Program-made: the position numbers and the translations under genes
From: Paenarthrobacter sp. GOM3
Lineage (GTDB): Bacteria; Actinomycetota; Actinomycetes; Actinomycetales; Micrococcaceae
Assembly: GCF_018215265.2 (NCBI RefSeq)
Contig: NZ_CP136562.1
Location: 4,278,001 to 4,342,000, forward strand
Direction: 5' to 3'
Length of the DNA stretch: 64,000 nucleotides
Part shown: one piece after another, positions 1 to 64,000 of the stretch
Position numbering within the stretch: position 1 is the stretch's first letter
Layout: every line of letters begins with the position of its first letter
The notes under the pieces: model-generated
What the model saw: the letters and a program-made list of their open reading frames with translations, nothing else
Told to the model about the DNA's origin: nothing
The model's database searches: none

Positions 1-482
1 TCAGCCCCCTGGTCCAGGTACTCCAGGGTGGGGGCATACAGCTCAACTTCCTTGACGCCCACTTGGTACTTCCTTCGATCGTGAACATCGGCGTCTGGGA
101 ATGGACGGGCTACAACGTGATCATCCTCTTCACCGCGTTGCAGGCGGTTCCGCGGGAAATCCTGGAAGCAGCCCGCGTTGACGGAGCCGGTGAGATCCGT
201 GCGGCCGTCAGCATCAAGTTCCCGCTGATCCTGCCGGCGCTCAGCGTGATCATGCTGTTCACGATCATCGGCACACTCCAGCTCTTCACGGAGCCCTCCA
301 TCATTTCCAAGGCGACCGCGTCGGTGACCAGCACCTGGGTTCCCAACCTCTGGGCCTACGACGCCGCCTTCATCCGGCACAACCTGAACCAAGCGGCAGC
401 CGCATCGATCATCATTGCCGGGCTCGCCGCGATCCTATCCCTGGCCGTCACCCGCTTCACCTCGAGGATGAACAAATCATGA
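1..482 (+). CDS. Sugar ABC transporter permease, MalF/UgpA type (5' end outside window)
   Basis: The frame is open from the left edge (codons start at base 3), so only the C-terminal ~159 residues are present. This is an inner-membrane subunit of a binding-protein-dependent carbohydrate importer. The cytoplasmic loop that docks on the ATPase (EAA loop) is visible as EAARVDGAGEIRAAV, and hydrophobic stretches fill the rest (FPLILPALSVIMLFTIIG; AAAASIIIAGLAAILSLAV). A TTG at 63 is not the real start, because coding sense continues upstream. The TGA overlaps the ATG of the next permease (479-482), which implies translational coupling. The substrate is unknown; a sugar or sugar acid is likely from family and context. 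Confidence 0.9.
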   Translation, partial: SPLVQVLQGGGIQLNFLDAHLVLPSIVNIGVWEWTGYNVIILFTALQAVPREILEAARVDGAGEIRAAVSIKFPLILPALSVIMLFTIIGTLQLFTEPSIISKATASVTSTWVPNLWAYDAAFIRHNLNQAAAASIIIAGLAAILSLAVTRFTSRMNKS

Positions 483-1411
483 GCGCCACAACACTCTCCC
501 GCGCCAACAGCGAGGCCAAACACTCCACTCCGCGGAACCGGAACGGCAACCTCGCCCGCAGCAACAACAGAGCCTCCGGTGGATTCGCCAGCAAGCTCAC
601 CGTCAACGGGCTGTTGATCATCGGTTCCGCGTACATGGTGGTGCCCGTTCTGTGGTTGGTCTTCGCGTCCACCAAGAACTCCGCAGACCTCTACGGCACC
701 AGCGCGTACGCCTTGGGGAAATTCTCTCTGTGGGACAACATCGCAGCGGTAGGGCAGCAGGACAACGGCTTGTTCTTCCGGTGGCTGGCCAACTCGGTCA
801 TGTACGCGGGCGTGGGCGCCGTGGTGGGTGGGCTGATCTCCGTGATGGCGGGCTACGCGTTCGACAAATTCCAGTTCCGCGGCAAGGACTCACTCTTCGG
901 TTTCGTCCTTGTGGGCGTGCTGATTCCCAACACGGCGACGGTCCTGCCCATGTACCTGCTGGCCTCGGTCTTTGGGATTACCAACACCGTCTGGGCCATC
1001 CTCATCCCCGTGCTCTGCAACCCCTTCGGCGTCTACCTGGCCAGGGTGTACTCCTCTTCCTATGTGCCCGGCGAAACCCTGGAAGCCGCCCGCATGGACG
1101 GGGCAGGACCCATCCGCAGCTTCTTCTCCCTGGGCCTGCCCATGATGATGCCCGGCTACATCACCATCGCCCTGTTCCAATTCGTGGGTGTATGGAACAA
1201 CTTCATGCTGCCCCTCGTAATGCTCCAGGACCAGCAACTGCTCCCCGTCAGCGTCGGCATCTCCATCTGGCAGGGCTACTCCGTCCCTCAGCCCGAGTTC
1301 ACGCCCATGGTGATCACCGGCTCACTGTTGTCCATCATTCCGCTGCTGGTGGCGTTCATCCTGCTCCAGCGCTTCTGGAAATCAGGCCTCACTGCAGGGA
1401 GCGTCAAGTGA
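479..1411 (+). CDS. Sugar ABC transporter permease, MalG/UgpE type
   Basis: A 310-aa second permease of the same carbohydrate importer. After a polar N-terminus of about 40 residues there is a first membrane segment (VNGLLIIGSAYMVVPVLWLV), then five more predicted ones. The EAA loop reads ETLEAARMDGAGPIRSFFS near residue 200, the ATPase-docking motif of MalG-type subunits. The length suits the family. It overlaps the upstream permease by 4 bp, and its stop overlaps the GTG of the dehydrogenase downstream, so the three genes form one coupled operon. No ATPase or binding protein is in view; the binding protein probably lies upstream of the window. Confidence 0.92.
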   Translation: MSATTLSRANSEAKHSTPRNRNGNLARSNNRASGGFASKLTVNGLLIIGSAYMVVPVLWLVFASTKNSADLYGTSAYALGKFSLWDNIAAVGQQDNGLFFRWLANSVMYAGVGAVVGGLISVMAGYAFDKFQFRGKDSLFGFVLVGVLIPNTATVLPMYLLASVFGITNTVWAILIPVLCNPFGVYLARVYSSSYVPGETLEAARMDGAGPIRSFFSLGLPMMMPGYITIALFQFVGVWNNFMLPLVMLQDQQLLPVSVGISIWQGYSVPQPEFTPMVITGSLLSIIPLLVAFILLQRFWKSGLTAGSVK

Positions 1412-2421
1412 ACCACACACCCCTGAATGTCGCCTTGGCCATGGGACCGGGCGTTGCACCGCGGATCTTCCCACCGCGGAGGTTGGCCCAGCTGGCTCCT
1501 GAGTTGCTGCTCCTGGACCAAGAGCCCATGGAGGAGTTCGTCAGCAAGAAGTCCCGGGATCTCCTGGCCATCACCGACATCCTCATCACCGGTTGGAGTT
1601 GCCCCACCATTGATGGGGCGGTCCTGGCAGCGGCCCCCAGGCTCAGGCACATCATTCATGCCGGCGGCACTGTAAAGCACCACATAACGGATGCCTGCTG
1701 GGACCGCGGCATCCAGGTCAGCACGGCTGCGGAGGTCAATGCCGTCCCAGTTGCCGAGTACACCGTGGCCATGATCCTGCTCGCCAACAAGCGCGTCCTC
1801 CAGTTGGCCCGGACGCTGCATACGGAAAAGAACACCGTGGAGCCGGACCTGGTGTTTCCGGACATGGGGAACTACGGCAAACGTGTGGGTATCATCGGCG
1901 CCTCAAAGATCGGCCGCCATGTCATCCGCCTTCTGGCCTCCTATGACCTCGAGGTGGTTGTCTCCGACCCCTATCTGGACGATGCAGCGGCGGCGGCCCT
2001 CGGCGTCGTAAGCGTCACCCTGGACGAACTGGTGGCGACCTCCGACGTCGTGAGTCTCCACGCGCCGTCGTTGGCGTCAACAGAGAACCTCATCAACGCC
2101 GGGCTGATCGGCCGGCTCAAGGACGGCGCGACGTTCATCAACACCTCCCGGGGCGAACTGGTGGATCAGGAGGCCCTGCTGGGGCGCATTCAGCAGGGCA
2201 ACCTTTACGCCGTCCTGGACGTGACCACACCGTGGGTGCTGCCTCCGGAATCCGCGTTCTACACGCACCCCAACGTTCTCCTGACCCCGCACCTGGCGGG
2301 CTCGCTGGGGACCGAGCTGGAACGGATGGCCGCGAACACCATTGACGAAGCGTTGAGGGTGGCCCGTGGGAAGCCGCTCCTCCACCGGCTCCATGCAAAG
2401 GACCTGGCCTTCACCGCCTAA
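1408..2421 (+). CDS. D-isomer-specific 2-hydroxyacid dehydrogenase
   Basis: A 337-aa NAD(P)-dependent dehydrogenase that interconverts a 2-hydroxyacid and a 2-oxoacid. The GTG at 1408 overlaps the permease stop (GTGA), typical of coupling; an ATG at 1441 is the alternative. The Rossmann motif GIIGASKIGRHV lies mid-protein. The family signature follows as NTSRGELVDQEALL, whose Arg contacts the substrate carboxylate. The C-terminal TPHLAGS holds the catalytic His. Its place at the end of a sugar-importer operon suggests it acts on the imported compound or a breakdown product, such as a sugar acid; the substrate cannot be read from sequence. Confidence 0.88.
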   Translation: MNHTPLNVALAMGPGVAPRIFPPRRLAQLAPELLLLDQEPMEEFVSKKSRDLLAITDILITGWSCPTIDGAVLAAAPRLRHIIHAGGTVKHHITDACWDRGIQVSTAAEVNAVPVAEYTVAMILLANKRVLQLARTLHTEKNTVEPDLVFPDMGNYGKRVGIIGASKIGRHVIRLLASYDLEVVVSDPYLDDAAAAALGVVSVTLDELVATSDVVSLHAPSLASTENLINAGLIGRLKDGATFINTSRGELVDQEALLGRIQQGNLYAVLDVTTPWVLPPESAFYTHPNVLLTPHLAGSLGTELERMAANTIDEALRVARGKPLLHRLHAKDLAFTA

Positions 2422-2557
2422 TGCCAAACGTCAGATGCAGCTTGAGGGGGCTGCGCTCTGTACCTAAGTCCACTAGGGTCGGTTGAAGCTGGGGGCAACC
2501 AGCCACCACACCGTCGACGAGCCGGTTCCGGCCGTGCCGTCGGGAAGGAACGCCGCT

Positions 2558-3169
2558 ATGGACACGTTCAAAATCGGCTATTTCGTAGGAAGTCTCTCTA
2601 GTACCTCCATCAACCGGGTCCTTTCCAAGGCCCTGATCAGCGTCGCTCCGCCAGAGCTGGAATTCCATGAGATCGCCATCAAGGATCTCCCCCTCTACAG
2701 CTCTGATTACGATGCCCAGTTCCCGCCCGCTGGCCAGGAATTGAAGGATGCCATCGCGGCATCGGACGGCATCCTGTTTGTCTCCCCCGAATACAACCGC
2801 TCCATTCCAGGCGCGCTGAAGAACGCCATCGACTGGGGCTCACGCCCGTGGGGCACCAATTCCTTCGCCCGGAAGCCCACCGGAATCATCGGCGCTTCGC
2901 CGGGCGGCATCGGCACTGCGGTGATGCAGTCGTCCATGCGGAGCGTGCTGAGCTTCCTGGATGCACCGCAGTTGAATGCACCGGAGGCGTACATCCGTTT
3001 TGTCGCAGACGCTTACGACGACGACGGTTCCGTTAAGGACGAAGGCACCGCAGCCCTCCTGCGGCACTACATGGAGGAGTACAGCGCGTTCGTACAGCGC
3101 GTCCTTGCCGCCAACGCACCGGGCCACATCGGCGATCAGGAACCGGATACCGACAAGCTGAATCGCTAG
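2558..3169 (+). CDS. NADPH-dependent FMN reductase / NAD(P)H quinone oxidoreductase
   Basis: A 203-aa flavodoxin-fold enzyme. The chosen ATG at 2558 is preceded by ggaagga at 2543-2549; an upstream GTG at 2483 lacks a comparable site. The FMN-phosphate loop is GSLSSTSINR near the N-terminus, followed by SPEYNRSIPGALKNAIDW and GASPGGIGT, both diagnostic of the azoreductase/FMN reductase family. It is probably a soluble flavin or quinone reductase that limits redox-cycling damage or supplies reduced FMN. It stands alone; a perfect hairpin follows its stop codon. Confidence 0.9.
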   Translation: MDTFKIGYFVGSLSSTSINRVLSKALISVAPPELEFHEIAIKDLPLYSSDYDAQFPPAGQELKDAIAASDGILFVSPEYNRSIPGALKNAIDWGSRPWGTNSFARKPTGIIGASPGGIGTAVMQSSMRSVLSFLDAPQLNAPEAYIRFVADAYDDDGSVKDEGTAALLRHYMEEYSAFVQRVLAANAPGHIGDQEPDTDKLNR

Positions 3170-3180
3170 GACTACGGGTT

Positions 3181-3211
3181 GGGTGTCGCCCGGATCTTTA
3201 GGGCGACACCC
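3181..3211 (+). terminator. Hairpin after FMN reductase
   Basis: A perfect 11-bp stem (GGGTGTCGCCC / GGGCGACACCC) with a 9-nt loop, 11 nt after the stop codon. No U-run follows, so termination may be weak or the hairpin may only protect the 3' end. Confidence 0.6.
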
Positions 3212-3239
3212 GGAAGTCCAACCAGGTGTTCGATTTAGT

Positions 3240-3256
3240 CAGTATGCTTACTACTA
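3240..3256 (+). promoter_or_regulatory. Shared promoter-type motif, copy 1
   Basis: CAGTATGCTTACTACTA lies about 40 bp before the start of the small anchored protein. It shares the core ATGCTTACTA with the element at 7449-7470 and resembles the one at 4681-4702. The TACTAC/TACTAT end may be a -10 box. The role is inferred from recurrence upstream of genes. Confidence 0.45.
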
Positions 3257-3294
3257 CGAGGATTTACGAACAGGCCCTACCCCAGGAGAAGAAG

Positions 3295-3681
3295 ATGCTT
3301 CGTAGAGTAGCTATGACCGCCTTGGCGCTGGCCCTTTTTGCCGGTTCTGCCGCCTCCACCGCCGGAGCCGCCAACGCGGCCACGAGCCTTCAGGGCAGCG
3401 TTGCCGCCACCACCCAGAGCCCATCACCCGAACCCAGCAACCCCTCCGGCCCTTCCACCGCAACCCCCACGGCGGAGCCAACATCCGATGCTCCAAACCC
3501 AGCGGGCACAGGACCGGCCAACCCCGGCACCAGCGAAACCGGCCAACAACAGCAAACCCGGACAGACGTTGTTCCGTGGGTCCTCGCCGGGGTAGCCGCC
3601 GTCATCATCATCGCGCTCATCATCTGGACGCTGCGAAACCGCCGCGGCCGGGACAAGGGCATCCAGCACGACGACGTCTAG
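3295..3681 (+). CDS. Small secreted or membrane-anchored protein with Pro/Thr/Ser stalk
   Basis: A 128-aa protein not assigned to a named family. The ATG at 3295 follows aggagaagaag; an in-frame ATG at 3313 is possible. Residues ~1-29 form a classical signal peptide (LALALFAGSAASTAGAANA). Residues ~35-90 are a low-complexity Pro/Thr/Ser/Asn stalk. Residues ~95-113 form a membrane helix (VVPWVLAGVAAVIIIALII), followed by a positively charged tail (RNRRGRDKG). The layout is that of a cell-surface protein anchored at its C-terminus with a short cytosolic tail. Its stop overlaps that of the convergent HAD gene by 4 bp. The motif at 3240-3256 probably drives it. Confidence 0.75.
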   Translation: MLRRVAMTALALALFAGSAASTAGAANAATSLQGSVAATTQSPSPEPSNPSGPSTATPTAEPTSDAPNPAGTGPANPGTSETGQQQQTRTDVVPWVLAGVAAVIIIALIIWTLRNRRGRDKGIQHDDV

Positions 3682-4382
3682 CCGCCCTGGCCCCGGCCGC
3701 TCAACTTCCCAATCAGGCTCGTCTCCAAGTGCTCCAGCAGGTGCTGCGGATTGTCGTAGACTTCCGCGGCACCTGCGTCACGCAATTCTGCTTCACTGAT
3801 TCCACCGCAGGTCAGGGCAATGACGGGCACGCCGATTGCAGCGCCGGCCTTCACATCCCATACGGCGTCGCCAACGAATACGGCATCCTCCGGGTTCACG
3901 CCGAGCTTCTCCAGGCAGGCCACCAGGATGTCCGGGGCGGGCTTGCTTTCCTCGGCATCGTTGGAGCTGGTCCAGGCGTCGATGGAGGACCCCGCGTCGA
4001 GGAGGTGGCGGCTCACGTCGAGGTCGCGTTCCTGCGCCGACGATGCCAACCCGACCGCGAGCCCGGCGTCGGAGCATGCCGCCAGAAGGTCGCGCGCCGA
4101 ATCGAATGGCCGGAGCGTCGGCCAGAACGTCGAGAACACGGCGCCGTGGGCCGACTTCAGGTCTTCCTGCATTTCATCGGTGCAGTCAGGGACCAGGCTT
4201 TGGATCAGCTTGTCGCCTCCCATGCCCACGCGGCGGTGGATGGCGGACATTTCGATGTCCAGCCCTTCGCGCCTGAACGCCTGCCACCAGGCCATCGCGT
4301 GGAAGTAGCTGGAATCGATCAAGGTACCGTCCACATCGAAGAGGACTCCGCGCTTCTTTTGGGACTTCACATCAGCTGCCAC
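3678..4382 (-). CDS. HAD-superfamily phosphatase (beta-PGM / phosphoglycolate phosphatase-like)
   Basis: A 234-aa haloacid-dehalogenase hydrolase with all four motifs: nucleophile loop FDVDGTLID, Thr/Ser motif GLASSA, catalytic Lys in ESKPAPD, and metal-binding VFVGDAVWDVKAG. The alpha-helical cap after motif I places it with small-sugar-phosphate phosphatases or phosphomutases. Start is GTG at 4382, preceded by GGTGAG; it overlaps the 3' end of the upstream 93-aa gene by 11 bp, so the two are translationally coupled. The physiological substrate is unknown. Confidence 0.88.
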   Translation of the reverse strand: MAADVKSQKKRGVLFDVDGTLIDSSYFHAMAWWQAFRREGLDIEMSAIHRRVGMGGDKLIQSLVPDCTDEMQEDLKSAHGAVFSTFWPTLRPFDSARDLLAACSDAGLAVGLASSAQERDLDVSRHLLDAGSSIDAWTSSNDAEESKPAPDILVACLEKLGVNPEDAVFVGDAVWDVKAGAAIGVPVIALTCGGISEAELRDAGAAEVYDNPQHLLEHLETSLIGKLSGRGQGG

Positions 4383-4653
4383 AGCTCACCACTTTCGACG
4401 TCGTTTGGGCACCTTGATCCGCGAGCGCCGAATCAATGGCGGGCTCTTCCAGCATCAGTACCGCGTACCGCTCAGGGGAGGCTTGCCGCAGCAGGCCGGT
4501 GCCGGCAACTTCCCGGATGGCCTCGACGCCTTCCACCGCCTCATCCACGGAAGAGAAGCGCTTCGAGAGGCCCATCAGGGCGTCATTGCCATCCACCACC
4601 AGAATCCGATATCCCCCATCGGGCGTTTCAACCATCTCCAAGTGTCCGGCCAC
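4372..4653 (-). CDS. Conserved small protein coupled to HAD phosphatase
   Basis: A 93-aa protein I do not recognise. The GTG at 4653 is favoured because GAAGAGGAGG stands 5 nt before it. An ATG at 4683 would give 103 aa, but it lies inside the promoter-type motif at 4681-4702 and has no ribosome site. The sequence is compact, acidic and cytosolic (GYRILVVDGNDALMGLSKRF; DEAVEGVEAIREVAG), resembling a small alpha/beta fold; a proposed role would be guesswork. Its 3' end overlaps the HAD gene by 11 bp, so the two proteins are made together. Confidence 0.6.
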   Translation of the reverse strand: MAGHLEMVETPDGGYRILVVDGNDALMGLSKRFSSVDEAVEGVEAIREVAGTGLLRQASPERYAVLMLEEPAIDSALADQGAQTTSKVVSCGS

Positions 4654-4680
4654 GCAAACCTCCTCTTCGTTGATGAACTG

Positions 4681-4702
4681 CATAGTAAGACTACTTAGTA
4701 TA
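4681..4702 (-). promoter_or_regulatory. Shared promoter-type motif, copy 2
   Basis: On the minus strand it reads ATACTAAG, then TAGT, then CTTACTATG. Apart from the central four bases it matches the element at 7449-7470 almost perfectly. It lies about 28 bp upstream of the GTG chosen for the 93-aa gene. Confidence 0.5.
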
Positions 4703-4766
4703 GGCCACCTAAGAAATGTGGCGTAACGCGGGAAATACGCGCATGCAACATCTTGTTGGCACCGAC

Positions 4767-5408
4767 ATGACAACAATTGGAATCATCGGTGCAGGACACA
4801 TTGGCAGCCAGGTAGCACGCAAGGCCGTGGAACTGGGCTACGACGTCGTGATCAGCAACTCACGAGGTCCCGAAACGCTTGGCGAGCTGGTCGCGGAACT
4901 TGGGCCGAGGGCCCGCGCCGCCACGGCAGCCGAAGCGGCAGCGGCGGGCGACTTCGCCGTCGTGACCGTTCCCCTGAAGAACTACCAAAGCATCCCGACG
5001 GAGCCGCTCGAGGGCAAGGTGGTCATCGACACCAACAACTACTACTGGGAGCGCGACGGCCGCATCCCCGAGCTGGACAACGGCGAGGCAACCACATCGG
5101 GCCTGCTCCAAAAGCACCTCCCCACCTCCAAGGTAGCCAAGGGCTTCAACCACATCTTCGCCAAGGACATCACCACTGACGGCACCCCTGCCGGCACGCC
5201 GAACCGTCGCGCACTGGCCACCGCCAGCGACTTCCCCGAAGCCGCGGAACTGGTCACCAAGCTCTACGACGAGTTCGGCTTCGACACCGTCAACATCGGC
5301 CCGCTGGAAGACAGCTGGCGCGTGGAGCGGGACCGCCCCGCGTATGTGATCCGGCAAAACGCGGACGAACTCCGCGAGAACCTCGCCAAGGCAACCCGCA
5401 CCGTCTAA
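4767..5408 (+). CDS. NADPH-dependent F420 reductase-like oxidoreductase
   Basis: A 213-aa Rossmann protein of the F420:NADP oxidoreductase / NAD-binding family. It starts almost at once with the dinucleotide motif GIIGAGHIGSQVARKA, followed by VVISNSRGPETL (a phosphate-binding Ser/Arg pair typical of NADP) and VIDTNNYY. The ATG at 4767 is chosen because the fold begins there; an upstream ATG at 4743 is possible, and neither has a strong ribosome site. It may reduce F420 or another cofactor, or act on a small substrate; the family is functionally mixed. A strong terminator follows. Confidence 0.8.
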   Translation: MTTIGIIGAGHIGSQVARKAVELGYDVVISNSRGPETLGELVAELGPRARAATAAEAAAAGDFAVVTVPLKNYQSIPTEPLEGKVVIDTNNYYWERDGRIPELDNGEATTSGLLQKHLPTSKVAKGFNHIFAKDITTDGTPAGTPNRRALATASDFPEAAELVTKLYDEFGFDTVNIGPLEDSWRVERDRPAYVIRQNADELRENLAKATRTV

Positions 5409-5425
5409 ATCCCGGAACGCACGAC

Positions 5426-5466
5426 GGCGGGCAAGCGGCTTGCGCTTGCCCGCCGCCATTGTTTTG
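5426..5466 (+). terminator. Rho-independent terminator
   Basis: A perfect 12-bp stem (GGCGGGCAAGCG / CGCTTGCCCGCC) with a 5-nt loop at 5438-5442, followed by a T-rich stretch (ccattgtttt). It ends the F420-reductase-like transcript. Confidence 0.85.
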
Positions 5467-5571
5467 GGTGCTTTGGGTTCCGGAACTTCCATCACGGCGG
5501 AGTCCAAAAAAAGACGGCGAAACGATGTCACGAATCGGCGGCGGCGCACACATTATGGGTGGCTGCCTCCC

Positions 5572-5616
5572 CGATAGGCCCGGCGCATGGGCTCCGGGGA
5601 GGCAGCTTCGCCCTAA
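5572..5616 (+). promoter_or_regulatory. Stable hairpin in the 5' leader of the VOC gene
   Basis: Perfect 12-bp outer arms (GCTGCCTCCCCG / CGGGGAGGCAGC) enclose a further GCCC/GGGC pairing. It lies 12 nt before the ribosome site (gaggag at 5629-5634) of the VOC gene. A possible -10 (CATTAT) just upstream would place the hairpin near the mRNA 5' end, where it could stabilise or attenuate the message. No known riboswitch fold was recognised. Confidence 0.5.
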
Positions 5617-5638
5617 GAGCCCCTACGCGAGGAGTCCC

Positions 5639-6421
5639 ATGTCCACAAGAATCTCGAGCTGGCCCGCAGCAACGCCCATGTGGGTGGACCTGGGCGCAGA
5701 TGATCCCGAAGCGGCGAAGGACTTCTACTCGGGCCTGTTCGGCTGGGACTTCATCACCGGTGGAGACGACGCTGGCGGCTACGTCCTGGCGTGCATCGGC
5801 GGGCGTGCCGTGGCAGGACTGGGCCCCAAACAGGACCCGCAGATGCCCACCACCTGGACCACCTTTCTAAGCACGGATGACGTCGACGTCACCGCAAAGA
5901 AAGTAACCGCAGCTGGTGGACAGCTGATCGCTCCACCGTTCGACGTGATGGATTCCGGCCGCATGGCCCTGGCCGTGGACAGTGCCGGCGCAGTGTTCGG
6001 GGTCTGGCAGGCAGGCAACCACATCGGCGCGGAACGCGTCAACGAGCATGGCGCACTGTGCTGGAACGAGCTCCATACCCGTGACTATGCAGCCGCCCGC
6101 TCGTTCTACGCCGAGGTCTTCGACGTCAGCTACCAGGACGTCACCGAGGACGGCTTGGTCTACTCCACTATCAGGAGGCCGCTGGACGGGCGTGAAGTGG
6201 GCGGGGTTCACCATGACACCGAGCTCTCCGGGACCACACCCAACCATTGGATGACGTGGTTCGCCAGCGACTACGTGGAGGGCTCCGCCACCCGGGCCGT
6301 GGAGCTGGGTGCGACGCTCCTGGAGCCGGTCACGGACAGCCCGCTGGGACGCATGGCAGTTGTACGCGGACCGCAGGGCGAGAAATTCGGCCTCATCGAC
6401 GCACCGCGCACCAGCGAATAG
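5639..6421 (+). CDS. VOC-family protein with two glyoxalase-like domains
   Basis: A 260-aa soluble protein. The ATG at 5639 has gaggag 5 nt upstream. Two vicinal-oxygen-chelate repeats are clear. The first (residues ~10-125) starts PMWVDLGADDPEAAKDFYSG and contains GLFGWDF. The second (~140-258) starts CWNELHTRDYAAARSFYAEV and ends PQGEKFGLIDAP. This two-domain form is common in actinobacteria, where it is annotated as hydroxylase, glyoxalase or antibiotic-binding protein without firm biochemistry. Its last 24 bp including the stop are duplicated directly downstream. Confidence 0.8.
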   Translation: MSTRISSWPAATPMWVDLGADDPEAAKDFYSGLFGWDFITGGDDAGGYVLACIGGRAVAGLGPKQDPQMPTTWTTFLSTDDVDVTAKKVTAAGGQLIAPPFDVMDSGRMALAVDSAGAVFGVWQAGNHIGAERVNEHGALCWNELHTRDYAAARSFYAEVFDVSYQDVTEDGLVYSTIRRPLDGREVGGVHHDTELSGTTPNHWMTWFASDYVEGSATRAVELGATLLEPVTDSPLGRMAVVRGPQGEKFGLIDAPRTSE

Positions 6422-6445
6422 GACGCGCCGCGTACCAGCGGGTAG
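6398..6445 (+). repeat. Tandem duplication of the VOC gene 3' end
   Basis: Two 24-bp units, 6398-6421 and 6422-6445, differ at four positions; each ends in TAG. The first unit is the last seven codons plus stop of the VOC gene. Confidence 0.8.
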
Positions 6446-6501
6446 TCAGGCCGCCGCCGGGTCCAGCGCTTCGTCAGGCCACCGCCGGGTCCAGCGCTTC
6501 G
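6446..6501 (-). repeat. Tandem duplication of the PaaX-type gene 3' end
   Basis: Two 28-bp units, 6446-6473 and 6474-6501, differ at one position. The second unit is the last nine codons plus stop of the PaaX-type gene. The first begins where the VOC duplication ends, so the whole intergenic gap consists of copied gene ends. Confidence 0.85.
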
Positions 6502-7373
6502 GCGATGATTTCGTGCGCGTGGGCAGCGGCCAGCGGCGCGGCCAAGCGATGCACGGCCTGGAAGGTCCTGCGTACGGCGGGGCCGTGCCATTCGGGCGGG
6601 AGGTAGTCCGTGGGCAGGTTGGGGTCCCGGTACGGGAACCGGCGCCACATGGTCAGCATGGGGATGTAGTAGCGGAACGCGTCACGCCGCAGCTCCTCCG
6701 TGGACTGGGCCAGGGCAACGTCCGGGTCCTCGCCCACGCGCTCAACCCACTGCTGCTCCGCCTCCCCGTAGAGCCCAAGGAACTCGGTGAACTGTTCATC
6801 GAGTTCCTTGAGGTCCCACCATTCCGAGATTTTGGGCCGCATGGGTCCGTCAAAGACGTAGTCGCTCCGGAAGAGGTCCACGAACTCGATCAATCCACTG
6901 GCCGTGAGGCGCTCCCTGGCTTGTTCGAGCTTGTGTGCCGGCGCAATCCACACGCCGTTGGCCACCGACCCGAACCCCAAACCGGACAACGCCGAGCGCA
7001 GCTGGTGCCGGCGGTTCCGCATCGATTCGGGCACGGAGAACACGGCAAGCACCCACGTGTCCACCGGTGCAGGCTGCTCAGGGGCGAAGATGCGGCGATC
7101 ACCTTCACGGAACACATCGCTGACCGATTCCGAGATCTTGTACTTGGCAATCCCGCCTTCGCGCACACTCTTCAGCACACCCTTGGCCTTGAGCCTTGAA
7201 ACGGAGGACCTCACGCCCGGCGCGTCGTATCCAAGCGAGCCCAGCATGGAAATCAGTGCGGACACCGGCAAGGCATCACCTGCGTTCCGACCGTAGAGCC
7301 CGAAGATCGTGACGAGCAGCTGCTGGTGGCGCACCGGGGGTGCCGGGACGGCGAACATCTGGAGGATCCTCAT
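6474..7373 (-). CDS. PaaX-family transcriptional regulator
   Basis: A 299-aa repressor-type protein with the PaaX layout: an N-terminal winged helix (LLVTIFGLYGRNAGDALPV, then a recognition helix in GVRSSVSRLKAKGVL), a central ligand domain (WVLAVFSVPESMRNRRHQL) and a C-terminal domain ending in helices (LPTDYLPPEWHGPAVRRTFQ). PaaX proteins often sense an aryl-CoA, which fits the aryl-CoA operon 1.2 kb away at 8.1-16.3 kb; no phenylacetate genes are in view. The ATG at 7373 is used, but the ATG at 7358 has a better spaced GAGGA. Confidence 0.85.
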   Translation of the reverse strand: MRILQMFAVPAPPVRHQQLLVTIFGLYGRNAGDALPVSALISMLGSLGYDAPGVRSSVSRLKAKGVLKSVREGGIAKYKISESVSDVFREGDRRIFAPEQPAPVDTWVLAVFSVPESMRNRRHQLRSALSGLGFGSVANGVWIAPAHKLEQARERLTASGLIEFVDLFRSDYVFDGPMRPKISEWWDLKELDEQFTEFLGLYGEAEQQWVERVGEDPDVALAQSTEELRRDAFRYYIPMLTMWRRFPYRDPNLPTDYLPPEWHGPAVRRTFQAVHRLAAPLAAAHAHEIIAEALDPAVA

Positions 7374-7448
7374 TTCCGCGCCCCGCGTTGGGCGCCACTC
7401 CAGTTCATCATAGGTGCGGGCTGTAGCCCGCCCGAGACTAGCCGGGCC

Positions 7449-7470
7449 ATACTAAGCATGCTTACTATAG
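7449..7470 (+). promoter_or_regulatory. Shared promoter-type motif, copy 3
   Basis: The element contains ACTAAGCATGCTTACTATAG, with a 12-bp perfect palindrome TAAGCATGCTTA. It lies about 68 bp before the membrane-protein gene. TACTAT could be a -10 and the palindrome an operator overlapping it. Confidence 0.5.
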
Positions 7471-7537
7471 ACGGACGCTGCTCGGGGGCTCTAAGCGCCC
7501 CGGAGAGTCCTTTCCGTTCAACGATAGGAAGCACATC

Positions 7538-8071
7538 ATGGCAGGAAATCTGGTAGCACGCTCCATCCACGACCTTACGGCCGCTGCGTGGTTCGGCGGC
7601 TCATTGATGGGGGCCATTGGTCTTAATGGGGCCGCCGCGGAAGCCAAAGATCCCACGGAGCGTACCCGGTTGTCGAGCAAGGGCTGGGGAAAGTGGGCTC
7701 CTGTGCAGACCGCAGCCTTCGCCGGGCACCTCGCATCGGACCTGGCAATCGCTTGGGAGAACAAGGGCAGGATCGCGAAGCAGGACAGCGTCGCCGCCAA
7801 CACCATCTATAAGACCGTGGTGACATTGGCCGGAGCTGCCGTCACCCTCTACGCAGGTGTCGTTGGCAAGAAGGTGGATGAGCTTTCCGAAGAAGGCGCA
7901 GAAGGAGCCACCGAGCCCCGCGCAGGTGCTTCCGATGAACTGAAGTCAGCCCAGAACCAGCTGAAGGCGCTGCAGTGGGCCATTCCCGCATTTGCAGCCT
8001 GGGTGATCATCCTCGGCGCCAAGCACGGTGAGATGCAGCGGCCCAAGAACATTTTGAAGGGCCTCCGCTAA
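7538..8071 (+). CDS. Predicted membrane protein of unknown function
   Basis: A 177-aa protein with about four hydrophobic segments: ~14-33 (TAAAWFGGSLMGAIGLNGAA), ~57-72, ~93-112 (VVTLAGAAVTLYAGVVG) and ~147-164 (WAIPAFAAWVIILGA). A charged Glu/Gly-rich loop (~113-135) separates the third and fourth. I do not recognise a named family. The gene has its own promoter-type motif, shared with two other genes in the window, and a long hairpin after the stop. It is divergent from the PaaX-type gene, so the regulator may control it. Confidence 0.65.
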   Translation: MAGNLVARSIHDLTAAAWFGGSLMGAIGLNGAAAEAKDPTERTRLSSKGWGKWAPVQTAAFAGHLASDLAIAWENKGRIAKQDSVAANTIYKTVVTLAGAAVTLYAGVVGKKVDELSEEGAEGATEPRAGASDELKSAQNQLKALQWAIPAFAAWVIILGAKHGEMQRPKNILKGLR

Positions 8072-8090
8072 GGGCTCCGCAGACCCCGCC

Positions 8091-8145
8091 GAGATGGCAT
8101 TTGATGACAATCCGGGGTCTCCCCATTGTCATTAGGTGCCATCTC
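8091..8145 (+). terminator. Long hairpin between convergent genes
   Basis: Arms 8091-8111 and 8125-8145 pair over 21 bp. The three non-Watson-Crick positions are all G-U in plus-strand RNA but A-C mismatches in the opposite transcript, so the structure favours termination of the membrane-protein mRNA. The right arm runs into the 3' end of the thioesterase gene. Confidence 0.65.
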
Positions 8146-8536
8146 GCGCGGTGATCCTGCGGACGAAGTGCTCCGGCCACGGTTGCGCTGAGGTGGTTCC
8201 GCTGGGTACGTGGACGGTGGTGACCGTCCCGAACGCCGCCACGTCACCGCCGTCGGACGTTACATCGAATGCCATGGTCAGCGAGGTCCGCCCCAGCGCG
8301 CTGACCCGCACCGTCGCGGTGATGCGCTGGCCGAACCACAGCTTGGCTTTGTAATTGATGACCTGCTGGACCCTGGGCGCGCTGGGGAAATAGTCCGGCA
8401 GGTCCAGGGACCGGAAAAGCTCAGCTTCGGCAGCTTCCACCCAGCGCAGGATGGCCGAATTGTGTTGGTGTCCGGAGGCGTCGGTGTCTACCCACTCCAC
8501 CGTTCGCTCGATGCACGCCTCCGGAAACCTGTCCAC
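8132..8536 (-). CDS. Hotdog-fold acyl-CoA thioesterase (4HBT family)
   Basis: A 134-aa single-hotdog thioesterase. The N-terminal VEWVDTDASGHQHNSAIL carries the conserved Asp/His region of 4-hydroxybenzoyl-CoA-type thioesterases. It is the last gene of the minus-strand aryl-CoA operon, 7 bp after the MFS gene. A natural inferred role is release of the CoA ester of the hydroxylated ring product (for example gentisyl-CoA to gentisate), or rescue of CoA trapped on dead-end esters. Confidence 0.82.
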   Translation of the reverse strand: MDRFPEACIERTVEWVDTDASGHQHNSAILRWVEAAEAELFRSLDLPDYFPSAPRVQQVINYKAKLWFGQRITATVRVSALGRTSLTMAFDVTSDGGDVAAFGTVTTVHVPSGTTSAQPWPEHFVRRITARDGT

Positions 8537-8543
8537 GATGCTC

Positions 8544-9902
8544 CTACCGGGCGCTTACTGCAACGTCGTCCGGGTCCACGCCCGCCTCGGCAACCGGCAC
8601 CTCGGGCTGCGGCTTTGGAATCAAGGCCACCGCTCCGGCTGCCAGTACCGCGATGCCGGCAAAGATCGCGAAGTTGGCCTCAAATGGCAGCTTCGAGCCG
8701 GCAATCCAGCCACCGATCAGGGGTCCGGAGATGGCACCAAGCCGGGCGAAACTGAGGGCCCAACCCGTTGCGGTGCCGCGGACCTTGGCGGGGTAGTAGT
8801 CGGCGATATAGCCGGTCAGGACCAGGGACGTGGAGATGGAACCGACGCCGGCGAATGCGACGAACAGCAGGTTGACCACCATGGTGTTGGGGAAGACCAA
8901 CAGCATGATGCCCAATCCGCCCAGGATGTAGAACACCACCAGGATGAGCTTCTTGCCGTACTTGTCCGCCGCCCGGCCCAGGAGCAGGCCACCGATCGCG
9001 GAAGCCAGGCTGAAGACCAGGAGGAACGTCAGCGACGAGCCGAGGTCGTAGCCGGCTTTCTTCATGATGCTCGGCAGCCACGTGTTCAGGCCGTAGACCA
9101 GCACCAGTCCGCAGAAGAGCGAGATCCAGAAGAACACCGTGGACCGCAGGTACTTCCGCGAAAACATGGTGGTGATCGTCTTCCACCACGGGTCGGCCTG
9201 CACGCCGGCCACAGGAGCCGCCTGGGCCACAGGCCGGTAGTCGCGGATGTCCAGTTTGGCTGCCAGCGCCTTGGCCTCAGCCCGCCGCCCCTTGGACTCA
9301 AGGTATTCGAGGGACTCGGGAAGGAACTTCCAAATGATGGGCAGCAGGACAACTGGTGCGGCACCGATCGCGATGACGGCGCGCCATCCACCCAGGGGAA
9401 GGACGAACAGGGCCGCAAGTGCCGCCGCCACGATGCCCAGCGAGTAGCCGGAATACATCAGGCCATAGTTGTAGGAGCGCTTGTTCGGAGCCGAGTACTC
9501 GATGGTCAGGGCCGCAGCTACCGGGATGACCCCGCCCATGCCCAGCCCGCCAATGAGGCGGAAGAGACCGAACAGTTCAGGGGTTGGAGCCCATGCCGCC
9601 CCAGCCTGGGTGATCGTGAAGATGACCATGGAGGCGAGGAGCATCTTCTTGCGGCCCACGAGGTCACTCAGGGTGCCGATGAAGAGTGCGCCAATAAGCA
9701 TGCCGATCAGGGCATATGATCCCAGGCCGCCCAGCGCGAGCGGCGAGAGATTCCATTCCTTGTTCTCCGCCAGTGCGGGAAGGACGGCTCCGAGTACGCC
9801 GACGTCGTAACCCTCGGCGAGGATCGCGATCCAGCAGCAGAACAACACCAGGCCGGTTGTTTTGGTGGGTACATTCCAGTCATTGACGGGTGCGGTTGCC
9901 AT
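8544..9902 (-). CDS. MFS aromatic acid:H+ symporter (AAHS family)
   Basis: A 452-aa transporter with 12 predicted membrane helices. Family marks are the first helix ILAEGYDVGVLGAVLPAL (the Asp in the GYD motif is needed in PcaK/BenK-type carriers), the helix 2-3 loop GTLSDLVGRKKML and the helix 8-9 loop GRAADKYGKKLIL. It lies 2 bp after the monooxygenase gene, within the aryl-CoA operon, so it probably imports the benzoate-type substrate that the ligase then activates. Salicylate, anthranilate or a related acid fits the context. Confidence 0.88.
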   Translation of the reverse strand: MATAPVNDWNVPTKTTGLVLFCCWIAILAEGYDVGVLGAVLPALAENKEWNLSPLALGGLGSYALIGMLIGALFIGTLSDLVGRKKMLLASMVIFTITQAGAAWAPTPELFGLFRLIGGLGMGGVIPVAAALTIEYSAPNKRSYNYGLMYSGYSLGIVAAALAALFVLPLGGWRAVIAIGAAPVVLLPIIWKFLPESLEYLESKGRRAEAKALAAKLDIRDYRPVAQAAPVAGVQADPWWKTITTMFSRKYLRSTVFFWISLFCGLVLVYGLNTWLPSIMKKAGYDLGSSLTFLLVFSLASAIGGLLLGRAADKYGKKLILVVFYILGGLGIMLLVFPNTMVVNLLFVAFAGVGSISTSLVLTGYIADYYPAKVRGTATGWALSFARLGAISGPLIGGWIAGSKLPFEANFAIFAGIAVLAAGAVALIPKPQPEVPVAEAGVDPDDVAVSAR

Positions 9903-9904
9903 GA

Positions 9905-12295
9905 CTACTTCACCAAGACCGATGCTGCGTCGGACCGGGGAGTCCAGCGAAGGTGTGTGGTGGCCTCTTCAATGTCCACTTCCTTGAGCAGCGACAGGCG
10001 GGGGCGGACGGCGTCGGTGCGTGAGCTCGGCGGCTTGCGGCGTCCGGCACGGAACTGCGGGATCCACTGGGCGCCCGGTCCCTGGTATTCCTGTTCAGCC
10101 GCAGCGTGCAGGGTCCACTGGGGATCGTAGAGGTGCGTGCGGCCGAGCGCGATGAGGTCCGCACGGCCGGCCAAGAGGATGGAATTGACGTCGTCGTAGC
10201 TGGAGATGGCGCCGACGGCGATGACCGCCACGCCTGCCGGGACAGCGACTTCCTGACGGATCCGGTCGGCGAACGGGGTCTGGTAACTGCGCCCGAACGC
10301 GGGCTTTTCTTCCTTGGCGACCTGGCCGGTGGAGACATCCAGCCCTGCAGCGCCGTGCTCGACGAATGCCTTGGCAATCGCCACGGAATCGTCGGACGTG
10401 TTCCCGCCCTCGATCCAGTCCGTCGCGGAGATGCGCACGGTCAGGGGCTTGCTGGCAGGCCAAGCCGCACGAACGGCGTCGAACACTTCCAGCGGGAACC
10501 GCATCCGGTTCTCCAGGCTGCCGCCGTATTCGTCGGTCCGCTTGTTGGACACCGGCGAAAGGAAGGAAGAGAGCAGGTAACCGTGCGCGGCGTGGATCTC
10601 CAGGAGGTCGAAGCCAGCCTGCTCGGCACGTTCGGCGGCGGCGACGAACTCCGCCTTGATCCCGTCCATCCCTGCACGATCCAGCTCGACGGGGGTCTGG
10701 TTCTCGGCGCTGTACGGCAAGGCAGAAGGGCCGACGGCGGTCCAGTTGCCGGAGTCGAGTGGCTGGTCGATGCCTTCCCACATGAGCTTGGTGGAGCCCT
10801 TGCGGCCGGAGTGGCCCAACTGGGCGCCGATCTTGGCGGTGGAACGGCCGTGCACGAAGTCCACGATCTCCTTCCAGCTATCGCGCTGGGCATCCGTGTA
10901 CAGTCCGCTGCAGCCCGGGGTGATCCGGCCGGTTTCGGAAACGCAGACCATTTCGGTCATGACCAGGCCGGCGCCGCCCAGGGCCTTGGAGCCGAGGTGG
11001 ACCTTGTGGAAGTCGCCGGGGATGCCGTCGACTGCGGAGTACATGTCCATCGGCGAGACCACAATGCGGTTCTTCAGCTCGAGGTCGCCGATGCGGAACG
11101 GCTGGAACATTGCCGGGGCTACCTCAGTGAGTCCCTGCGACGAAGCGAAGTCGCGGTCTACGGCGTCGGCGAACTCGGGGTCGCGAAGGCGCAGGTTTTC
11201 CTGGGTGATGCGGCGGCTGCGGGTGAGCAGGTTGAACGCGAACTGCGTGGGGTCCTGGTCCTTGTACTGGCCGATGCGCTCGAACCACTCCAGCGATGCC
11301 TGGGCGGCACGCTGCGTGGAAGCGACCACGGGACGGCGTTCGGCTTCGTAGGCTTCCAAGGCTTCCTGCACCGTGGGGTGCTCGTGCAGGCACGCAGCCA
11401 GGGCCAGGGAGTCCTCCATGGCCAGCTTGGTGCCGGAGCCGATGGAGAAGTGCGCCGTGTGCGCCGCGTCGCCAAGGAGGACCACATTGTTGTGGCGCCA
11501 GCTTTCGTTGCGCACCGTGGTGAAGTTGATCCACTTGGAGTTGTTGGTCAGGACCTCGTAGCCGTTCAGTTCCTCGGCGAAAATCTCGCGGATCCTGGCA
11601 ATGGCCTTCTCGTCCGAGACGCCTGGAGGGAAGACCTCGTTGGCGGTCTCGTCGAAGCCTGCCGCGCGCCACACGTCCTGGTGCATTTCCACGATGAAGG
11701 TGGAGCCCTCATCCGAGTAGGGGTAACCGTGGATCTGCATGACACCCCACTCGGTTTCCTTCACGAAGAACTTGAAGGCCTCGAACACCTGGTCCGTGCC
11801 CAGCCACATGAACTTGTTGGTCCGCGGGTCCAGGTCCGGCTTGAAGGAGTCGGCGTATTTGGCGCGGATCTGGGAATTGATGCCGTCCGCGGCAAGCACC
11901 AGGTCGTAGTTGGCTTCAAGTTCTTCGACGGGCGGGGCAAGGGTGCTGAAGCGCACGTCGACATTCAGCTCGATGCAGCGACGCTGCAGCAACTCGAGCA
12001 GTTCCTTGCGGCTCATGGCAGCGAAACCCTGGCCACCAACGGTGATCATCTCGTTGCGGAAGTGGATGTCGATATCGGACCAGCGGGCGAAGCGGCGGCT
12101 CATGTACTCGGCCACCACGGGATCGGCGTTGCCGATGCCACCGAGCGTCTCATCGGAAAAGACGACGCCGAAACCAAAGGTGTCGCTCGCTGCGTTGCGT
12201 TCCCAGAGGGTGATGTCGTGTGACGGGTCCAACTGCTTCATCAGTGCTGCGAAGTACAGGCCGCCTGGCCCGCCTCCAACGATGGCGATTTTCAT
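9905..12295 (-). CDS. Bifunctional aryl-CoA monooxygenase / OYE-type reductase (salicylyl-CoA 5-hydroxylase or 2-aminobenzoyl-CoA type)
   Basis: A 796-aa fusion. Residues 1-~390 are a group-A flavin monooxygenase: FAD motif IVGGGPGGLYFAALMK at the N-terminus and GDAAHTAHFSIGSGTKLAME for the FAD ribityl site. Residues ~396-765 are an old-yellow-enzyme TIM barrel (FRIGDLELKNRIVVSPMDMY; EIHAAHGYLLSSFLSP; TDEYGGSLENR). The same architecture is known from 2-aminobenzoyl-CoA monooxygenase/reductase and from proteins annotated salicylyl-CoA 5-hydroxylase/oxidoreductase. It hydroxylates, and perhaps also reduces, the CoA-bound ring. Ribosome site aaggag precedes the ATG; the ligase lies 14 bp upstream. 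Sequence alone does not decide between a hydroxy and an amino substrate. Confidence 0.87.
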   Translation of the reverse strand: MKIAIVGGGPGGLYFAALMKQLDPSHDITLWERNAASDTFGFGVVFSDETLGGIGNADPVVAEYMSRRFARWSDIDIHFRNEMITVGGQGFAAMSRKELLELLQRRCIELNVDVRFSTLAPPVEELEANYDLVLAADGINSQIRAKYADSFKPDLDPRTNKFMWLGTDQVFEAFKFFVKETEWGVMQIHGYPYSDEGSTFIVEMHQDVWRAAGFDETANEVFPPGVSDEKAIARIREIFAEELNGYEVLTNNSKWINFTTVRNESWRHNNVVLLGDAAHTAHFSIGSGTKLAMEDSLALAACLHEHPTVQEALEAYEAERRPVVASTQRAAQASLEWFERIGQYKDQDPTQFAFNLLTRSRRITQENLRLRDPEFADAVDRDFASSQGLTEVAPAMFQPFRIGDLELKNRIVVSPMDMYSAVDGIPGDFHKVHLGSKALGGAGLVMTEMVCVSETGRITPGCSGLYTDAQRDSWKEIVDFVHGRSTAKIGAQLGHSGRKGSTKLMWEGIDQPLDSGNWTAVGPSALPYSAENQTPVELDRAGMDGIKAEFVAAAERAEQAGFDLLEIHAAHGYLLSSFLSPVSNKRTDEYGGSLENRMRFPLEVFDAVRAAWPASKPLTVRISATDWIEGGNTSDDSVAIAKAFVEHGAAGLDVSTGQVAKEEKPAFGRSYQTPFADRIRQEVAVPAGVAVIAVGAISSYDDVNSILLAGRADLIALGRTHLYDPQWTLHAAAEQEYQGPGAQWIPQFRAGRRKPPSSRTDAVRPRLSLLKEVDIEEATTHLRWTPRSDAASVLVK

Positions 12296-12309
12296 GGTGA
12301 TGCTCCTTC

Positions 12310-14004
12310 TCAGGCGTGGCCCTGGCCGGCGGGGGTAAGTTGTACGGTTTCGCTCGCGTTCCCGGCGGCGTCCTTTGGGACGAGGCCGTCACGGAGCTTG
12401 AAGTGCTGGAGTTTTCCGCTGGGATTGCGCGGGAGTTCGGTGACGAAACGGACATCGCGCGGGTACTTGTACGGTGCGATGGCCTGCTTCACGAAGTCCT
12501 GGATTTCCTTGCGCTTGGCGGCGTCTCCTTCGACGCCGTCGCGGAGGACCACAAACGCGCAGACGATGCTGCCGCGCTCCTCGTCCGGAATTCCGATGAC
12601 CGCGTTTTCCACCACATCCGGGTGTTGGTCGATGGCGGTTTCAACCTCCGGCGCGCCGATGTTGTAGCCGGAGGAGACGATCATGTTGTCCGAACGGGCC
12701 TGGTAGGTAAAGTACCCGTCCGCGTCCATGGCGAAGGTGTCACCTGTGACGTTCCAGCCACGGACCACGTAGTTCGCCTGGCGAGGGTCATCCAGGTAGC
12801 GGCAACCCGTTGGACCAATCACGGCCAGCCGTCCGATGTTGCCGGGGCCAAGTTCGTTGCCGTCGTTGTCAAGGATGGTGGCCCGGAAACCCGGTACGGC
12901 GCGGCCCGTGGTGCCGGGGCGGATGTCCTCGCCCGCTGCGGAAATGAAGACGTGCAGCATTTCCGTGGCACCGATTCCGTTGACCAGCCGCAGTCCCGTC
13001 GCCTCGCGGACGGCTTCCCAGGTTTCCTTGGAAAGGTGCTCCCCGGCGGAGACCGCAATGCGCAGGCCGCGGAGGAGGTCCCCACGCTTCTCCTTCAGGA
13101 TGGCCCGGTAGGCCGTGGGGGCGGTAAAGAGGATGGTAGCTCCGGCCTTCGATGCATGCTCGGCCAGTTCCACGGGTCCGGCTTTCTCGGTCAGGAGCGA
13201 TGACGCGCCAAACCGCAGCGGGAAGACCACCAATCCCCCGAGCCCAAAGGTGAAGGCCAGCGGAGGTGAACCAGCGAAGACGTCGTCCGCGGTGGGCTGC
13301 AGGATGTACCGGGCGAAGGTGTCGGCGTTGGCCAGGATGTCCCGGTGGAAGTGCATGGTCACCTTCGGCACACCCGTGGTGCCCGACGTCGGACCCAACA
13401 GGGCAACGTCGTCAGCGGCCGTGTCCACAGCCGTGAACTTCCCACTCTTGTGCCCGCAGCGGGAGGCGAGGTCGCCGTCGTCGTCGAACCCGTTGCCGGC
13501 TCCGTACGTCAGGACGGTGACGTCATCCCCGGCGGCGATCGCGAGCTCATCCACGAACCGGTGGTCCGAAATGGCTACCACCGGCTTAGTGAGCTGGATG
13601 AGCGTGGAGACCTCGGAGGAGCGCAGCATGGGCATGGTGGTCACCACCACGGCGCCTGCCTTCAGGACACCGAGCCAGGCAGCAACAATCCACGGGTTGT
13701 TCGGACCGCGGAGGAGAACACGGTTGCCGGGTACAACTCCGAGGTCTTCGGTGAGGACCTGCGCAACCTGGTTGGAACGCGTCTGGAGCTGACCGTAGGT
13801 CCAGACTGTGCCGTCGGGGGTCCACAGGGCGGGACGGTCTGCGCCGTGCTGGTCGACAGCATCGTCGATCAGCACCGCGGCAGCGTTGAGCCGCTCCGGG
13901 TAGTGGAGTTCGGGGAGGGTGAATTCAAGCGCCGGCCAGGTGTCGGCGGGCGGCAGGTGGTCGCGGGTGAACGTGTCCACGTGGGCCGATGGCGTCATGC
14001 TCAT
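12310..14004 (-). CDS. Aryl-CoA ligase (benzoate/2-aminobenzoate-CoA ligase family)
   Basis: A 564-aa adenylate-forming enzyme. The ATG at 14004 is chosen because aaagga precedes it; an open frame reaches further but has no coding character. Motifs: phosphate-binding LLGPTSGTTGVPK, the adenylate site VNGIGATEML, GYFTYQARSDNMI of the hinge, and the C-terminal catalytic Lys in NPSGKLQHF. It would convert an aromatic acid, ATP and CoA into aryl-CoA, the substrate of the monooxygenase encoded directly downstream. The close benzoate-CoA-ligase resemblance makes it the entry enzyme of the operon. Confidence 0.88.
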   Translation of the reverse strand: MSMTPSAHVDTFTRDHLPPADTWPALEFTLPELHYPERLNAAAVLIDDAVDQHGADRPALWTPDGTVWTYGQLQTRSNQVAQVLTEDLGVVPGNRVLLRGPNNPWIVAAWLGVLKAGAVVVTTMPMLRSSEVSTLIQLTKPVVAISDHRFVDELAIAAGDDVTVLTYGAGNGFDDDGDLASRCGHKSGKFTAVDTAADDVALLGPTSGTTGVPKVTMHFHRDILANADTFARYILQPTADDVFAGSPPLAFTFGLGGLVVFPLRFGASSLLTEKAGPVELAEHASKAGATILFTAPTAYRAILKEKRGDLLRGLRIAVSAGEHLSKETWEAVREATGLRLVNGIGATEMLHVFISAAGEDIRPGTTGRAVPGFRATILDNDGNELGPGNIGRLAVIGPTGCRYLDDPRQANYVVRGWNVTGDTFAMDADGYFTYQARSDNMIVSSGYNIGAPEVETAIDQHPDVVENAVIGIPDEERGSIVCAFVVLRDGVEGDAAKRKEIQDFVKQAIAPYKYPRDVRFVTELPRNPSGKLQHFKLRDGLVPKDAAGNASETVQLTPAGQGHA

Positions 14005-14060
14005 GGCCGTTCCTTTCAGTGGTGCGTCGTTGAAGCGGATGAATGGTGGGGGAAAGTTGT

Positions 14061-14933
14061 TCAGGCACCGGCCCGGATCATGCCCTCTTGGGCAACCGTG
14101 GCGAGGAGCCTTCCTTGCCGATCGAAGAAGCGACCCATGGCCAAACCCCGGTTGCTTTGTCCGGAGATGGCTTCCTGGGCGTAAAGGATCCAGTCGTCGG
14201 CGCGGCCGTCGCGGTGGAACCACATTGAGTGGTCCAGGCTGGCGGTGGCGAGTCCTGGGCTGGACCAGTTGAGTCCATTGACGCGAAGCAGGGGCTCCAA
14301 GATGGTGTAATCGCAGACGTAGGCGAGGGCCGTGCGGTGGAGGTCGGCGTCGTCGGGCAGTGCGTCGAAGGCCTTGATCCAAATGGCTTGCTGGGGCACC
14401 GCACCGCCTTCGAGTTCTACATATACGGGACCGGGAATATGCCGCATGTCGAAACTTCGACCCGTGGACCAATAGTCTGCGGCCGGACCGTCAATCCCGT
14501 CCAGCACTTCCGCCGCAGACCGCAGCGATTCAGGCTCGACGGCGGCAGGCGCCTCGGGCTGGAAGTCCGGTCCGTCCTCGGGAACCTGGAAGGATCCCAT
14601 CGCGGCATATACGGGCTTGCCGTTCTGGAAGCCACGCACCGTGCGGGTGGAGTACCCGCGCCCGTCCCGCAAACGTTCCACCTCGTACCGGACACTGGAA
14701 CCGATATCCACCGGACGCATGAAGTAGCTGTGCATCGAGTGCAGGGTCCTGTCAGCGTCAACGGACCGCATCATTGCGGCCGCTGCTTGTGCCACCATGT
14801 CTCCACCGTAGGCTTTTGGCCACGGCACGTACTGGGTGGTTGCTTCGTAGGCTTCGTCGAAGACCTGCGGCTCGGTGGCGGTCAGTTCAACCGCCTTCAG
14901 GAACGTCTCCGACGTCAGGGTTCCGGTGATCAT
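14061..14933 (-). CDS. Acyl-CoA thioesterase II (TesB family)
   Basis: A 290-aa double-hotdog thioesterase. Conserved segments include VFDEAYEATTQYVPWPKAYG, GGDMVAQAAAAMMRSV, HSMHSYFMRPVD, YVCDYTIL with the active-site Asp, SLDHSMWFHRD, and ATVAQEGMIR with the Gln of the catalytic network. Length fits the family. It sits between the cupin (3-bp gap) and the ligase, so it is co-expressed with the aryl-CoA genes. It is the second thioesterase of this operon; one may act on the ring-hydroxylated CoA ester, the other on a ring-cleaved intermediate. Confidence 0.88.
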   Translation of the reverse strand: MITGTLTSETFLKAVELTATEPQVFDEAYEATTQYVPWPKAYGGDMVAQAAAAMMRSVDADRTLHSMHSYFMRPVDIGSSVRYEVERLRDGRGYSTRTVRGFQNGKPVYAAMGSFQVPEDGPDFQPEAPAAVEPESLRSAAEVLDGIDGPAADYWSTGRSFDMRHIPGPVYVELEGGAVPQQAIWIKAFDALPDDADLHRTALAYVCDYTILEPLLRVNGLNWSSPGLATASLDHSMWFHRDGRADDWILYAQEAISGQSNRGLAMGRFFDRQGRLLATVAQEGMIRAGA

Positions 14934-14936
14934 GGC

Positions 14937-15419
14937 TTAGGCCCGGCGGTAGTCTGCGAGGGTTTCGTCGGCGACGTCTTCGAGATTGACCACGAGGTTT
15001 TCCGGGGTGCGGGCCGTCAACCAGACGAGTTCTTCCGTGATGGACATGTTGGCTTCAACGTGGGGCATGAACGGCGGCACGAACACCCAGTCGCCGGCCT
15101 TCATGTCGATGAACTCCGAGTAGTTCTCGCCAAAGTAGATCCGGCCATGGCCACGGAGCACGTAGCCGCCGGTCTCGGCCTCGCCGTGGTGGTGCGGCAG
15201 GCTCCGGTACCCGGGCGTGTTGGACACCTGGCCGAACCAGATCTTGGTTGCCGGGGTGTGCTGGATGCTGACACCCGAAACACGGATGCAGTCACCGGAC
15301 TGGGCAGTATTGGTGTCTTCAGCTCCGGAGCGGGTGACGACCGGAACAACCTTGCCATCAGGCTGGGCGTAGATGGAGTTGTCGCCTTCGAGGACGTATT
15401 CAGTGGCGGTCTGGCTCAT
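14937..15419 (-). CDS. Cupin-domain protein, candidate ring-cleaving or isomerising enzyme
   Basis: A 160-aa single cupin. The ATG at 15419 follows aaggagag; sequence upstream is not coding-like. The metal site is intact: HHHGEAETGGYVLRGHGRI (cupin motif 1, His-His-Glu) and GDWVFVPPFMPHVEANM (motif 2 His). Gentisate 1,2-dioxygenases are usually about 350 aa with two cupins, so this is not a standard one. Still, its place between the FAH-type hydrolase and the CoA genes suggests it acts on the hydroxylated ring or on a ring-cleavage product. It may also be a metal-dependent accessory protein. Confidence 0.7.
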   Translation of the reverse strand: MSQTATEYVLEGDNSIYAQPDGKVVPVVTRSGAEDTNTAQSGDCIRVSGVSIQHTPATKIWFGQVSNTPGYRSLPHHHGEAETGGYVLRGHGRIYFGENYSEFIDMKAGDWVFVPPFMPHVEANMSITEELVWLTARTPENLVVNLEDVADETLADYRRA

Positions 15420-15444
15420 GGGTCTCTCCTTTGAATGGTTGGTA

Positions 15445-16299
15445 TCAGGCGTTTGCGCCGACGGGTGCATGGATCCGGAACTGGTTCTCCAGCCGGCCAA
15501 TCCCATCGATTTCGGTGGTGAGCACGTCACCGTCCTGGAGGAAGCGCGGCGGAGTCATTCCCATGCCCACTCCCCCGGGGGTTCCCGTGAGGACGAGGTC
15601 GCCAGGGCGCAGGATGGTGAACTGCGAGATATAGGACAGGAGTTGCGCGGGGCCGAACACCAAGGTGCTGGTGTTGCCGTTTTGGACGAGCTCGCCGTTG
15701 ACGTAGCCCCTGACCTGGAAGTGTTCACCCGCCTCGTCCGCGGTGACCAGGACCGGGCCCACCGGAGTGGTTCCGTCCCAGGCCTTGCCCTGGAACCACT
15801 GCAGCGTCCGGTTTTGCCAGTCGCGCATGGAAACGTCGTTCGCCACCGTGTACCCGGCGATGCCCTGCCGGGCTTGGTCCTCATCCGCATGGAACAGTTC
15901 AGAGCCAACGACGACGGCGAGCTCAGCTTCCCAGTCGACGCGGCCACTGCCGTGGACTTCTACAGCGTCGGTGGCGCCCACCAGGGTGTCCGCGTACTTG
16001 GCGAACAAAGTGGGGAACTCGGGGAGTTCGCGGCCCATTTCCTGGATGTGGTCACCGTAGTTCAGGCCGCAGCAAATCACTTTGCCGGCCCGGGGGAGGA
16101 TCGGCGCAAGGTCGGCATCGGCTGACTGAATCACAGTCTGCTCCTTCGAGGCCGCGGCATCCTCCACCACGGACCGCCACTCAGGCTGGGCCAGGAGTGC
16201 CCCGACGTCAGTGGCCGGCAACGCGAGGTAAGAGTCGGCGCCCGTGGCGAGTGCCGCCGTCGTACCTCCGTTTGCCGTGCGCAGGGTGGCGAGTTTCAT
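15445..16299 (-). CDS. Fumarylacetoacetate hydrolase-family protein
   Basis: A 284-aa protein; the ATG at 16299 has gaaggga before it. The C-terminal FAH domain shows the metal-binding DWEAELAVVVGSEL, GYTVANDVSMRDWQ, and LRPGDLVLTGTPGGVGMGM. Members hydrolyse or isomerise beta-diketo acids from ring cleavage (fumarylpyruvate, maleylpyruvate) or decarboxylate related compounds. It is the first gene of the minus-strand aryl-CoA operon, divergent from the Rid gene, and so supports a ring-cleavage route ending in central metabolites. Confidence 0.85.
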   Translation of the reverse strand: MKLATLRTANGGTTAALATGADSYLALPATDVGALLAQPEWRSVVEDAAASKEQTVIQSADADLAPILPRAGKVICCGLNYGDHIQEMGRELPEFPTLFAKYADTLVGATDAVEVHGSGRVDWEAELAVVVGSELFHADEDQARQGIAGYTVANDVSMRDWQNRTLQWFQGKAWDGTTPVGPVLVTADEAGEHFQVRGYVNGELVQNGNTSTLVFGPAQLLSYISQFTILRPGDLVLTGTPGGVGMGMTPPRFLQDGDVLTTEIDGIGRLENQFRIHAPVGANA

Positions 16300-16322
16300 G
16301 TGCTGGGTTCCCTTCGAGTTTT

Positions 16323-16354
16323 TGTGATGTGTCGACTTTTTTACGATCGTCACA
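16323..16354. promoter_or_regulatory. Candidate operator between FAH and Rid genes
   Basis: TGTGA at 16323-16327 and TCACA at 16350-16354 form an inverted pair 22 bp apart, with a T-run between. It lies in the shared promoter region of the aryl-CoA operon and the divergent Rid gene. The binding protein is not known; the PaaX-type regulator is one candidate. Confidence 0.4.
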
Positions 16355-16437
16355 TATGCTCAACGTAGCACGAGAGAAATGATCTGCACAGAGGCTTTCC
16401 AAAAGTTTTTGCAGCTGCCACAACGAGGAGGAACAGC

Positions 16438-16836
16438 ATGAGCCACCAGACGATCAACCCCGAATCCCTGCCCAAGCCCTCAGGTTTCGCGCACGGCATC
16501 CTGGCCGGCAACACCGTGTTCCTGGGCGGACAAACCGCGCTGGACAAGAATATGAACATCGTTCCCGGCGGCATCGTGGAGCAGTTCACGCAGGCCTTCA
16601 CCAACGTTCTGACGACGCTGCGCGAGGCCGGCGGCCAGCCTGAGGACCTGGTGAACGTGACCATCTACCTCACGGACGTGGACGACTACATGGCAAACGG
16701 CCGCGAAATCGGACGCATCTGGCGGGAAATGGCCGGATCGCAGTACCCGGCGATGGCCGGCATCGGCGTCACGAGGTTGTGGCAGAAGGAAGCCTTGATC
16801 GAAATCCAGGGCATCGCTGTGATTCCGGAACGCTAA
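16438..16836 (+). CDS. Rid-family protein lacking the deaminase arginine
   Basis: A 132-aa RidA/YjgF-like protein with a strong ribosome site (gaggaggaac). The fold is recognisable from GILAGNTVFLGGQTALDKN, FTNVLTTLREAGG, DLVNVTIYLTDVDDY and ALIEIQGIAVI. Where active imine deaminases have Pro-Ala/Ser-Arg it has YPAM, so the arginine that binds the carboxylate is replaced by Met. It may therefore not hydrolyse 2-aminoacrylate; it could act on a bulkier substrate, such as a CoA-bound or aromatic imine, or serve another role. It is divergent from the aryl-CoA operon. Confidence 0.83.
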   Translation: MSHQTINPESLPKPSGFAHGILAGNTVFLGGQTALDKNMNIVPGGIVEQFTQAFTNVLTTLREAGGQPEDLVNVTIYLTDVDDYMANGREIGRIWREMAGSQYPAMAGIGVTRLWQKEALIEIQGIAVIPER

Positions 16837-16869
16837 GCCCGGTAGGCCAAGTCTGTCGGGCGTGCGGGT

Positions 16870-18276
16870 TCAGATGCTGCTTTCGGCATCGAGGCGGCCC
16901 GCGCGGACTGCGCGCGCCAACTCCGCATGGTCCTTCTCGGTCTGGTCTGCGTAGTGTCTCGCCCATCCCGCCATTGCTTTTTCGAACAGCTCTGAGCGGC
17001 CGAGGTAGCCCGCGATGAATGCGGTGCCGGGAGTTTGGGAGTGGGCGCGGGCGAGCACACCCCCGCACAGCTGGGCATAGTCGGCCAGTGCCCCCGGGCC
17101 CAACTGATCCACCGCGAAGGAGCCCTTCATGTCGCGGAATTGACGGACGAAGTAGTCCCGAGGCTGACCATCGGCCTCCACCGCGTTGCCCACCCATCCG
17201 AGGAACGGATCGGATTGCGCCTGCATGATCCTTTGGCCGGCCACGGTTCGGTAGCCTTGGCCGTAGTTCGTCAGCAACCGGACGACGTCGGAGGTCGGCT
17301 GGGCGCCGCCGTGGCTCTCCAGCACGGAACGCTGCACCTCTTTTGCTTGCAGGAACAAAGGCTCCTCCGATGGGCCCAGCATGAGGATCACCCAGCAACG
17401 CGTTCCGACGCTACCCACTCCGACCACCCGCAACGCTACGTCCACCAGCCGGTACTGGCTTACCAGCACTGCAGTATCGGCGCGCAACGAATCCCGATAC
17501 TGGTCAAAGAGTGCGCTCACTCGATCCAGCGCCGTAGTTTCAGGGTGGTAGACCAACGGCCACTGGTCGACGATCCTCCGCTCCCCCTGGACTGTCTCCG
17601 TAGTCATCTTGGCCAGAACCTGTTCGGAGGTCCGCCTCTTGGCCTTCTCGACGTCCTTTTCCAGGATGTTTTTCCTGGAAAGCCTCCCGGACGCCATGGT
17701 TGCCATGAGCACGTCCATATCGACGTGGAAGTAGTACCTCTCTGCGGCCGTACCCTCGAACAACCTCCGCATCGCCACCCGGTACCCCCTCGCCGAACCT
17801 TCAGCAGCCGTTTGGCATTGTTCCTCGGAGTGGCCGCTGTTGCGTCCGCTCAGCCAGATACTTGCTGCCAGCCTCTTGACGTCCCACTCCCAAGGAGCGG
17901 GAAAGACCTCGTCGAAGTCGTTGAGATCGAAGACCAGCCGCCGCTCGGGTGACGCGTACAGCCCAAAATTTGCCAGATGGGCGTCGCCGCAAGCCACCAC
18001 CTGATGCCCGGAGGTCGCCTCGAGGGACAAGTCCCCGGCCATGACAGCCGCGGCACCCCGAAAAAAGGCGAAAGGCGTCTGCGCCATCCGGCCCACCCGC
18101 ACGGGAACAAGGTGCGCCAGCCGGGAAGCGTGCTGTTCCTCAAGAATCGATACCGGGCTGCGGTCCGGCGTCGAGAACTTTCCCTGGGCGCTCCGCGGCA
18201 AGGCCTCCCGGGCGGCTTTACCCCTGGCGCGGTCTTGGTCGACTGGACTCCACGTACCACTGACGAGCGGACTCAT
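16870..18276 (-). CDS. DUF2252-family protein
   Basis: A 468-aa cytosolic protein. The ATG at 18276 begins MSPLVSGTWSPVD and is chosen because family homology starts soon after. Hallmarks are RVGRMAQTPFAFFRGAAAVM, VVACGDAHLANFGLYAS and LVFDLNDFDEVFPAPWEWDVKRL, a pattern reminiscent of kinase or aminoglycoside-phosphotransferase catalytic loops (GDAHLANFG followed by DLNDFDE). The family is widespread in actinobacteria and not characterised; a phosphotransferase-like role is inferred from those motifs. It is divergent from the DUF1801 gene. Confidence 0.8.
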   Translation of the reverse strand: MSPLVSGTWSPVDQDRARGKAAREALPRSAQGKFSTPDRSPVSILEEQHASRLAHLVPVRVGRMAQTPFAFFRGAAAVMAGDLSLEATSGHQVVACGDAHLANFGLYASPERRLVFDLNDFDEVFPAPWEWDVKRLAASIWLSGRNSGHSEEQCQTAAEGSARGYRVAMRRLFEGTAAERYYFHVDMDVLMATMASGRLSRKNILEKDVEKAKRRTSEQVLAKMTTETVQGERRIVDQWPLVYHPETTALDRVSALFDQYRDSLRADTAVLVSQYRLVDVALRVVGVGSVGTRCWVILMLGPSEEPLFLQAKEVQRSVLESHGGAQPTSDVVRLLTNYGQGYRTVAGQRIMQAQSDPFLGWVGNAVEADGQPRDYFVRQFRDMKGSFAVDQLGPGALADYAQLCGGVLARAHSQTPGTAFIAGYLGRSELFEKAMAGWARHYADQTEKDHAELARAVRAGRLDAESSI

Positions 18277-18321
18277 GCCCCAAGTGTGGCATCCGGGTCG
18301 TCTTGGGTGAACCATGTCCCT

Positions 18322-18666
18322 ATGGGATCTGTCACTGAATATCTGGAAAGCGTTACCCCTGGCAACCGGCCGATACTGGAGCGGATAGTGGGTATCGCGC
18401 GCGAACTCGCGCCGGAGGCCGAGGAAGGTGTCAGCTACGGTATGCCCGCGCTGCTCGTGGACGGGAAGGGGTTCGTGAGCGTGCTCGAGACGAAGAAGCA
18501 CCTGGCTCTATACCCGTTCAGCGGGCAGATCCTGCCGACAATGTCTGAGGAGCTTGGAGGGTACTCGTGGTCGCCGGGGACGTTGCGGTTCTCGGCGGAT
18601 AATCCCGTGCCGGACTCAATGGTGCGCCGCATCTTGGAGACCCGGCTGGCGGCGATCCGGGGCTAG
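18322..18666 (+). CDS. DUF1801 / YdhG-like protein
   Basis: A 114-aa protein of the DUF1801 family, a small alpha/beta fold sometimes called iron-chaperone or frataxin-like by homology only. Typical segments are APEAEEGVSYGMPALLVDGK, ALYPFSGQIL and GTLRFSADNPVPDSMVRRIL. The ATG at 18322 is taken; a GTG at 18307 is an alternative, and neither has a clear ribosome site. Only 45 bp separates it from the divergent DUF2252 gene. No functional link to the neighbouring pathways is evident. Confidence 0.78.
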   Translation: MGSVTEYLESVTPGNRPILERIVGIARELAPEAEEGVSYGMPALLVDGKGFVSVLETKKHLALYPFSGQILPTMSEELGGYSWSPGTLRFSADNPVPDSMVRRILETRLAAIRG

Positions 18667-18677
18667 TCCGTCAACGT

Positions 18678-19481
18678 CTAGTGCTTCGCCGAGACGTCCT
18701 GCGAGATTGCATTGGCCGCGGCCACGACTTCCTGGCGCACATCCTCCAAGTACTTTGCGGGGTCGGGCTGCGCGGCGACCGCTTGCGCCTGCAGTGACAC
18801 GTTGATGGCCGCGACGTTGTCCCCATTGTTGTGATTCCACACGGGCGCTGCGATGGACATGAGCCCGATTTCCAGCTCCTGGTCAAGCAGGCACCAGCCC
18901 TGCTGGCGGACATGTTCGACGGCGGCCCTCAAGTCGGGCACGCTGGCGACGGTTCGCGGCGTGAGCGGGGTGAGTTCCGCCGTCGTAAGGTAGGCCTCGA
19001 ACTTGGCCGTCGGCAATCCGGCGAGCAGGACGCGACCCATGGATGTGGCGTAAGCGGGGAAGCGTGTGCCTACCGTAATCCCGACGTTCATGATCCGGCG
19101 GGTAGCAACGCGTGCCACGTAGAAGATGTCCGGACCGTCCAGAACCGCGGCCGAGGTGGACTCCCCCAGCTTCAGGCTGAGCTGCTCGAGGTGGGGCTGC
19201 ACCAACTGCGGAAGGGACAGTGCTGACAGGTAGGAGTAGCCCAGCTGCAACACCTTGGCCGTGAGCGCGAAGGTCTTGCCGTCGGTGCGGACATAGCCCA
19301 GCTCAACCAACGTGTGCAGGAACCTCCGTGCCGTGGCGCGGGTCAGGTCCGTCCGGGCAGCGACTTCGCTCAGTGTCATGACCGGGTTGTTCGCGTCGAA
19401 CGCCCGGATGACGGCGAGCCCGCGGGCCAGCGACTGGACGTACTGGTCGCTGGCTTGCGGGGAAACCGCGGAATCACTCAT
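18678..19481 (-). CDS. pcaR: IclR-family regulator of the beta-ketoadipate genes (PcaR/PobR-like)
   Basis: A 267-aa regulator. The ATG at 19481 begins MSDSAVSPQASDQYVQSLARGL, which matches the N-terminal pattern of PcaR/PcaU/PobR proteins. The helix-turn-helix is MTLSEVAARTDLTRATARRFLHTL. The effector domain shows YPAYATSMGRVLLAG-like signature sequence (here FPAYATSMGRVLLAGL) and WCLLDQELEIGLMSIAAPV. It is the last gene after pcaJ in the same orientation. Control of the qsu-pca operon by protocatechuate or beta-ketoadipate is inferred from known relatives. Confidence 0.85.
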   Translation of the reverse strand: MSDSAVSPQASDQYVQSLARGLAVIRAFDANNPVMTLSEVAARTDLTRATARRFLHTLVELGYVRTDGKTFALTAKVLQLGYSYLSALSLPQLVQPHLEQLSLKLGESTSAAVLDGPDIFYVARVATRRIMNVGITVGTRFPAYATSMGRVLLAGLPTAKFEAYLTTAELTPLTPRTVASVPDLRAAVEHVRQQGWCLLDQELEIGLMSIAAPVWNHNNGDNVAAINVSLQAQAVAAQPDPAKYLEDVRQEVVAAANAISQDVSAKH

Positions 19482-19500
19482 GGTTACCAATCCTAGAACG

Positions 19501-19563
19501 CGTTGCGGGGCCTGCTCTGCACGCAGCAAACCCCCAATACCCTGCGGAGCGGGCCCCACAACG
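19501..19563. repeat. 63-bp dispersed palindromic element, copy 1
   Basis: An imperfect inverted repeat: left arm CGTTGCGGGGCCTGCTCTGC, right arm GCGGAGCGGGCCCCACAACG. It lies 3 bp beyond the pcaJ stop and 20 bp before the pcaR start. A second copy is at 29344-29406; both arms and the central ATACCCTGC are conserved. Confidence 0.75.
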
Positions 19564-19566
19564 GAG

Positions 19567-20235
19567 TCAGGCGCCGCGTTTGAGCGGCAAGGGAACCAGT
19601 TCCTGGATCTCCTCGAACGTGCAGCCGAACGTTTCACGTACTGTGACGCCGTCAGCGCCAGTGAGGAACACTGCTTTGTCCGTGTACACGCGGGTCACGC
19701 AGCCGACGCCGGTGAGCGGGTAGGTGCACTGTTCTACGAGCTTGGACACGCCTTCGCGCGTCAGCAAGGTCATCATCACGAAGACGTCCTTGGCGCCCGT
19801 GGCCAGGTCCATCGCGCCACCCACGGCCGGGATGGCGTCCGGGGCGCCGGTGTGCCAGTTTGCGAGGTCTCCTGTTGCGGAGACCTGGAACGCGCCGAGC
19901 ACGCAGATGTCCAGGTGACCACCCCGCATGATCGCGAATGAGTCAGCATGGTGGAAGTAGGACGCCCCGGGCAGTTCGGTGACTGGTATCTTGCCCGCGT
20001 TGATCAGGTCGCCGTCGATCTCGTCTCCCTCAGCGGCCGGGCCCATGCCGAGCATCCCGTTCTCCGTGTGGAGCGTGATGTTCTGTTCCTCGGTGAGGTA
20101 GTTCGACACCAGGGTGGGCTGGCCGATGCCCAGGTTCACGAAGGAACCCGGAGCGATGTCGCGGGCCACCAACTGGGCGAGTTCGTCGCGTCCCAGCGGC
20201 TTTTCAGAGGTTTGGATGCTCGTCTGCGTGCCCAT
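19567..20235 (-). CDS. pcaJ: 3-oxoadipate CoA-transferase subunit B
   Basis: A 222-aa beta subunit of the succinyl-CoA:3-oxoadipate CoA-transferase. The catalytic Glu is in HTENGMLGMGPAA, in the position of the SENG motif. SFVNLGIGQPTLVSNYL and GGAMDLATGAKDVFVMM are further family marks. It moves CoA from succinyl-CoA to beta-ketoadipate, the step before thiolytic cleavage. It starts 2 bp after pcaI, as expected for equal amounts of the two subunits, and ends the catabolic part of the super-operon. Confidence 0.93.
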   Translation of the reverse strand: MGTQTSIQTSEKPLGRDELAQLVARDIAPGSFVNLGIGQPTLVSNYLTEEQNITLHTENGMLGMGPAAEGDEIDGDLINAGKIPVTELPGASYFHHADSFAIMRGGHLDICVLGAFQVSATGDLANWHTGAPDAIPAVGGAMDLATGAKDVFVMMTLLTREGVSKLVEQCTYPLTGVGCVTRVYTDKAVFLTGADGVTVRETFGCTFEEIQELVPLPLKRGA

Positions 20236-20237
20236 GA

Positions 20238-20924
20238 TCAGGCCACCTTTCCGTTCGTAGAAGCGGAGTCAACGCGCACCACGCTGTTGACGTAAATCCC
20301 CGGCGTCACCACGTTCTCCGGATCCAGGGAACCGGTCGGCACGATGTCCGAGACCTGAACGATGGTGTGCTTGGCGGCAGCGGCCATGATGGGGCCGAAG
20401 TTCCGTGCGGTCTTGCGGTAGACCAGGTTGCCCTTGCCGTCGGCCTTGAGTGCCTTGATCAGAGCGACGTCGGCGTGGATCGGGGTTTCGAACACCTGCC
20501 ACTTTCCGTCCAGCAACCGGGTTTCCTTGCCCTCGGCCAACGTGGTGCCGTAGCCCGTGGGTGTGAAGAACCCGCCGATACCGGCACCGGCTGCACGGAT
20601 GCGCTCGGCCAGGTTGCCCTGCGGAACCAGTTCCAGCTCGATCTCCCCAGCATGGAACTTGGCGTCGAAGTGCCAGGAATCGGATTGCCGCGGGAAGGAA
20701 CAGATCATCTTGCGGACCCGGCCTTCCTTGATGAGCAACGCCAGGCCCTGGTCGCCCTGGCCGGCGTTGTTGTTCACCACGGTCAGGTCCTTCGCGCCAC
20801 AATCCATCAGTGCGTCGATGAGTTCGAACGGCTGCCCGGCGTTACCGAACCCGCCGATCATCACCGTGGAACCGTCCTTGATCCCGGCGACCGCCTCGCC
20901 AACAGTGTCAATGAAACTCAACAC
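20238..20924 (-). CDS. pcaI: 3-oxoadipate CoA-transferase subunit A
   Basis: A 228-aa alpha subunit. It opens with a GTG (20924) and MLSFIDTVGEAVAGIKDGST. The CoA-binding glycine loop is MIGGFGNAGQPFELIDAL; also typical are GLALLIKEGRVRKMICSFP and GGFFTPTGYGTTLAEGKE. It works as a heteromer with the PcaJ subunit encoded directly downstream. The gene begins 4 bp after the pcaF stop, consistent with one transcript. Confidence 0.93.
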   Translation of the reverse strand: MLSFIDTVGEAVAGIKDGSTVMIGGFGNAGQPFELIDALMDCGAKDLTVVNNNAGQGDQGLALLIKEGRVRKMICSFPRQSDSWHFDAKFHAGEIELELVPQGNLAERIRAAGAGIGGFFTPTGYGTTLAEGKETRLLDGKWQVFETPIHADVALIKALKADGKGNLVYRKTARNFGPIMAAAAKHTIVQVSDIVPTGSLDPENVVTPGIYVNSVVRVDSASTNGKVA

Positions 20925-20928
20925 AGCC

Positions 20929-22146
20929 CTATGCCCCCTTCACTGAAGCAGTAACGTTTTCCAGCACCACAGCCAGGCCTTGGCCCACGCCGATGCAAAT
21001 CGCCGCGACACCCCAGCGCTGCCCGGAGGCCTGCAAAGACCGTGCGAGGGTGCCCAGGATGCGGGTGCCGGAAGCACCGAGCGGGTGGCCCATGGCAATC
21101 GCGCCGCCGTGACGGTTCACAATTGCGGGGTCGATCCCCCACGCATCTACGCACGCCAGCGACTGCGCGGCGAACGCTTCGTTAAGTTCGACGGCGCCCA
21201 CCTGGTCCCAGCCGATGCCCGCCTTCGCGAGGGCCTTGTTCGCGGCCTCCACCGGGGCAAACCCGAAGAACTGGGGATCGTTGCCGTGCGCACCGCGGCC
21301 GGCGATGCGGGCCAAGGGATCCAAACCGAGAATCCCCGAGGCAGCCTCGGAACCGATCCACGCAGCCGAAGCACCATCGGACAAAGGCGAGGCGTTCCCG
21401 GCGGTGACCGTGCCGCCGTCGGGCCCTGAGCCCTCAGGACGGAACACCGTCTTCAACCCGGCCAGCTTCTCCGCAGACGAACCAGCACGGATGCCCTCAT
21501 CACGCACCAAGTCCGTACCGGGGACCGCGGTCACCAGGTTGTCGTAGAACCCCTCGTTCCACGCGGCATCAGCCAGGTTATGCGAATCAGCGGCAAACTG
21601 GTCCTGCCGTTCACGGGTGATCCCGTACTTCTCACGCAAACGCTCGGTGGCCTCGCCCAGGGAGATGGTCCAGTCCTTGTTCATGGCCGGGTTCACCAAA
21701 CGCCATCCCAGCGTGGTGGACGCCAGCGTCATGTCTCCGGCCGGGTAGGGCTTGGAGGTCTTGGGCAAAACCCAGGGCGCACGGGACATCGACTCGGCCC
21801 CGCCCACCAGCATGAGCTCGGCATCGCCGGCGTTGATCTGGCGCGAAGCGATGATCGCCGCATCCAATGACGAACCGCAGAGACGGTTCACCGAGGTGCC
21901 CGGAATCGACACGGGCAGACCGGCCAGCAGGGTGGCCATGCGGGCGACGTTGCGGTTTTCCTCGCCGGCGCCGTTGGCGTTGCCGAACACCACCTCGTCG
22001 ATCCGCTCAACATCCAGCCCCGGCGCCCGCTTCACGGACTCACGGACCACGTGGGCGGCAAGGTCATCCGGACGGACAGCAGCAAGGCCGGAGCCGAACT
22101 TGCCAAAGGGCGTGCGCACGGCGTCGTACACAAAAGCCTGGTTCAT
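20929..22146 (-). CDS. pcaF: 3-oxoadipyl-CoA thiolase
   Basis: A 405-aa thiolase that splits beta-ketoadipyl-CoA into succinyl-CoA and acetyl-CoA. The ATG at 22146 begins MNQAFVYDAVRTPFGKFG. Active-site residues are all present: nucleophilic Cys in SVNRLCGSSLDA, His in NRHGGAIAMGHPLGASG and the second Cys in AAICIGVGQG. It is the first gene after a 96-bp gap that holds a perfect 17-bp inverted repeat, so pcaFIJ may be expressed at a different level from pcaHGBDC. Confidence 0.94.
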   Translation of the reverse strand: MNQAFVYDAVRTPFGKFGSGLAAVRPDDLAAHVVRESVKRAPGLDVERIDEVVFGNANGAGEENRNVARMATLLAGLPVSIPGTSVNRLCGSSLDAAIIASRQINAGDAELMLVGGAESMSRAPWVLPKTSKPYPAGDMTLASTTLGWRLVNPAMNKDWTISLGEATERLREKYGITRERQDQFAADSHNLADAAWNEGFYDNLVTAVPGTDLVRDEGIRAGSSAEKLAGLKTVFRPEGSGPDGGTVTAGNASPLSDGASAAWIGSEAASGILGLDPLARIAGRGAHGNDPQFFGFAPVEAANKALAKAGIGWDQVGAVELNEAFAAQSLACVDAWGIDPAIVNRHGGAIAMGHPLGASGTRILGTLARSLQASGQRWGVAAICIGVGQGLAVVLENVTASVKGA

Positions 22147-22165
22147 GGGTTTCTCTTTCTGCTTG

Positions 22166-22231
22166 CCCAACTAGGGGACAGCACACGTCGCTATGAGCCG
22201 TCAGTGGGACAAGAGCTGTCCCCTAGTTGGG
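22166..22231. repeat. Perfect 17-bp inverted repeat inside the pca operon
   Basis: CCCAACTAGGGGACAGC at 22166-22182 is repeated in inverse at 22215-22231 with a 32-bp spacer. It fills most of the gap between pcaC and pcaF. It may attenuate or process the transcript, or be a small mobile palindromic element. Confidence 0.7.
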
Positions 22232-22242
22232 TAAACGGGGGG

Positions 22243-22701
22243 TTAGTTGGGAGTGGTGGACGCGGAGGATGCGTCGATCTCAGCGAAGACCTTCTGGGCC
22301 GTCTTGAACGCCGAATTGGCCGACGGCACACTGCAATAAATAGCGGTCTGCAGCAGGATTTCTTTGATCTCGTCCCTGCTCAAGCCGTTGTTGAGGGCTG
22401 CCCGGACGTGCATGGCGAGCTCCTCCCAATGACCGTGCGCCACCAATGCGGTGAGGGTCACGGCGGAACGCATCTGCCGGCTAAGTCCTGGCCGCGTCCA
22501 GATGCCGCCCCACGCGATCCTGGTGATCATGTCCTGGTAGTCCTCGGTGAAGGAATCCTTGTTGGCATTCGCCCGATCCACATGGGTGTCGCCAAGCACT
22601 TCGCGCCGGACAACCATGCCGGCGTCGTAAATGTCCTGTGCGGAAGCGTCAGGCTGGACGGCACCGTTCCGAACTGCGTCGTTGCGCTCAGAAAATGTCA
22701 T
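22243..22701 (-). CDS. pcaC: 4-carboxymuconolactone decarboxylase
   Basis: A 152-aa AhpD-like decarboxylase converting gamma-carboxymuconolactone to beta-ketoadipate enol-lactone. Typical sequence: GMVVRREVLGDTHVDRANAN, AWGGIWTRPGLSRQMRSAVT, HVRAALNNGLSRDEIKEILL, and AIYCSVPSANSAF. Its ATG overlaps the pcaD stop (ATGA at 22698-22701). Here it is a separate gene; in several other actinobacteria pcaD and pcaC are fused into pcaL, so this is the unfused arrangement with overlapping frames. Confidence 0.93.
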   Translation of the reverse strand: MTFSERNDAVRNGAVQPDASAQDIYDAGMVVRREVLGDTHVDRANANKDSFTEDYQDMITRIAWGGIWTRPGLSRQMRSAVTLTALVAHGHWEELAMHVRAALNNGLSRDEIKEILLQTAIYCSVPSANSAFKTAQKVFAEIDASSASTTPN

Positions 22702-23501
22702 CGTCCGTTCTCCTTCATAAAAGTCCGCATCAAGTCGGCCACGGCGGCCGGTGCCTCTGCTGGCGCCAGGTGTCCGACGCCGTCGAGCGCTTCCGCCACG
22801 GCGAAACCGCCACCCGTCCGGATGCCGGCAGCGGTCTCTTCCGCCATTGACGGCGGTGCCACAGTGTCCTCGACGCCAGCGATCACCTGCGTGGGGACGG
22901 TGATGCTCCCGAGCTGGTCGCGGACATCAAAAGCGGCCAGGGCTTCGCAGCAGAACGAGTAGCCGAAGCGATCGGCGTCGCGGAGGGCATGCAGGAGGCG
23001 GCTGCTGATCTCCGGCTGGCGGTCCATGAATCCTGGGCCGAACCAACGCTCAGCAGAACCCTGGATCATCACCGGTGTGCCCAGTTTGCGGACAGTTTCA
23101 GCGCGTTCCAGCCACCCCTCGGGCGTGCCGAGCTTGGGCCCGGAGCACTGGACGGACAAGCTGCGGAGGCGGTCGCCGTGCTTGATGCCGAGCTGCAGCC
23201 CGGTGGCGCCGCCCAGCGAGACCCCTGCGTAGTGGAACAGCGCGCCCGGGCTCACCGAATCGACAAGATCGACGACGGCGTCCGCCAGTTCCGCGACATC
23301 GAAACCTTCGGTGGTGGTCGGCGAGATGCCGTGTCCGGGGAGGTCCCAGCCGATGACGTCGTACTCATCGCCGAGAAGGGCTGCGGTTTCTGTCCAGAGC
23401 ACAGTGGATGTGCCCAGCGACGGGCCAACAACCAGGAGCGGTTTGGCTCCCAGTTCCCGCTGCGGGGAGAGCAGCACTGCCTTGACTGTTGGCTTAGCCA
23501 C
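22698..23501 (-). CDS. pcaD: 3-oxoadipate enol-lactonase
   Basis: A 267-aa alpha/beta hydrolase. The GTG at 23501 is chosen: aaagga precedes it, and it overlaps the pcaB stop by 8 bp; the longer open frame upstream lies inside pcaB. The nucleophile elbow is GVSLGGATG, with WDLPGHGISP as the oxyanion-side loop and a C-terminal His in LDGVGHLAP. It opens beta-ketoadipate enol-lactone to beta-ketoadipate. It is translationally coupled on both sides. Confidence 0.92.
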   Translation of the reverse strand: MAKPTVKAVLLSPQRELGAKPLLVVGPSLGTSTVLWTETAALLGDEYDVIGWDLPGHGISPTTTEGFDVAELADAVVDLVDSVSPGALFHYAGVSLGGATGLQLGIKHGDRLRSLSVQCSGPKLGTPEGWLERAETVRKLGTPVMIQGSAERWFGPGFMDRQPEISSRLLHALRDADRFGYSFCCEALAAFDVRDQLGSITVPTQVIAGVEDTVAPPSMAEETAAGIRTGGGFAVAEALDGVGHLAPAEAPAAVADLMRTFMKENGR

Positions 23502-24909
23502 GTGTGGTTCCTTTCGTGGAGGTGAATTCTGGGTAGGCGGCGAGGATCCGGCGGCTGATCTCGTGTGCCTCGCCGAGGTAGCTCGCCGGATCCAGGAGCG
23601 CCTCAAGTTCGGCGTCGGAAAGCTTGTCCGACGGCACGGCCTCGCGAAGCAGCTTGCGGTAGGTGTCCGCCTGCTCGGGGGCTGCCGCGGTGAGGGTTTC
23701 GTCGACGACGGCTTGCAGCTTTTGCTTGCCGTCCTCGCCCAGGAGAGGCGCGACGGCGGCCGCCACACCTTCGCTGAGCAGCAGCGGACCCGAGATTCCG
23801 AGGTTCCTACGCATGGCGTCAGGGAAAACGCGCAAGCCTTCCGTGAGTTCGCGGAGGTGGCCGGCCGCACCGGCAGCCAGTGCCAGCAATTGGCGCAGGG
23901 CCGGCCATTCACTGTGCCAAGCGCCGTCCGGGCGTTCGTCGTTGAAGGTGGCCGCCCCGAGGTGAAGCTGCGAGGCAAGGCCGGGAGCCTGCAACGCCGC
24001 ACTGCGTACCAGCACCGACAGCACAGGGTTCTGCTTCTGCGGCATGGCCGAGGAAACACCGCGTCCGGCAGCCAGTGGTTCGCCGAGTTCGGCTACTTCC
24101 GGGCGGCTGAGGAACAGCAGGTCCGCGGCGATCTTGCCGAAGGAGTCGATCAGGGCAGCAAGCCCGTCTCCCAACGACGTGACTGGCAGGCGGTTCGTGT
24201 GCCATGGGGCGGGAGCAGGTGTGAGACCGAGCCGGGCAGCCAGCGCATCGGCAAGAGCGAACGGCGTTGAGCTCGAACCCGCTGTCAGCTTGGCCCCGGA
24301 GGCAAGCGTTCCGCCGGCACCGCCGAACTGGACGGGCAACTCCAGCGATTCCAACCGCCGGGAAGCTGCGGCAACCCCGTGGAACCACTGTGCTGCCTTG
24401 AGCCCGAACGTGTACGGGAGGGCATGCTGAGTCAGGCTCCTGCCCACGCACAGCGTGTCCGCATGCTGTGCGGCCAAGGTGGCGAGCGCCGTCGTCGTGC
24501 CTTTGACGTCAACCAGCAACGCAGAAACCGTGCGGCTGGCGAGCACCATGAGGGCGGAGTCCATGACGTCCTGGCTGGTCAGCGAGGTGTGGACGGCGGA
24601 AGCCGCGCCGATTCCGGCGGTGTCCAGCGCCTTGACCCGGGCGCGGAGGTCGCCGAGCAGCGGAATGACCGGGTTTCCACCGCCCTGGGCACGCTCGGTG
24701 AGAGCGGCGACGTCGTAAGAGCCGGCGTCGGCGGCTTCGGCCACCACGGCGGCGGATCCGGCGGGGACCAGCCCCGCCTCCTCAAGGACGGCCGCCCAGG
24801 CGGCTTCGACGTCGAGGATTGCCGCGATCACGGCACGGTCGCCGGTCAACGCCTTCACAGCAGTCGACGCCGAGACAGGGCTGAGGAGGCCGAAGTCGCC
24901 GTCGGTCAT
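23494..24909 (-). CDS. pcaB: 3-carboxy-cis,cis-muconate cycloisomerase
   Basis: A 471-aa fumarase/aspartase-superfamily enzyme. The family signature appears as GVSSAMPQKQNPV, the flexible substrate loop. TSLTSQDVMDSALM and SLTQHALPYTFGLKAAQW hold the other two active-site regions. It lactonises 3-carboxymuconate to gamma-carboxymuconolactone. The ATG at 24909 overlaps the pcaG stop by 4 bp. The C-terminal extension after ~residue 370 is common in actinobacterial PcaB. Confidence 0.93.
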   Translation of the reverse strand: MTDGDFGLLSPVSASTAVKALTGDRAVIAAILDVEAAWAAVLEEAGLVPAGSAAVVAEAADAGSYDVAALTERAQGGGNPVIPLLGDLRARVKALDTAGIGAASAVHTSLTSQDVMDSALMVLASRTVSALLVDVKGTTTALATLAAQHADTLCVGRSLTQHALPYTFGLKAAQWFHGVAAASRRLESLELPVQFGGAGGTLASGAKLTAGSSSTPFALADALAARLGLTPAPAPWHTNRLPVTSLGDGLAALIDSFGKIAADLLFLSRPEVAELGEPLAAGRGVSSAMPQKQNPVLSVLVRSAALQAPGLASQLHLGAATFNDERPDGAWHSEWPALRQLLALAAGAAGHLRELTEGLRVFPDAMRRNLGISGPLLLSEGVAAAVAPLLGEDGKQKLQAVVDETLTAAAPEQADTYRKLLREAVPSDKLSDAELEALLDPASYLGEAHEISRRILAAYPEFTSTKGTTRG

Positions 24910-25490
24910 GGGGTCGCCAGGTCCAAAGAACCGTCCTGCTGGAAGTCCAGGAACACGGTCTCGTCGCCGCCCTGCAGGCGGATGTCCCAGGTGAGGCCGC
25001 CGTCAGGGTCCCGGCGTGCGATCAGGGTCTTGCGGCGATCGGGCTCGAGGGAGCTCAGCAGCGGATCGTTGGCCAGTGCTTCCTCGTTTTCCGGCAGGTA
25101 CACGCGGGTGAAGAGGCGGTTCATGAGGCCGCGGGCGAAGACTGCCACGGAAATGAAAGCGGCACCGCCGGGCTTAACCGGCCCCGGGTTCACCGTGGTG
25201 AACGTGTACACCCCGGAGTTGCCAACTGCGCTGCGGCCCCAACCGGTGAACGTGTAGCCGTCGCGGACCAGGGAGCCGGTGCGCTGGACGATGTTGCCCT
25301 CGGAGTCGGGCTGCCAGATTTCGAGGATGGCGTCCGGGATGGTGTTGCCGGCGCCGTCGTAAACCGTGCCTTGGAGGCGGATGCTGCCCGGGCTGCCCGG
25401 GGCGAGGAGCTCGTTGTCCTTATTAAAGGGAAGGGCGTAGCCGTAGAAGGGGCCAACTGTCTGTCCCGGTGTGGGTGCCAGCTTGCTCAT
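24906..25490 (-). CDS. pcaG: Protocatechuate 3,4-dioxygenase alpha subunit
   Basis: A 194-aa subunit of the intradiol dioxygenase. It opens with LAPTPGQTVGPFYGYALPF and has DAILEIWQPDSEGNIVQ and FTTVNPGPVKPGGAAFISVAVF (shortened here to FTTVNPGPVKPG), the conserved beta-sandwich segments. Alpha subunits lack the iron ligands and shape the active site. The pcaH stop lies 4 bp upstream, so the two subunits are co-translated. Confidence 0.93.
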   Translation of the reverse strand: MSKLAPTPGQTVGPFYGYALPFNKDNELLAPGSPGSIRLQGTVYDGAGNTIPDAILEIWQPDSEGNIVQRTGSLVRDGYTFTGWGRSAVGNSGVYTFTTVNPGPVKPGGAAFISVAVFARGLMNRLFTRVYLPENEEALANDPLLSSLEPDRRKTLIARRDPDGGLTWDIRLQGGDETVFLDFQQDGSLDLATP

Positions 25491-25494
25491 GCGC

Positions 25495-26364
25495 TTACTC
25501 CTCGTCCCCGGCGTCGCCGTATGCTTCGTTTTCCGTCCAGGTCCGCTTGGACCCGGTCAGGATGATGTCCCACTTGTAGCCGAGGGCCCACTCGGGGCTG
25601 GTCAGCTCGTGGTCGTACTGGGCCACGAGGCGGTCGCGGGCGTCCTGGTCCACGATCGACTGGTAGATGGGGTCCAACGGGAAGAGCTGGTCACCCGGGA
25701 AGTACATCTGGGTGACGATGCGCTGCGTGAACTCGGAGCCGAACATGGAGAAGTGGATGTGGGCCGGACGCCAGGCGTTCAGATGGTTCTTCCACGGGTA
25801 CGCGCCGGGCTTGATGGTGGTGAAGCTGTAGGAGCCGTCGTCGCCGGTGATGCAACGCCCGACGCCGGTGAAGTTCGGATCCAGCGGGGCGGGGTGCTGG
25901 TCGCGCTTGTGGATGTAGCGGCCTGAGGCGTTGGCCTGCCAGATCTCCACGAGTTGCCCGGCAACCGGGCGTCCGTCGCCATCGAGGACGCGGCCGGCAA
26001 CGATGATGCGCTCACCCTGCGGTTCGCCGTTGTGCTGGATGGTCAGGTCCGATTCCAAGGCGTGCACGTCCTGGTGACCGAACGCGGGCGAGTAGAGCTC
26101 GATGGTCTCCGGGTCCGCATGGTGCAGGCTCTTCGTGGGGTGGCGCAGGATGCTGCTCCGGTACGGGGCGTAGTCCAGCCGCGGCATGGTTTCGGGTCCC
26201 TTGCCGTCCTTGACGGCCTGGGCGTAGCGGTTGCCGATGGCCTGGATCTCAGCACTGAGATCTGCCTGGGTTTCCACCTTCTTGGTGTCGTGCGCGGCGT
26301 GTGGCTCAGCTGGCGGCACGAGTTCCTCGGTTTCGAGAGCTTGTGCGGTGTGGTCTTGCGGCAC
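25495..26364 (-). CDS. pcaH: Protocatechuate 3,4-dioxygenase beta subunit
   Basis: A 289-aa catalytic subunit that holds non-haem Fe(III) and cleaves protocatechuate to 3-carboxymuconate. The ligands are visible: Tyr in GRYIHKRDQHP, Tyr in KPGAYPWKNHLN, and the two His in WRPAHIHFSMFG. The N-terminal ~45 residues (TEELVPPAEPHAAHD) form a polar extension beyond the usual length, of unknown role. The gene lies 51 bp after quiC. Confidence 0.94.
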   Translation of the reverse strand: MPQDHTAQALETEELVPPAEPHAAHDTKKVETQADLSAEIQAIGNRYAQAVKDGKGPETMPRLDYAPYRSSILRHPTKSLHHADPETIELYSPAFGHQDVHALESDLTIQHNGEPQGERIIVAGRVLDGDGRPVAGQLVEIWQANASGRYIHKRDQHPAPLDPNFTGVGRCITGDDGSYSFTTIKPGAYPWKNHLNAWRPAHIHFSMFGSEFTQRIVTQMYFPGDQLFPLDPIYQSIVDQDARDRLVAQYDHELTSPEWALGYKWDIILTGSKRTWTENEAYGDAGDEE

Positions 26365-26415
26365 AGCCGGCTCCTTTCGGTTTGGATGGATTCTTGGTGG
26401 TACTGGTCGGAGGGC

Positions 26416-28287
26416 TTACACCCGGTGGAGCGAGTCGTATTGGACGGCGTGGCGCACCGGAGCGTTGGGCGCTCCGTAGCCGTCATAGTTGCCGCGCCGC
26501 TCCACCATTTCGAAGAACACACTGCCCACGGTGGCCGTGTAGAAATGGAGGAATTCGCCGTTGGCGTCCCGGTCGTACAGGAGGTTTAGCTCCTGCAGGG
26601 TGGCCAGGAACCCGGGTTCAAGATCGAACCGGGCGTCCAGGTCCTCGTAGTAATTGGCCGGAATCTGCAGGAACTCCAGCCCTCGATCGCGCGCGGACCG
26701 GGCTGTTGCCACGAGGTCGTCCACGGCGAAGGCGATGTGTTCCTGGTACGTTTTGCGTGCTTTTTCGGCCTGCTGCGCCGGTGCAAGGTTCAGCACCAGC
26801 CTCACCGCGCCGTTGCTGGTCTGCATGACCTGGGAGCGGACCAGGCCGCTGGGGCTCGGCACTTCGGCGAACGGCTGCGGTTCCAGGGCCAGGGCGCTGG
26901 TGTAGAAGAGGACAGCTTCGTCGAAGTGCTGCCACGGCTGGGCCAGATTCACGTGGTCGATGACCGCTGTTTGGCCGGCGCCGGCGTGCTCCAGCCCCTC
27001 CCCAAACTCGTGCGTCCACGCGGCGGTTCCGTCCGGGCTGCCCTGGCAAAGGAAGATCTCGGTGGAGTCCGGCGCCGAGATGCCCTGGAACACCTCTTCA
27101 TCGGCCTGGACCTTGCGGGCCACCACAGGCGCCTTGAGTTGCTGGGCGCGAGCGGAGGCAATCACTGGAGAGTCGACGTCGAACCCCAAAGCGGCGATAG
27201 CCGGTTCCGCGTGCTGCGGTGCTTGCTCGTTGATGATCACGCGGGCCTGGCCCATGGTCCAGAGCTGGACGTCCTTGGTGCGGTGACGGCCCTCGAATTC
27301 GAAGCCGAGCTGGCCCAGCAGCTTCTCGAGCTGCGCGGTGTCGTCTGCCTTGACCTCGGCGAAGTTGAATCCTGCAGGTTCGTTCACCTTGGGAAGCGTG
27401 GCAAGTTCCATGGGATAACGACGGCGGGACTTGGCTTGGGTTCCTGCTGCGGCGTCCGCCGGGCTACTGGCCAGCCACTTGGCGCTCTGTTCCTCAAGCC
27501 AGATCAGGGAGCGCATGGCATCCACTGCGGTCCGCTCAACGTCGGACTGGCGGAAGACGTCGTTGAACACTTCAAGGGAAACCGGGCCCGTGTAGCCTGC
27601 GCGGACCACGTGCCCCATGAACTTGGCGAGCTCGAACTGCCCTTCGCCCGGGAACACGCGGTAGTGGCGGCTCCAGGAGAGGACGTCCATGGAGAGCTTG
27701 GGGGCATCGGCAACCTGGACGAAGAAGATCTTCTCCGCATTGATGTCCTCGATGGGCGCAGTGTCCCAGTCACGGGAAAGGATGTGGAACGAGTCCAGGC
27801 AGGTGCCAAGGTTAGGGTGGTCCACCATTTCGACCAGGCGGTACGCATGTTCGTAGTCGTTGACGTATTTTCCCCAGGCCAAGGCTTCGTAGGCAACCTT
27901 CACGCCGTGGTCCCCGGCCAGTGCTGCGAGTTCAGCCAGTTGTTCAGCCCGCAAGTGGTCGTCGTCAATGGTTGCCGTTGCCACGTTGGAGCACACCAGG
28001 ATGGTGTCCATGCCCAGGCGTTCCATCAGGTTGAACTTTGCCTCGGCGCGCTTGAGGTTGGCCTTCAGCAGGTCCGGAGTGACGCCGTCGAAGTCCCGGA
28101 ACGGCTGGTACAGGTCAAGGCCCAAGCCGAGATCTGCGGCCATTTTCCGCACTTCCTCGGGGCTGAGGGGTGACGTGACCAGGTCCTGCTCGAAGATCTC
28201 GATGCCGTCGAAGCCCGCAATGGCGCAGGCCTGCATCTTCTCCTTCAGCGTGCCGGACAGGCAGACGGTGGCGATTCCGGTGCGCAT
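26416..28287 (-). CDS. quiC: 3-dehydroshikimate dehydratase fused to HPPD-like domain (QuiC type)
   Basis: A 623-aa two-domain protein. Residues 1-~275 are a sugar-isomerase-type TIM barrel with the metal ligands of dehydroshikimate dehydratases: Glu in VKVAYEALAW, Asp in GTCLDSFHI, Gln in FFVQVADAP and Glu in GPVSLEVFND. Residues ~290-623 are a VOC fold like 4-hydroxyphenylpyruvate dioxygenase. The first domain turns 3-dehydroshikimate into protocatechuate, feeding pcaH directly downstream. The second domain keeps a possible His-His-Glu triad (VIDHVNL, HIAFAVDD, FFEMVERR), so a separate oxygenase role is conceivable; in related fused enzymes that domain is reported as non-essential or structural. 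ATG and the qsuD stop overlap by one base. Confidence 0.9.
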   Translation of the reverse strand: MRTGIATVCLSGTLKEKMQACAIAGFDGIEIFEQDLVTSPLSPEEVRKMAADLGLGLDLYQPFRDFDGVTPDLLKANLKRAEAKFNLMERLGMDTILVCSNVATATIDDDHLRAEQLAELAALAGDHGVKVAYEALAWGKYVNDYEHAYRLVEMVDHPNLGTCLDSFHILSRDWDTAPIEDINAEKIFFVQVADAPKLSMDVLSWSRHYRVFPGEGQFELAKFMGHVVRAGYTGPVSLEVFNDVFRQSDVERTAVDAMRSLIWLEEQSAKWLASSPADAAAGTQAKSRRRYPMELATLPKVNEPAGFNFAEVKADDTAQLEKLLGQLGFEFEGRHRTKDVQLWTMGQARVIINEQAPQHAEPAIAALGFDVDSPVIASARAQQLKAPVVARKVQADEEVFQGISAPDSTEIFLCQGSPDGTAAWTHEFGEGLEHAGAGQTAVIDHVNLAQPWQHFDEAVLFYTSALALEPQPFAEVPSPSGLVRSQVMQTSNGAVRLVLNLAPAQQAEKARKTYQEHIAFAVDDLVATARSARDRGLEFLQIPANYYEDLDARFDLEPGFLATLQELNLLYDRDANGEFLHFYTATVGSVFFEMVERRGNYDGYGAPNAPVRHAVQYDSLHRV

Positions 28288-29204
28288 CAGCGGGCCGCCT
28301 TTGCGAGGGTGCCCTCGTTCAGAGTAGCGGCTGTGTCCTCCAGGGCGATCAGCTCCAGGAAGTGGGCCCGCATCCGCTCACGGTCCGCTTCACGACCGGT
28401 GATGAGTTGGAAAGCGTCCGCGGCCTGACCGACCGCCATGCGACCGCCGTCGAGGACGGCACAACCTTTGGCGCGGGCTTCACGGACCAACTGCGTTTCG
28501 ATCGGGCGATAGACGATGTCCGCCAACCAGTGCCGCGGCTCAAGGAGTTCGATGTCCAAGGGCAGGCCTGGGTGCGCGGCCATGCCGATGGGGGTGCAGT
28601 GGACCAGGCCGTCAGCGCGGGGCATGAGCTGTGGGAGTTCATCCGGCGTGTGCGGCGTAACCGACGCCTCGGGGAACAGTTCACCGAGTTCCGCGGCACG
28701 TTCGGCCGCCCGGTCCGCGTCCATGTCCACGAGGTCCAGTTCCTTGACGCCGGCCTTGAGCAGCGCGTATGCGACGGCGGACCCGGCACCGCCGGCGCCC
28801 AACTGGACGACGCGGTTGAGTTTGGCATCCGGGAGGCCGTCGGCGAGCGCCGAGCCGAACCCGGAGAAGTCCGTGTTGTGTCCGATGAACCGGCCGTCCT
28901 GGATCAGGACCGTATTGACGGCACCCAGGCGAGCGGCGTCGTCGGAAATTTCGTCGAGGTGCTGCATCACCAGCTGTTTGCACGGGTGCGTGATGTTCAA
29001 GCCGTTGAAGCCCATGCGCTGGGCTGCGGTCAGGAGATCCCCGACGGCGGCGGCCGGCAATGCGAGTTCAAGCAGGTCGATGGGACGGTACAGCAAGCGA
29101 AGGCCCTGCACATCGGCTTCGCGTTCGTGCATGGGCGGAGTGAGCGAGGGCATGACGCCTTCGCCAATCAGGCCCACCAGAACGGATTCGGCTCGGTTGC
29201 TCAT
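28287..29204 (-). CDS. qsuD: Quinate/shikimate dehydrogenase
   Basis: A 305-aa AroE-family enzyme. The ATG at 29204 has agaaggag 8 nt upstream. The substrate site reads SLTPPMHE near the N-terminus; the Thr replaces the second Ser of biosynthetic AroE (usually S-x-S-P) and is the arrangement seen in the catabolic Corynebacterium glutamicum QsuD. The catalytic Lys is in NITHPCKQ, the Asp in GHNTDFSGFG, and the nucleotide loop is QLGAGGAGSAVAYAL. It oxidises quinate to 3-dehydroquinate and/or shikimate to 3-dehydroshikimate. It is the promoter-proximal gene of the super-operon. Confidence 0.88.
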   Translation of the reverse strand: MSNRAESVLVGLIGEGVMPSLTPPMHEREADVQGLRLLYRPIDLLELALPAAAVGDLLTAAQRMGFNGLNITHPCKQLVMQHLDEISDDAARLGAVNTVLIQDGRFIGHNTDFSGFGSALADGLPDAKLNRVVQLGAGGAGSAVAYALLKAGVKELDLVDMDADRAAERAAELGELFPEASVTPHTPDELPQLMPRADGLVHCTPIGMAAHPGLPLDIELLEPRHWLADIVYRPIETQLVREARAKGCAVLDGGRMAVGQAADAFQLITGREADRERMRAHFLELIALEDTAATLNEGTLAKAAR

Positions 29205-29289
29205 CCTCAAGCTCCTTCTAACTTCAGCACCGCGGACAGGTGGCGTTTTCTACGCGCCGCACGCCGGGTGTTATTTACGTTACTACAGA

Positions 29290-29325
29290 TGTTCATATTC
29301 CGCACGCATGTTCTTATCGCGAACA
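29290..29325 (-). promoter_or_regulatory. Candidate IclR-type operator upstream of qsuD
   Basis: TGTTCTTATCGCGAACA (29309-29325) has 5-bp inverted arms with a 7-bp spacer; another TGTTC half-site lies 19 bp away at 29290-29294. It is about 85-120 bp upstream of qsuD, the first gene of the super-operon. The spacing and third half-site recall PcaU/PobR-type operators. Confidence 0.45.
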
Positions 29326-29343
29326 AATACTTAGCGGGGTTCG

Positions 29344-29406
29344 CGTTGCGAGGCCTGCTCCGCAGGAATCCGCGGGGTCATACCCTGCTTAGCGGGCCTC
29401 ACAACG
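29344..29406. repeat. 63-bp dispersed palindromic element, copy 2
   Basis: Same length and layout as 19501-19563: left arm CGTTGCGAGGCCTGCTCCGC, central CATACCCTGC, right arm with GCGGGCCTCACAACG. It lies 17 bp past the 3' end of the IclR gene and upstream of the qsuD promoter region. Confidence 0.75.
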
Positions 29407-29422
29407 GGGACTACAGCGGGGG

Positions 29423-30193
29423 CTAGCGTCGGGGCAGGCGGGCCGCGAGTTCGGCCGCGGCCTCCTGCAGGGTGGGGACGTGCGCAATGAGTTCCTCCAT
29501 GGTGAGGCGGAATACCGGCACGGCCGTGGCCAGGGACGCGAAAGCGTGGCCCTGGGAATTGAGTACCGGCACGGCGACGGCCCGCATGCCGATCTCGTTC
29601 TCCTCGTCCATCACCGCGTAGCCTTGGCGGCGCACTTGCTCAATCTCCTCGCGGAATGCGTCACGATCTGTGATGGAGTGCTCCGTGAGCGCATCCAACG
29701 GAAGTTCCCCCAGGAGTCGCTTGCGTTCGATTTCCTCCTCGAAAGCCACAATGGCCTTGCCCACCGAGGTTGTGTGCAGCGCACCCAGGTGGCCGGGGTC
29801 GCTGGTGACGCGGAACGTCCTGGGTCCGTCCACCTTGTTCACGGTCAGGTGATGGTTCCCATCCCGGACAGAGAGGATGGTGGCCTCGTGGGTGCGCTCG
29901 GTGACACGCTGGAGGACAGGCAATGCGGTAGCCGCAAAGCCGTGGTGGTTTGAAACCCGCTGACCAAGCTGGAATACCCGGAGACCCAGGTGGTACCGCC
30001 GTCCGTCGGGCTCGTAGTCGACGAAACCGTCGCGGGTCAGGGACCCCAGCAGGCGGTAGGTGGTGCTGAACGGGAGGCCCGCACTCCTCGCCAGGTCCGC
30101 GGCACTGGCCCCACGGGGTTCGTCACCAAGCAGTACCAGCAGGCTCAGGGCCTTGCCGACCATGTCGGTCTTTGTGTCATCTTTCACACTCAT
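29423..30193 (-). CDS. IclR-family transcriptional regulator
   Basis: A 256-aa regulator. The winged helix covers ~10-70 (ASAADLARSAGLPFSTTYRLL), the effector domain ~80-250 (LGALHTTSVGKAIVAF; GYAVMDEENEIGMRAVAVPV). It is divergent from the MHS transporter gene. The intergenic region holds a perfect 19-bp palindrome and a second matching site, so it likely controls itself and the transporter. It may also act on qsuD, sensing quinate, shikimate or an intermediate. Confidence 0.87.
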   Translation of the reverse strand: MSVKDDTKTDMVGKALSLLVLLGDEPRGASAADLARSAGLPFSTTYRLLGSLTRDGFVDYEPDGRRYHLGLRVFQLGQRVSNHHGFAATALPVLQRVTERTHEATILSVRDGNHHLTVNKVDGPRTFRVTSDPGHLGALHTTSVGKAIVAFEEEIERKRLLGELPLDALTEHSITDRDAFREEIEQVRRQGYAVMDEENEIGMRAVAVPVLNSQGHAFASLATAVPVFRLTMEELIAHVPTLQEAAAELAARLPRR

Positions 30194-30201
30194 GTTTCGA
30201 T

Positions 30202-30220
30202 GCTCTCACATGGTGAGAGC
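30202..30220. promoter_or_regulatory. IclR operator, proximal perfect palindrome
   Basis: GCTCTCACATGGTGAGAGC: two 8-bp inverted arms around ATG, 8 bp upstream of the IclR start codon. Binding here would block its own promoter or translation start region. Confidence 0.6.
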
Positions 30221-30291
30221 TATTTCTAGATGGTGGTGGCATCTCTTGACAAGTGACCGCACTCACAGCCACTATTGCTGTATTGCACAAG

Positions 30292-30307
30292 TAGCTCTCA
30301 CCATGTG
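30292..30307. promoter_or_regulatory. IclR operator, distal copy
   Basis: TAGCTCTCACCATGTG is the exact reverse complement of 30207-30222. It lies 90 bp before the transporter start. Its other half-site is degenerate (GTGGTTAC). Two sites 85 bp apart suggest co-operative binding or looping between the divergent genes. Confidence 0.6.
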
Positions 30308-30396
30308 GTTACTTTGAGGGATGATCCGGCCGCACCTCGCTCTGGTCTCCCACAGACGCTAGATCCGCGACATCGTCGTCACAGAAGGAACGCCCA

Positions 30397-31740
30397 ATGA
30401 GCCAAACAATGCCGTCAGCGACGCCAGGCACTGAAACCATCACCGGAACTCCCCGCAAAGCAGCCCTCGCCAGCTTCCTGGGCAGCGCCGTCGAATACTA
30501 CGACTTCTTCATCTTCGGCTCGGCAGCGGCACTGATTTTCCCGCACGTCTTCTTCCCGGACGCCGATGCCAACGCATCCATCATGTCCTTCGCCACCTTT
30601 GGCTTCGCCTACGTCGCCCGGCCCATCGGAGCCATCATCCTGGGCCACTTCGGTGACAGGATCGGCCGGCAAAAAGTCCTCATGTTCACGTTGGTGCTCA
30701 TGGGGGCGGCAACGTTCGTCATTGGCTGCCTTCCGGACTTCAAGACCATCGGTTGGTGGGCTCCGGTGCTGCTGGTTCTCGCCCGCCTCTGCCAGGGCCT
30801 TTCCGCAGCCGGCGAGCAAGCCGGCGCATCATCGATGACCCTCGAGCACGCCCCTGATAACCGCCGGTCCTTCTTTACCTCGTGGACCCTGACCGGTACG
30901 CAAGGTGGCCAGATCCTGGCAGCTCTGGTCTTCATCCCCGTCGTGGCATTGCCGGACGAGATCAAGTACGGCATCGGCTGGCGCATCCCGTTCTGGCTGA
31001 GCGCCGTCGTGGTGATCGTCGCCTACTTCATCCGTCGCACGCTGCATGAGCCGCCGGCATTCGCCGAAGCCAAGAAGAACAACCAGATTTCCAAGCTTCC
31101 CATTGCCGACCTCCTTCGCCTGCACTGGCGCGATGTCCTCCGCGTCGTCTGCTGCGCCTTCATCGCGGCCGTCAGCACCGTGTTCGGCACCCTCGCCATC
31201 AAGTAGGCCCAGGACGTGGCCCACGTCAACAGCACCATCACCCTGTGGTTGGTCGTTGCGGCCAACGTAGTAGCCCTCGGAACCCAGCCCCTGTTCGGCA
31301 TGCTCGCGGACAAGATCGGCCGGAAGCCAGTCTTCATCTACGGAGCCATCGCCAGCGCAATCATGACCCCGGCGTTCCTGCTGACCCTCGAAGGCGGCAA
31401 CGTTCCACTCATGTTCCTGGTTTCCGTGGTCTACTTCGCCTTCGGATACGCGGCAGCAAACGCCGTATGGCCATCCTTCTACGGTGAAATGTTCAGCACG
31501 AAGGTCCGCTTCTCGGGCCTCGCCATTGGCACCCAGCTCGGCTTCCTCATGGCCGGCTTCGCTCCGGCAATCGTGACTGCGCTTGGCGGGACCAAGCCCG
31601 GCGGATGGGTCCAGATCTCCATCTTCACCGCAGTGATTTGTGCCATCGCAGCAGTCTCCGCAATGACGGCACGCGAATCGGCCAAGACTCCCACCTCGCA
31701 GCTCGGCCTGCACACGCAAGCCCAGCCCGCGCAACACTGA
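30397..31740 (+). pseudogene. MHS-family shikimate/aromatic acid:H+ symporter with in-frame amber codon
   Basis: A full-length reading of 447 codons encodes a 12-helix metabolite:H+ symporter (VEYYDFFIFGSAAALIFP at helix 1; GHFGDRIGRQKVLM between helices 2 and 3; LADKIGRKPVFIYG between 8 and 9). TAG at 31204-31206 (codon 270) interrupts it; the same frame stays open with family-like sequence to TGA at 31740. A Tyr codon in the ancestor (TAC/TAT to TAG) is the simplest explanation. The products would be a 269-aa fragment, and possibly a 174-aa one from a GTG at 31216. It may be a recent null allele, a sequencing error or a site of readthrough. Ribosome site agaagga precedes the ATG. Context suggests quinate or shikimate uptake. 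Confidence 0.85.
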
Positions 31741-31770
31741 CGCTCCTGCCCACATAGTCGGAACTGAATT

Positions 31771-31814
31771 ACGGAAAAGTCCGGAATGTCACCTGACACT
31801 CCGGGCTTTTCCGT
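31771..31814. terminator. Bidirectional terminator hairpin
   Basis: Arms 31771-31791 and 31794-31814 form a 21-bp stem (one G-U and one mismatch) with outer AAAA/TTTT, between the transporter and the convergent SLH-protein gene. Confidence 0.75.
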
Positions 31815-31877
31815 GTCTGATACGGGATCGGTGGAGGCAACCGGAACAGAGCGCGCCAACCCATCAACGAGGGGCTG

Positions 31878-33769
31878 CTAGCTATCCTGTGCGTTGAACC
31901 TGTACATGAAGGCAGCCATGGCATCACGGTTGACGGGCGCCAGGGGCCGGAAAGTGCGGTCATCCCAGCCGGTGCTGATCCCAGTGGATGCCAACCATGC
32001 GATTTCCTTGTAGAACTGGGCGTTGGCCGGAACGTCCACGAAAGGCGATGTGGCTGGCGGAACGAAGTCCGTGACCTTGGAGAAGCGGTGCAGGAAAGCG
32101 GCCATGGCATCACGGTTGACGGGTTGCAAGGGCCGGAACGTCTGGTCCGGCCAACCACCCGAGATCTTGGTTGACGCGAGCCAAGCGATTTCCTTGTAGA
32201 ACTGGCTGGTGATCGGAACGTCCACGAATGGCGACGAAACCGGGGGTGTGAAAGCAGGTTGCCCGGCCAGTCGATAGAGGAAAGCGGCCATGGCGTCCCG
32301 GTTCACGGACAGCAAGGGGCGGAAGGTGGCGTCTGGCCACCCCGTGGAGATACCGGTGGACTTCATCCAGCTGATCTGGTGGTCGAACTGTTGGCCTTCG
32401 GAGACGTCGGAGAAGTTAGCGCGAGACCAATAGGCCACTGTTCCGACGTCGGTCTGGGCGCCGCTCGTGACGGCGATTTCTTTGGCTTCGGATTGCTCCG
32501 CGACGCTTCCGGAATAGGTGGCACCAGCGAAGCGCACATTCGTAGTGTTGCCGCGGAGACGGTAGGACCCGGTGGTTAGTCCGGTGATGTCGAACCTTCC
32601 TTGGGCGTCCGTGACTGCCTTCCTCGTCACGAGCGAACCATCGCGCGTGTAGGCCTCAACTACCGCGAACGGTAAAGGATGGCCGCTTGCATCGTGGAGG
32701 AATCCCTTCATGCTCCCGCCATCCGTGCCGGAGAAATCGAACCGGGTCTTCTGCTCATTCGCCGTAAGCGTGATGGTCTGCGTAGGACCGGGCCCCTTGT
32801 CCTCACTCACGCCGCTGTAGTACTGCCCCTCATAAGAATTTTTGGCTTGGTGGGCGCTCCCGACGGTCGCCATATCCAACGCAAGTTTGTATTGTCCGGG
32901 CTGCAGTCCGCTGACGGTGTAATAACTGCTGTTAACCGGGACGTCCTTCACCACCTTGCCGCTGAGGTCATGGACAGAGACCCTATGCATGCCTTCACCC
33001 GTTGCCGGCCATGCGCTGGACACCCAACCACTGATGCTGGAGCCAGGATCGCCCGCCAGATCTGCGTTGTAGACATCCTGCTCGCCCACGATGGAAATAG
33101 TGGCGGCTTCAGCGAAGGAGGCTCCTCCTCCATGCCAACTCGTAAGGACGCCGCCGCTGGCCCGGATCCGGTAGATGCCATCAGGGACTCCACGGAGATC
33201 ATAGTGGCCACCGCTGCTTGGAAACTCTGAAGCGACAACAGCTCCGGAGGAGTCCAACGCCTCGACGACAACGGTGGTCGTATCCACGTAGTAGGGCATC
33301 TCCACCCTGCCTTGGATCCGGCCGCCGCCCATGTTTTGGTCGATCCCGTAACGTCCTGCCCCTCGTTGACCAGCACCGGAGTGTAGGTGCTCAGGTCCGA
33401 GCCGCCATAGACCTCCATGCGCGACCAGCCAGGGTCGCTGGAATAGAAATAGACCTTGTATTCTGCGGCCGGCAGGCTGGGAAGCGTATAGGAACCGTCA
33501 GAGTTCACGATGCCGGACGGAGCGTTGGAGGACGGGCTATAGAGATTTATCGCAAAGACGGAGACGGACCCCAAGTCCACATCTGAACGGACAGTAACGG
33601 TCCCGCTGATCGAACCACCCGTCGTTCCGCTCACCGTCTCCGTACGAACTGCCATAGGGGTCAAGCCAACGGCATGCGCCGGAACCATCCCCCACACCAG
33701 CGATGCCGTCAGTGTGGCAATCATCGTCATGGCGGCTGCACGCCAGTGCCGGATCCTCAGAAAAGACAC
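31878..33769 (-). pseudogene. Secreted protein with carboxypeptidase-regulatory-like repeats and three SLH-like domains, frameshifted
   Basis: The GTG at 33769 opens a signal peptide (ATLTASLVWGMVPAHA) and a first beta-sandwich domain (GGSISGTVTVRSDVDL). Near 33346 the sense moves to another frame, which continues with similar domains (GGHYDLRGVPDGIYRIRASG; DASGHPLPFAVVEAYTRDG). Three C-terminal repeats of about 65 residues follow, each with PFVDVP...FYKEIAWLAST and TFRPL.PVNRDAMAAF, an SLH-like cell-wall module. Restoring one G to the run complementary to 33345-33347 would join the frames smoothly into about 630 aa. As read, the product is 273 aa without the wall-binding part. A real mutation, phase variation or a sequencing error all fit. 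Confidence 0.8.
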
Positions 33770-33881
33770 AGATTTCCCCCGGTTTCAAGAGTGGAATGCC
33801 GTGGGTGGCACGGCGAATAGGGCCAATGCTAGTGCCATGCCACGACAGAAATGGCATCCGAGTCTCAGCTCCGGGAGAGAG

Positions 33882-36596
33882 CTACCGCGGGTCGAGCACC
33901 ACCGACTGGAAGCTGCCCCGCCCGGTCCCGGTGTATAGGAAGAGCGCACCATCACCAGCAACACCCACCACGGACGGATTGCCGGTTCCGTTGAATGCGT
34001 TGCCGAGGGCGGTGACGGAACTGAACATGTTCCAACCCGATCCCAGCGCTGTTCTTGCCAGGAAGCCGCCGGAGCCGTTGCCCGGGTAGAGCCAGAGCGA
34101 ACCGTCCGTTCCCCGCGCCATGATGTCCTCGTTGCCGTCACCATTGAAGTCGCCGCCCTGCATCACGGCGTTGAAGATGTTCCAGCCCGTGCCGATCTGG
34201 CGCCACGGCTGAAAGCCACCCACACCGTTGCCAGGGTAGAGCCAGAGGTTTCCATCGGCTGCCCGTCCCACAAGATCTGCCTTGCCGTCACCGTTGAAAT
34301 CACCCGGGGCGAGGAGTTGAGAGAAGCCTTGCCAGCCCGTACCGATTTGCTGCCGTGCCAGGAATTGTCCCTTGCCGTCCGTCGGGTAGGCCCACAGCAC
34401 CCCATCGGCAGTGCGGGCTACAAGGTCGGGGTGGCCGTCGCCGTCGAAATCTCCTGCGCTGACTACCGACGTAAAGGCGTTCCAGCCGGAGCCCACCTGC
34501 ACCCGCGGCAAGAAGCCGCCCGAACCGTTGCCGGGGTAAAGCCACAGTGTGCCGTCGGTTCCGCGGGCGAGGATGTCAGCGACAGCATCGCCGTCGAAAT
34601 CGCCTGCCTCCCAGACCTGGGCGAACTGGCCCCATCCAGCACCGATAGCAAGGCGATCAGCGAAACCGGAACCATCTCCCGGATACAAACGCATGCTCCC
34701 GGACGACGTCACCGCCAGGACATCCGTACGCTGATCGGCAGTGAAATCCTGCCCGCTCACCAGGTCGCCAACGCTGTTCCAACCACTACCGACGGCGACG
34801 CGCGGCCCGAAGCCACCCCAGCCATTACCGGGATATAGATAAAGAGTGCCGTCGCTTGCCCGCGCCAGCAGCCCGGCTCCGGCGCCGCCGAAGGAACCGT
34901 CAGAGGTGATACTGGTGAAACCGTTCCATCCGGAACCGACCTGCGACCAAGCCCGGAATCCGCCCTTGCCGTCGCTTGGGTAGAGCCACAGGGTGCCATC
35001 GGGCTTGGTGGCCATGAGGTCGGGGCGGGCATCGCCGTCGAAGTCGCCCACGCCGATGATATTTGAGAAGCCTTGCCAACCGGATCCGATCTGCCTGCTA
35101 GCGAGGAATCCGTCCTTCCCGTTACCCGGGTACAGCAGCAAGTCACCATCGCTGGTGCGCGCCAGGATGTCTCCGCGGCCGTCGCCATCAAAGTCCGAGA
35201 TACCGGTGATGGCGTTGAAGATGTTCCAGCCGGAGCCCACCTGTCGGGGGTTATCGAGCCGGTTGCCTGGCAAGCCCGCGTAAAGCATCAGGCTCCCGTC
35301 CGACTCCCTGGACAGCACGTCGGCCAGTTTGTCACCGTCGAAATCGCCCGCGGAGAAGCGGACTTTCGCAGTCAGTCTCGGATCAGCAAAAATAGTGACC
35401 GACGCCGACGTCTTGCTGACCGCGTTGATGGTCACCTGGGTTCCGGTGTACGTGGTGAACGTACTGCCCGCCTGCCATGCGTGGTTCTTGGCGTAGTAAG
35501 GCTCGGTAAAGGGAACCGTTGACGGCATCAGGATCAGCGAGGAGGCAATGGTGGCGCCGCCCCGCTGGACAACCTTGACTCCCATATTGCCCTGCGGCCT
35601 GCCGGCGTCGCCCAAGTAGCTGTCGTAGCCAGCCGGTTCCCTTAGCTCCAGGTAGTAGACCTCTTTGCTGATGGGGTCGGTGAACTTGATGGCACGCTGC
35701 GCATCGGTGCCACCCCACGGCTTGAGCGTGTAGGTCTTGGCGCCCGTGGCCACTCCGACATCCCTGATTTCATCGCCTCGTCCCAGCTTGGCGTAATCCC
35801 AGAATGTTGAACTGACCACCGGTTGGGCGTACTGCGCCGCGCCCATAAGGTCGGTGGTGTCGCCGTACTCGCGGATGTAGCAGGACGGGTCGGTGAAACG
35901 TCCGTCGCTGTTAACGCCGACGTCGGATGCGCCACTGCCGCACTGCAATGCGTCTGCGTGTATCAGGCCGATGACGTGACCGAATTCGTGGCTCATGACA
36001 TTGTTCGAGAAGTTGCTGAGCTGCGGCATGAGAACCCGACCACTGTAGGCTCCGCTGCTGTACCCGGCGCCCAACGCGTTGCCGGACAGCGTGGACGTCG
36101 GAATGAAGATGACCAGCGCCGTGTACGGACTGGCCGACCATTGAAGCTCGCTGGTGATCGTGGAAATGATGGTGCCGTAGCTGTCCGTTGAGCGGGCCTT
36201 CGACTGGAAGCCCTCCACCCTGCTGTTGACGGTCATGGAGAGCTTGTTGTCCGTCATCGCCTTCCAGTAATTACTGGTGGACACGACGGCCTGCTCGGCG
36301 CCGGTCATGGAAACGGGGTTGCCGTTGTCCGCGAGCTTTGCCGTCACCAACCGCACACGGATGTCCCCGCTGGGCCCGGTGGCCGCCACGGTGTTGTCCG
36401 GCGCGGTGTCCAACGGAGAAGCGTCGGGTCCTTCGAAAGTATGGTCCGAGTGCGGCGTCCCCTCCACGAACCGGACATTCGGGTTGTCCGGCCCTGGAAC
36501 CGGCACGGCCGTAGCCGGAGCCTGTACGAAAAACAGGCCAGTGGCGAAAACCATTAGACCGGTGGACAAAGCGATGGATCGCCGCAAAACTCCCAT
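33882..36596 (-). CDS. Secreted zincin metalloprotease with ten FG-GAP/VCBS-type repeats
   Basis: A 904-aa exported protein. The ATG at 36596 follows caggaga. Signal peptide: residues ~1-30 (LMVFATGLFFVQAPATA). The protease domain has HEFGHVIGLIH, the extended HExxHxxGxxH zinc site of metzincin-like enzymes, with SSTFWDYAKLGRG after it. From about residue 415, ten repeats of ~50 residues follow, each with GSGWN.F, GDFDGDG..D and LWLYPGNG.GGF; the DxDGDG loops are calcium-binding in FG-GAP/integrin-type propellers. Repeats 4, 5 and 10 have degenerate calcium loops. It probably acts in the wall or outside the cell on a protein; target unknown. Its neighbour is another surface protein. Confidence 0.87.
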   Translation of the reverse strand: MGVLRRSIALSTGLMVFATGLFFVQAPATAVPVPGPDNPNVRFVEGTPHSDHTFEGPDASPLDTAPDNTVAATGPSGDIRVRLVTAKLADNGNPVSMTGAEQAVVSTSNYWKAMTDNKLSMTVNSRVEGFQSKARSTDSYGTIISTITSELQWSASPYTALVIFIPTSTLSGNALGAGYSSGAYSGRVLMPQLSNFSNNVMSHEFGHVIGLIHADALQCGSGASDVGVNSDGRFTDPSCYIREYGDTTDLMGAAQYAQPVVSSTFWDYAKLGRGDEIRDVGVATGAKTYTLKPWGGTDAQRAIKFTDPISKEVYYLELREPAGYDSYLGDAGRPQGNMGVKVVQRGGATIASSLILMPSTVPFTEPYYAKNHAWQAGSTFTTYTGTQVTINAVSKTSASVTIFADPRLTAKVRFSAGDFDGDKLADVLSRESDGSLMLYAGLPGNRLDNPRQVGSGWNIFNAITGISDFDGDGRGDILARTSDGDLLLYPGNGKDGFLASRQIGSGWQGFSNIIGVGDFDGDARPDLMATKPDGTLWLYPSDGKGGFRAWSQVGSGWNGFTSITSDGSFGGAGAGLLARASDGTLYLYPGNGWGGFGPRVAVGSGWNSVGDLVSGQDFTADQRTDVLAVTSSGSMRLYPGDGSGFADRLAIGAGWGQFAQVWEAGDFDGDAVADILARGTDGTLWLYPGNGSGGFLPRVQVGSGWNAFTSVVSAGDFDGDGHPDLVARTADGVLWAYPTDGKGQFLARQQIGTGWQGFSQLLAPGDFNGDGKADLVGRAADGNLWLYPGNGVGGFQPWRQIGTGWNIFNAVMQGGDFNGDGNEDIMARGTDGSLWLYPGNGSGGFLARTALGSGWNMFSSVTALGNAFNGTGNPSVVGVAGDGALFLYTGTGRGSFQSVVLDPR

Positions 36597-36791
36597 TGAT
36601 TCTCCTGGGGAACGGAGCCTGTGGCTCCTGTGAGTCTCAAGAGCCACAGTCAGGTTACAGGCGGCTCGACAGTACCCTGCGCACATGCGGGCGTAACGTC
36701 GGCGAGTCTTTGATCCTTCGGACGGGGGCTTGGTGGGGGGTGCGGTGGGGGACGTCTGGGAAACGCTTCCTGCGCGAACATTGCCGCGCTC

Positions 36792-38807
36792 ATGCCGGCA
36801 GCCCGGAAGGCCCTCCTGGGCCTGGCAAAGATCGGCGGGCCCTGGGTCAAATCAGGCGCAGAAGCAGCCTTGACCGGCGACAACGCCGAAATCGTCGCCT
36901 ACATCAAAACCGGCCGGCAGGTCGCGCTCGAACAAGACCAGTTCGACGAAGCCATGACCTACGCCTACAAAGCACCGTTGGCCATCACCATCGCAGCCCA
37001 GGAAGCCGTCGCTGAATTCGTCACCACCACCCGGTACCAGCTCGAAGCCGGGGCCAAGGAACTCCAGGTAACGTATCTGCTCGATCCCGCCAGCCCCAGT
37101 GGCCCTAAGGTCCGCGAAGCGGCCGCGCGGGCACTGGACAGCGGTGACCCGAACAAAATCAGAATCTTCCTCGAAGAGGAATACCAGCTACAGAAAGACC
37201 TCGACGACAGAAAAACCGCCAACGACATACTCGACTCTGGTGGACCCGAAGCCAAGGTCGCCGCTGAGATAGCGCTCGAAGGACCCGTCTCAGCCATGCG
37301 GTACTTCATCAAGTCCCGCTTGAAGGAAGCCACCGCACGCGATTTGGAAACTAAATCGCACGTCGCAGCCATCGACGCCAGCATCTCAAAGGCAGCCAAG
37401 TACGCCTATCAAGCACAGGCCGACGCCTACGAAGCAGCCCGCGTAGCGGCAGTCGCCCGTCAAGCCAGTGCCGACGCCAACAGTTACGCGGCCCAAGCCG
37501 CAACATATAAAAACAACGCGGCAGCCTCCGCTGCGGCAGCAGTGAATCAGGCCAACCTGGCCAAAGACTCCGCAGCCCAAGCCGAACAATCCCTCGCAAC
37601 CGCCCGACAGGCCGCGGAGCAGGCCCGCGCCGACGCCAAGACAGCGCAAGTCCACGCCGCAGACGCCGCCACGTCAGCAAGCAACGCCGCCGCCGCAGCT
37701 GCCACAGCAAGCCAGGCCGCCGCCAACGCACAGCAATCGGCCTTCAATGCAGGAAAGGACGCCGACGCGGCCGCAGCAGCTGCCACAGAAGCGGTGACCA
37801 TCGCCACCAACCTCCAACGCGAGGAGGACGCTGCCGCGAACATGGCAAAAGCGGCCGCTAACACCACCGGTACTGTCACAGACGAGGAACTCGCGGCGGC
37901 CGAAGCCGCCGGAGGACCGGAAAACGCCGAAAAGCTCCGTCAAGCACACGAAACCCTCGCCGAAGGTGATATCACCGACTTCATCATCAAAGAAGGCGGC
38001 CAGCTCCTCCTGGACTTCTTCGGCATCACCGACATCATCAACTGCTTCACTAAGGGCGATATCGGCGCCTGCGGCATGGCACTGATCGGTGTCCTTCCCA
38101 TCGGCAAACTCTTCAAAGCCGCCGAAGCCATCGCACTCGTGGGTCGGATCCTGCCCAAAGCCGCGGCCTTCTTCACCCGCCACCAAGACGCCATCAAATG
38201 GATCGAAAAAAATGCCAACAACCCGGTTGTCTGCACGGTTGGAGGGGCCGGCAGGGTAAGTTCCCTCTCAGGATCCTCCACCCTCGTCATCACAGCAGGG
38301 GTCTACAAGAAGAACGCCGCTGGAAACAGCCAGCCCCTCATGCAAAGGGCATCCGCCCAAGGGTGCAAGTTTGACAACAAAAACCCCGCTTATGACACAC
38401 CGCCTAAGGGCAGTTCACTCATCGGTAGGTGGGGTGAATACGCTGTCGAACAGCTGCTCGGCGTCAGTCTGTCTGGAAAGACCGCTGTTCAGGTTACCGG
38501 CATGTCAAAGAAACGTTTCCCGGACCTCATGGAGAAAGTAGGCGGGAACCTGACTGGCAACGTAATTGAAGTCAAGAACGTAAAGCAATTCAGGATGACT
38601 AGTCAGATCAAAGACTTCCTGACTTACGCCCAGCACACCGATGCGAGTAAGCCCGCCGGCAAATTGATCATTTACAAACGGAAGGACACACTCGGGACCG
38701 ACCGGTCGAAGGCTGACTTCCCAGAAGCGCTGAAATCCTATTATGACCGGGGGCTTGTCGAGTTCAGAGACCTACCCGACTCCTTGGACGGTACATGGAC
38801 CAAATAA
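36792..38807 (+). CDS. Polymorphic-toxin-like protein: ALF-type repeats, coiled coil, C-terminal REase-like nuclease
   Basis: 671 aa. Residues ~1-190 hold ALF-like short repeats (AARKALLG, SGAEAALTGDNAEIVAYIKTG, REAAARALDSGDPNKIRIFL, AEIALEGPVSAMRYFIKSRL). Residues ~200-350 are an Ala-rich coiled coil. A hydrophobic stretch (~415-460) precedes the tip. The last ~120 residues look like a PD-(D/E)xK nuclease (Tox-REase type): RWGEYAVEQLL, KKRFPDLM, GNVIEVKNV and SQIKDFLTYAQ. No signal peptide or ribosome site is seen at the ATG, and ALF-like sense (NIAALMPAARKALLG) begins at or before it, so the N-terminus is probably lost or truncated. The two following genes are the likely immunity partners. 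Confidence 0.75.
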   Translation: MPAARKALLGLAKIGGPWVKSGAEAALTGDNAEIVAYIKTGRQVALEQDQFDEAMTYAYKAPLAITIAAQEAVAEFVTTTRYQLEAGAKELQVTYLLDPASPSGPKVREAAARALDSGDPNKIRIFLEEEYQLQKDLDDRKTANDILDSGGPEAKVAAEIALEGPVSAMRYFIKSRLKEATARDLETKSHVAAIDASISKAAKYAYQAQADAYEAARVAAVARQASADANSYAAQAATYKNNAAASAAAAVNQANLAKDSAAQAEQSLATARQAAEQARADAKTAQVHAADAATSASNAAAAAATASQAAANAQQSAFNAGKDADAAAAAATEAVTIATNLQREEDAAANMAKAAANTTGTVTDEELAAAEAAGGPENAEKLRQAHETLAEGDITDFIIKEGGQLLLDFFGITDIINCFTKGDIGACGMALIGVLPIGKLFKAAEAIALVGRILPKAAAFFTRHQDAIKWIEKNANNPVVCTVGGAGRVSSLSGSSTLVITAGVYKKNAAGNSQPLMQRASAQGCKFDNKNPAYDTPPKGSSLIGRWGEYAVEQLLGVSLSGKTAVQVTGMSKKRFPDLMEKVGGNLTGNVIEVKNVKQFRMTSQIKDFLTYAQHTDASKPAGKLIIYKRKDTLGTDRSKADFPEALKSYYDRGLVEFRDLPDSLDGTWTK

Positions 38808-38843
38808 TTCGGAGGACGCACACAGACAGGAGACAATTTTCGT

Positions 38844-40043
38844 ATGTCCTATGATTTGACGGTCTACTGTCCGGGTTCCCCTTCTGTTGATCAGGTGCGG
38901 TTGCTTGTGGGTAATATCCGTGGGTTGCATGCCGATCCGACCGTTTCCAAGGATGACGGCGTGGTGGTGCTTCGCGGTGTGAAGAGAGGCTATAGCTTCA
39001 CCGTTGACGGGCCGTTCTCCGTCGAGGCCGAAGACCTCCCGGAGGAGATCACTGCGGTCCTACCCGATGCGGCCACGTTGTTTCAGGTCCTGGTTGAGGG
39101 AACCCAAGAGGCCGAGATTCCGCATGGTGTCCGTTTCGCACGGAAACTGGCCAAAGGCTGCCACGGCGTGGTGATGGACGAACAAACAGGCGAAATATGG
39201 CCACAACTCAGAATCCCCCACGAGCAAACCAGGGCGGCTGAAGTAGCCGAAAGCGACGAATTCTGGCTGAGTTGGTATCTCTTGGAAGAGGACCTCCCGC
39301 CAGATTTCCTGCAGCGCTACCTACGGATAGCTGGAGAAGTCCTGCCCCAAGCTGTGCCCGAGCGCTATGGCACCCACGAGCCTTTTGAACTTTTTGATTC
39401 AACTGGCTCTGAGGGTTTCGTCGCCGAGTACTACGGCAGCGAAGCTAATAAATGGGAAGTTCATTACAGGAGCCCTCTACCGGTCACCGCTGGGACAATC
39501 GACGGTCCGCAGATGGCCCGGGGCAATCCATTCACTCAGATCAGCCTTTGCTTGCACCGCCCAGCCTTAGTCGACGACGGGTTACGAGCCGCACTTCGTC
39601 AATTCTTCGTCACTGTTGCAGACGAACTTGAAGCCGTTTTCGCTTGTGCGGAGGTAAGAAGCGGTCCGGATATGCTTCGCAGCCCGAACTTTTTCCTCCC
39701 ACCCCTCCAATGGGTTGGCTTCCCGCCATATCCTTTGTGTTGGGTCTGGGTCGGTCGCAGACTTCAACGCGAGATTGGTCCTTTCCTTGGTCCAAATGCG
39801 TCAAACCACAACGGCGGGCTGTTCCGTGCGTTCAGCGACACCCCCCTCGACCGACACGCCCTTACAAAAGCACTCGGTCCAGAAAATTTGCCCTGGATTC
39901 CGGTCGAGTACTCTGCTGCCTATCCCGCGGACTCTCGTGCAATGGCTCCTCTCGCCCCTGCCAAAGTCATCCCTGAAATCCTCCGCAACCGCGAACCCCT
40001 CGACCTTCCCCCAGGCATCTACAACCCACCGAGAAAAGCATGA
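38844..40043 (+). CDS. Putative immunity protein, paralogue 1
   Basis: A 399-aa cytosolic protein without signal or membrane segments. Ribosome site acaggagac precedes the ATG. It begins 36 bp after the toxin-like gene. I do not recognise the family; the order toxin-then-this is the main reason to call it immunity. The first ~112 residues and the last ~25 are nearly identical, also at DNA level, to the next gene, while the middle has diverged. Conserved middle patterns include LEEDLP.DFLQ, GNPFT.I, PP.QWVGF.PYPL.WVW and HNGGLFRAFSD. Confidence 0.6.
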   Translation: MSYDLTVYCPGSPSVDQVRLLVGNIRGLHADPTVSKDDGVVVLRGVKRGYSFTVDGPFSVEAEDLPEEITAVLPDAATLFQVLVEGTQEAEIPHGVRFARKLAKGCHGVVMDEQTGEIWPQLRIPHEQTRAAEVAESDEFWLSWYLLEEDLPPDFLQRYLRIAGEVLPQAVPERYGTHEPFELFDSTGSEGFVAEYYGSEANKWEVHYRSPLPVTAGTIDGPQMARGNPFTQISLCLHRPALVDDGLRAALRQFFVTVADELEAVFACAEVRSGPDMLRSPNFFLPPLQWVGFPPYPLCWVWVGRRLQREIGPFLGPNASNHNGGLFRAFSDTPLDRHALTKALGPENLPWIPVEYSAAYPADSRAMAPLAPAKVIPEILRNREPLDLPPGIYNPPRKA

Positions 40044-40103
40044 CCACGGTAGCCATGGCACAAAACTCATGCCCTCGAAGCCCCGTCAAAGAAAGAGCCA
40101 GCT

Positions 40104-41300
40104 GTGTCCTATGACCTGACGGTTTACTGTCCGGGTTCCCCTACGGTCGATGAGGTGCGGTTGCTTGTGGGGAATACCCGTGGGCTGCACGCCGATCCGA
40201 CCGTTTCCAAGGATGACGGCGTGGTGGTGCTTCGCGGTGTGAAGAGGGGGTACAGCTTCACCGTTGACGGGCCGTTCCCCGTCGAGGCTGAAGACCTCCC
40301 GGAGGAGATCACCTCGGTCCTACCCGATGCGGCAAGAGTGTTTCAGGTCCTGGTGGAAGGGACCCAGGAGGCTGAGATTCCGCACGGTATCCGGTTCGCC
40401 CGGAAACTGGCCAAGGCCTGCCGTGGGGTAGTCATGGACGAACAAACCACCGACGTCTGGCCCCTACCCCGGCCGGTGAAAGCTCCACCAAGAACGGAGC
40501 CGAAGCCGGAGCGACGAGACGTTTGGATCAGTTGGCTGATCCTGGAAGAGGACCTCCCTACAGACTTTCTGCAGGGCTATCTCCGGATCGCCCGAGAGGT
40601 ACTCCCGGAAGCGGTCCCGGTGCGTTTCGGCAAGTACGAACCCCTTCAGTTCCGTTTCGATTCCAGCGGTGAAGAAGGTTTCATCGATGAGTTTTACAAC
40701 GATGATTCCAATGGCTGGGACATCTACTACAAGAACCCGCCACCGGTCACCTACGGAAAGATCGCGGCCCCGCAGCTCTCCGAAGGTAACCCGTTCACCC
40801 GAATCACCCTGGTCGTGGACGGTCATGCCCTTACCGATAGTGCGCTCAGGAGCGCACTTCGCCGGTTCTTCCTTGCCGTGGCAACCGAGCTCGGGGCGCT
40901 CTACGCTTCGGCCGAAGTTGAACGCTACCAAGACATGGGCCGCGTGCCCACCTTCTACGTTCCACCAGTGCAGTGGGTGGGTTTCCAGCCCTACCCGCTC
41001 TGGTGGGTATGGGCCGGACCCCGGCTCGCACCCGAAATCGGTCGTTTTCTTAGTCCAAGCGCCGAAGAACACAACGGGGGGCTGTTCCGTGCCTTCAGCG
41101 ACCAGCCACTGGACCGCGACGCCCTCACGGACGTTCTCGGTCCCGAAAACTTGCCATGGATCCCGGCCGAATACTCCGCAACCTACACAGACGGCCAAAT
41201 GGCACCCCTCGCCGTCGCGTCCGTGATCCCTGAAATCCTCCGCAACCGCGAACCCCTCGACCTTCCCCCAGGCATCTACAACCCACCAAGGAAAGCCTAA
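40104..41300 (+). CDS. Putative immunity protein, paralogue 2
   Basis: A 398-aa tandem paralogue of the preceding gene, starting at GTG 40104 (aaagaaagagcc upstream). The 5' ~340 bp and 3' ~80 bp almost match those of paralogue 1, displaced by 1,260 bp; the central ~240 residues are only partly alike. Such a pattern fits duplication followed by diversification of the toxin-contacting part, or gene conversion at the ends. It may protect against a different nuclease tip than the one encoded here. Confidence 0.6.
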   Translation: MSYDLTVYCPGSPTVDEVRLLVGNTRGLHADPTVSKDDGVVVLRGVKRGYSFTVDGPFPVEAEDLPEEITSVLPDAARVFQVLVEGTQEAEIPHGIRFARKLAKACRGVVMDEQTTDVWPLPRPVKAPPRTEPKPERRDVWISWLILEEDLPTDFLQGYLRIAREVLPEAVPVRFGKYEPLQFRFDSSGEEGFIDEFYNDDSNGWDIYYKNPPPVTYGKIAAPQLSEGNPFTRITLVVDGHALTDSALRSALRRFFLAVATELGALYASAEVERYQDMGRVPTFYVPPVQWVGFQPYPLWWVWAGPRLAPEIGRFLSPSAEEHNGGLFRAFSDQPLDRDALTDVLGPENLPWIPAEYSATYTDGQMAPLAVASVIPEILRNREPLDLPPGIYNPPRKA

Positions 41301-41362
41301 ACACGACTCCCGGCCACCCACCACCACCACCTACTGGTTGTCCGGTTCACGCGACGGTCCAA

Positions 41363-41408
41363 GAGTGTCCCACTTCCTTGGAACTGCGACACCCTCAGTG
41401 GGACACTC
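41363..41408. terminator. 12-bp inverted repeat after the immunity pair
   Basis: GAGTGTCCCACT (41363-41374) and AGTGGGACACTC (41397-41408) are perfect inverse copies around a 22-bp spacer. It probably ends the toxin/immunity transcript; no T-run follows. The rest of 41301-41559 shows no gene. Confidence 0.45.
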
Positions 41409-41559
41409 CCCCACGCATCTGAATCTGCGAGACCCAGGGAAACATTAACGTCCCGTATGTAATTCCAAAAAGTCATGCAACAAATCCCTGTTACAGAGAC
41501 AACTTTCGGCACGGTTCAGACCGTGACTTTCGGGGGTAAATATCGTCTTCTCCACGGCG

Positions 41560-41688
41560 CTATTTGACGCACTTGGCAATTTCCGAGGACTTGTAGGCAG
41601 CTTCGGCTTCGGCACTGTGCGTCACGCGCTGGAACGCTGTGCGGGTCATGATCAACGCGTCCCACTGGTTCGAGGCGGCACGGGCCAC
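41560..41688 (-). pseudogene. Short orphan frame, possible gene remnant
   Basis: A 42-codon frame from GTG 41688 with good codon character (VARAASNQWDALIM, then TRTAFQRVTHSAEAEAAYKS). An in-frame stop lies upstream at 41701-41703, so a longer parent gene would be truncated here. No family was recognised and no ribosome site is clear. The stretch 41689-41897 holds nothing else that I can identify. Confidence 0.3.
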
Positions 41689-41897
41689 GAACTGCCGGCC
41701 TCAGCACCCGTGCCACAGCCGCGCGCTGGTGCTATAGACCCGGAGAACGACGGAGTTGAAGCGCCGGTTGTCCTCGCCAACGAGCGGGTTGCCCGTTCGG
41801 GGTTCCTCCCACGCCCACTCGCTCAAACGCTCCTGCAGCAGCTGCGCTTATTCCTGGGAGGCCGGGGTTCAGGACCCTGCGCTAGTCTTCGCCTTCC

Positions 41898-42468
41898 CTA
41901 CCCCCTGAGACAGAAGAAAGCCATCCCGAGTGCGCCTCGGCACCCCTTTTCATGGGCAGCGCGCTGTTCCTCATATCGCCGGCGGACCTGCTCTGCTGAG
42001 GGATGGTCGTCGTCCACCACTTCGAAACCAACGGCCAGGATCTGCTCTCGCAAGTCAACACGGCTCAAGAACTCGTCATCGCGTCCCGCCACAGGGGCGG
42101 TGGCGGCCGGATGAGGCGGTGACGACCAGATCGCCCCACCGTAGACGAGCCGCCCACCGGGAAGCATCAGGGCTCGAAGCGCGCGTAACGCTGCTGCGTA
42201 ATCGAGCGGCTCTGCGTCCTCCGCAGGCGGCCCCCAAGTCTGGCTCGCACCGCTGCAGATGACAGCGCCTGCGCGGCGATTCCGGACTTCCAGCCCCAGG
42301 CATCGAATCGAACGTCGCCCCCATATCCAGGACGTCATCGGGCGCGGGGGCGGACAGGAACGCCACGAGGTGCGCGGCGCGTTCCTCGGAGAGCGGAGTA
42401 AGCCCGGTCAGTGACTCAAAGATGGGCGCGCCGACAACCGCCGTCGGACGTCCGCGAAACGCAACCAT
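41898..42468 (-). pseudogene. Frameshifted SAM-dependent methyltransferase-like gene
   Basis: Two overlapping minus-strand frames together resemble one class-I methyltransferase. The upstream frame gives FESLTGLTPLSEERAAHLVAF and DDVLDMGATFD, a degenerate version of motif I. The other frame then gives GAVICSGASQTWG, LDYAAALRALRALMLPGGRL with the post-motif Pro-Gly-Gly, VYGGAIWSSPPHP and LREQILAVGFEVVDDD. The switch lies near 42310, where the glycine-rich loop is also damaged, so an inactivating deletion is likely. It lies in the decayed zone after the immunity genes. Confidence 0.55.
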
Positions 42469-42578
42469 CCCGGAAACCTAACCGGACCCTAACCACGCGG
42501 AAATACCGTGGCAACATTGCCGCGCCACACTGGAATAGCCGGCAAGTGCAGGCGCCCAGCTCCAGCCAGGAGGACACC

Positions 42579-42815
42579 ATGCTGAAGGAAGTCACCACTC
42601 ACACAACACGTATACGCGCGATCAGCCAGCTCCACCGCGGAGACGAGATCGAAGCCCGCCTGTCGGTCGGCCCCGCCTACGATGACGTAGTCATCCGCCG
42701 CGGACGGGTCCAGGAAACAGCGCCGGGAATCGGTGTCGTCTGGATCATGGATCACGCTTCAGGCATGAGAAAAGCGATCAATACAGATGAATGCAGTGTT
42801 TGGCGCGTCGCCTGA
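42579..42815 (+). CDS. Small conserved-looking protein, function unknown
   Basis: 78 aa, with a good ribosome site (ccaggaggacacc) before the ATG at 42579. The sequence looks like a small beta-barrel (GDEIEARLSVGPAYDDVVI, RRGRVQETAPGIGVVWIMD). No signal, membrane segment or known motif. It stands alone, convergent with the MoaD-like gene 25 bp away. The codon pattern supports a real gene; the function is not predictable. Confidence 0.6.
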   Translation: MLKEVTTHTTRIRAISQLHRGDEIEARLSVGPAYDDVVIRRGRVQETAPGIGVVWIMDHASGMRKAINTDECSVWRVA

Positions 42816-42840
42816 ACAGGGCTCGACCCCGAACACCCGC

Positions 42841-43128
42841 TCAGCCGCCGGCCACGGACTGGATAATCAAGACCTCCTGGCCAGCCGCAACCTCCGTATC
42901 AAGACCCTTCAGACGCCGGACCTCATCTCCGTTCACGTAAATATTCACGAAACGGCGAAGCGCCCCGGTCTCATCCCTCAAGCGCCTGGCCAGCACCGGA
43001 TATTCTCCGGTAACTGAGTCCAGCAACTGTCCCACGGTCACAGCCCCGTCGGCGGACGCAGTCAGATAGGACTGTCCGCCGACGAGCGGCTGCAGGACGC
43101 CAGGCAACAGGACCGTAAAGTCAGCCAC
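42841..43128 (-). CDS. MoaD/ThiS-family ubiquitin-like protein
   Basis: 95 aa; the GTG at 43128 begins VADFTVLLPGVLQPLVGG. It is a beta-grasp protein ending in Gly-Gly (QSVAGG), the tail that is adenylated and thiocarboxylated in sulfur carriers. FVNIYVNGDEVRRLKGLDT and AAGQEVLIIQSVAGG match MoaD-like proteins. It lies 7 bp after the beta-propeller gene, so the two form an operon. No activating E1-like enzyme or molybdopterin gene is nearby; it could donate sulfur in an unassigned pathway or be conjugated to a protein. Confidence 0.83.
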   Translation of the reverse strand: MADFTVLLPGVLQPLVGGQSYLTASADGAVTVGQLLDSVTGEYPVLARRLRDETGALRRFVNIYVNGDEVRRLKGLDTEVAAGQEVLIIQSVAGG

Positions 43129-43135
43129 GGCGGAC

Positions 43136-44362
43136 CTAACCGGGTACCGGGGCGTCGGGTTGGTCTTCGGGAGACGCTGCCGTCTTGGCGGCCGCCTCCA
43201 CAATCACCTCGGCCTCCGCCAGTACTGTTGCTTCCGCTGCTGCCAGCGGGGCTTCCGCCCCTGTCGCGTTTCCAACCACGACGGCGGCACGCACGCTCAG
43301 TACGTCCGGCAAGTGTGCTGCCACTTCAGTGAAGGTCACGCCCTCGTCGGCGCTGGCGTAGACGGTGCCGCCGCGGGTGCCGAAATACACGCCAACGGGC
43401 TCGGCCGTGTCCACCGATGCGGCGTCACGGAGGACCGCGTTGTATTCGTGGTCCGGGAGTCCGGCGTGGAGTTCCGTCCAAGTATTTCCTGCATCATGGG
43501 TCCTGTGCACGCTGAGTTTGCTGTCCGGCGGGATACGTTCGCCGTCGGCTTTGAGGGGAATCACCCAGGCCGTACCCTCGCGCCGTGGATGCGTCAGCAT
43601 CACGAACCCGAAGTCTGCGGGCAGGCCCTCCGCGATGGAATTCCAGTTCTCACCGTCATCATCCGTGCGGTACACGCCGTGATGGTTCTGCGCATAAAGA
43701 CGACCGTCGACGGCGGCGTCCGCAGCGATCTTGTGGACGCACTGGCCGAACTCAGGGTTGGGATCGGGCATGAAGTAGGCCGATATCCCCTTGTTCCGGG
43801 GCTCCCAGGACGCACCGCCGTCGAGCGATCTGTAAACGCCGCCCGTGCTCATGGCGACGTGCACCTTCTCGCCGCTCGGGTCCACCACGATCGAGTGTGC
43901 CGCCGCGCCACCATAGCCTGCGCCCCACTCACTGCGGTGGGGGTGGTCCCACAGTCCGCGGTTCAGTTCGAAGTGTTGGCCGCCGTCGGTCGATTTCCAC
44001 ACCGAAATCGGCTCGCAACCAGCCCACACGACGCCGGGCCGGGAGTCGGCGTCGGGGTGAATCTGCCAAATGCGCTCCAGGGCCGCGTCAGTATCTTCGG
44101 GGAATTTGATGGCACCTTGTTCGGGCTCGGTCCACGTGGTGCCAAGGTCATCGGAGTGGACAACGGTGGGACCCCAATGTTCGGAACGCACCCCCACCAT
44201 GATCCGTGTTTTGCCGTCCCGGGTGTCTATTCCGATGCTCGGTATCTCGCTCATCAGGAAATGTGGGCCGGAGAGGGACCAGTCCTTGCGGTCTGTGCTG
44301 GTTGCGAGCCACAGGCCTTTCTTGGTCCCGATCGCTAAGAGGTAACTCTCTGGGGTAGCCAT
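43136..44362 (-). CDS. Sialidase/BNR-type beta-propeller protein
   Basis: 408 aa, using ATG 44362 (a second ATG at 44374 is possible). Several Asp-box-like repeats are visible: HSDDLGTTWTEP, KSTDGGQHFELN, RSLDGGASWEP, RTDDDGENWNS, HRTHDAGNTWTEL and ASADEGVTFTEV, which define a six-bladed BNR propeller. There is no signal peptide, so it is cytosolic. The C-terminal ~50 residues are Ala/Glu-rich and probably disordered. The true activity is unknown; 'exo-alpha-sialidase' is a homology label only. It is paired with the MoaD-like gene. Confidence 0.8.
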   Translation of the reverse strand: MATPESYLLAIGTKKGLWLATSTDRKDWSLSGPHFLMSEIPSIGIDTRDGKTRIMVGVRSEHWGPTVVHSDDLGTTWTEPEQGAIKFPEDTDAALERIWQIHPDADSRPGVVWAGCEPISVWKSTDGGQHFELNRGLWDHPHRSEWGAGYGGAAAHSIVVDPSGEKVHVAMSTGGVYRSLDGGASWEPRNKGISAYFMPDPNPEFGQCVHKIAADAAVDGRLYAQNHHGVYRTDDDGENWNSIAEGLPADFGFVMLTHPRREGTAWVIPLKADGERIPPDSKLSVHRTHDAGNTWTELHAGLPDHEYNAVLRDAASVDTAEPVGVYFGTRGGTVYASADEGVTFTEVAAHLPDVLSVRAAVVVGNATGAEAPLAAAEATVLAEAEVIVEAAAKTAASPEDQPDAPVPG

Positions 44363-44494
44363 GAACCCATGCAACCATCAGCTGGATGGCGAGGGCAATG
44401 GTTTTCTTCGGGCGCATCTCCAAGCGCCGAAACCGCAAACCGGCACCCCGTGGCCTATTCACTGTTGGGGGAAAACATGCTTGACTAATGACTT

Positions 44495-44514
44495 TGCGGC
44501 CGAATTCGGTCGCA
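44495..44514. promoter_or_regulatory. 20-bp near-palindrome upstream of the diguanylate cyclase gene
   Basis: TGCGGCCGAATTCGGTCGCA is inversely symmetric except for one base pair. It lies 100 bp before the GGDEF gene in a 251-bp gap that otherwise shows no gene; it may be an operator. Confidence 0.35.
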
Positions 44515-44613
44515 GTAACAATCTTGGGGGATTAAATGAATCACGGAGATGGCAGCCAATGATAATTCTGACTGGGAGCTCCTTGGTTACTGGCCGGTAG
44601 CGGGACCGTTTTT

Positions 44614-45819
44614 ATGAATTCGCTTGCATTGCAAGAGGGAACGATCGTCCTGGACCCCTTCGCCGTCCGAATCATCCTTGGTTTGGTGACCTTGGCACTG
44701 ATTGTCATCTCGTGCGTTACGTCGCAACGGAAACGCACCCCCTACGCCGACTGGTGGCGGGCGGCCCTCTTCCTGTTCTTCGTCGGGAACGCCGCTTTCC
44801 TGTTAAACAGCACGCCTTTCCAATGGTGGGCCAACCCTGCGGGTAAGTTCCTGGTGGTTGCCGGCGCCTTCTGTGTCTGGGCGGGAGCGCGCACTCTCCG
44901 CGACCGTCAGGCCACTCTGTGGCAGTTGCTGCCGGGACCGATACTGGCAGGTTTGGCCTCCATCCTGGATGACCCAGGTTCAAGCGTGTGGTCAGGCGGG
45001 GTGGCTTACCTGGCAATGACCACCGCCGGAATCTCTTTTGCCGCAATTGAACTGTGGTTCACAAAGTCGGCCCGGTCCAGAATCACCAAATTTCTGTCCA
45101 TCATGGCTGGGCTGACGGCCGCCTATTACCTGCTACGCACGCTTACTTACATTCTGTACGGTGCCGAAAGTTGGCTGTTCCGGACATATTTCGGCTACGC
45201 ACCTGCCGCCTTGATCCACCTCATGCTGCTGGTGGCGGTGTCATCCACCATGAACACCCTCAGCAACAGGCAACTCATCCGGCGGCTTCGCGAGCGCGCG
45301 GAACGCGACCATCTGACCGGGCTGCTCAACAGGGGCGCGTTCCTGGACCTGGCTGCCCGGGAACTTGCGCGCTCTTCGCAGGGCCGCGGTGCTGCTTTGA
45401 TCCTGGCCGACCTGGACAACTTCAAGGCCGTCAATGACGAACGCGGACATTCGGCGGGGGACGCCGCCCTCCGAGCCTTCGCCAAGGCCAGCTCAGCCGC
45501 CGTCAGGTCAACGGACCTTATTGGACGCTACGGCGGGGAGGAGTTCATCCTTTTCCTGCCGGGAGCCTCGCAGCAACGGGCCGAGGCCATTGCCTCGGAC
45601 ATCAGCAACCGCCTGGCTGCGATGGAGGGCACGGATGGCCTGCCCTTTCCGACGGTCAGTTACGGTGTCACGTCCACGGGGACCGGGGATCCTGACCTGG
45701 CGTTCATGATCAACGTGGCAGACGCCGCCCTGTACAGCGCAAAGGCCCAGGGCAGGAACCGGGTTGTGGGAGCAGACCCCTTGGACGCTGAATCGGCAGA
45801 GGACAAGGCAACACCGTAG
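44614..45819 (+). CDS. Membrane-bound diguanylate cyclase (GGDEF)
   Basis: 401 aa. About six N-terminal membrane helices (residues ~15-215; IILGLVTLALIVISCV, AALIHLMLLVAVSST) form a sensor-like module of unknown ligand. The catalytic domain starts at RDHLTGLLNRGAFLDLA, continues with LILADLDNFKAVNDERGHSAGD and has the A-site RYGGEEFILFLP, an active GGEEF variant. The feedback I-site is present: RSTD five residues before GGEEF. It should make cyclic di-GMP and be product-inhibited. The start site has only a weak ribosome signal (ggtagcggga). Confidence 0.92.
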   Translation: MNSLALQEGTIVLDPFAVRIILGLVTLALIVISCVTSQRKRTPYADWWRAALFLFFVGNAAFLLNSTPFQWWANPAGKFLVVAGAFCVWAGARTLRDRQATLWQLLPGPILAGLASILDDPGSSVWSGGVAYLAMTTAGISFAAIELWFTKSARSRITKFLSIMAGLTAAYYLLRTLTYILYGAESWLFRTYFGYAPAALIHLMLLVAVSSTMNTLSNRQLIRRLRERAERDHLTGLLNRGAFLDLAARELARSSQGRGAALILADLDNFKAVNDERGHSAGDAALRAFAKASSAAVRSTDLIGRYGGEEFILFLPGASQQRAEAIASDISNRLAAMEGTDGLPFPTVSYGVTSTGTGDPDLAFMINVADAALYSAKAQGRNRVVGADPLDAESAEDKATP

Positions 45820-45840
45820 GCATCGTCGCGCATCGGCTCC

Positions 45841-45878
45841 GGTGAGTGGCACGCACCCGTGAGCGCGTGCCACTCACC
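45841..45878. terminator. Bidirectional terminator between convergent genes
   Basis: A perfect 14-bp stem, GGTGAGTGGCACGC / GCGTGCCACTCACC, with a 10-nt loop. It lies 21 bp after the GGDEF stop and 3 bp from the protease stop. Confidence 0.75.
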
Positions 45879-45881
45879 GTC

Positions 45882-47132
45882 CTAACAGGCCGTCGGATCC
45901 CCGAACGGCAATGAGGTTCCTGCTATGCGCCAGAGGGAGCCGTCCCAGTGCATCGCATACTGGATCCGCCAATTCGAGCATGTCTGGCCGTTCCTGCCAT
46001 GGGCCGCGTCCTGGATGGTCTGAAGGACTACATTGGCGTTCAGGTCATCCGCGGACTGTGTATTGGTGACGTTGTAGAGCTCGGCCTGGGTCCAGTAGGA
46101 CGAACCCAGCCCTTCGCTCCACTTAACCGAGTCTCCAAAGGTCGCCTGGAGTTCGGGGGTGAGAATTTTGAAGGCCGCGGCGTATGCACCTTGGTTGATG
46201 CCTTGCCCGTGAAGAATCAGGCTCTGCCCTACGCTGCGGGCCTGATCGTGGTTCGCGGAAACAGTGAACGGAAAGAACCCGGATCCCGGCGCCGGCGCAT
46301 TTCCGCATTCGTCGAAGGCCACAGGCGTGGACCGGGATTTCCATTCGTCCACAGCCGCGGAAACACGGGGTGCTGTTACTGCATAAGCGATGCCTTCTGC
46401 CCTGCCGTTGCCTTCGGGTTCAATGGTGACCACTACACCGGAAACCTTCCCGTCCTGGGTAATGAGCGGCCCTCCACTGTTCCCATGATTTATCGCGGCG
46501 TCTGTTTGGATAAGGTTCGGAAGAGTCCGGTCACCGATGTGTTGTTCGACGTCGAGTGCGCTCACCGTTCCCCTGGTCAAGGTGAACGGATGGCCCAGGG
46601 GAAATCCGAGTGCGGCCACGTCGCTCCCGACTGGGGGCTCGCTGCTTCGTAGTTGAAACTGATGGCCCTCCACAGGGCTTCGGGTTTTAACGACCGCGAT
46701 GTCCGCCACGTCATTCTTGCCGAGAACCGTGGCATCTACGGAGGTCCGGCCGAAGGCGATGCTGATCGCGGATGCGTCACGAACAACATGGGCGGCCGTG
46801 ACCACCAGGTCCGGTCCCACAAGGAACCCCGTACCCGTGTAACCGGCATCGCACGTCGTGACGGTCAACTGCCCCACGCCCGACTGCACTTGGGCAACCA
46901 CGTCAGGCCAAGTACTCGGCTCAGGAGACGTACTGGCGCCGGTGGCGGCAGCAGAGCTTCCGTTTGGGCTTGGCGTGCTCGGGGAAGGGGTGGGGGCTTC
47001 TTGGCTGGTTGCTTGTGATGAAGAAGTTTGAGGGGACGGACTGGAGCCGGCATTACAGCCCGTTGTCAAAAGACACAGGCTTATGGACGCTATGACAGTG
47101 CAACGGACAAAGGGGTTTGGGGTGCTGTTCAT
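45882..47132 (-). CDS. Lipoprotein trypsin-like serine protease (HtrA-type catalytic domain)
   Basis: 416 aa; the ATG at 47132 has aggaggtcc. The lipobox LLTTGC near residue 24 marks a lipoprotein. A Ser/Thr/Pro linker (~30-80) leads to the protease domain with His in VVTAAHVVRD, Asp in NDVADIAVVK and Ser in INHGNSGGPLI. There is no PDZ domain; the last ~150 residues (VSANHDQARSVGQSL; WRIQYAMHWDGSLWRIAG) are an accessory region, possibly nuclear-transport-factor-2-like. It is probably a wall-side quality-control or processing protease. Confidence 0.88.
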   Translation of the reverse strand: MNSTPNPFVRCTVIASISLCLLTTGCNAGSSPSPQTSSSQATSQEAPTPSPSTPSPNGSSAAATGASTSPEPSTWPDVVAQVQSGVGQLTVTTCDAGYTGTGFLVGPDLVVTAAHVVRDASAISIAFGRTSVDATVLGKNDVADIAVVKTRSPVEGHQFQLRSSEPPVGSDVAALGFPLGHPFTLTRGTVSALDVEQHIGDRTLPNLIQTDAAINHGNSGGPLITQDGKVSGVVVTIEPEGNGRAEGIAYAVTAPRVSAAVDEWKSRSTPVAFDECGNAPAPGSGFFPFTVSANHDQARSVGQSLILHGQGINQGAYAAAFKILTPELQATFGDSVKWSEGLGSSYWTQAELYNVTNTQSADDLNANVVLQTIQDAAHGRNGQTCSNWRIQYAMHWDGSLWRIAGTSLPFGDPTAC

Positions 47133-47419
47133 CAAGGACCTCCTGACGCTGAGGGCAAGCAGAGGCATGAGCGGGTTCCCGTTCTGGATCGCTCCTGCAA
47201 CTGCGCCCTCAAAAGAAAAAGTCGGGTAAGCCGCCGTCGTAAGAGATTGATCATGGAATGGATATGCGAGACCCATGATGCAAACTGACGGCCGTTTACT
47301 CGACTCGTTTTTCCCAGCAAGCACATCGTAACTCCGGAAAAGCCGGCCAGGGAGAAACCGCCACGCCTTGGGCCTAGGCTGAAGCTGGCAAGATTCCCAG
47401 CCCACGACGGAGGAAACCC

Positions 47420-48199
47420 ATGACAGAAGCAACCACCCACTCACGTGCGAAGCAGTTGAAGGCCCTGCATGAGGCCCCGGAAATCCTCAGCGTTGTCAAC
47501 GTCTGGGATGCCATCAGTGCCTCCACAGTTGCGGCCCTTCCAGAGACGAAGGCCATCGCGACGGCCGGCCATTCGATTGCTGCTGCCTACGGTTACGCCG
47601 ATGGGACCATGCCGCTGGATGTGGCGCTCAGCGGAGTTGAGAGGATCGTCAAGGCTGTGGATGTTCCGGTCACCGCAGATCTCGACGACGGCTACCAGGA
47701 CCCTGCCGAGACCATCCGCCGGGCCATCGCCATTGGTGTTGTTGGCGCGAACGTCGAGGACCGGTTGCGCCCCTTCGACGAGGCCGTTGCCCGGGTTCAG
47801 GCGATCATCAAGGCCGCCGAGGAGGAGGGCATTGCCTTCCAGCTGAACGCCCGCACGGACGCGATCGTCCGCGGCGGCGACCGCCCCATCAAGGACAGCC
47901 TCGACGACGCCATCGCGCGTGGCCGGGCGTTTCTCGACGCCGGCGCTGCTTTGGTTTTCGTGCCGGGCGCACTGAACCGTGAAACCATCGAGCCCCTGGT
48001 TGAAGGCCTGGGACACGGAAAGCTCTCCGTGATTGGCGCTCCCGGCGCCCTTCCCGCGGCGGAGCTTCAGGAACTCGGCGTGGCACGGGTCTCTTACGGA
48101 CCCTTCACCCAGCGCGTGGCCCTCCGCGCCCTTCAAGGCTTGGCCGCGGACCTGTACGGATCGGGTGTGATCCCCGCGGACACCCCTGCCCTGAACTAA
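47420..48199 (+). CDS. Isocitrate lyase / PEP mutase-family C-C lyase
   Basis: 259 aa; ribosome site ggaggaaa precedes the ATG. The TIM-barrel pattern matches the family: LSVVNVWDAISASTVAA, VPVTADLDDGYQDPAETI (the Asp pair binds Mg) and VVGANVEDR. The usual catalytic Cys loop (K-K-C-G-H) of isocitrate and methylisocitrate lyases is missing, as in most of these short actinobacterial members; oxaloacetate decarboxylase or carboxyphosphonopyruvate-mutase-like activities are possible. It is convergent with the LysR gene; the 287 bp upstream show no other gene. Confidence 0.82.
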   Translation: MTEATTHSRAKQLKALHEAPEILSVVNVWDAISASTVAALPETKAIATAGHSIAAAYGYADGTMPLDVALSGVERIVKAVDVPVTADLDDGYQDPAETIRRAIAIGVVGANVEDRLRPFDEAVARVQAIIKAAEEEGIAFQLNARTDAIVRGGDRPIKDSLDDAIARGRAFLDAGAALVFVPGALNRETIEPLVEGLGHGKLSVIGAPGALPAAELQELGVARVSYGPFTQRVALRALQGLAADLYGSGVIPADTPALN

Positions 48200-48220
48200 C
48201 CGCAGCAGCAAAGCAATAAC

Positions 48221-48258
48221 CGGGTCCCGCCGCATTAACACGCGGCGGGACCCGTTTT
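48221..48258 (+). terminator. Rho-independent terminator
   Basis: A perfect 13-bp stem, CGGGTCCCGCCGC / GCGGCGGGACCCG, with an 8-nt loop and TTTT directly after. It ends the isocitrate-lyase-family transcript and abuts the stop of the convergent LysR gene. Confidence 0.9.
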
Positions 48259-49181
48259 CATGAGCCAGCCCGCGTGTCGAAGGCCGCTGCCGATTCCCGG
48301 AGAAGACGTGCGACGGTATCCAGCGGCAGGCTCGTTGGCCTCCGCCGGTCGAAACGGCGGAGGGCAATGTGGCGGGTGCCCAAGCCAGGCACGTCCAGGA
48401 TGTCCACGTTGTCCTGGACCACCCCGGTCAGTGCAAGGGTGGGAACAATCGCGACGCCCTCACCGGCGGCGACCAGCGCGAATGCCGTGAGCGTGTCCTG
48501 GTACTGATGGACCGTCTCAATACGCGCACCGGTGGTGTGGCGAAGGCGACCCAGCACGGCGTCATTGGCTGCAGACGGCTCCACTCCGAGCCAAGGCAGG
48601 TGCAGCCGGCTCAGGTCGATGCTGTCCGTGGCGAGCAAGGATCCGGCCGGCACCACCAACTTCCACGGCTCATCGAGCAAGGGCTCCTCGACCATTCCGG
48701 CGGCGAGCGGATGCTGCACCGCCGTCGCCGAATCCTGCTCGATCACTACGGCGTCGAGCTGTCGTTGCCTGAAGAGCCGCATGAGTGCTGGAAAGCTGTC
48801 CTCGACGATCCGGATCTGCAACTCGGGGTAGAGGCTGCGCCACTCTGGCAGGCGTGGAATCACCACGGTGCGCATGAAACTGGTGAAGCCGCCGATGCGC
48901 ACCATGCCTGCTACCTGGGCCTCGCCCTGCATCCGTGCACGCGCAACGTTGAGTGCCCGTTCGATCTCTTCGCCGGCTTCCGCCACCGCCAGTCCGGCCG
49001 GCGTCAGGACAGATCCCTTGGGTGTTCGCATGACCAAAGCCTGGCCCGCTTCGCTCTCAAGTTTGCTGAGTTGCTGGGACACTGCCGACGGCGTGATCCG
49101 CAGTTCATCGGCAGCGGCAAGAACGCCTCCAGTGCGTGCTACGGCAAGGAGGACAAGCAGCCGGCGTGGGTCCATTTCCAT
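48258..49181 (-). CDS. LysR-family transcriptional regulator
   Basis: 307 aa. The helix-turn-helix at ~18-40 reads VLAAADELRITPSAVSQQLSKLE. The effector domain follows from ~90 (MVRIGGFTSFMRTVVIPRLP; GEGVAIVPTLAL). An ATG two codons downstream (49175) is an alternative start. The gene is divergent from the small membrane protein gene at 49362 with 180 bp between, and convergent with the isocitrate-lyase-family gene; it may regulate the former. Confidence 0.88.
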   Translation of the reverse strand: MEMDPRRLLVLLAVARTGGVLAAADELRITPSAVSQQLSKLESEAGQALVMRTPKGSVLTPAGLAVAEAGEEIERALNVARARMQGEAQVAGMVRIGGFTSFMRTVVIPRLPEWRSLYPELQIRIVEDSFPALMRLFRQRQLDAVVIEQDSATAVQHPLAAGMVEEPLLDEPWKLVVPAGSLLATDSIDLSRLHLPWLGVEPSAANDAVLGRLRHTTGARIETVHQYQDTLTAFALVAAGEGVAIVPTLALTGVVQDNVDILDVPGLGTRHIALRRFDRRRPTSLPLDTVARLLRESAAAFDTRAGS

Positions 49182-49361
49182 GTTAAGAAATCCTAAATAC
49201 GGGATTCAGCGGAATGCAATTGATCTAAAGAAGAATCTCCAGCAATATCTATCTCAGAGCTGCTGTTCAGTCCAACGAAGGATGAGCCAGGGCAGCCTCA
49301 AATCCTGAAAACTTACGCCGCCGGCAACCCCCGGCGGGCGCTTCATCCTGAAAGGAATCCG

Positions 49362-49703
49362 ATGGAACTGCTGTGGGAAATGACCGGTTGGGCTGGCGCT
49401 GCTGCGATGCTCGGTTCTTACCTGTCGGTATCCATGGGTTGGTTGAAGCCGGGCATCAGTTTCCAGACCGCGAACCTCTTCGGATCATGCGCCTTCATCA
49501 TCAATGGCACGCTGCACGGAGCCTGGCCGTCGGTAGCCACCAACGTGGCGTGGTTCCTCATCTCAGCGGTGGCGCTGCATCGCCTGCGGGCAGCGCAGCA
49601 GCCCGCCCGTGCCGAGGTTCCGGAACAGCGATCACCGCTGACATCCGACACCGGCACCCACCTGGTCATTCCGGTCCCCCAAGCAGTGGTGAACTGCCCC
49701 TAG
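49362..49703 (+). CDS. Small membrane protein, CBU_0592-like
   Basis: 113 aa; ribosome site aaaggaa precedes the ATG. Three helices: ~5-25 (WEMTGWAGAAAMLGSYLSVS), ~33-50 (FQTANLFGSCAFIINGTLHG) and ~55-73 (VATNVAWFLISAVAL). NLFG, ING and HGAWPSVA.NVAW are hallmarks of this small family of unknown function. The C-terminal ~35 residues are polar. It could be the target of the divergent LysR regulator. Confidence 0.75.
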   Translation: MELLWEMTGWAGAAAMLGSYLSVSMGWLKPGISFQTANLFGSCAFIINGTLHGAWPSVATNVAWFLISAVALHRLRAAQQPARAEVPEQRSPLTSDTGTHLVIPVPQAVVNCP

Positions 49704-49798
49704 CTTCCGGCATCACACAAGGTAACCTCCCGCCGTCGTCGTACTGTCCACCGCATAAGGTGGGCAATAGCCGCTGACCGACAGCTAAGGAGAGCCCC

Positions 49799-50833
49799 AT
49801 GCCCGCCCCCGAACGCCCGTTGAAAAAGCTGGGATTCCTCACCATTGGACTCTTCGATCCCGCGGACCCGGCTGCGGGTCACCAGTCCACGCTGGACATC
49901 ATCGAGCTGGGCGAGCAATTGGGCTTCGACAGTGCCTGGCTGCGGCACCGGCACCTGCAGTTCGGCATCTCCTCGCCCGTCGCAGTGATGGCCGCAGCCA
50001 GCCAGCGCACGTCGAGAATAGAGCTCGGCACCGCCGTTACTCCGCTGGGATGGGAAAACCCGTTGCGCCTCGCTGAGGACCTGGCCACTGTGGACATCCT
50101 CGCGGGCGGACGCATCAATCCCGGGCTGAGCGTGGGGGAACCCATGAACTACGACACCGTGAAGCACGAGCTCTACCCTGACTCCGCGGATGTCGAGGAC
50201 TTCAGCTACGCCCGCGTGGAACGGCTGGCCCGGCTGATCGCAGGGGAGAGGGTCCGCGAGTTCTCCGGCAAGCAGGGCGTAGTGGAGGAGTTCTCGAACC
50301 GGGTGGAGCCGCACTCCCCCGGGCTGCGGGACCGTCTTTGGTATGGGGCAGCCAGCCTCAAGTCGGCCCTGTGGGCTGGTGAGAACGGCTTCAACCTGCT
50401 CTCCAGCAGCGTGGTCTTTCCCTCCCCCGATGAAGAGCCGGACTTCGCCTGCGTCCAGCAAAACCAGATCCGTACGTACCGTGAAGCCGCCGCGGCGCAA
50501 GGGCACAAGCCAGCAAGGGTCTCGCAGGGGCTGGTGGTCATTCCCACCGATTCCGCGTCCGCAGCGCAGCGGGAGAAATACCAGCGTTACGTCGATGAGC
50601 GCACGCCCCGCACCAGTGCGCCGCAAGGACCCAAGGGCATGCTGTTCGCCAAGGACCTTATTGGCACCAGTGAGCAGATCGCCGAGCAACTATATGCGCA
50701 CGCCGGGTTCCAGGAAGTGGACGAAGTCGCGTTTGCGTTGCCTTTCAGCTTCGACCACGAGGACTACGTCCAGATCCTCACGGACATTGCAGGCACCCTC
50801 GGCCCAGCCCTGGGATGGCGCCAAGGAAGCTAG
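49799..50833 (+). CDS. LLM-class flavin-dependent monooxygenase
   Basis: 344 aa; ribosome site taaggaga precedes the ATG. It is a luciferase-like TIM barrel: LGFDSAWLRHRHLQFGISSP, RIELGTAVTPLGWENPLRLAED, VDILAGGRINPGLSVG and TSEQIAEQLYAHAG. FMN- or F420-dependent members oxidise small organic compounds; the NPGLSVG segment suggests FMN. No flavin reductase is adjacent. Its last codon overlaps the stop of the small convergent gene. Confidence 0.87.
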   Translation: MPAPERPLKKLGFLTIGLFDPADPAAGHQSTLDIIELGEQLGFDSAWLRHRHLQFGISSPVAVMAAASQRTSRIELGTAVTPLGWENPLRLAEDLATVDILAGGRINPGLSVGEPMNYDTVKHELYPDSADVEDFSYARVERLARLIAGERVREFSGKQGVVEEFSNRVEPHSPGLRDRLWYGAASLKSALWAGENGFNLLSSSVVFPSPDEEPDFACVQQNQIRTYREAAAAQGHKPARVSQGLVVIPTDSASAAQREKYQRYVDERTPRTSAPQGPKGMLFAKDLIGTSEQIAEQLYAHAGFQEVDEVAFALPFSFDHEDYVQILTDIAGTLGPALGWRQGS

Positions 50834-51030
50834 TCCACGAACTCCGACTGCGTCTGGATGAACTCCCAATCCGCGTCGGTGAGCACTCCGCTCACCCTAT
50901 CCGGATGCGGGCCGCCGGCCTCGGCAATGTGCTGCAGCACCTGCAGGGGAAGTTCGTCGGCACGCAGGTTCTCGCGCAGCCACTCCTTGCTGTCCAGGTG
51001 CAGATCGAGCCACCACATGTAAATTTCCAT
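50830..51030 (-). CDS. Small acidic protein of unknown function
   Basis: 66 aa. A ribosome-like ggaagg lies about 9 nt before the ATG at 51030. The sequence is Trp- and Leu-rich at the start (MEIYMWWLDLHLDSKEWL) and acidic at the end (TDADWEFIQTQSEFVD). It resembles short actinobacterial proteins without a named family. The stop overlaps the LLM gene. It is divergent from the CHAT protease gene with 137 bp between. Confidence 0.55.
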   Translation of the reverse strand: MEIYMWWLDLHLDSKEWLRENLRADELPLQVLQHIAEAGGPHPDRVSGVLTDADWEFIQTQSEFVD

Positions 51031-51167
51031 CGCAGACCGCCTTCCTTGGGATTAACCGTAGGCCCGGGCAAACAGTGTCTACAAGAGCCCCTTGTGGCGG
51101 GCCCGGCGTAGGGCCACTCTGTACGTAGGGGCCTCCCAAGGGGTGTCCCGTCGTAAGAGGACCCGCG

Positions 51168-53639
51168 ATGGACTGTGACATCGAGCTGGAAATCGACGCC
51201 GGCTCTGCACGCGGCGAATACACGGTGCACGTGGTCCGTGCACCGGCGGGAGGGCACGCTTCGGGGGAGTTCAAGCTGGATGTGGACCGTGTACTGGACC
51301 GGCTTCCCCAGCTTGAGGCCACCGTCCTCGCCTCAGCCGTCGCTGCCCGACGGACCGCCCCGGTAGCCGAGATGGCCGTCCGCGAAGTAGGCCAGGATTT
51401 GTTCCAGGCCCTGTTCACCCGTGAAGTGTACGGAACGTACCGTGCGAGCCTGGGAGCGGCCCAGCATGCGGGGCAGCAACTCCGGGTGGTGCTGCGGCTG
51501 GCTGCGCCCGAGTTGGCCGCGATGCCCTGGGAGACGCTGTTCGATCCCGAAACGGAAACCTACTTGTGCCAAACTGAACCACTGCTCCGGCACATCCCGG
51601 CCCCTGACTACAACCAAAATCCCCTGGACGTGGCTCCCCCCATGCGCATCCTGGGAATTGTCGCCTCACCACGCGACCTCCCGGCCCTGGATGTCGCCAC
51701 GGAAAAGGACCACCTCAGCAGGGCGTTGGCCGGTCCGGCGTCGGAGGGCCGCGTGGAACTGGTCTGGGCAAAAAGCGGTACCTGGGACGATGTGCAGTCC
51801 TTGCTGCTGGCCGGCCCATGGCACGTGGTGCATTTCGTGGGCCACGGCGACTACGACTCCCGGACTGACGAGGGTCGGATCGCGCTGGTGGGGCCCGACG
51901 GCAGGGCTGCGATGGTCAGGGCAGTCAGGCTCATGGCACTGCTCAGCGTCGCATCCCCACGGCCACGGCTGGTGGTGCTCAACTCGTGTTCGTCGGGTGA
52001 AATGGGACAGTCCGACCTGTTCTCCGGGACCGCATCCGCGCTGGTCAGGAGCGGGATCGGCGCTGTGGCCGCCATGCAATTCGCCATTAGCGACTACGCG
52101 GCCATCGCCTTCGCCCACGGGTTCTACGCCGCCATAGCCAACGGCCGGACCGTGGACGAAGCCGCCCGCGTAGGCAGGATTTCGGTGATGGCCAGCCCCG
52201 ACGGCACCTTGGAATGGGTCACCCCCGCCCTCTATGTCCGGGGCGGTTCCACCCAGCTGTTCACGCTGACAGGATCACCACGCGCAACTTCCAACGCGGA
52301 AGGCACGACGACGGCGCGCGGCCCAGGCGGTCGGGCGTCAGCTTCCACTGCTCAGCCGGATGCGTTGGCCGGCCAAGCGCAAGCCAGCCAAGCGCAAGCC
52401 AGCCAGGCACACGCCGACGCTGAGCGGGCGATGAAGCGCGCCCAACTGCGTGCCCTTTACGTGCAGGCGTCGGCGGAACTCCGCGCACGGCGTTTTGAGC
52501 AGGCCGTCGAGTTGTTCGAGGATCTCCTGACCCTGGAACCCGGATACCGGGACGCTGCCGCGCTTCGCGACCATGCCCGGCAACGGCTGGAGATGGCCAA
52601 GGTCTACCGATCGGCCGTGGAAGCGGAGGAATCCGGGGATTGGTTGGCCGCGGCCGACGGTTACGCCGTGGTCCAAGGCGACCCGGAATTCCCCGAAGCA
52701 GCCGCCCGGAAGCAGGACTGCGAGCGTCGGCAACGTATTTCTGACCTGCAGGGTGAGTTGCGCTACCACTCCTCCATGGGTGCCTGGGAGACTGTGCTGG
52801 ACGTGTCCGCCGAGTTGGCCACGGCGGACCCGGCTTCGGCGGACCCTGACGGACTCGCAACCGCTGCAAGGGTTGAGATCGAGAAGAAGAAGCAAAAGGA
52901 CACACCCAAGCCTGCCGCGCCAGAGGCCGCAGCGCGCGGTTCGTACACAGCTGCATCCCAAGCCCCAGCGCAACCCCACGCCCCTCCACCCAACCGGGTC
53001 CCGGCGTCGAACGCTGCTGTTTCCGGACCCCGCACCAAGGCCGCATCGCCGCCCCTCAACTGGATGCCACTCGCATGGGGCGGCGCCGCACTGGCGGTCG
53101 CGGGCGGGCTCGGGGCGGGCTTCGCGGTCTACTTCCTCTGGTTCGACGACAACTACTGGTACGAAAGCGGCGGCGACGCTTCGCTCAGGGTGGTCTACGG
53201 TTTGATCGCACCTTTTGGATATCTCATGCTCGCGGTCGCCGGCCTTCCTGATCGCACCGTCGCGGGCCGGGTGGTCATGGCTGGCTTGGTGGTTTCCCAC
53301 GCAGTGTTCGGATTGGCTGGCCTGAACTACGCGGTGGAAGCGACGGCCGTCTACTCCAGTCTCCTCGTTGCCGGCCTGGGAATTTGGGCGGGGATCCTTG
53401 CCCTGCGTTCCCCGCCGCTGCGGACCCTGGGCTGGCTGTTGCTGCTGGCCACGGCAACCATCCCGTTCGTTTGGATCCAGGACAAGGGGACCTTCCTGGA
53501 GGAGTGGTACCGGACGCACGCCTATTTTGCCTTGGTTCAGCTCCTGGTTTTGTGCGGGGCCGGCATCGGCTTCATGGTCGCCGCGCGCCGCCTGCGTTGG
53601 TTCTCCGGAAAGGGTCAGGAACATGAGCCGGTTGGTTGA
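51168..53639 (+). CDS. CHAT-domain caspase-like protease with helical repeats and six membrane segments
   Basis: 823 aa; aagagga precedes the ATG. The CHAT domain (~70-370) has the catalytic dyad: His ~226 in VVHFVGHGDY and Cys ~274 in VVLNSCSSGE, then GIGAVAAMQFAISDYAAIAF. A low-complexity linker (~380-425) includes a tandem QAQAS repeat. Residues ~430-590 look like TPR-type helices (FEQAVELFEDLLTLEPGYRD; ESGDWLAAADGYAVVQGD). A Pro/Ala linker leads to six predicted membrane helices (~631-810). It is thus a membrane-tethered cysteine protease with a sensing or scaffold region. It overlaps the next gene by 17 bp. CHAT proteases act in regulated proteolysis and defence-related cell death. Confidence 0.85.
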   Translation: MDCDIELEIDAGSARGEYTVHVVRAPAGGHASGEFKLDVDRVLDRLPQLEATVLASAVAARRTAPVAEMAVREVGQDLFQALFTREVYGTYRASLGAAQHAGQQLRVVLRLAAPELAAMPWETLFDPETETYLCQTEPLLRHIPAPDYNQNPLDVAPPMRILGIVASPRDLPALDVATEKDHLSRALAGPASEGRVELVWAKSGTWDDVQSLLLAGPWHVVHFVGHGDYDSRTDEGRIALVGPDGRAAMVRAVRLMALLSVASPRPRLVVLNSCSSGEMGQSDLFSGTASALVRSGIGAVAAMQFAISDYAAIAFAHGFYAAIANGRTVDEAARVGRISVMASPDGTLEWVTPALYVRGGSTQLFTLTGSPRATSNAEGTTTARGPGGRASASTAQPDALAGQAQASQAQASQAHADAERAMKRAQLRALYVQASAELRARRFEQAVELFEDLLTLEPGYRDAAALRDHARQRLEMAKVYRSAVEAEESGDWLAAADGYAVVQGDPEFPEAAARKQDCERRQRISDLQGELRYHSSMGAWETVLDVSAELATADPASADPDGLATAARVEIEKKKQKDTPKPAAPEAAARGSYTAASQAPAQPHAPPPNRVPASNAAVSGPRTKAASPPLNWMPLAWGGAALAVAGGLGAGFAVYFLWFDDNYWYESGGDASLRVVYGLIAPFGYLMLAVAGLPDRTVAGRVVMAGLVVSHAVFGLAGLNYAVEATAVYSSLLVAGLGIWAGILALRSPPLRTLGWLLLLATATIPFVWIQDKGTFLEEWYRTHAYFALVQLLVLCGAGIGFMVAARRLRWFSGKGQEHEPVG

Positions 53640-53976
53640 GTTCACAACGGACGACGGCGGCACGGTGGTTGTGGAGGTCGCGAGCTCCGCGGGGAGCCTG
53701 GTCACCAGGGGCGGGGACCACGTCGGTGATTCCTCGGTGGTGTTCGCGAGGGCACAACAGACGTTCGAGCGGGCGTTGGCGCATGTCCGGCCAGCGGCCC
53801 AAGGGGTTATCGATGAGTTGCTGAGCCTCGAGAACCGGCCGGACGAGGTGAGCGTCGAGTTCGGAATCGACCTCCATGCGGAGGCGGGAGCTTTCATCGC
53901 CTCGGCCAGCACGGCATCGAACTTCAAGGTGCGGCTTACGTGGAACAAACCGGCCAACCCCAGCGCGACCAGCTAG
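53623..53976 (+). CDS. CU044_2847-type (trypsin-co-occurring domain 1-like) protein
   Basis: 117 aa; ATG at 53623, with tcagga upstream, inside the end of the CHAT gene. A short beta-rich N-terminus (VEFTTDDGGTVVVEVASS) is followed by a helix (FERALAHVRPAAQGVIDELLSL) and VSVEFGIDLHAEAGAFIAS, the pattern of TRYCO1-like proteins that accompany trypsin- or caspase-type proteases in predicted bacterial conflict systems. The coupling suggests that it binds, restrains or presents the substrate of the CHAT protease. Confidence 0.75.
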   Translation: MSRLVEFTTDDGGTVVVEVASSAGSLVTRGGDHVGDSSVVFARAQQTFERALAHVRPAAQGVIDELLSLENRPDEVSVEFGIDLHAEAGAFIASASTASNFKVRLTWNKPANPSATS

Positions 53977-54035
53977 GCCGCAGTTGGGGGGCCGGCGCCC
54001 TGTTCAACGCCACGCAGCGGCGCAACAATAAGGGT

Positions 54036-54542
54036 ATGGCTGCGGAAGATTTCAGCGGACCCATCCCCTTGGTGGTGGGAGTGCTGCCGGACCAGCATGT
54101 GGAGGTCCTCCAGACGGCACGGACCTTGGCCGAACAGCTGGGCGTGCCGCTTGTTTGTGCGTACGTGGACGAGGCCAGCTACCTCGTCGAGTGGGATCCG
54201 GCCCGTGACGCGCACCGGATGTCGTTGCACCCCGAAAAGGACCAGGCCGACGTCGAGGCGGTTCGCGGCGACTTGGGCAAGCTCATCGGCGACGCGCTGG
54301 ATGGTGGAACCGCTGACTGGACCCTGCGTCTTCTTGCCGGGGATCCTGCCCGCGCCCTCGGTCGGCTCGCGGAGGACATCAAAGCGTCGATGATCATAGT
54401 AGGTACCCCTGAGCCTGGTTTGGGGCACCGTATTTCCGAGGCCCTGAACGGCTCGGTTGCGGCTTGGCTCAGCCATCACCAGCGCCGCCCGGTGCTTATC
54501 GTGCCCCAGAAAAAGAGGCAGGAAGCGGCACATCGAAACTAA
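54036..54542 (+). CDS. Universal stress protein (UspA family)
   Basis: 168 aa; ATG at 54036 after a modest aaggg. One Usp domain: VVGVLPDQHVEVLQTARTLA at strand 1, LVCAYVDEASYL, the residues SMIIVGTPEPGLGHRISEAL and then NGSVAAWLSHH, and RRPVLIVPQ at the last strand. The ATP-binding pattern GxxxxGxGxxxxxxLNGSV is close to consensus. A link to the upstream protease pair (59-bp gap) is possible but not shown. Confidence 0.82.
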   Translation: MAAEDFSGPIPLVVGVLPDQHVEVLQTARTLAEQLGVPLVCAYVDEASYLVEWDPARDAHRMSLHPEKDQADVEAVRGDLGKLIGDALDGGTADWTLRLLAGDPARALGRLAEDIKASMIIVGTPEPGLGHRISEALNGSVAAWLSHHQRRPVLIVPQKKRQEAAHRN

Positions 54543-54589
54543 AGCGAAAGTACTTATTCGAGGTGGTGGCAATGGGGTCCTGGGCAACG

Positions 54590-54681
54590 TAGAGTAATTA
54601 CTGCAGGCCGGTGAAAGCCCCTGCTCAAAGACCGCTCCGGAGTGCGTATCCCCCAATAACGCACTCCGGAGCTCTTTGTTT
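54590..54681 (+). ncRNA. Candidate small RNA with two hairpins (6C-like)
   Basis: A putative -10 (TAGAGT at 54590) is followed by hairpin 1 (GCAGG...CCTGC, 54603-54624) and hairpin 2: perfect 14-bp arms GCTCCGGAGTGCGT (54634-54647) and ACGCACTCCGGAGC (54659-54672) around a CCCCC-containing loop, then tctttgttt. Two hairpins with C-rich loops recall the actinobacterial 6C RNA, but I count only five Cs in loop 2. It may also be just the usp terminator region. Confidence 0.4.
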
Positions 54682-54699
54682 AAGCCCGGGTTTCTTCCC

Positions 54700-54797
54700 G
54701 TGCCGCCACCACCTTCTTTGACGCGCAAACGGCCCCGACACACCGTTGCGCAGGTGTGTCGGGGCCGTTTCAGTTTCAACGTTGGTGGGGGCGGCAC
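54700..54797. terminator. Nested inverted repeats between convergent transcripts
   Basis: The inner stem is 18 bp and perfect (54727-54744 / 54753-54770), with TTT after it. The outer arms GTGCCGCCACCACC (54700-54713) and GGTGGGGGCGGCAC (54784-54797) pair with one mismatch. It could stop transcription from both sides: the small RNA/usp side and the gntP side. Confidence 0.7.
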
Positions 54798-54849
54798 GGC
54801 TCGCAGGATGAAGCGTACGACGCCGGCCCTCACCTGGTGTGCGGGAACC

Positions 54850-56241
54850 TCACCTTACGAAGGTGTACAGCAGCGCCGCCATTCCGAAGCCAACAATGGA
54901 CAGCACGGTTTCCAGCACGGTCCACGTCTTCAGGGTGTCCTTGACGGACATGTTGAAGTACTTGGAGATGATCCAGAACCCGCCATCGTTCACGTGGCTG
55001 GCGATGATGGAGCCGGAGGAGATGGCCACGACGATCAGTGCGAGCTGGGGCTGGGAGTAACCCGTGGCCAGGCTGGGGGCGAGGATGCCGCCCGTGGTCA
55101 CGATTGCCACCGTTGCCGAGCCCTGCGCGATGCGCATCCCTGCGCTGATCACGAACGCGGACAGGATGATCGGCAGGCCGGCCTGTGCCAGCGAATCCGC
55201 TACAGCCTTGCCCACACCGGTAGCCGACAGCACCGCTCCGAAGAACGCACCGGCGCCAACAACCAGCAGGATCATGCCCACGGGACGCAACGACGAGCCC
55301 GTGATTTCGCTGAGCTCGGCGGAGGTCATGCCGCGGCGGATACCCAACAGCCACATGGCCAGGAGCACGGCGACGGTGAGTGCGATGGCCGGGTTGCCGA
55401 AGAACTGGAGGATGTCCCGGAAAACACCGGCGGGAGCAAAGATGTTGCCGAACGTGCCGCCGAGAATAAGGATCATGGGCAGGCCGATGGCAAGCAGGAC
55501 CAGGCCGATGGAGGGTTCGTTGCCCTTGGCGGTGTCCGCTTCGGCAACAATCCGGTCCTCGGGAACTGAGACCATGACGCGCTTGCCGATGTAAGTGCCC
55601 CACAAAATACCTGAGGCGAACCACGCTGGGATACCGCAGATCAGGCCCATGAGGATGATCCAGCCAAGGTCAACGTGGAACAGTCCGGCAGCGGCCACGG
55701 GACCGGGGTGCGGCGGAAGGAAAGCGTGGGTGACCGACAGGCCTGCCAGCAGCGGCAGGGCATACAGTGCCAGCGACTTGCCGCCACGAATGGCAGCGAC
55801 GTACACCAGGGGCGCCAGGACGAAGATGCCGATATCGAAGAATACCGGGATACCCAGCACGAAGCCGGTGATGCCCATAGCCAGCGGGGTGCCCTTTTCG
55901 CCGAAGATCTTCACGAGCCTTCCCAGCAGCACTTCCGCGCCGCCGGACCGCTCGAGGATCGCGCCAAGGACGGTGCCGAGGCCAATGATCACTGTGATGT
56001 GGCCGAGGATGCCCGCGAAGCCCTTCTCAATCAGTGCGTCACTGCTCTTGGTGGCCGAACCGACCAGCGCTTCCACGGAGATCCCGCCCACCAAGGCCAC
56101 GATCACACCCGTTCCCACCAGGGCGATGAACGGCTCGAGCTTGACCTTGATGATCAGGAACAGCAGAAGGGCGATGCCTGCACCCGCCAGGAGGAGCAGG
56201 CCGGCGGTGTCGTGCCGCAGCCATTCAAGGAATTCATTCAT
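54850..56241 (-). CDS. GntP-family gluconate-type permease
   Basis: 463 aa with 12-14 hydrophobic segments. Family marks: GFAGILGHITVIIGLGTVLG, GIPVFFDIGIFVLAPLVY, THAFLPPHPGPVAAAGLF and ISAGMRIAQGSATVAIVTT. GntP carriers import gluconate and related aldonates with protons. It is the last gene of the minus half of the divergent sugar-acid cluster, 23 bp after the KDPG aldolase gene. The neighbours suggest an N-acetylated 2-amino aldonate as substrate. Confidence 0.9.
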   Translation of the reverse strand: MNEFLEWLRHDTAGLLLLAGAGIALLLFLIIKVKLEPFIALVGTGVIVALVGGISVEALVGSATKSSDALIEKGFAGILGHITVIIGLGTVLGAILERSGGAEVLLGRLVKIFGEKGTPLAMGITGFVLGIPVFFDIGIFVLAPLVYVAAIRGGKSLALYALPLLAGLSVTHAFLPPHPGPVAAAGLFHVDLGWIILMGLICGIPAWFASGILWGTYIGKRVMVSVPEDRIVAEADTAKGNEPSIGLVLLAIGLPMILILGGTFGNIFAPAGVFRDILQFFGNPAIALTVAVLLAMWLLGIRRGMTSAELSEITGSSLRPVGMILLVVGAGAFFGAVLSATGVGKAVADSLAQAGLPIILSAFVISAGMRIAQGSATVAIVTTGGILAPSLATGYSQPQLALIVVAISSGSIIASHVNDGGFWIISKYFNMSVKDTLKTWTVLETVLSIVGFGMAALLYTFVR

Positions 56242-56264
56242 GGGCGTATCTTTCTGGGTGAGTC

Positions 56265-56900
56265 CTACTTGAGGGTGCCGGTGAAGGCGGCGGCACGTGC
56301 CGCGATGTCTGCCCAGTCGCCTGCGGCAACTGCCGCGGGCGGGACTACGCTGGTGCCGCAGCAGACTGCGGCAGCACCGGCGTCGAGGTAGCTCTTGGCG
56401 TTGGAGGCATCGATGCCCCCTGAAGGCAGCAGGCGGATCCCGGGGTAGGGGCCCTGCAAGTCCTTCAAATACGCCGGTCCGAGCTGCCGGGCGGGGAAAA
56501 TCTTGACGGCGGCAGAACCCAGGTCCAGGGCCTGCGCCACCTCGGTGGGGGTCATGGCGCCGAGGCTGAAGGGGATCCCCGCAGCCGCGGCGACGGCGGC
56601 GACCTCGGGCCGGAGGCCTGGCGTCACCAGGAACTGCGCGCCGGCGTCGATCGCTGCACGGGCCTGGTCGGCGGTCATCACCGTTCCAATTCCGACGGCG
56701 GCACCATGCTCCGCTGCGGTCTCCGCCGCACGCTTGACGTGCTTGAGTGCATCCGGGGTGGTGAATGTCAGCTCAACACTGCGGATGCCGCCGTCGGCCA
56801 GTGCCCTGCAGAGATCCGCGGCGTCCGTGATGGAGGGCGCGCGGACCACGGCGAGGGTGCGGTCGGCTTCGAGCTGCTGGACGAACTCTTCGGGGGTCAT
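56265..56900 (-). CDS. eda: 2-dehydro-3-deoxy-phosphogluconate aldolase
   Basis: 211 aa, the usual size. Class-I aldolase: Schiff-base Lys in AAVKIFPARQLGP, Glu in RSVELTFTTPDAL, GIGTVMTADQARAA, and phosphate site LLPSGGIDASNAKSYLDAG. It splits KDPG into pyruvate and glyceraldehyde 3-phosphate, the end of the pathway that the KDG kinase at 60056 feeds. The ATG overlaps the stop of the deacylase gene by 4 bp. Confidence 0.92.
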   Translation of the reverse strand: MTPEEFVQQLEADRTLAVVRAPSITDAADLCRALADGGIRSVELTFTTPDALKHVKRAAETAAEHGAAVGIGTVMTADQARAAIDAGAQFLVTPGLRPEVAAVAAAAGIPFSLGAMTPTEVAQALDLGSAAVKIFPARQLGPAYLKDLQGPYPGIRLLPSGGIDASNAKSYLDAGAAAVCCGTSVVPPAAVAAGDWADIAARAAAFTGTLK

Positions 56901-58546
56901 GGGGTGCTGCTTCCTTCTCGGGTGAGGCCGTCGCTGCTGCGACGCAGGGCGCGGCCGGCGCGCGCGCCGGTGGGGTTGCCGCCGTCGATCGCTGCCGTGC
57001 CATTGACGAAGACGTACTGGATGCCGCTGGCGGCTTGGCGGGGGTTCTCAAAAGTGGCGGTATCGCGGATGGTTTCCGGATCAAAAAGCACGACGTCGGC
57101 CGCGTAGCCTTCGCGGACCAGTCCCCTGTTGTGGAGCTTGAGTCGTGCGGCAGGCCGGCCACTGAGGTGGTGGACCATTTCCTCGAGGCTCAGCAGTCCC
57201 AGGTCGCGGGAGTAGTGGCCGAGGTAGCGGGGGAACGTGCCCCAGGCGCGCGGGTGTGGCTTGGCGCCGACCAGGAGTCCGTCGCTGCCACCGGTGTGGG
57301 AGCGGTGCTTCATGATCGCCTGCACGTTTTCTTCGTGGCCCACATGCTGCAGGATGCCGGTGCCGAGGCGGTCCTCGGTGAGGATGCTCGCGAAGACGTC
57401 GAAGGGCTCCCGGCCCGTTGCGGAAGCGATATCCCTGATGGTCTTGCCCACGTAACCGGCGAGCGCCGGGTTCTGGACACCGCTGATTTCCAGGGTGTCC
57501 CACTCGGCAACCACGCCGTGGCAGCCGTCGGATCCGTAGATCTCCACGGACTCACGGATGCGCGCACGGGTTTCCGGATCTGCCAGCCGCGCCAAGGTGG
57601 CATCCGTTCCGCCGGACGAGGCCCAGCTGGGGAGGATCGCCGATAGAGTGGTGGCCCCGGGGAGGTAGGGGTAGGTGTCCAGGGTGATGTCCACGCCTTG
57701 GTCGAGCGCGGAGTCGATCAGGTCCAGGAGTTCCCCGGCGCGGCCTTTGTTCTCTGCGAAGTTCATTGTGGCGTGGGACAGGTGGAGGGCACATCCGGTG
57801 TCGCGGCTCAGCCCGATCATCTCGGCGTACGCGTCCAGCGCACCCTTGCCGTAGGAGCGGTGGTGCGGTGCGTATAAGCCACCCAGCTCCCCTACTGTCC
57901 GGCAGAGCCCGGCGAGTTCTTCGGTCTGCGCGTACATGCCCGGGGTGTAGGTCAGCCCGGAGCTCATGCCCACGGCTCCGTCCTCCATCGCTGTGCGGAT
58001 GACGTCCTGCATCTTCTGCTGTTGCTCCGAGGTGGGGTCACCCTCGGCGAAGCCCATCACCATGGCCCGGACGGTTCCCTGGGGTACCAGGTAGGCGGCG
58101 TTGGTGGCGATGCGGCCGCCGTCTTCAAGCTGATCGAGGCGGTCCAGGTACTCTCCGACCGTCCGCCAGTTGAAGGCGAAGTCGGCCGGGTTGTCGTTCC
58201 AGCCGGCGATCTTCTCCCGGACACCGGCGAGCGTGGCGTCATCCACCGGCGCATAGGAGAGCCCATCCTGGCCCAGCAGTTCCGTGGTGACGCCCTGGCT
58301 GAGCTTGGCGTAGTGCTCCTTGTTGACCAGCAGTTGCAGGTCCGAGTGCGCGTGCATGTCGATGAAACCGGGGCTGAGGACCAGTCCCGTGGCATCGATG
58401 ACACGGTCCGCGCCGGTTTCCCCGGCGGTGAGGGTCCCGGCGTCGACGATCGCGGCAATCACCGCACCATCCAGGAGGACGTCTGCGGGGCGGCGGTCCG
58501 CTCCGGTCCCGTCCACCAGGGTGGCGTTGCTGATCAGGGTCTTCAT
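56897..58546 (-). CDS. N-acyl-D-amino-acid deacylase-family amidohydrolase
   Basis: 549 aa. Amidohydrolase-superfamily metal site: GFIDMHAHSDLQLL (two His); GLYAPHHRSYGKGAL and CALHLSHATMNF give further His ligands, and GSDGLLVGAKPHPRAWGTF has the catalytic Asp region. D-aminoacylases remove an acyl group from N-acyl-D-amino acids. In this cluster an N-acetyl-2-amino aldonate such as N-acetyl-D-glucosaminate, itself an N-acetyl amino acid, is a plausible substrate; this is inference. It is coupled to the eda gene (4-bp overlap) and lies 6 bp after the PLP-enzyme gene. Confidence 0.87.
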   Translation of the reverse strand: MKTLISNATLVDGTGADRRPADVLLDGAVIAAIVDAGTLTAGETGADRVIDATGLVLSPGFIDMHAHSDLQLLVNKEHYAKLSQGVTTELLGQDGLSYAPVDDATLAGVREKIAGWNDNPADFAFNWRTVGEYLDRLDQLEDGGRIATNAAYLVPQGTVRAMVMGFAEGDPTSEQQQKMQDVIRTAMEDGAVGMSSGLTYTPGMYAQTEELAGLCRTVGELGGLYAPHHRSYGKGALDAYAEMIGLSRDTGCALHLSHATMNFAENKGRAGELLDLIDSALDQGVDITLDTYPYLPGATTLSAILPSWASSGGTDATLARLADPETRARIRESVEIYGSDGCHGVVAEWDTLEISGVQNPALAGYVGKTIRDIASATGREPFDVFASILTEDRLGTGILQHVGHEENVQAIMKHRSHTGGSDGLLVGAKPHPRAWGTFPRYLGHYSRDLGLLSLEEMVHHLSGRPAARLKLHNRGLVREGYAADVVLFDPETIRDTATFENPRQAASGIQYVFVNGTAAIDGGNPTGARAGRALRRSSDGLTREGSSTP

Positions 58547-58552
58547 GGCGTC

Positions 58553-59866
58553 CTAGAAGAAGGTATGGATGAGGTCGACAACGGTTTGCTCGCCTGTGCT
58601 GTTTGCGGATGCAGCGCCCGCGAGGACCGGAATGACGGTCCACTTGTCGAACGCGGTGCACGGGTGGGACAGGCCCAGGCGCACGACGTCGCCGGGGCGC
58701 ACAGTGGTGGTGGCGGCGTCGTAGGTCATGAAGGAATGCTGATCGTTGACGGACGTGATTTCAGCTCCGACCAGGGGCGTCATGGCATCACCCAGGGCTG
58801 GTCCGATGAGCTGCGGCTCGGGCAGCCCCTCATCGAAGGGGAGGTCACGCTTGCCGGCATCAAGGATGGCCAAGCCGGGTTCCGTCTGGGAAACAACACG
58901 GGCCCAACCGTGCATTCCGGCTGTGAACGGCTGATCCCCGTCCCGGGAGAAGGGGGAGATCCCGCGGTAAAACCCGTCGTCGTGGATGATGTAGGCGCCG
59001 CTGCGGATCATAAGGTCCACGCGCTTTTCTTCGGACGATGAGCCGTCGTTGATGCACGGCGACAGGACCGAGACCACGTCGTCAAAGTACGCGCTGCCGC
59101 CCGCGGTGAGGATCACGTCGCTGGAACCGTACAGTCCCTCGTCGAGCAACCGCTCGTGAAGCAGCCGCATCTGGGCGAGGTAACCGCGGACGGCGGCCAG
59201 GCCGGCGTCGTCCGCTGTGTGCGCGAGCGAGCCTTCGTAGCCGCTGACCCCTACCAGGCGCAGGTTCGGCGAGGCCGAAATGGCGCGGGCCACGTCCGTG
59301 GCGGCATCCACACCGCGTGCACCTGTCCTGCCGCCGTGGGCGCCGAGTTCCACCAGGACCTCCAGTACGGCATCGCTGCCGGCCAGGGTCCGGTTGATGA
59401 TGTCGACGGTGCCTAGGGAGTCGATCCAGGACAGGATCGTGGAGTCCTGGGACGCCACCCACTCGATGGCCCGTGGATCCGTGAGGCTGTTGGCGAGCTG
59501 CAGGTTCCGGAGACCGAAAGCCCGGGCCACGCGAAGCTGCGCGAAATTGGCCAGCGTGATGCCCCATGCGCCACGGTTCAACTGCTCGGCCCAGAGCTGC
59601 GGGGACATGGTGGTCTTCCCGTGCGGGGCGAGCAGCACGCCCATTTCGGCGCACCAGTTCGCGAGGCGGTCAGCGTTGGCCGTCAGCGCGTCGGCATCGA
59701 GTGTCAGCAGCGGCGTCTGGAGGTCTGCCAGTGTGTGCTTGGCGGCGAGGAAGTCCGCGTGGGTGGTCCCGTTTTCGCTTGCCGGCAGGGCTTTGTGGCG
59801 CCAGTCGAGGCGGCGTTCGGCAAGGTCCTTCACGGCGGATGCCGAGATGGCTTCGGAGGTGTTCAC
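58553..59866 (-). CDS. D-threonine aldolase/D-serine dehydratase-fold PLP enzyme (candidate D-glucosaminate dehydratase)
   Basis: 437 aa, fold-type III (alanine racemase-like). PLP-binding Lys: LLAPHGKTTMSPQLW. The second half has the metal-binding pair in LGLSHPCTAFDKW, as in D-threonine aldolase and eukaryotic-type D-serine dehydratase. Such enzymes eliminate water and ammonia, or cleave, at the alpha carbon of D-amino acids. Placed with KDG kinase, KDPG aldolase and a GntP carrier, dehydration/deamination of D-glucosaminate to 2-keto-3-deoxygluconate is the best fit (inference). It is the first gene of the minus half. Confidence 0.8.
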   Translation of the reverse strand: MNTSEAISASAVKDLAERRLDWRHKALPASENGTTHADFLAAKHTLADLQTPLLTLDADALTANADRLANWCAEMGVLLAPHGKTTMSPQLWAEQLNRGAWGITLANFAQLRVARAFGLRNLQLANSLTDPRAIEWVASQDSTILSWIDSLGTVDIINRTLAGSDAVLEVLVELGAHGGRTGARGVDAATDVARAISASPNLRLVGVSGYEGSLAHTADDAGLAAVRGYLAQMRLLHERLLDEGLYGSSDVILTAGGSAYFDDVVSVLSPCINDGSSSEEKRVDLMIRSGAYIIHDDGFYRGISPFSRDGDQPFTAGMHGWARVVSQTEPGLAILDAGKRDLPFDEGLPEPQLIGPALGDAMTPLVGAEITSVNDQHSFMTYDAATTTVRPGDVVRLGLSHPCTAFDKWTVIPVLAGAASANSTGEQTVVDLIHTFF

Positions 59867-59920
59867 GCGTTTCGTTCCCTTCGCGGTGCTGCGATAGTGC
59901 GGCTGCGGGATAGTGGCCGC

Positions 59921-59967
59921 CAGTTCATGCGTTGCGCACAGTTCATGCGTTGCGTATTTTGCAACGC
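59921..59967. promoter_or_regulatory. Operator cluster between the divergent sugar-acid operons
   Basis: CAGTTCATGCGTTGCG occurs twice (59921-59936 and 59939-59954, 18-bp period). The second copy runs into a perfect inverted repeat GCGTTGC-N7-GCAACGC (59947-59967), followed by another TTGCAA at 59971-59976. It is a likely binding site of the IclR regulator encoded at 61078. Confidence 0.6.
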
Positions 59968-60055
59968 TGGTTGCAAACCTGATGGTGATATGTCTAACAT
60001 GGTGGCGGATCGAGAGTCAAGGCCGCCTGGCGGCACAAACAAGTGCGGGAGAACG

Positions 60056-61081
60056 ATGCTTTCAGCTGTATGCGTTGGCGAAACCATGGCCATGCTTACC
60101 CCTGTCAACGCCGTTCCGCTGCATCTGGCAACCGAACTGCACTTCGGGATCGGCGGCGCTGAGTCCAACGTCGCCATGGGCCTCGCAGCCATGGGCCTGG
60201 ACACCCATTGGGTCAGCCGCGTGGGCCGCGACGGCTTCGGCACGCGCATCCTGGACGAACTCCGCGACCACTACGTGGGGGTTTCCGGCGTGGAGGTGGA
60301 CCCCGTGCGCCCCACCGGACTGTACGTCAAAGTGCCTGCCCAGGACTCGGCGCCCGACGGCGGCAGTTCAGTTTTGTACTACCGGCAAGGATCTGCGGCC
60401 TCGGCCATGGGACGCGACACGCTCTCCAACCCTGACGTGTCCTCACTACTGGAGAACGCCGCGCTCATCCATTTGAGTGGGATCACCGCGGCCCTCTCCC
60501 CCGAATGCCTCTCGCTGCTGGAAGCCATCCTGAGCGCACCCCGGAACGGCCGCACCATCAGCTTCGACGTCAACTGGCGTTCCGCCTTGTGGGCCGGCCA
60601 GGACCGCTCGGTCTTGCAGCGATTGGCCAACCTGGCCGACGTGGTGCTGGTGGGCAAGGACGAAGCCGAGCACGCCTTCGGCACCACCGACGAAGCCGAA
60701 CTCCGCCGCATGATGCCGGACCCGGACGTGTTGGTCATCAAGAACGAGGCGATCAGCGCCATCGCACTCACCCGTTCGAGCGCTGACCCGGGCGGCACCC
60801 GGGAAGAGGTACCCGCATTGTCGGTGGCCGTCGTCGAGCCTGTAGGTGCCGGCGACTCGTTCGCCGCCGGTTACCTCAGCGGCATGCTGTTCGGACTCGG
60901 CCAAAAGGAGAGCCTGCGCAGGGGCCATGTTGCCGCCGCCTGCACCCTGACCGTCCACGGCGACCGCGGCCCGCTGCCCGACGCCGCCGAGCTCGCAGCC
61001 ATCCTCGATTCTTCGGATGACGCCTGGGCTGCTATCCATGTTGAAGACGGACAATTCAGCAAACGGAGCGTGACACCTTGA
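60056..61081 (+). CDS. kdgK: 2-keto-3-deoxygluconate kinase (PfkB family)
   Basis: 341 aa; the ATG at 60056 has gggaga. PfkB signatures: substrate-side FGIGGAESNVAMGLAAMG, GRDGFGTRILDEL, and the catalytic EPVGAGDSFAAGYLSG with anion hole and base Asp. FDVNWRSALW is typical of KDG kinases and sugar-acid kinases. It makes KDPG for the aldolase encoded at 56265. The TGA overlaps the TTG start of the IclR gene. Confidence 0.87.
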   Translation: MLSAVCVGETMAMLTPVNAVPLHLATELHFGIGGAESNVAMGLAAMGLDTHWVSRVGRDGFGTRILDELRDHYVGVSGVEVDPVRPTGLYVKVPAQDSAPDGGSSVLYYRQGSAASAMGRDTLSNPDVSSLLENAALIHLSGITAALSPECLSLLEAILSAPRNGRTISFDVNWRSALWAGQDRSVLQRLANLADVVLVGKDEAEHAFGTTDEAELRRMMPDPDVLVIKNEAISAIALTRSSADPGGTREEVPALSVAVVEPVGAGDSFAAGYLSGMLFGLGQKESLRRGHVAAACTLTVHGDRGPLPDAAELAAILDSSDDAWAAIHVEDGQFSKRSVTP

Positions 61082-61839
61082 GCCAGAGCCTCATGCGGGC
61101 CATCGACCTGCTCGGCGAACTCGCCGCTAAACCCGCAACCCTGGACGAGCTCGCGTCCAAGGCCGCCGTGCACAAAACCACCGTGATGCGGCTCCTGCAT
61201 GCCATGGAGGAGAAACGCTTCGTGGTCCGCGACGAGGACCAGCGGTTCATGCTCGGCTCCAAGCTGTTCGAACTGTCCTCGCTGGCGCTGGAGCAGCGGG
61301 ACATCCGCAAGGTCGCGCACCCCCACCTGGCCGAGCTCAACGGAAAAACCGGGCACACTGTGCACCTGGCCGCCTTCGAAGGAAATGAGGTGGTGTACAT
61401 CGACAAGTTCGAGTCGCACCACCCCGTCCGCATGTACTCGCGCATCGGCCTGACTGCATCGTTGCACTCGGCCGCCGTGTCCAAAGTCCTCCTCGCCGAT
61501 ATGCCGCGCAGCCGGCAGGAAAAGATCGCGGCGGGGCTGGACTACATCAAAGTTACCGAGAACACTTTGACTTCGCCGGAGGCCTTGCTGGCCGAACTTG
61601 AGCGGGTCAAGGACCAAGGCTGGGCCCACGACAACGCCGAGCACGAAGCTTTCGTGCATTGCATCGCGACCCCCATCCGCGATGCCAGCGGCGCCGTCGT
61701 AGCCGCAGCCTCTTGTTCGGTACCGGTAGTCATGCTCAGCTATGAAGGCCTGCTTGAGCTGCTGCCCGACCTCAAAGCCAGCACCGAGGCCATCTCCAAC
61801 GACCTCGGCTGGATCAGCCACGAAAGGAACTCAGCATGA
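61078..61839 (+). CDS. IclR-family regulator of the sugar-acid cluster
   Basis: 253 aa; TTG start at 61078 overlapping the kinase stop, with acggag upstream. The winged helix is at the very N-terminus (MRAIDLLGELAAKPATLDEL; AAVHKTTVMRLLHAMEEKRF). The effector domain has YSRIGLTASLHSAAVSKVLLAD and WAHDNAEHEAFVHCIATPI. Relatives such as KdgR-type IclR proteins respond to 2-keto-3-deoxygluconate; the same effector is inferred here. It is co-transcribed with the kinase and RidA genes. Confidence 0.87.
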   Translation: MSQSLMRAIDLLGELAAKPATLDELASKAAVHKTTVMRLLHAMEEKRFVVRDEDQRFMLGSKLFELSSLALEQRDIRKVAHPHLAELNGKTGHTVHLAAFEGNEVVYIDKFESHHPVRMYSRIGLTASLHSAAVSKVLLADMPRSRQEKIAAGLDYIKVTENTLTSPEALLAELERVKDQGWAHDNAEHEAFVHCIATPIRDASGAVVAAASCSVPVVMLSYEGLLELLPDLKASTEAISNDLGWISHERNSA

Positions 61840-62240
61840 GTGAAAAGACCGTAGTACTGACCGAAAACGCCCCCGCCCCGGCGCACGTATTCTCCCAGGG
61901 CATCAAGAAGGGCGGCATGTTCCAGGTCTCCGGCCAGGGACCCATGGACCCCGCCACCAACCAGTACATCGGCGAAGGCGACGTCCGCGTCCAGACCCGT
62001 CGCACCCTGGACAACGTCAAGGCCATTCTCGAAGCCGGCGGGTCCTCCGTTGAAGACGTCCTCATGTTCCGCGTCTACCTCACCACCCGCGACGACTTCG
62101 CCGCCATGAACGAGGTCTACGGCGAGTTCATTCGCGAGAACGTCCCCAGCGGCCAGCTGCCCAGCCGCACCACGGTGTTCGTGGACCTGCCGCACGAGGT
62201 CATGCTGGTGGAGATCGACGCCCTGGCCGTCACGGCCTAG
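61836..62240 (+). CDS. RidA-family enamine/imine deaminase
   Basis: 134 aa. The ATG overlaps the IclR stop (ATGA). Unlike the Rid protein at 16438, it keeps the carboxylate-binding Arg (LPSRTTVFVDLP), followed by MLVEIDALAV. HVFSQGIKKGGMFQVSGQGP and VKAILEAGGSSVEDVLMFRV complete the fold. RidA proteins hydrolyse reactive enamine/imine products of PLP dehydratases, which fits the PLP enzyme of the divergent half of the cluster. Confidence 0.9.
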   Translation: MSEKTVVLTENAPAPAHVFSQGIKKGGMFQVSGQGPMDPATNQYIGEGDVRVQTRRTLDNVKAILEAGGSSVEDVLMFRVYLTTRDDFAAMNEVYGEFIRENVPSGQLPSRTTVFVDLPHEVMLVEIDALAVTA

Positions 62241-62252
62241 CCTTTCCCCGTC

Positions 62253-62300
62253 GCTGCCCCGCTGATCCGTTGTTGCCCAACGACGCCGTAGCGGGGCAGC
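62253..62300 (+). terminator. Inverted repeat after ridA
   Basis: Perfect 11-bp arms GCTGCCCCGCT (62253-62263) and AGCGGGGCAGC (62290-62300); the 26-nt loop itself contains a smaller TCGTTG-type inverted repeat. No T-run follows. It is a probable transcript end between convergent genes. Confidence 0.55.
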
Positions 62301-62339
62301 AACGTCCGACGGCGGCACTCACCGTACTGCCGGGCCACC

Positions 62340-63068
62340 CTACCTTTGAAAGCGAAGTTTCCACGGCGTGAGCGCGGACTCCAACTGCTCGCGGAGATTC
62401 ATCTTGGAAGCACCTTCCACGCGTTCTTCAAAGTGGATGGGTACCTCGGCGATCTTCAGTCCCTGACGGACGGCCCGGTGGTTCATCTCTACCTGGAATG
62501 AGTAGCCATCGCTGCGAACGGTTGCGACGTCAATCCGGTTCAAGGCATCAGCCGTCCAGGCTTTGAACCCCGCCGTTGCGTCCTTGATCTTCAAGCCCAG
62601 GATCGCACTCACATAGAAGTTGGCCCAAGCCGAGAGTGCCTTGCGATGCCACGGCCATTCCGCGGCCGTAGACCCGCCGGCGACATAGCGCGAGCCGGTG
62701 ACCAGCGCGGCCCCGGAGGTGCGGATCCGGTCAAGCATCGTGGGGATGGCCGAGACGGGGTGGGAGAGGTCTGCGTCCATTTGGATGACAACGTCCGAGT
62801 TCTCGGCCAAGGCCTTGGTCATTCCTGCGACATAAGCCCGTCCCAGCCCATCTTTTTCTTTGCGGTGCAGGACGGACACGTTCCCCTTGGAATCCGATGC
62901 CAGTTGGTCAGCCACCGCCCCGGTGCCATCGGGAGAACTGTCATCCACTACCAGGATATTGAGATTCGTGATCCCAAGTGCATCGAGCTGGGCAACAAGA
63001 ACCGGCAAGTTCTCCCGCTCATTGTAGGTAGGCACAACAATGGTGATTTTCGGATTTTCTGCAGTCAA
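62340..63068 (-). CDS. Polyprenol-phosphate mannosyltransferase (Dpm1/Ppm1-like)
   Basis: 242 aa; TTG start at 63068 with gggga about 12 nt upstream. GT2 family: IVVPTYNERENLPVLVAQL, ILVVDDSSPDGTG, the metal/nucleotide motif QMDADLSHP, GSRYVAGGSTAAEWPWHRK and GFKAWTADAL. It transfers mannose from GDP-mannose to polyprenyl phosphate on the inner face of the membrane, a donor for lipoglycans and protein O-mannosylation. There is no C-terminal membrane domain, as in the soluble single-domain type. Confidence 0.9.
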   Translation of the reverse strand: MTAENPKITIVVPTYNERENLPVLVAQLDALGITNLNILVVDDSSPDGTGAVADQLASDSKGNVSVLHRKEKDGLGRAYVAGMTKALAENSDVVIQMDADLSHPVSAIPTMLDRIRTSGAALVTGSRYVAGGSTAAEWPWHRKALSAWANFYVSAILGLKIKDATAGFKAWTADALNRIDVATVRSDGYSFQVEMNHRAVRQGLKIAEVPIHFEERVEGASKMNLREQLESALTPWKLRFQR

Positions 63069-63196
63069 AACGTGGTCCCCAATTCAGTGTTCGGACCCGG
63101 CATGGCGCACATGACGGGCCCAGCCAGTCTATTGACCATTTCTTGTTGACCGAATCGGCCACCATGAGGCCTGGCGTTTCCCGGCGGCACTCACCG

Positions 63197-64000
63197 TCAG
63201 GAAGGCACGCGCCTGGACACCACCGACGGCGGGACCGCTGGGACCCGCTGCCGTTTGGCGTACACCCTGGCCCGCTGGCTCGACAACGCCAGGAGCACCA
63301 GGATGTCCGTCGCCAGACCGGACAGGCCGGCTTCGAGAGTGAGGTTGGCGCTCCCCGTGGAGTAGTCGACGGCTTGGGCCACGATCGAAATGGAGCTCAA
63401 GCCCATCGCAATCACGCGGGCACCGTTGCTGCCGAGGAAAATCCGCCAAGCAAGGAAGACTTCGCCGAGTCCGAAGAGCAGCACAATGACCGCCACGGTG
63501 ACCAGTGCCGCCGTCGTGGTTTGTGGGTCTGTTGAGCTGTCATCGAAGGTGACGCCCTCAATGTCGCCGCCCGAGGTCAAAAGGGTGAGCGCCAGGACGA
63601 AGGCGGCCAGGGACCTGGCGACAACCAACGCCGCGCCCATCATGATGGGCGCGGGCCGCCTGTCGCGGCTGTCGGTCTGACGAGGCAGTTGATCGGTGGG
63701 CACCCGGACGCTGCGGGCATCGACAATGGGAAGGTCGCCGTCGGTGGAGATCGAATCGCCGCCGCCGTTGCGCGAGTGGTAGCCGGTGGAAAAGTCCTCG
63801 ATGACCTGCACCGCGACTGCTGGCTCTGCAGCCGAAACGCTAGAGACAATATGGTCCCGTTCCACGTCTGTGTTCTGCTCGATCTTGTGTGTGACCTGCA
63901 GCGTGAAGAGCGAGAAGCCGACGCTGCGGTCGTAGGTTCCGGCGGCGAGCCAGTCCACTTTGTGCCCGCCGGGGAGGAGCCAACCTTCGGGGCAGCGCCA
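63197..64000 (-). CDS. Four-helix membrane protein (5' end outside window)
   Basis: The frame stays open to the right edge, adding CPEGWLLPGGHKVDWLAAG before a GTG at 63958, so the gene starts outside the window. The cytosolic N-terminal part (~90 residues, THKIEQNTDVERDHIVSSVS) is followed by four helices: ALVVARSLAAFVLALTLLTS, TVAVIVLLFGLGEVFLAW, VIAMGLSSISIVAQAVDY and GLSGLATDILVLLALS. No family was recognised. It has a basic C-terminal tail (RARVYAKRQRVP). Confidence 0.65.
   Translation of the reverse strand, partial: WRCPEGWLLPGGHKVDWLAAGTYDRSVGFSLFTLQVTHKIEQNTDVERDHIVSSVSAAEPAVAVQVIEDFSTGYHSRNGGGDSISTDGDLPIVDARSVRVPTDQLPRQTDSRDRRPAPIMMGAALVVARSLAAFVLALTLLTSGGDIEGVTFDDSSTDPQTTTAALVTVAVIVLLFGLGEVFLAWRIFLGSNGARVIAMGLSSISIVAQAVDYSTGSANLTLEAGLSGLATDILVLLALSSQRARVYAKRQRVPAVPPSVVSRRVPS

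Follow-up and report, generated by a model that had tools for sequence, protein, structure and literature searches.

The ong pathway and the Paenarthrobacter cluster

N-acetyl-D-glucosaminate (GlcNAc1A) is the C1-oxidized end of LPMO-cut chitin. Its conversion to KDG-6-P by the ong pathway of Pseudoalteromonas prydzensis has been proven by knockouts and with the enzymes, and the complete oxidized-end route was placed in Proteobacteria only (PMC9537276). The authors of a report on Aeromonas could not confirm the route there (PMC11653859). The route considered here is not new as such; the main new result is that the divergent promoter of an actinobacterial gene cluster contains the palindrome GTTGC-N7-GCAAC.

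The cluster lies in a window of 64,000 nucleotides from Paenarthrobacter sp. GOM3. The initial annotation described two divergent coupled operons of seven genes. The coordinates bear this out and show tight packing, and all seven are long uninterrupted open reading frames with clear families. The reverse strand carries a GntP-family permease (54850..56241), the KDPG/KHG aldolase Eda (56265..56900), a D-aminoacylase-like amidohydrolase (56897..58546) and a fold-III PLP enzyme (58553..59866). On the forward strand are a PfkB sugar kinase (60056..61081, the start being taken as the ATG at 60056), an IclR-family regulator (61078..61839) and a RidA-family protein (61836..62240). Overlaps of 4 bases join Eda to the amidohydrolase, the kinase to the regulator and the regulator to RidA; the PLP enzyme and the amidohydrolase are separated by 6 bases, Eda and GntP by 23. 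A scan of the cluster for sigma-70-type promoters gave no match, the number of terminator-like sites across the whole cluster was close to that in shuffled sequence (6 against a mean of 4.8), and folding of the stretch after the GntP gene supported no hairpin (z -0.90).

At the family level the cluster resembles the ong loci in combining a deacetylase, a fold-III PLP deaminase, a KDG kinase and RidA. In both systems a GH20 hexosaminidase takes part and the LPMO gene stands outside the control of the cluster regulator, and some ong clusters also contain kdgA. Identity to the proteins of Pseudoalteromonas sp. CF6-2 is 31.7% for RidA (104 aa) and 29.3% for the kinase (184 aa). The importer, however, is GntP rather than an SSS symporter, the regulator is of the IclR and not the MurR/RpiR family, the GH20 gene is unlinked whereas OngA is encoded in the ong locus, and the host belongs to the Actinomycetota instead of the Proteobacteria. 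Since the importer, the regulator and the clade and residues of the deacylase all differ, the cluster does not belong to the ong type.

Of 15 Paenarthrobacter/Arthrobacter loci sampled, 14 have the identical seven-gene arrangement and only that of Arthrobacter silviterrae does not. The arrangement also occurs in one of three Nocardia loci (Nocardia transvalensis), in genome G278 and on a Tsukamurella plasmid. Because this synteny recurs across these loci, the arrangement is beyond chance. The genes for the PLP enzyme, deacylase, IclR protein and RidA were together in all of 11 Streptomyces genomes, with GntP in 8.

Proposed pathway and its enzymes

Judging by sequence, from which we infer the reactions, their substrate and inducer and the match between palindrome and regulator, the cluster quite probably catabolises GlcNAc1A. 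This compound would be imported by GntP and lose its acetate to the amidohydrolase in the cytoplasm. The metal- and PLP-dependent enzyme would eliminate water from D-glucosaminate, and the resulting enamine would give KDG and ammonia, RidA presumably speeding its hydrolysis. KdgK would convert KDG to KDPG and Eda would cleave KDPG to pyruvate and glyceraldehyde-3-phosphate. KDG or a neighbouring metabolite would be the signal for the IclR protein, which would bind the palindrome. The same succession of import, deacetylation, PLP-dependent dehydration and deamination, phosphorylation and aldol cleavage had been proposed in the initial annotation and is supported here; it parallels the demonstrated ong route as far as KDG-6-P.

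Family scores are consistent with these roles to different degrees. GntP matched PF02447 with 415.8 bits and exceeded the cut-off for gluconate:H+ symporters (TIGR00791, 373.5 against 292.75), as expected of an aldonate-type carrier and probable importer. Eda, the probable last step, was above its curated cut-off (TIGR01182, 189.2 against 156.05). The probable KDG kinase (PF00294, 164.9) fell under the cut-offs of the KDG kinase equivalogs (NF040938, 145.8 against 400; NF052444, 91.8 against 400), the best NCBIfam model of the regulator was KdgR (181.4, under the equivalog cut-off of 275), and RidA (PF01042), a probable enamine/imine hydrolase helper, was slightly under that of TIGR00004 (105.5 against 106.25). 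An alignment shows that this protein retains the Arg typical of RidA. The RidA of the ong cluster was assigned no role by its authors (PMC9537276).

The PLP enzyme had been taken for a member of the D-threonine aldolase fold. The fold-III assignment stands (PF14031 and PF01168) but the aldolase metal pair does not: compared with PDB 4V15 the protein has His-x-Cys in place of His-x-Asp, which rules out a D-threonine aldolase. The Schiff-base Lys84 and the pair His401-x-Cys403 are instead features of the D-serine-dehydratase type of fold-III enzymes, for which PMC4401734 gives His-x-Cys as ligand pair, and the protein is a probable D-glucosaminate dehydratase/deaminase. Its relationship to an OngC (Pseudoalteromonas sp. 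CF6-2) is distant, with 30.7% identity over 401 aa; the motifs PHGKT and SHPCxxFDK are common to both, and in the tree OngC, on a branch flagged as long, grouped with 3GWQ. Ammonia-lyases of the DgaE type likewise turn an amino sugar acid into a 2-keto-3-deoxy sugar acid, but they belong to a SelA-type family rather than fold III, use a phosphorylated substrate and are absent from the window. The proposed route is also favoured by a locus from another class, in which a relative of this type (205.6 bits, under the equivalog cut-off of 600) and a 49%-identical deacylase occur with an exact palindrome and with RidA, Eda and a KdgK-like kinase.

The amidohydrolase (PF07969, 140.2) is a probable deacetylase and shares the D-aminoacylase superfamily with OngB (PMC12017989; PDB 9KB1). 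The OngB residues His68, His70, Tyr194, His222, His252, Tyr285, Asp368 and Arg379 are conserved, Leu116 and Ser292 are replaced by Gly and Thr, and Cys97, Glu226 and Lys254 are Asp, Tyr and Thr in all 29 cluster deacylases. The Cys/His/His metal site of subtype V amidohydrolases is thus altered at its Cys (Asp94, in GQDG, in the window), while both metal-site His and the catalytic Asp are conserved. The cluster deacylase has a longer insertion than OngB, is 29.9% identical to it and falls into a separate clade; the residue table and the tree rule out that it is OngB. The residues with which OngB recognises the hydroxyls of GlcNAc1A have not been kept, which speaks against this sugar acid and makes the substrate one that we infer. 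In the phylum sample, most proteins related to the deacylase at 33-41% identity had no such neighbour genes, which also counts against the proposal. A structure prediction of the deacylase from 28 sequences (mean pLDDT 56.7) was too poor for use.

The palindrome and a candidate regulon

GTTGC-N7-GCAAC occupies 59949..59965 in the divergent promoter and is overlapped by a second inverted repeat, TTGCAAC-N4-GTTGCAA (59959..59976). It was exact in 27 of 28 loci, with one mismatch in the other. It is probably the operator of the IclR protein.

A strict form of the palindrome was picked from those of the clusters before other sites were known. In the 11 Streptomyces genomes it occurred at 13 places against 5 for the reversed control: 6 at the cluster, 4 at an unlinked eda, 1 at a GH20/ABC operon and 2 elsewhere. 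A refined form gave 18 places against 1, distributed over the cluster (10), an unlinked KDPG-aldolase gene (5) and the GH20 hexosaminidase gene or its ABC-transporter operon (3 exact sites in three genomes). With at most one mismatch, the palindrome preceded the best-scoring eda in 10 of the 11 genomes and was found upstream of none of the six other PF01081 places, including the only one of genome G352. All five complete SBP-PermA-PermB-GH20 operons of Streptomyces had it upstream, again with at most one mismatch, and 29-62 nt separated it from the inferred start of SBP; at three of five Streptomyces GH20 genes without a transporter there was no site. One-mismatch copies are not rare: 343 kb of sequence from Streptomyces loci contain 9 further ones, and genes of the unrelated ong locus contain 3. 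The palindrome was unselective in the genome of the window (9 places against 28 for the reversed control), where the orthologous GH20/ABC operon comes with no better site than one with a single mismatch at a distance of 209 nt. LPMO promoters do not belong to the regulon, as 20 upstream stretches (from 20 of 50 listed AA10 places) contained no palindrome with up to one mismatch.

In Streptomyces the same operator would add the unlinked eda and a GH20 hexosaminidase, with an ABC importer in about half of the genomes, and the hexosaminidase would release GlcNAc1A from GlcNAc-GlcNAc1A. The sites read as a chain from oxidized chito-oligosaccharide through N-acetylglucosaminate and KDG to KDPG. Because the palindrome ties the cluster to the unlinked eda and the GH20 operon, the pathway receives independent support.

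Alternative substrates and significance

It is possible, if improbable, that the substrate is another N-acylated 2-amino-2-deoxy-aldonic acid, such as N-acetyl-D-galactosaminate or one with another acyl group, and that the route ends in KDPG or KDPGal. The lost hydroxyl-reading residues of the deacylase would fit this, as would the nearest NCBIfam model of the kinase, a bifunctional KDG/KDGal kinase whose cut-off was not reached. The aldolase, however, is a much stronger match to Eda (189.2 bits) than to KDPGal aldolase (111.7 bits), and the GH20 genes sharing the palindrome and the AA10 LPMOs, present in all 11 Streptomyces genomes, point to chitin.

The Streptomyces coelicolor deacetylase Sco4986 has reportedly been assayed on N-acetyl-D-amino acids; were it the orthologue of the cluster deacylase, this would count against GlcNAc1A. 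We think it unlikely that the cluster serves ordinary N-acetyl-D-amino acids (D-Ser, D-Thr) with the kinase and aldolase as mere hitch-hikers. The family names D-aminoacylase and D-serine deaminase suggest such a use, and OngC deaminates D-Ser and D-Thr too (PMC9537276). Yet KdgK is retained in 10 of the 11 Streptomyces clusters, the unlinked eda has the same palindrome in as many genomes, the carrier is of the aldonate type, and G352, the sole Streptomyces genome without a cluster KdgK, also lacks a high-scoring eda.

That free D-glucosaminate is the food, the amidohydrolase opening a lactam or lactone or having some other target, is very unlikely: the altered metal site and A. silviterrae L017, with PLP enzyme, KdgK, Eda and IclR and no deacylase match, speak for it, but the deacylase gene adjoins the PLP gene in the seven-gene and the 11 Streptomyces clusters, and deacetylase activity is proven for OngB, a member of the same superfamily.

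If GlcNAc1A is the substrate, the Paenarthrobacter host would have to scavenge it, since searches of the window's genome gave no match for AA10 or GH18, which weighs against the proposal and against an LPMO or GH18 chitinase of its own as the source. Two GH20 genes lie elsewhere in that genome and none was among the cluster genes scanned.

Streptomyces are the classic soil chitin degraders. Oxidation of chitin by LPMOs is known in Streptomyces, and S. coelicolor has seven putative LPMOs, four of them grouping with chitin-oxidizing ones (PMC10067821). Among the matches listed from the open-licence PMC literature, titles and abstract openings named no actinobacterial GlcNAc1A or glucosaminate pathway. 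On balance we lean slightly towards the view that Actinomycetota, Streptomyces included, have their own pathway for the LPMO-derived sugar acid, with a deacetylase whose origin within the D-aminoacylase superfamily is separate from that of OngB and whose metal site is Asp-His-His, and that in Streptomyces the whole route from uptake of oxidized chitobiose (ABC/GH20) to KDPG cleavage forms one IclR regulon through GTTGC-N7-GCAAC. For soil actinobacteria this offers a gene set that can be tested directly and candidates for the operator and the regulon; a second, differently built deacetylase lineage may serve the same kind of pathway.

Gene content and relation to the ong pathway

All seven genes named in the initial annotation (window 54850-62240) proved to be uninterrupted open reading frames at their assigned places, the kinase start being taken as the ATG at 60056. 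Profile matches placed their products in the GntP, KDPG/KHG aldolase (Eda), Amidohydro_3 (the deacylase, Dac), D-ser_dehydrat plus Ala_racemase_N (the PLP enzyme), PfkB (KdgK), IclR and Ribonuc_L-PSP/RidA families. The leftward order is PLP-Dac-Eda-GntP and the rightward order KdgK-IclR-RidA. Because gene ends overlap or nearly abut, the two divergent operons are probably coupled, as had been proposed. The neighbouring genes for a Usp protein (53940-54542) and a glycosyltransferase (62340-63068) belong to other families. A long open reading frame at 51168-53639 showed, by eye only, a CHAT-type-like N-terminal half followed by repeats and membrane segments.

The closest known route is the ong pathway of Pseudoalteromonas prydzensis. 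According to the excerpted description (PMC9537276), the GH20 enzyme OngA frees N-acetyl-D-glucosaminate (GlcNAc1A) from GlcNAc-GlcNAc1A, OngB deacetylates it, OngC deaminates the product to KDG and KdgK phosphorylates KDG; OngD, a protein of the RidA family, is also essential, although no role has been assigned to it. Compared with the ong cluster of Pseudoalteromonas sp. CF6-2, our reference for sequence, identities were 29.9% for Dac and OngB, 30.7% for the PLP enzyme and OngC, 31.7% over 104 aa for RidA and OngD, and 29.3% over 184 aa for the two KdgK proteins. GntP and IclR had no counterpart in that cluster at 1e-3; the ong regulator is of the MurR/RpiR type, and an SSS symporter serves for import across the inner membrane (PMC9537276). 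The complete ong pathways listed in the same excerpts come from Gammaproteobacteria and one betaproteobacterium.

The initial annotation had assigned to dehydration a PLP enzyme with a D-threonine-aldolase fold. Among proteins of solved structure, the D-serine deaminase 3GWQ is the closest to it in sequence, and the motifs PHGKT and SHPCxxFDK are common to the window enzyme, OngC and 3GWQ; AxDTA has SHVD instead. The metal that handles the beta-hydroxyl is bound by His and Cys in the dehydratase and by His and Asp in the aldolase (PMC4401734, in excerpt). From motif and metal rule, dehydratase-type elimination is the better reading.

Lineage of the deacylase

Positions for metal binding, catalysis and substrate contact in OngB have been assigned in a structural study (PMC12017989, in excerpt), and we read the corresponding residues from a 52-row alignment with PpOngB, PDB 9G5M, AfDam and BbDam. 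This included 29 different cluster deacylases (the window, L001-L015 and L020-L032; L019 and L061, from repeat genomes of the window and of L032, were omitted). All 29 kept His68, His70, Tyr194, His222, His252, Tyr285, Asp368 and Arg379 of OngB, and all 29 had Asp at the position of Cys97, Gly at Leu116, Tyr at Glu226, Thr at Lys254 and Thr at Ser292, the last being the D-aminoacylase state (PMC12017989, in excerpt). Gln298 could not be aligned reliably since the insertion is longer in the cluster deacylases. Asp at position 97 is also seen in the more distant rows L037 and L043, which differ from the cluster deacylases at 226 and 254. When 37 of the 52 rows were placed in a quick maximum-likelihood tree, the 16 cluster deacylases included grouped together with an SH-aLRT support of 95, rising to 98 once L033, a relative with Asp, Tyr and His at 97, 226 and 254, was added; OngB, 9G5M, AfDam, BbDam and one other row formed a separate set (support 98). 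The cluster deacylase thus belongs to a lineage other than that of OngB, and if both lineages perform GlcNAc1A deacetylation, this activity would have arisen twice. PDB 9G5M/9GV8, deposited only as 'Amidohydrolase family protein', has active-site residues (Ser-Ser-Ser, Gln) that match GlcNAc1A deacetylases; 9G5M joins PpOngB (support 99), with which it has the Ser-Ser-Ser...Gln motif in common.

Distribution of the cluster

Scanning genomes for the PLP enzyme yielded 18 loci. Of the 15 from Paenarthrobacter and Arthrobacter, 14 (L001-L014) had the seven genes in unchanged arrangement, as did Nocardia transvalensis; a PLP relative stood alone in two further Nocardia loci. The locus of Arthrobacter silviterrae (L017, 8259-12010) carried PLP, KdgK, Eda and IclR genes and no deacylase match, and perhaps serves a route for free D-glucosaminate. 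In the family of the window's organism a deacylase match at 1e-120 was found in 23 of 197 genomes, one of them (G488) only 40% identical, and in the same genus in only 3 of the 12 listed, so the cluster is an accessory trait there.

At 1e-60, 42 of 396 sampled genomes of the phylum had a deacylase match. Eleven of these 42 are Streptomyces genomes (6.1-9.9 Mb), so counts out of 11 cover match-carrying genomes, 334 match-free genomes of the sample not being itemised. PLP, Dac, IclR and RidA genes occurred together in all 11, KdgK at the cluster in 10 and GntP in eight; Eda was found in none of the cluster stretches (18-19 kb each searched). The sole cluster without KdgK belongs to G352 (L060, L107, L112), also the sole genome of the 11 with a weak best PF01081 match, so the two losses go together. 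All seven genes were found in G278, of the same class, and on a Tsukamurella plasmid. In L167 (5140-8781, genome G538) both the deacylase match and the GntP match come as two fragments, apparently through decay or misreading of the genes. For the more distant deacylases in this sample, at 33-41% identity, the 1.5 kb on each side mostly contained no other cluster gene; two had a distant PLP match nearby, one of them also RidA, and one on a Rhodovastum plasmid adjoins a diaminopropionate ammonia-lyase.

The L062 locus (G370; same phylum, another class) combines a 49%-identical deacylase relative with a DgaE-like ammonia-lyase whose score, 205.6 bits, falls short of the cut-off (600). It further contains RidA, a PfkB (KdgK-like) kinase, Eda, two sugar-acid dehydratases of the enolase (mandelate-racemase) type, and a sugar-binding protein with ABC-type genes beside it; an exact copy of the palindrome described below lies between the binding-protein and IclR genes. 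The locus may encode an alternative amino sugar acid route. It is an independent case in which the deacylase accompanies steps of the KDG/KDPG type, here alongside a PLP lyase from a different family. Two deacylase relatives, L033 among the sequences aligned, lie in this locus (4773-18075).

A candidate regulon and the source of the substrate

Between the PLP and KdgK genes lies the palindrome GTTGC-N7-GCAAC (window 59949-59965), overlapped by TTGCAAC-N4-GTTGCAA (59959-59976). Of 28 divergent promoters (the window, 14 Micrococcaceae, G278, 11 Streptomyces and N. transvalensis), 27 had GTTGC-N7-GCAAC without a mismatch and that of N. transvalensis had it with one, the seven central bases varying. 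Beyond this set there was one mismatch each in Tsukamurella and G491, two each in A. silviterrae and G538, four in G257 (L061), and two and three in the PLP-only Nocardia loci. In the window's genome (4.46 Mb) the palindrome alone is not selective, since it occurred at 9 places, fewer than the 28 of the reversed control. In that genome a second palindrome of this type (L165 4775-4791; C1:4099274) lies close to the beginning of an MFS-like transporter reading frame, and the surrounding locus includes another IclR-like gene (by eye). Near the palindrome of the divergent promoters stand ATGTCTAACAT (window 59990-60000) and ATGTTAGACAT (G491, L170 6076-6086), perhaps a promoter element or second site.

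The strict form CGTTGC-N7-GCAACG, selected from cluster palindromes alone, had 13 places in the 11 Streptomyces genomes versus 5 for the reversed control: six at the cluster, four just upstream of KDPG aldolase genes (located only after the scan), one before an operon for a sugar-binding protein (SBP), two permeases and a GH20 hexosaminidase (G107), and two elsewhere. Among 16 PF01081 places, the best-scoring one bore a palindrome in 10 of the 11 genomes, 63-115 nt before the profile start (five exact, five with one mismatch); the other six, among them G352's only and weak match, had none at up to one mismatch. Random 381-base windows of Streptomyces loci, true sites included, reached the one-mismatch level in 154 of 4002 cases. 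An exact site therefore counts for more than a site with one mismatch, because nine of the latter lay away from pathway promoters in 343 kb of Streptomyces loci and three within genes of the unrelated ong locus.

A GH20 counterpart was present in all 11 Streptomyces genomes (64-76% identity besides G107 itself). The complete SBP-PermA-PermB-GH20 operons all had the palindrome (5/5; two exact, three with one mismatch), 29-62 nt before the alignment-inferred SBP start; in G161 the contig ends. Of five transporter-less GH20 genes, three had no copy, one had an exact copy 143 nt upstream, and one had a copy with one mismatch at about 1 kb upstream. The window's genome has the counterpart too, its accompanying ABC genes matching at 52-63% identity; the sole site there has one mismatch and lies at a distance of 209 nt. 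A refined pattern, YGTTGCR-N5-YGCAACR, gave 18 places in the 11 genomes (10 at the cluster, five at eda and three at GH20 or the ABC operon with it, which accounts for all 18; none in G128) versus 1 for the reversed control, which shows selectivity and is not an independent test, because knowledge of these sites went into refining the pattern and the genomes are related to one another. Of the 50 LPMO places listed, the 20 whose upstream regions were scanned had no palindrome at up to one mismatch, as in P. prydzensis, where lpmo is outside OngR control (PMC9537276, in excerpt).

AA10 LPMOs were present in all 11 Streptomyces genomes. The window's genome has two GH20 genes and no AA10 or GH18 match, so its organism probably scavenges the substrate. 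Within its family the deacylase was found in 5 of 8 LPMO genomes versus 18 of 189 others (one-sided Fisher 0.0006, a figure that ignores kinship, the three LPMO genera giving 3/3, 2/3 and 0/2). In G538, G491 and G508, all three LPMO genomes of genus g261 in the sample, the deacylase gene and an AA10 gene are about 18-40 kb apart.

The chemistry of the initial annotation, from import through deacetylation and deamination to KDG, its phosphorylation and aldol cleavage, remains the best-supported explanation on comparative grounds, given the parallel with the ong pathway and the candidate regulon with eda and GH20 in Streptomyces. We consider it quite likely that the substrate is GlcNAc1A. The pathway as such has been known since 2022; among the open-licence literature matches listed there was no description of an actinobacterial system with these components. 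What would be new is the actinobacterial form of the GlcNAc1A pathway, marked by a deacetylase lineage, a carrier and a regulator of its own and by a candidate regulon.
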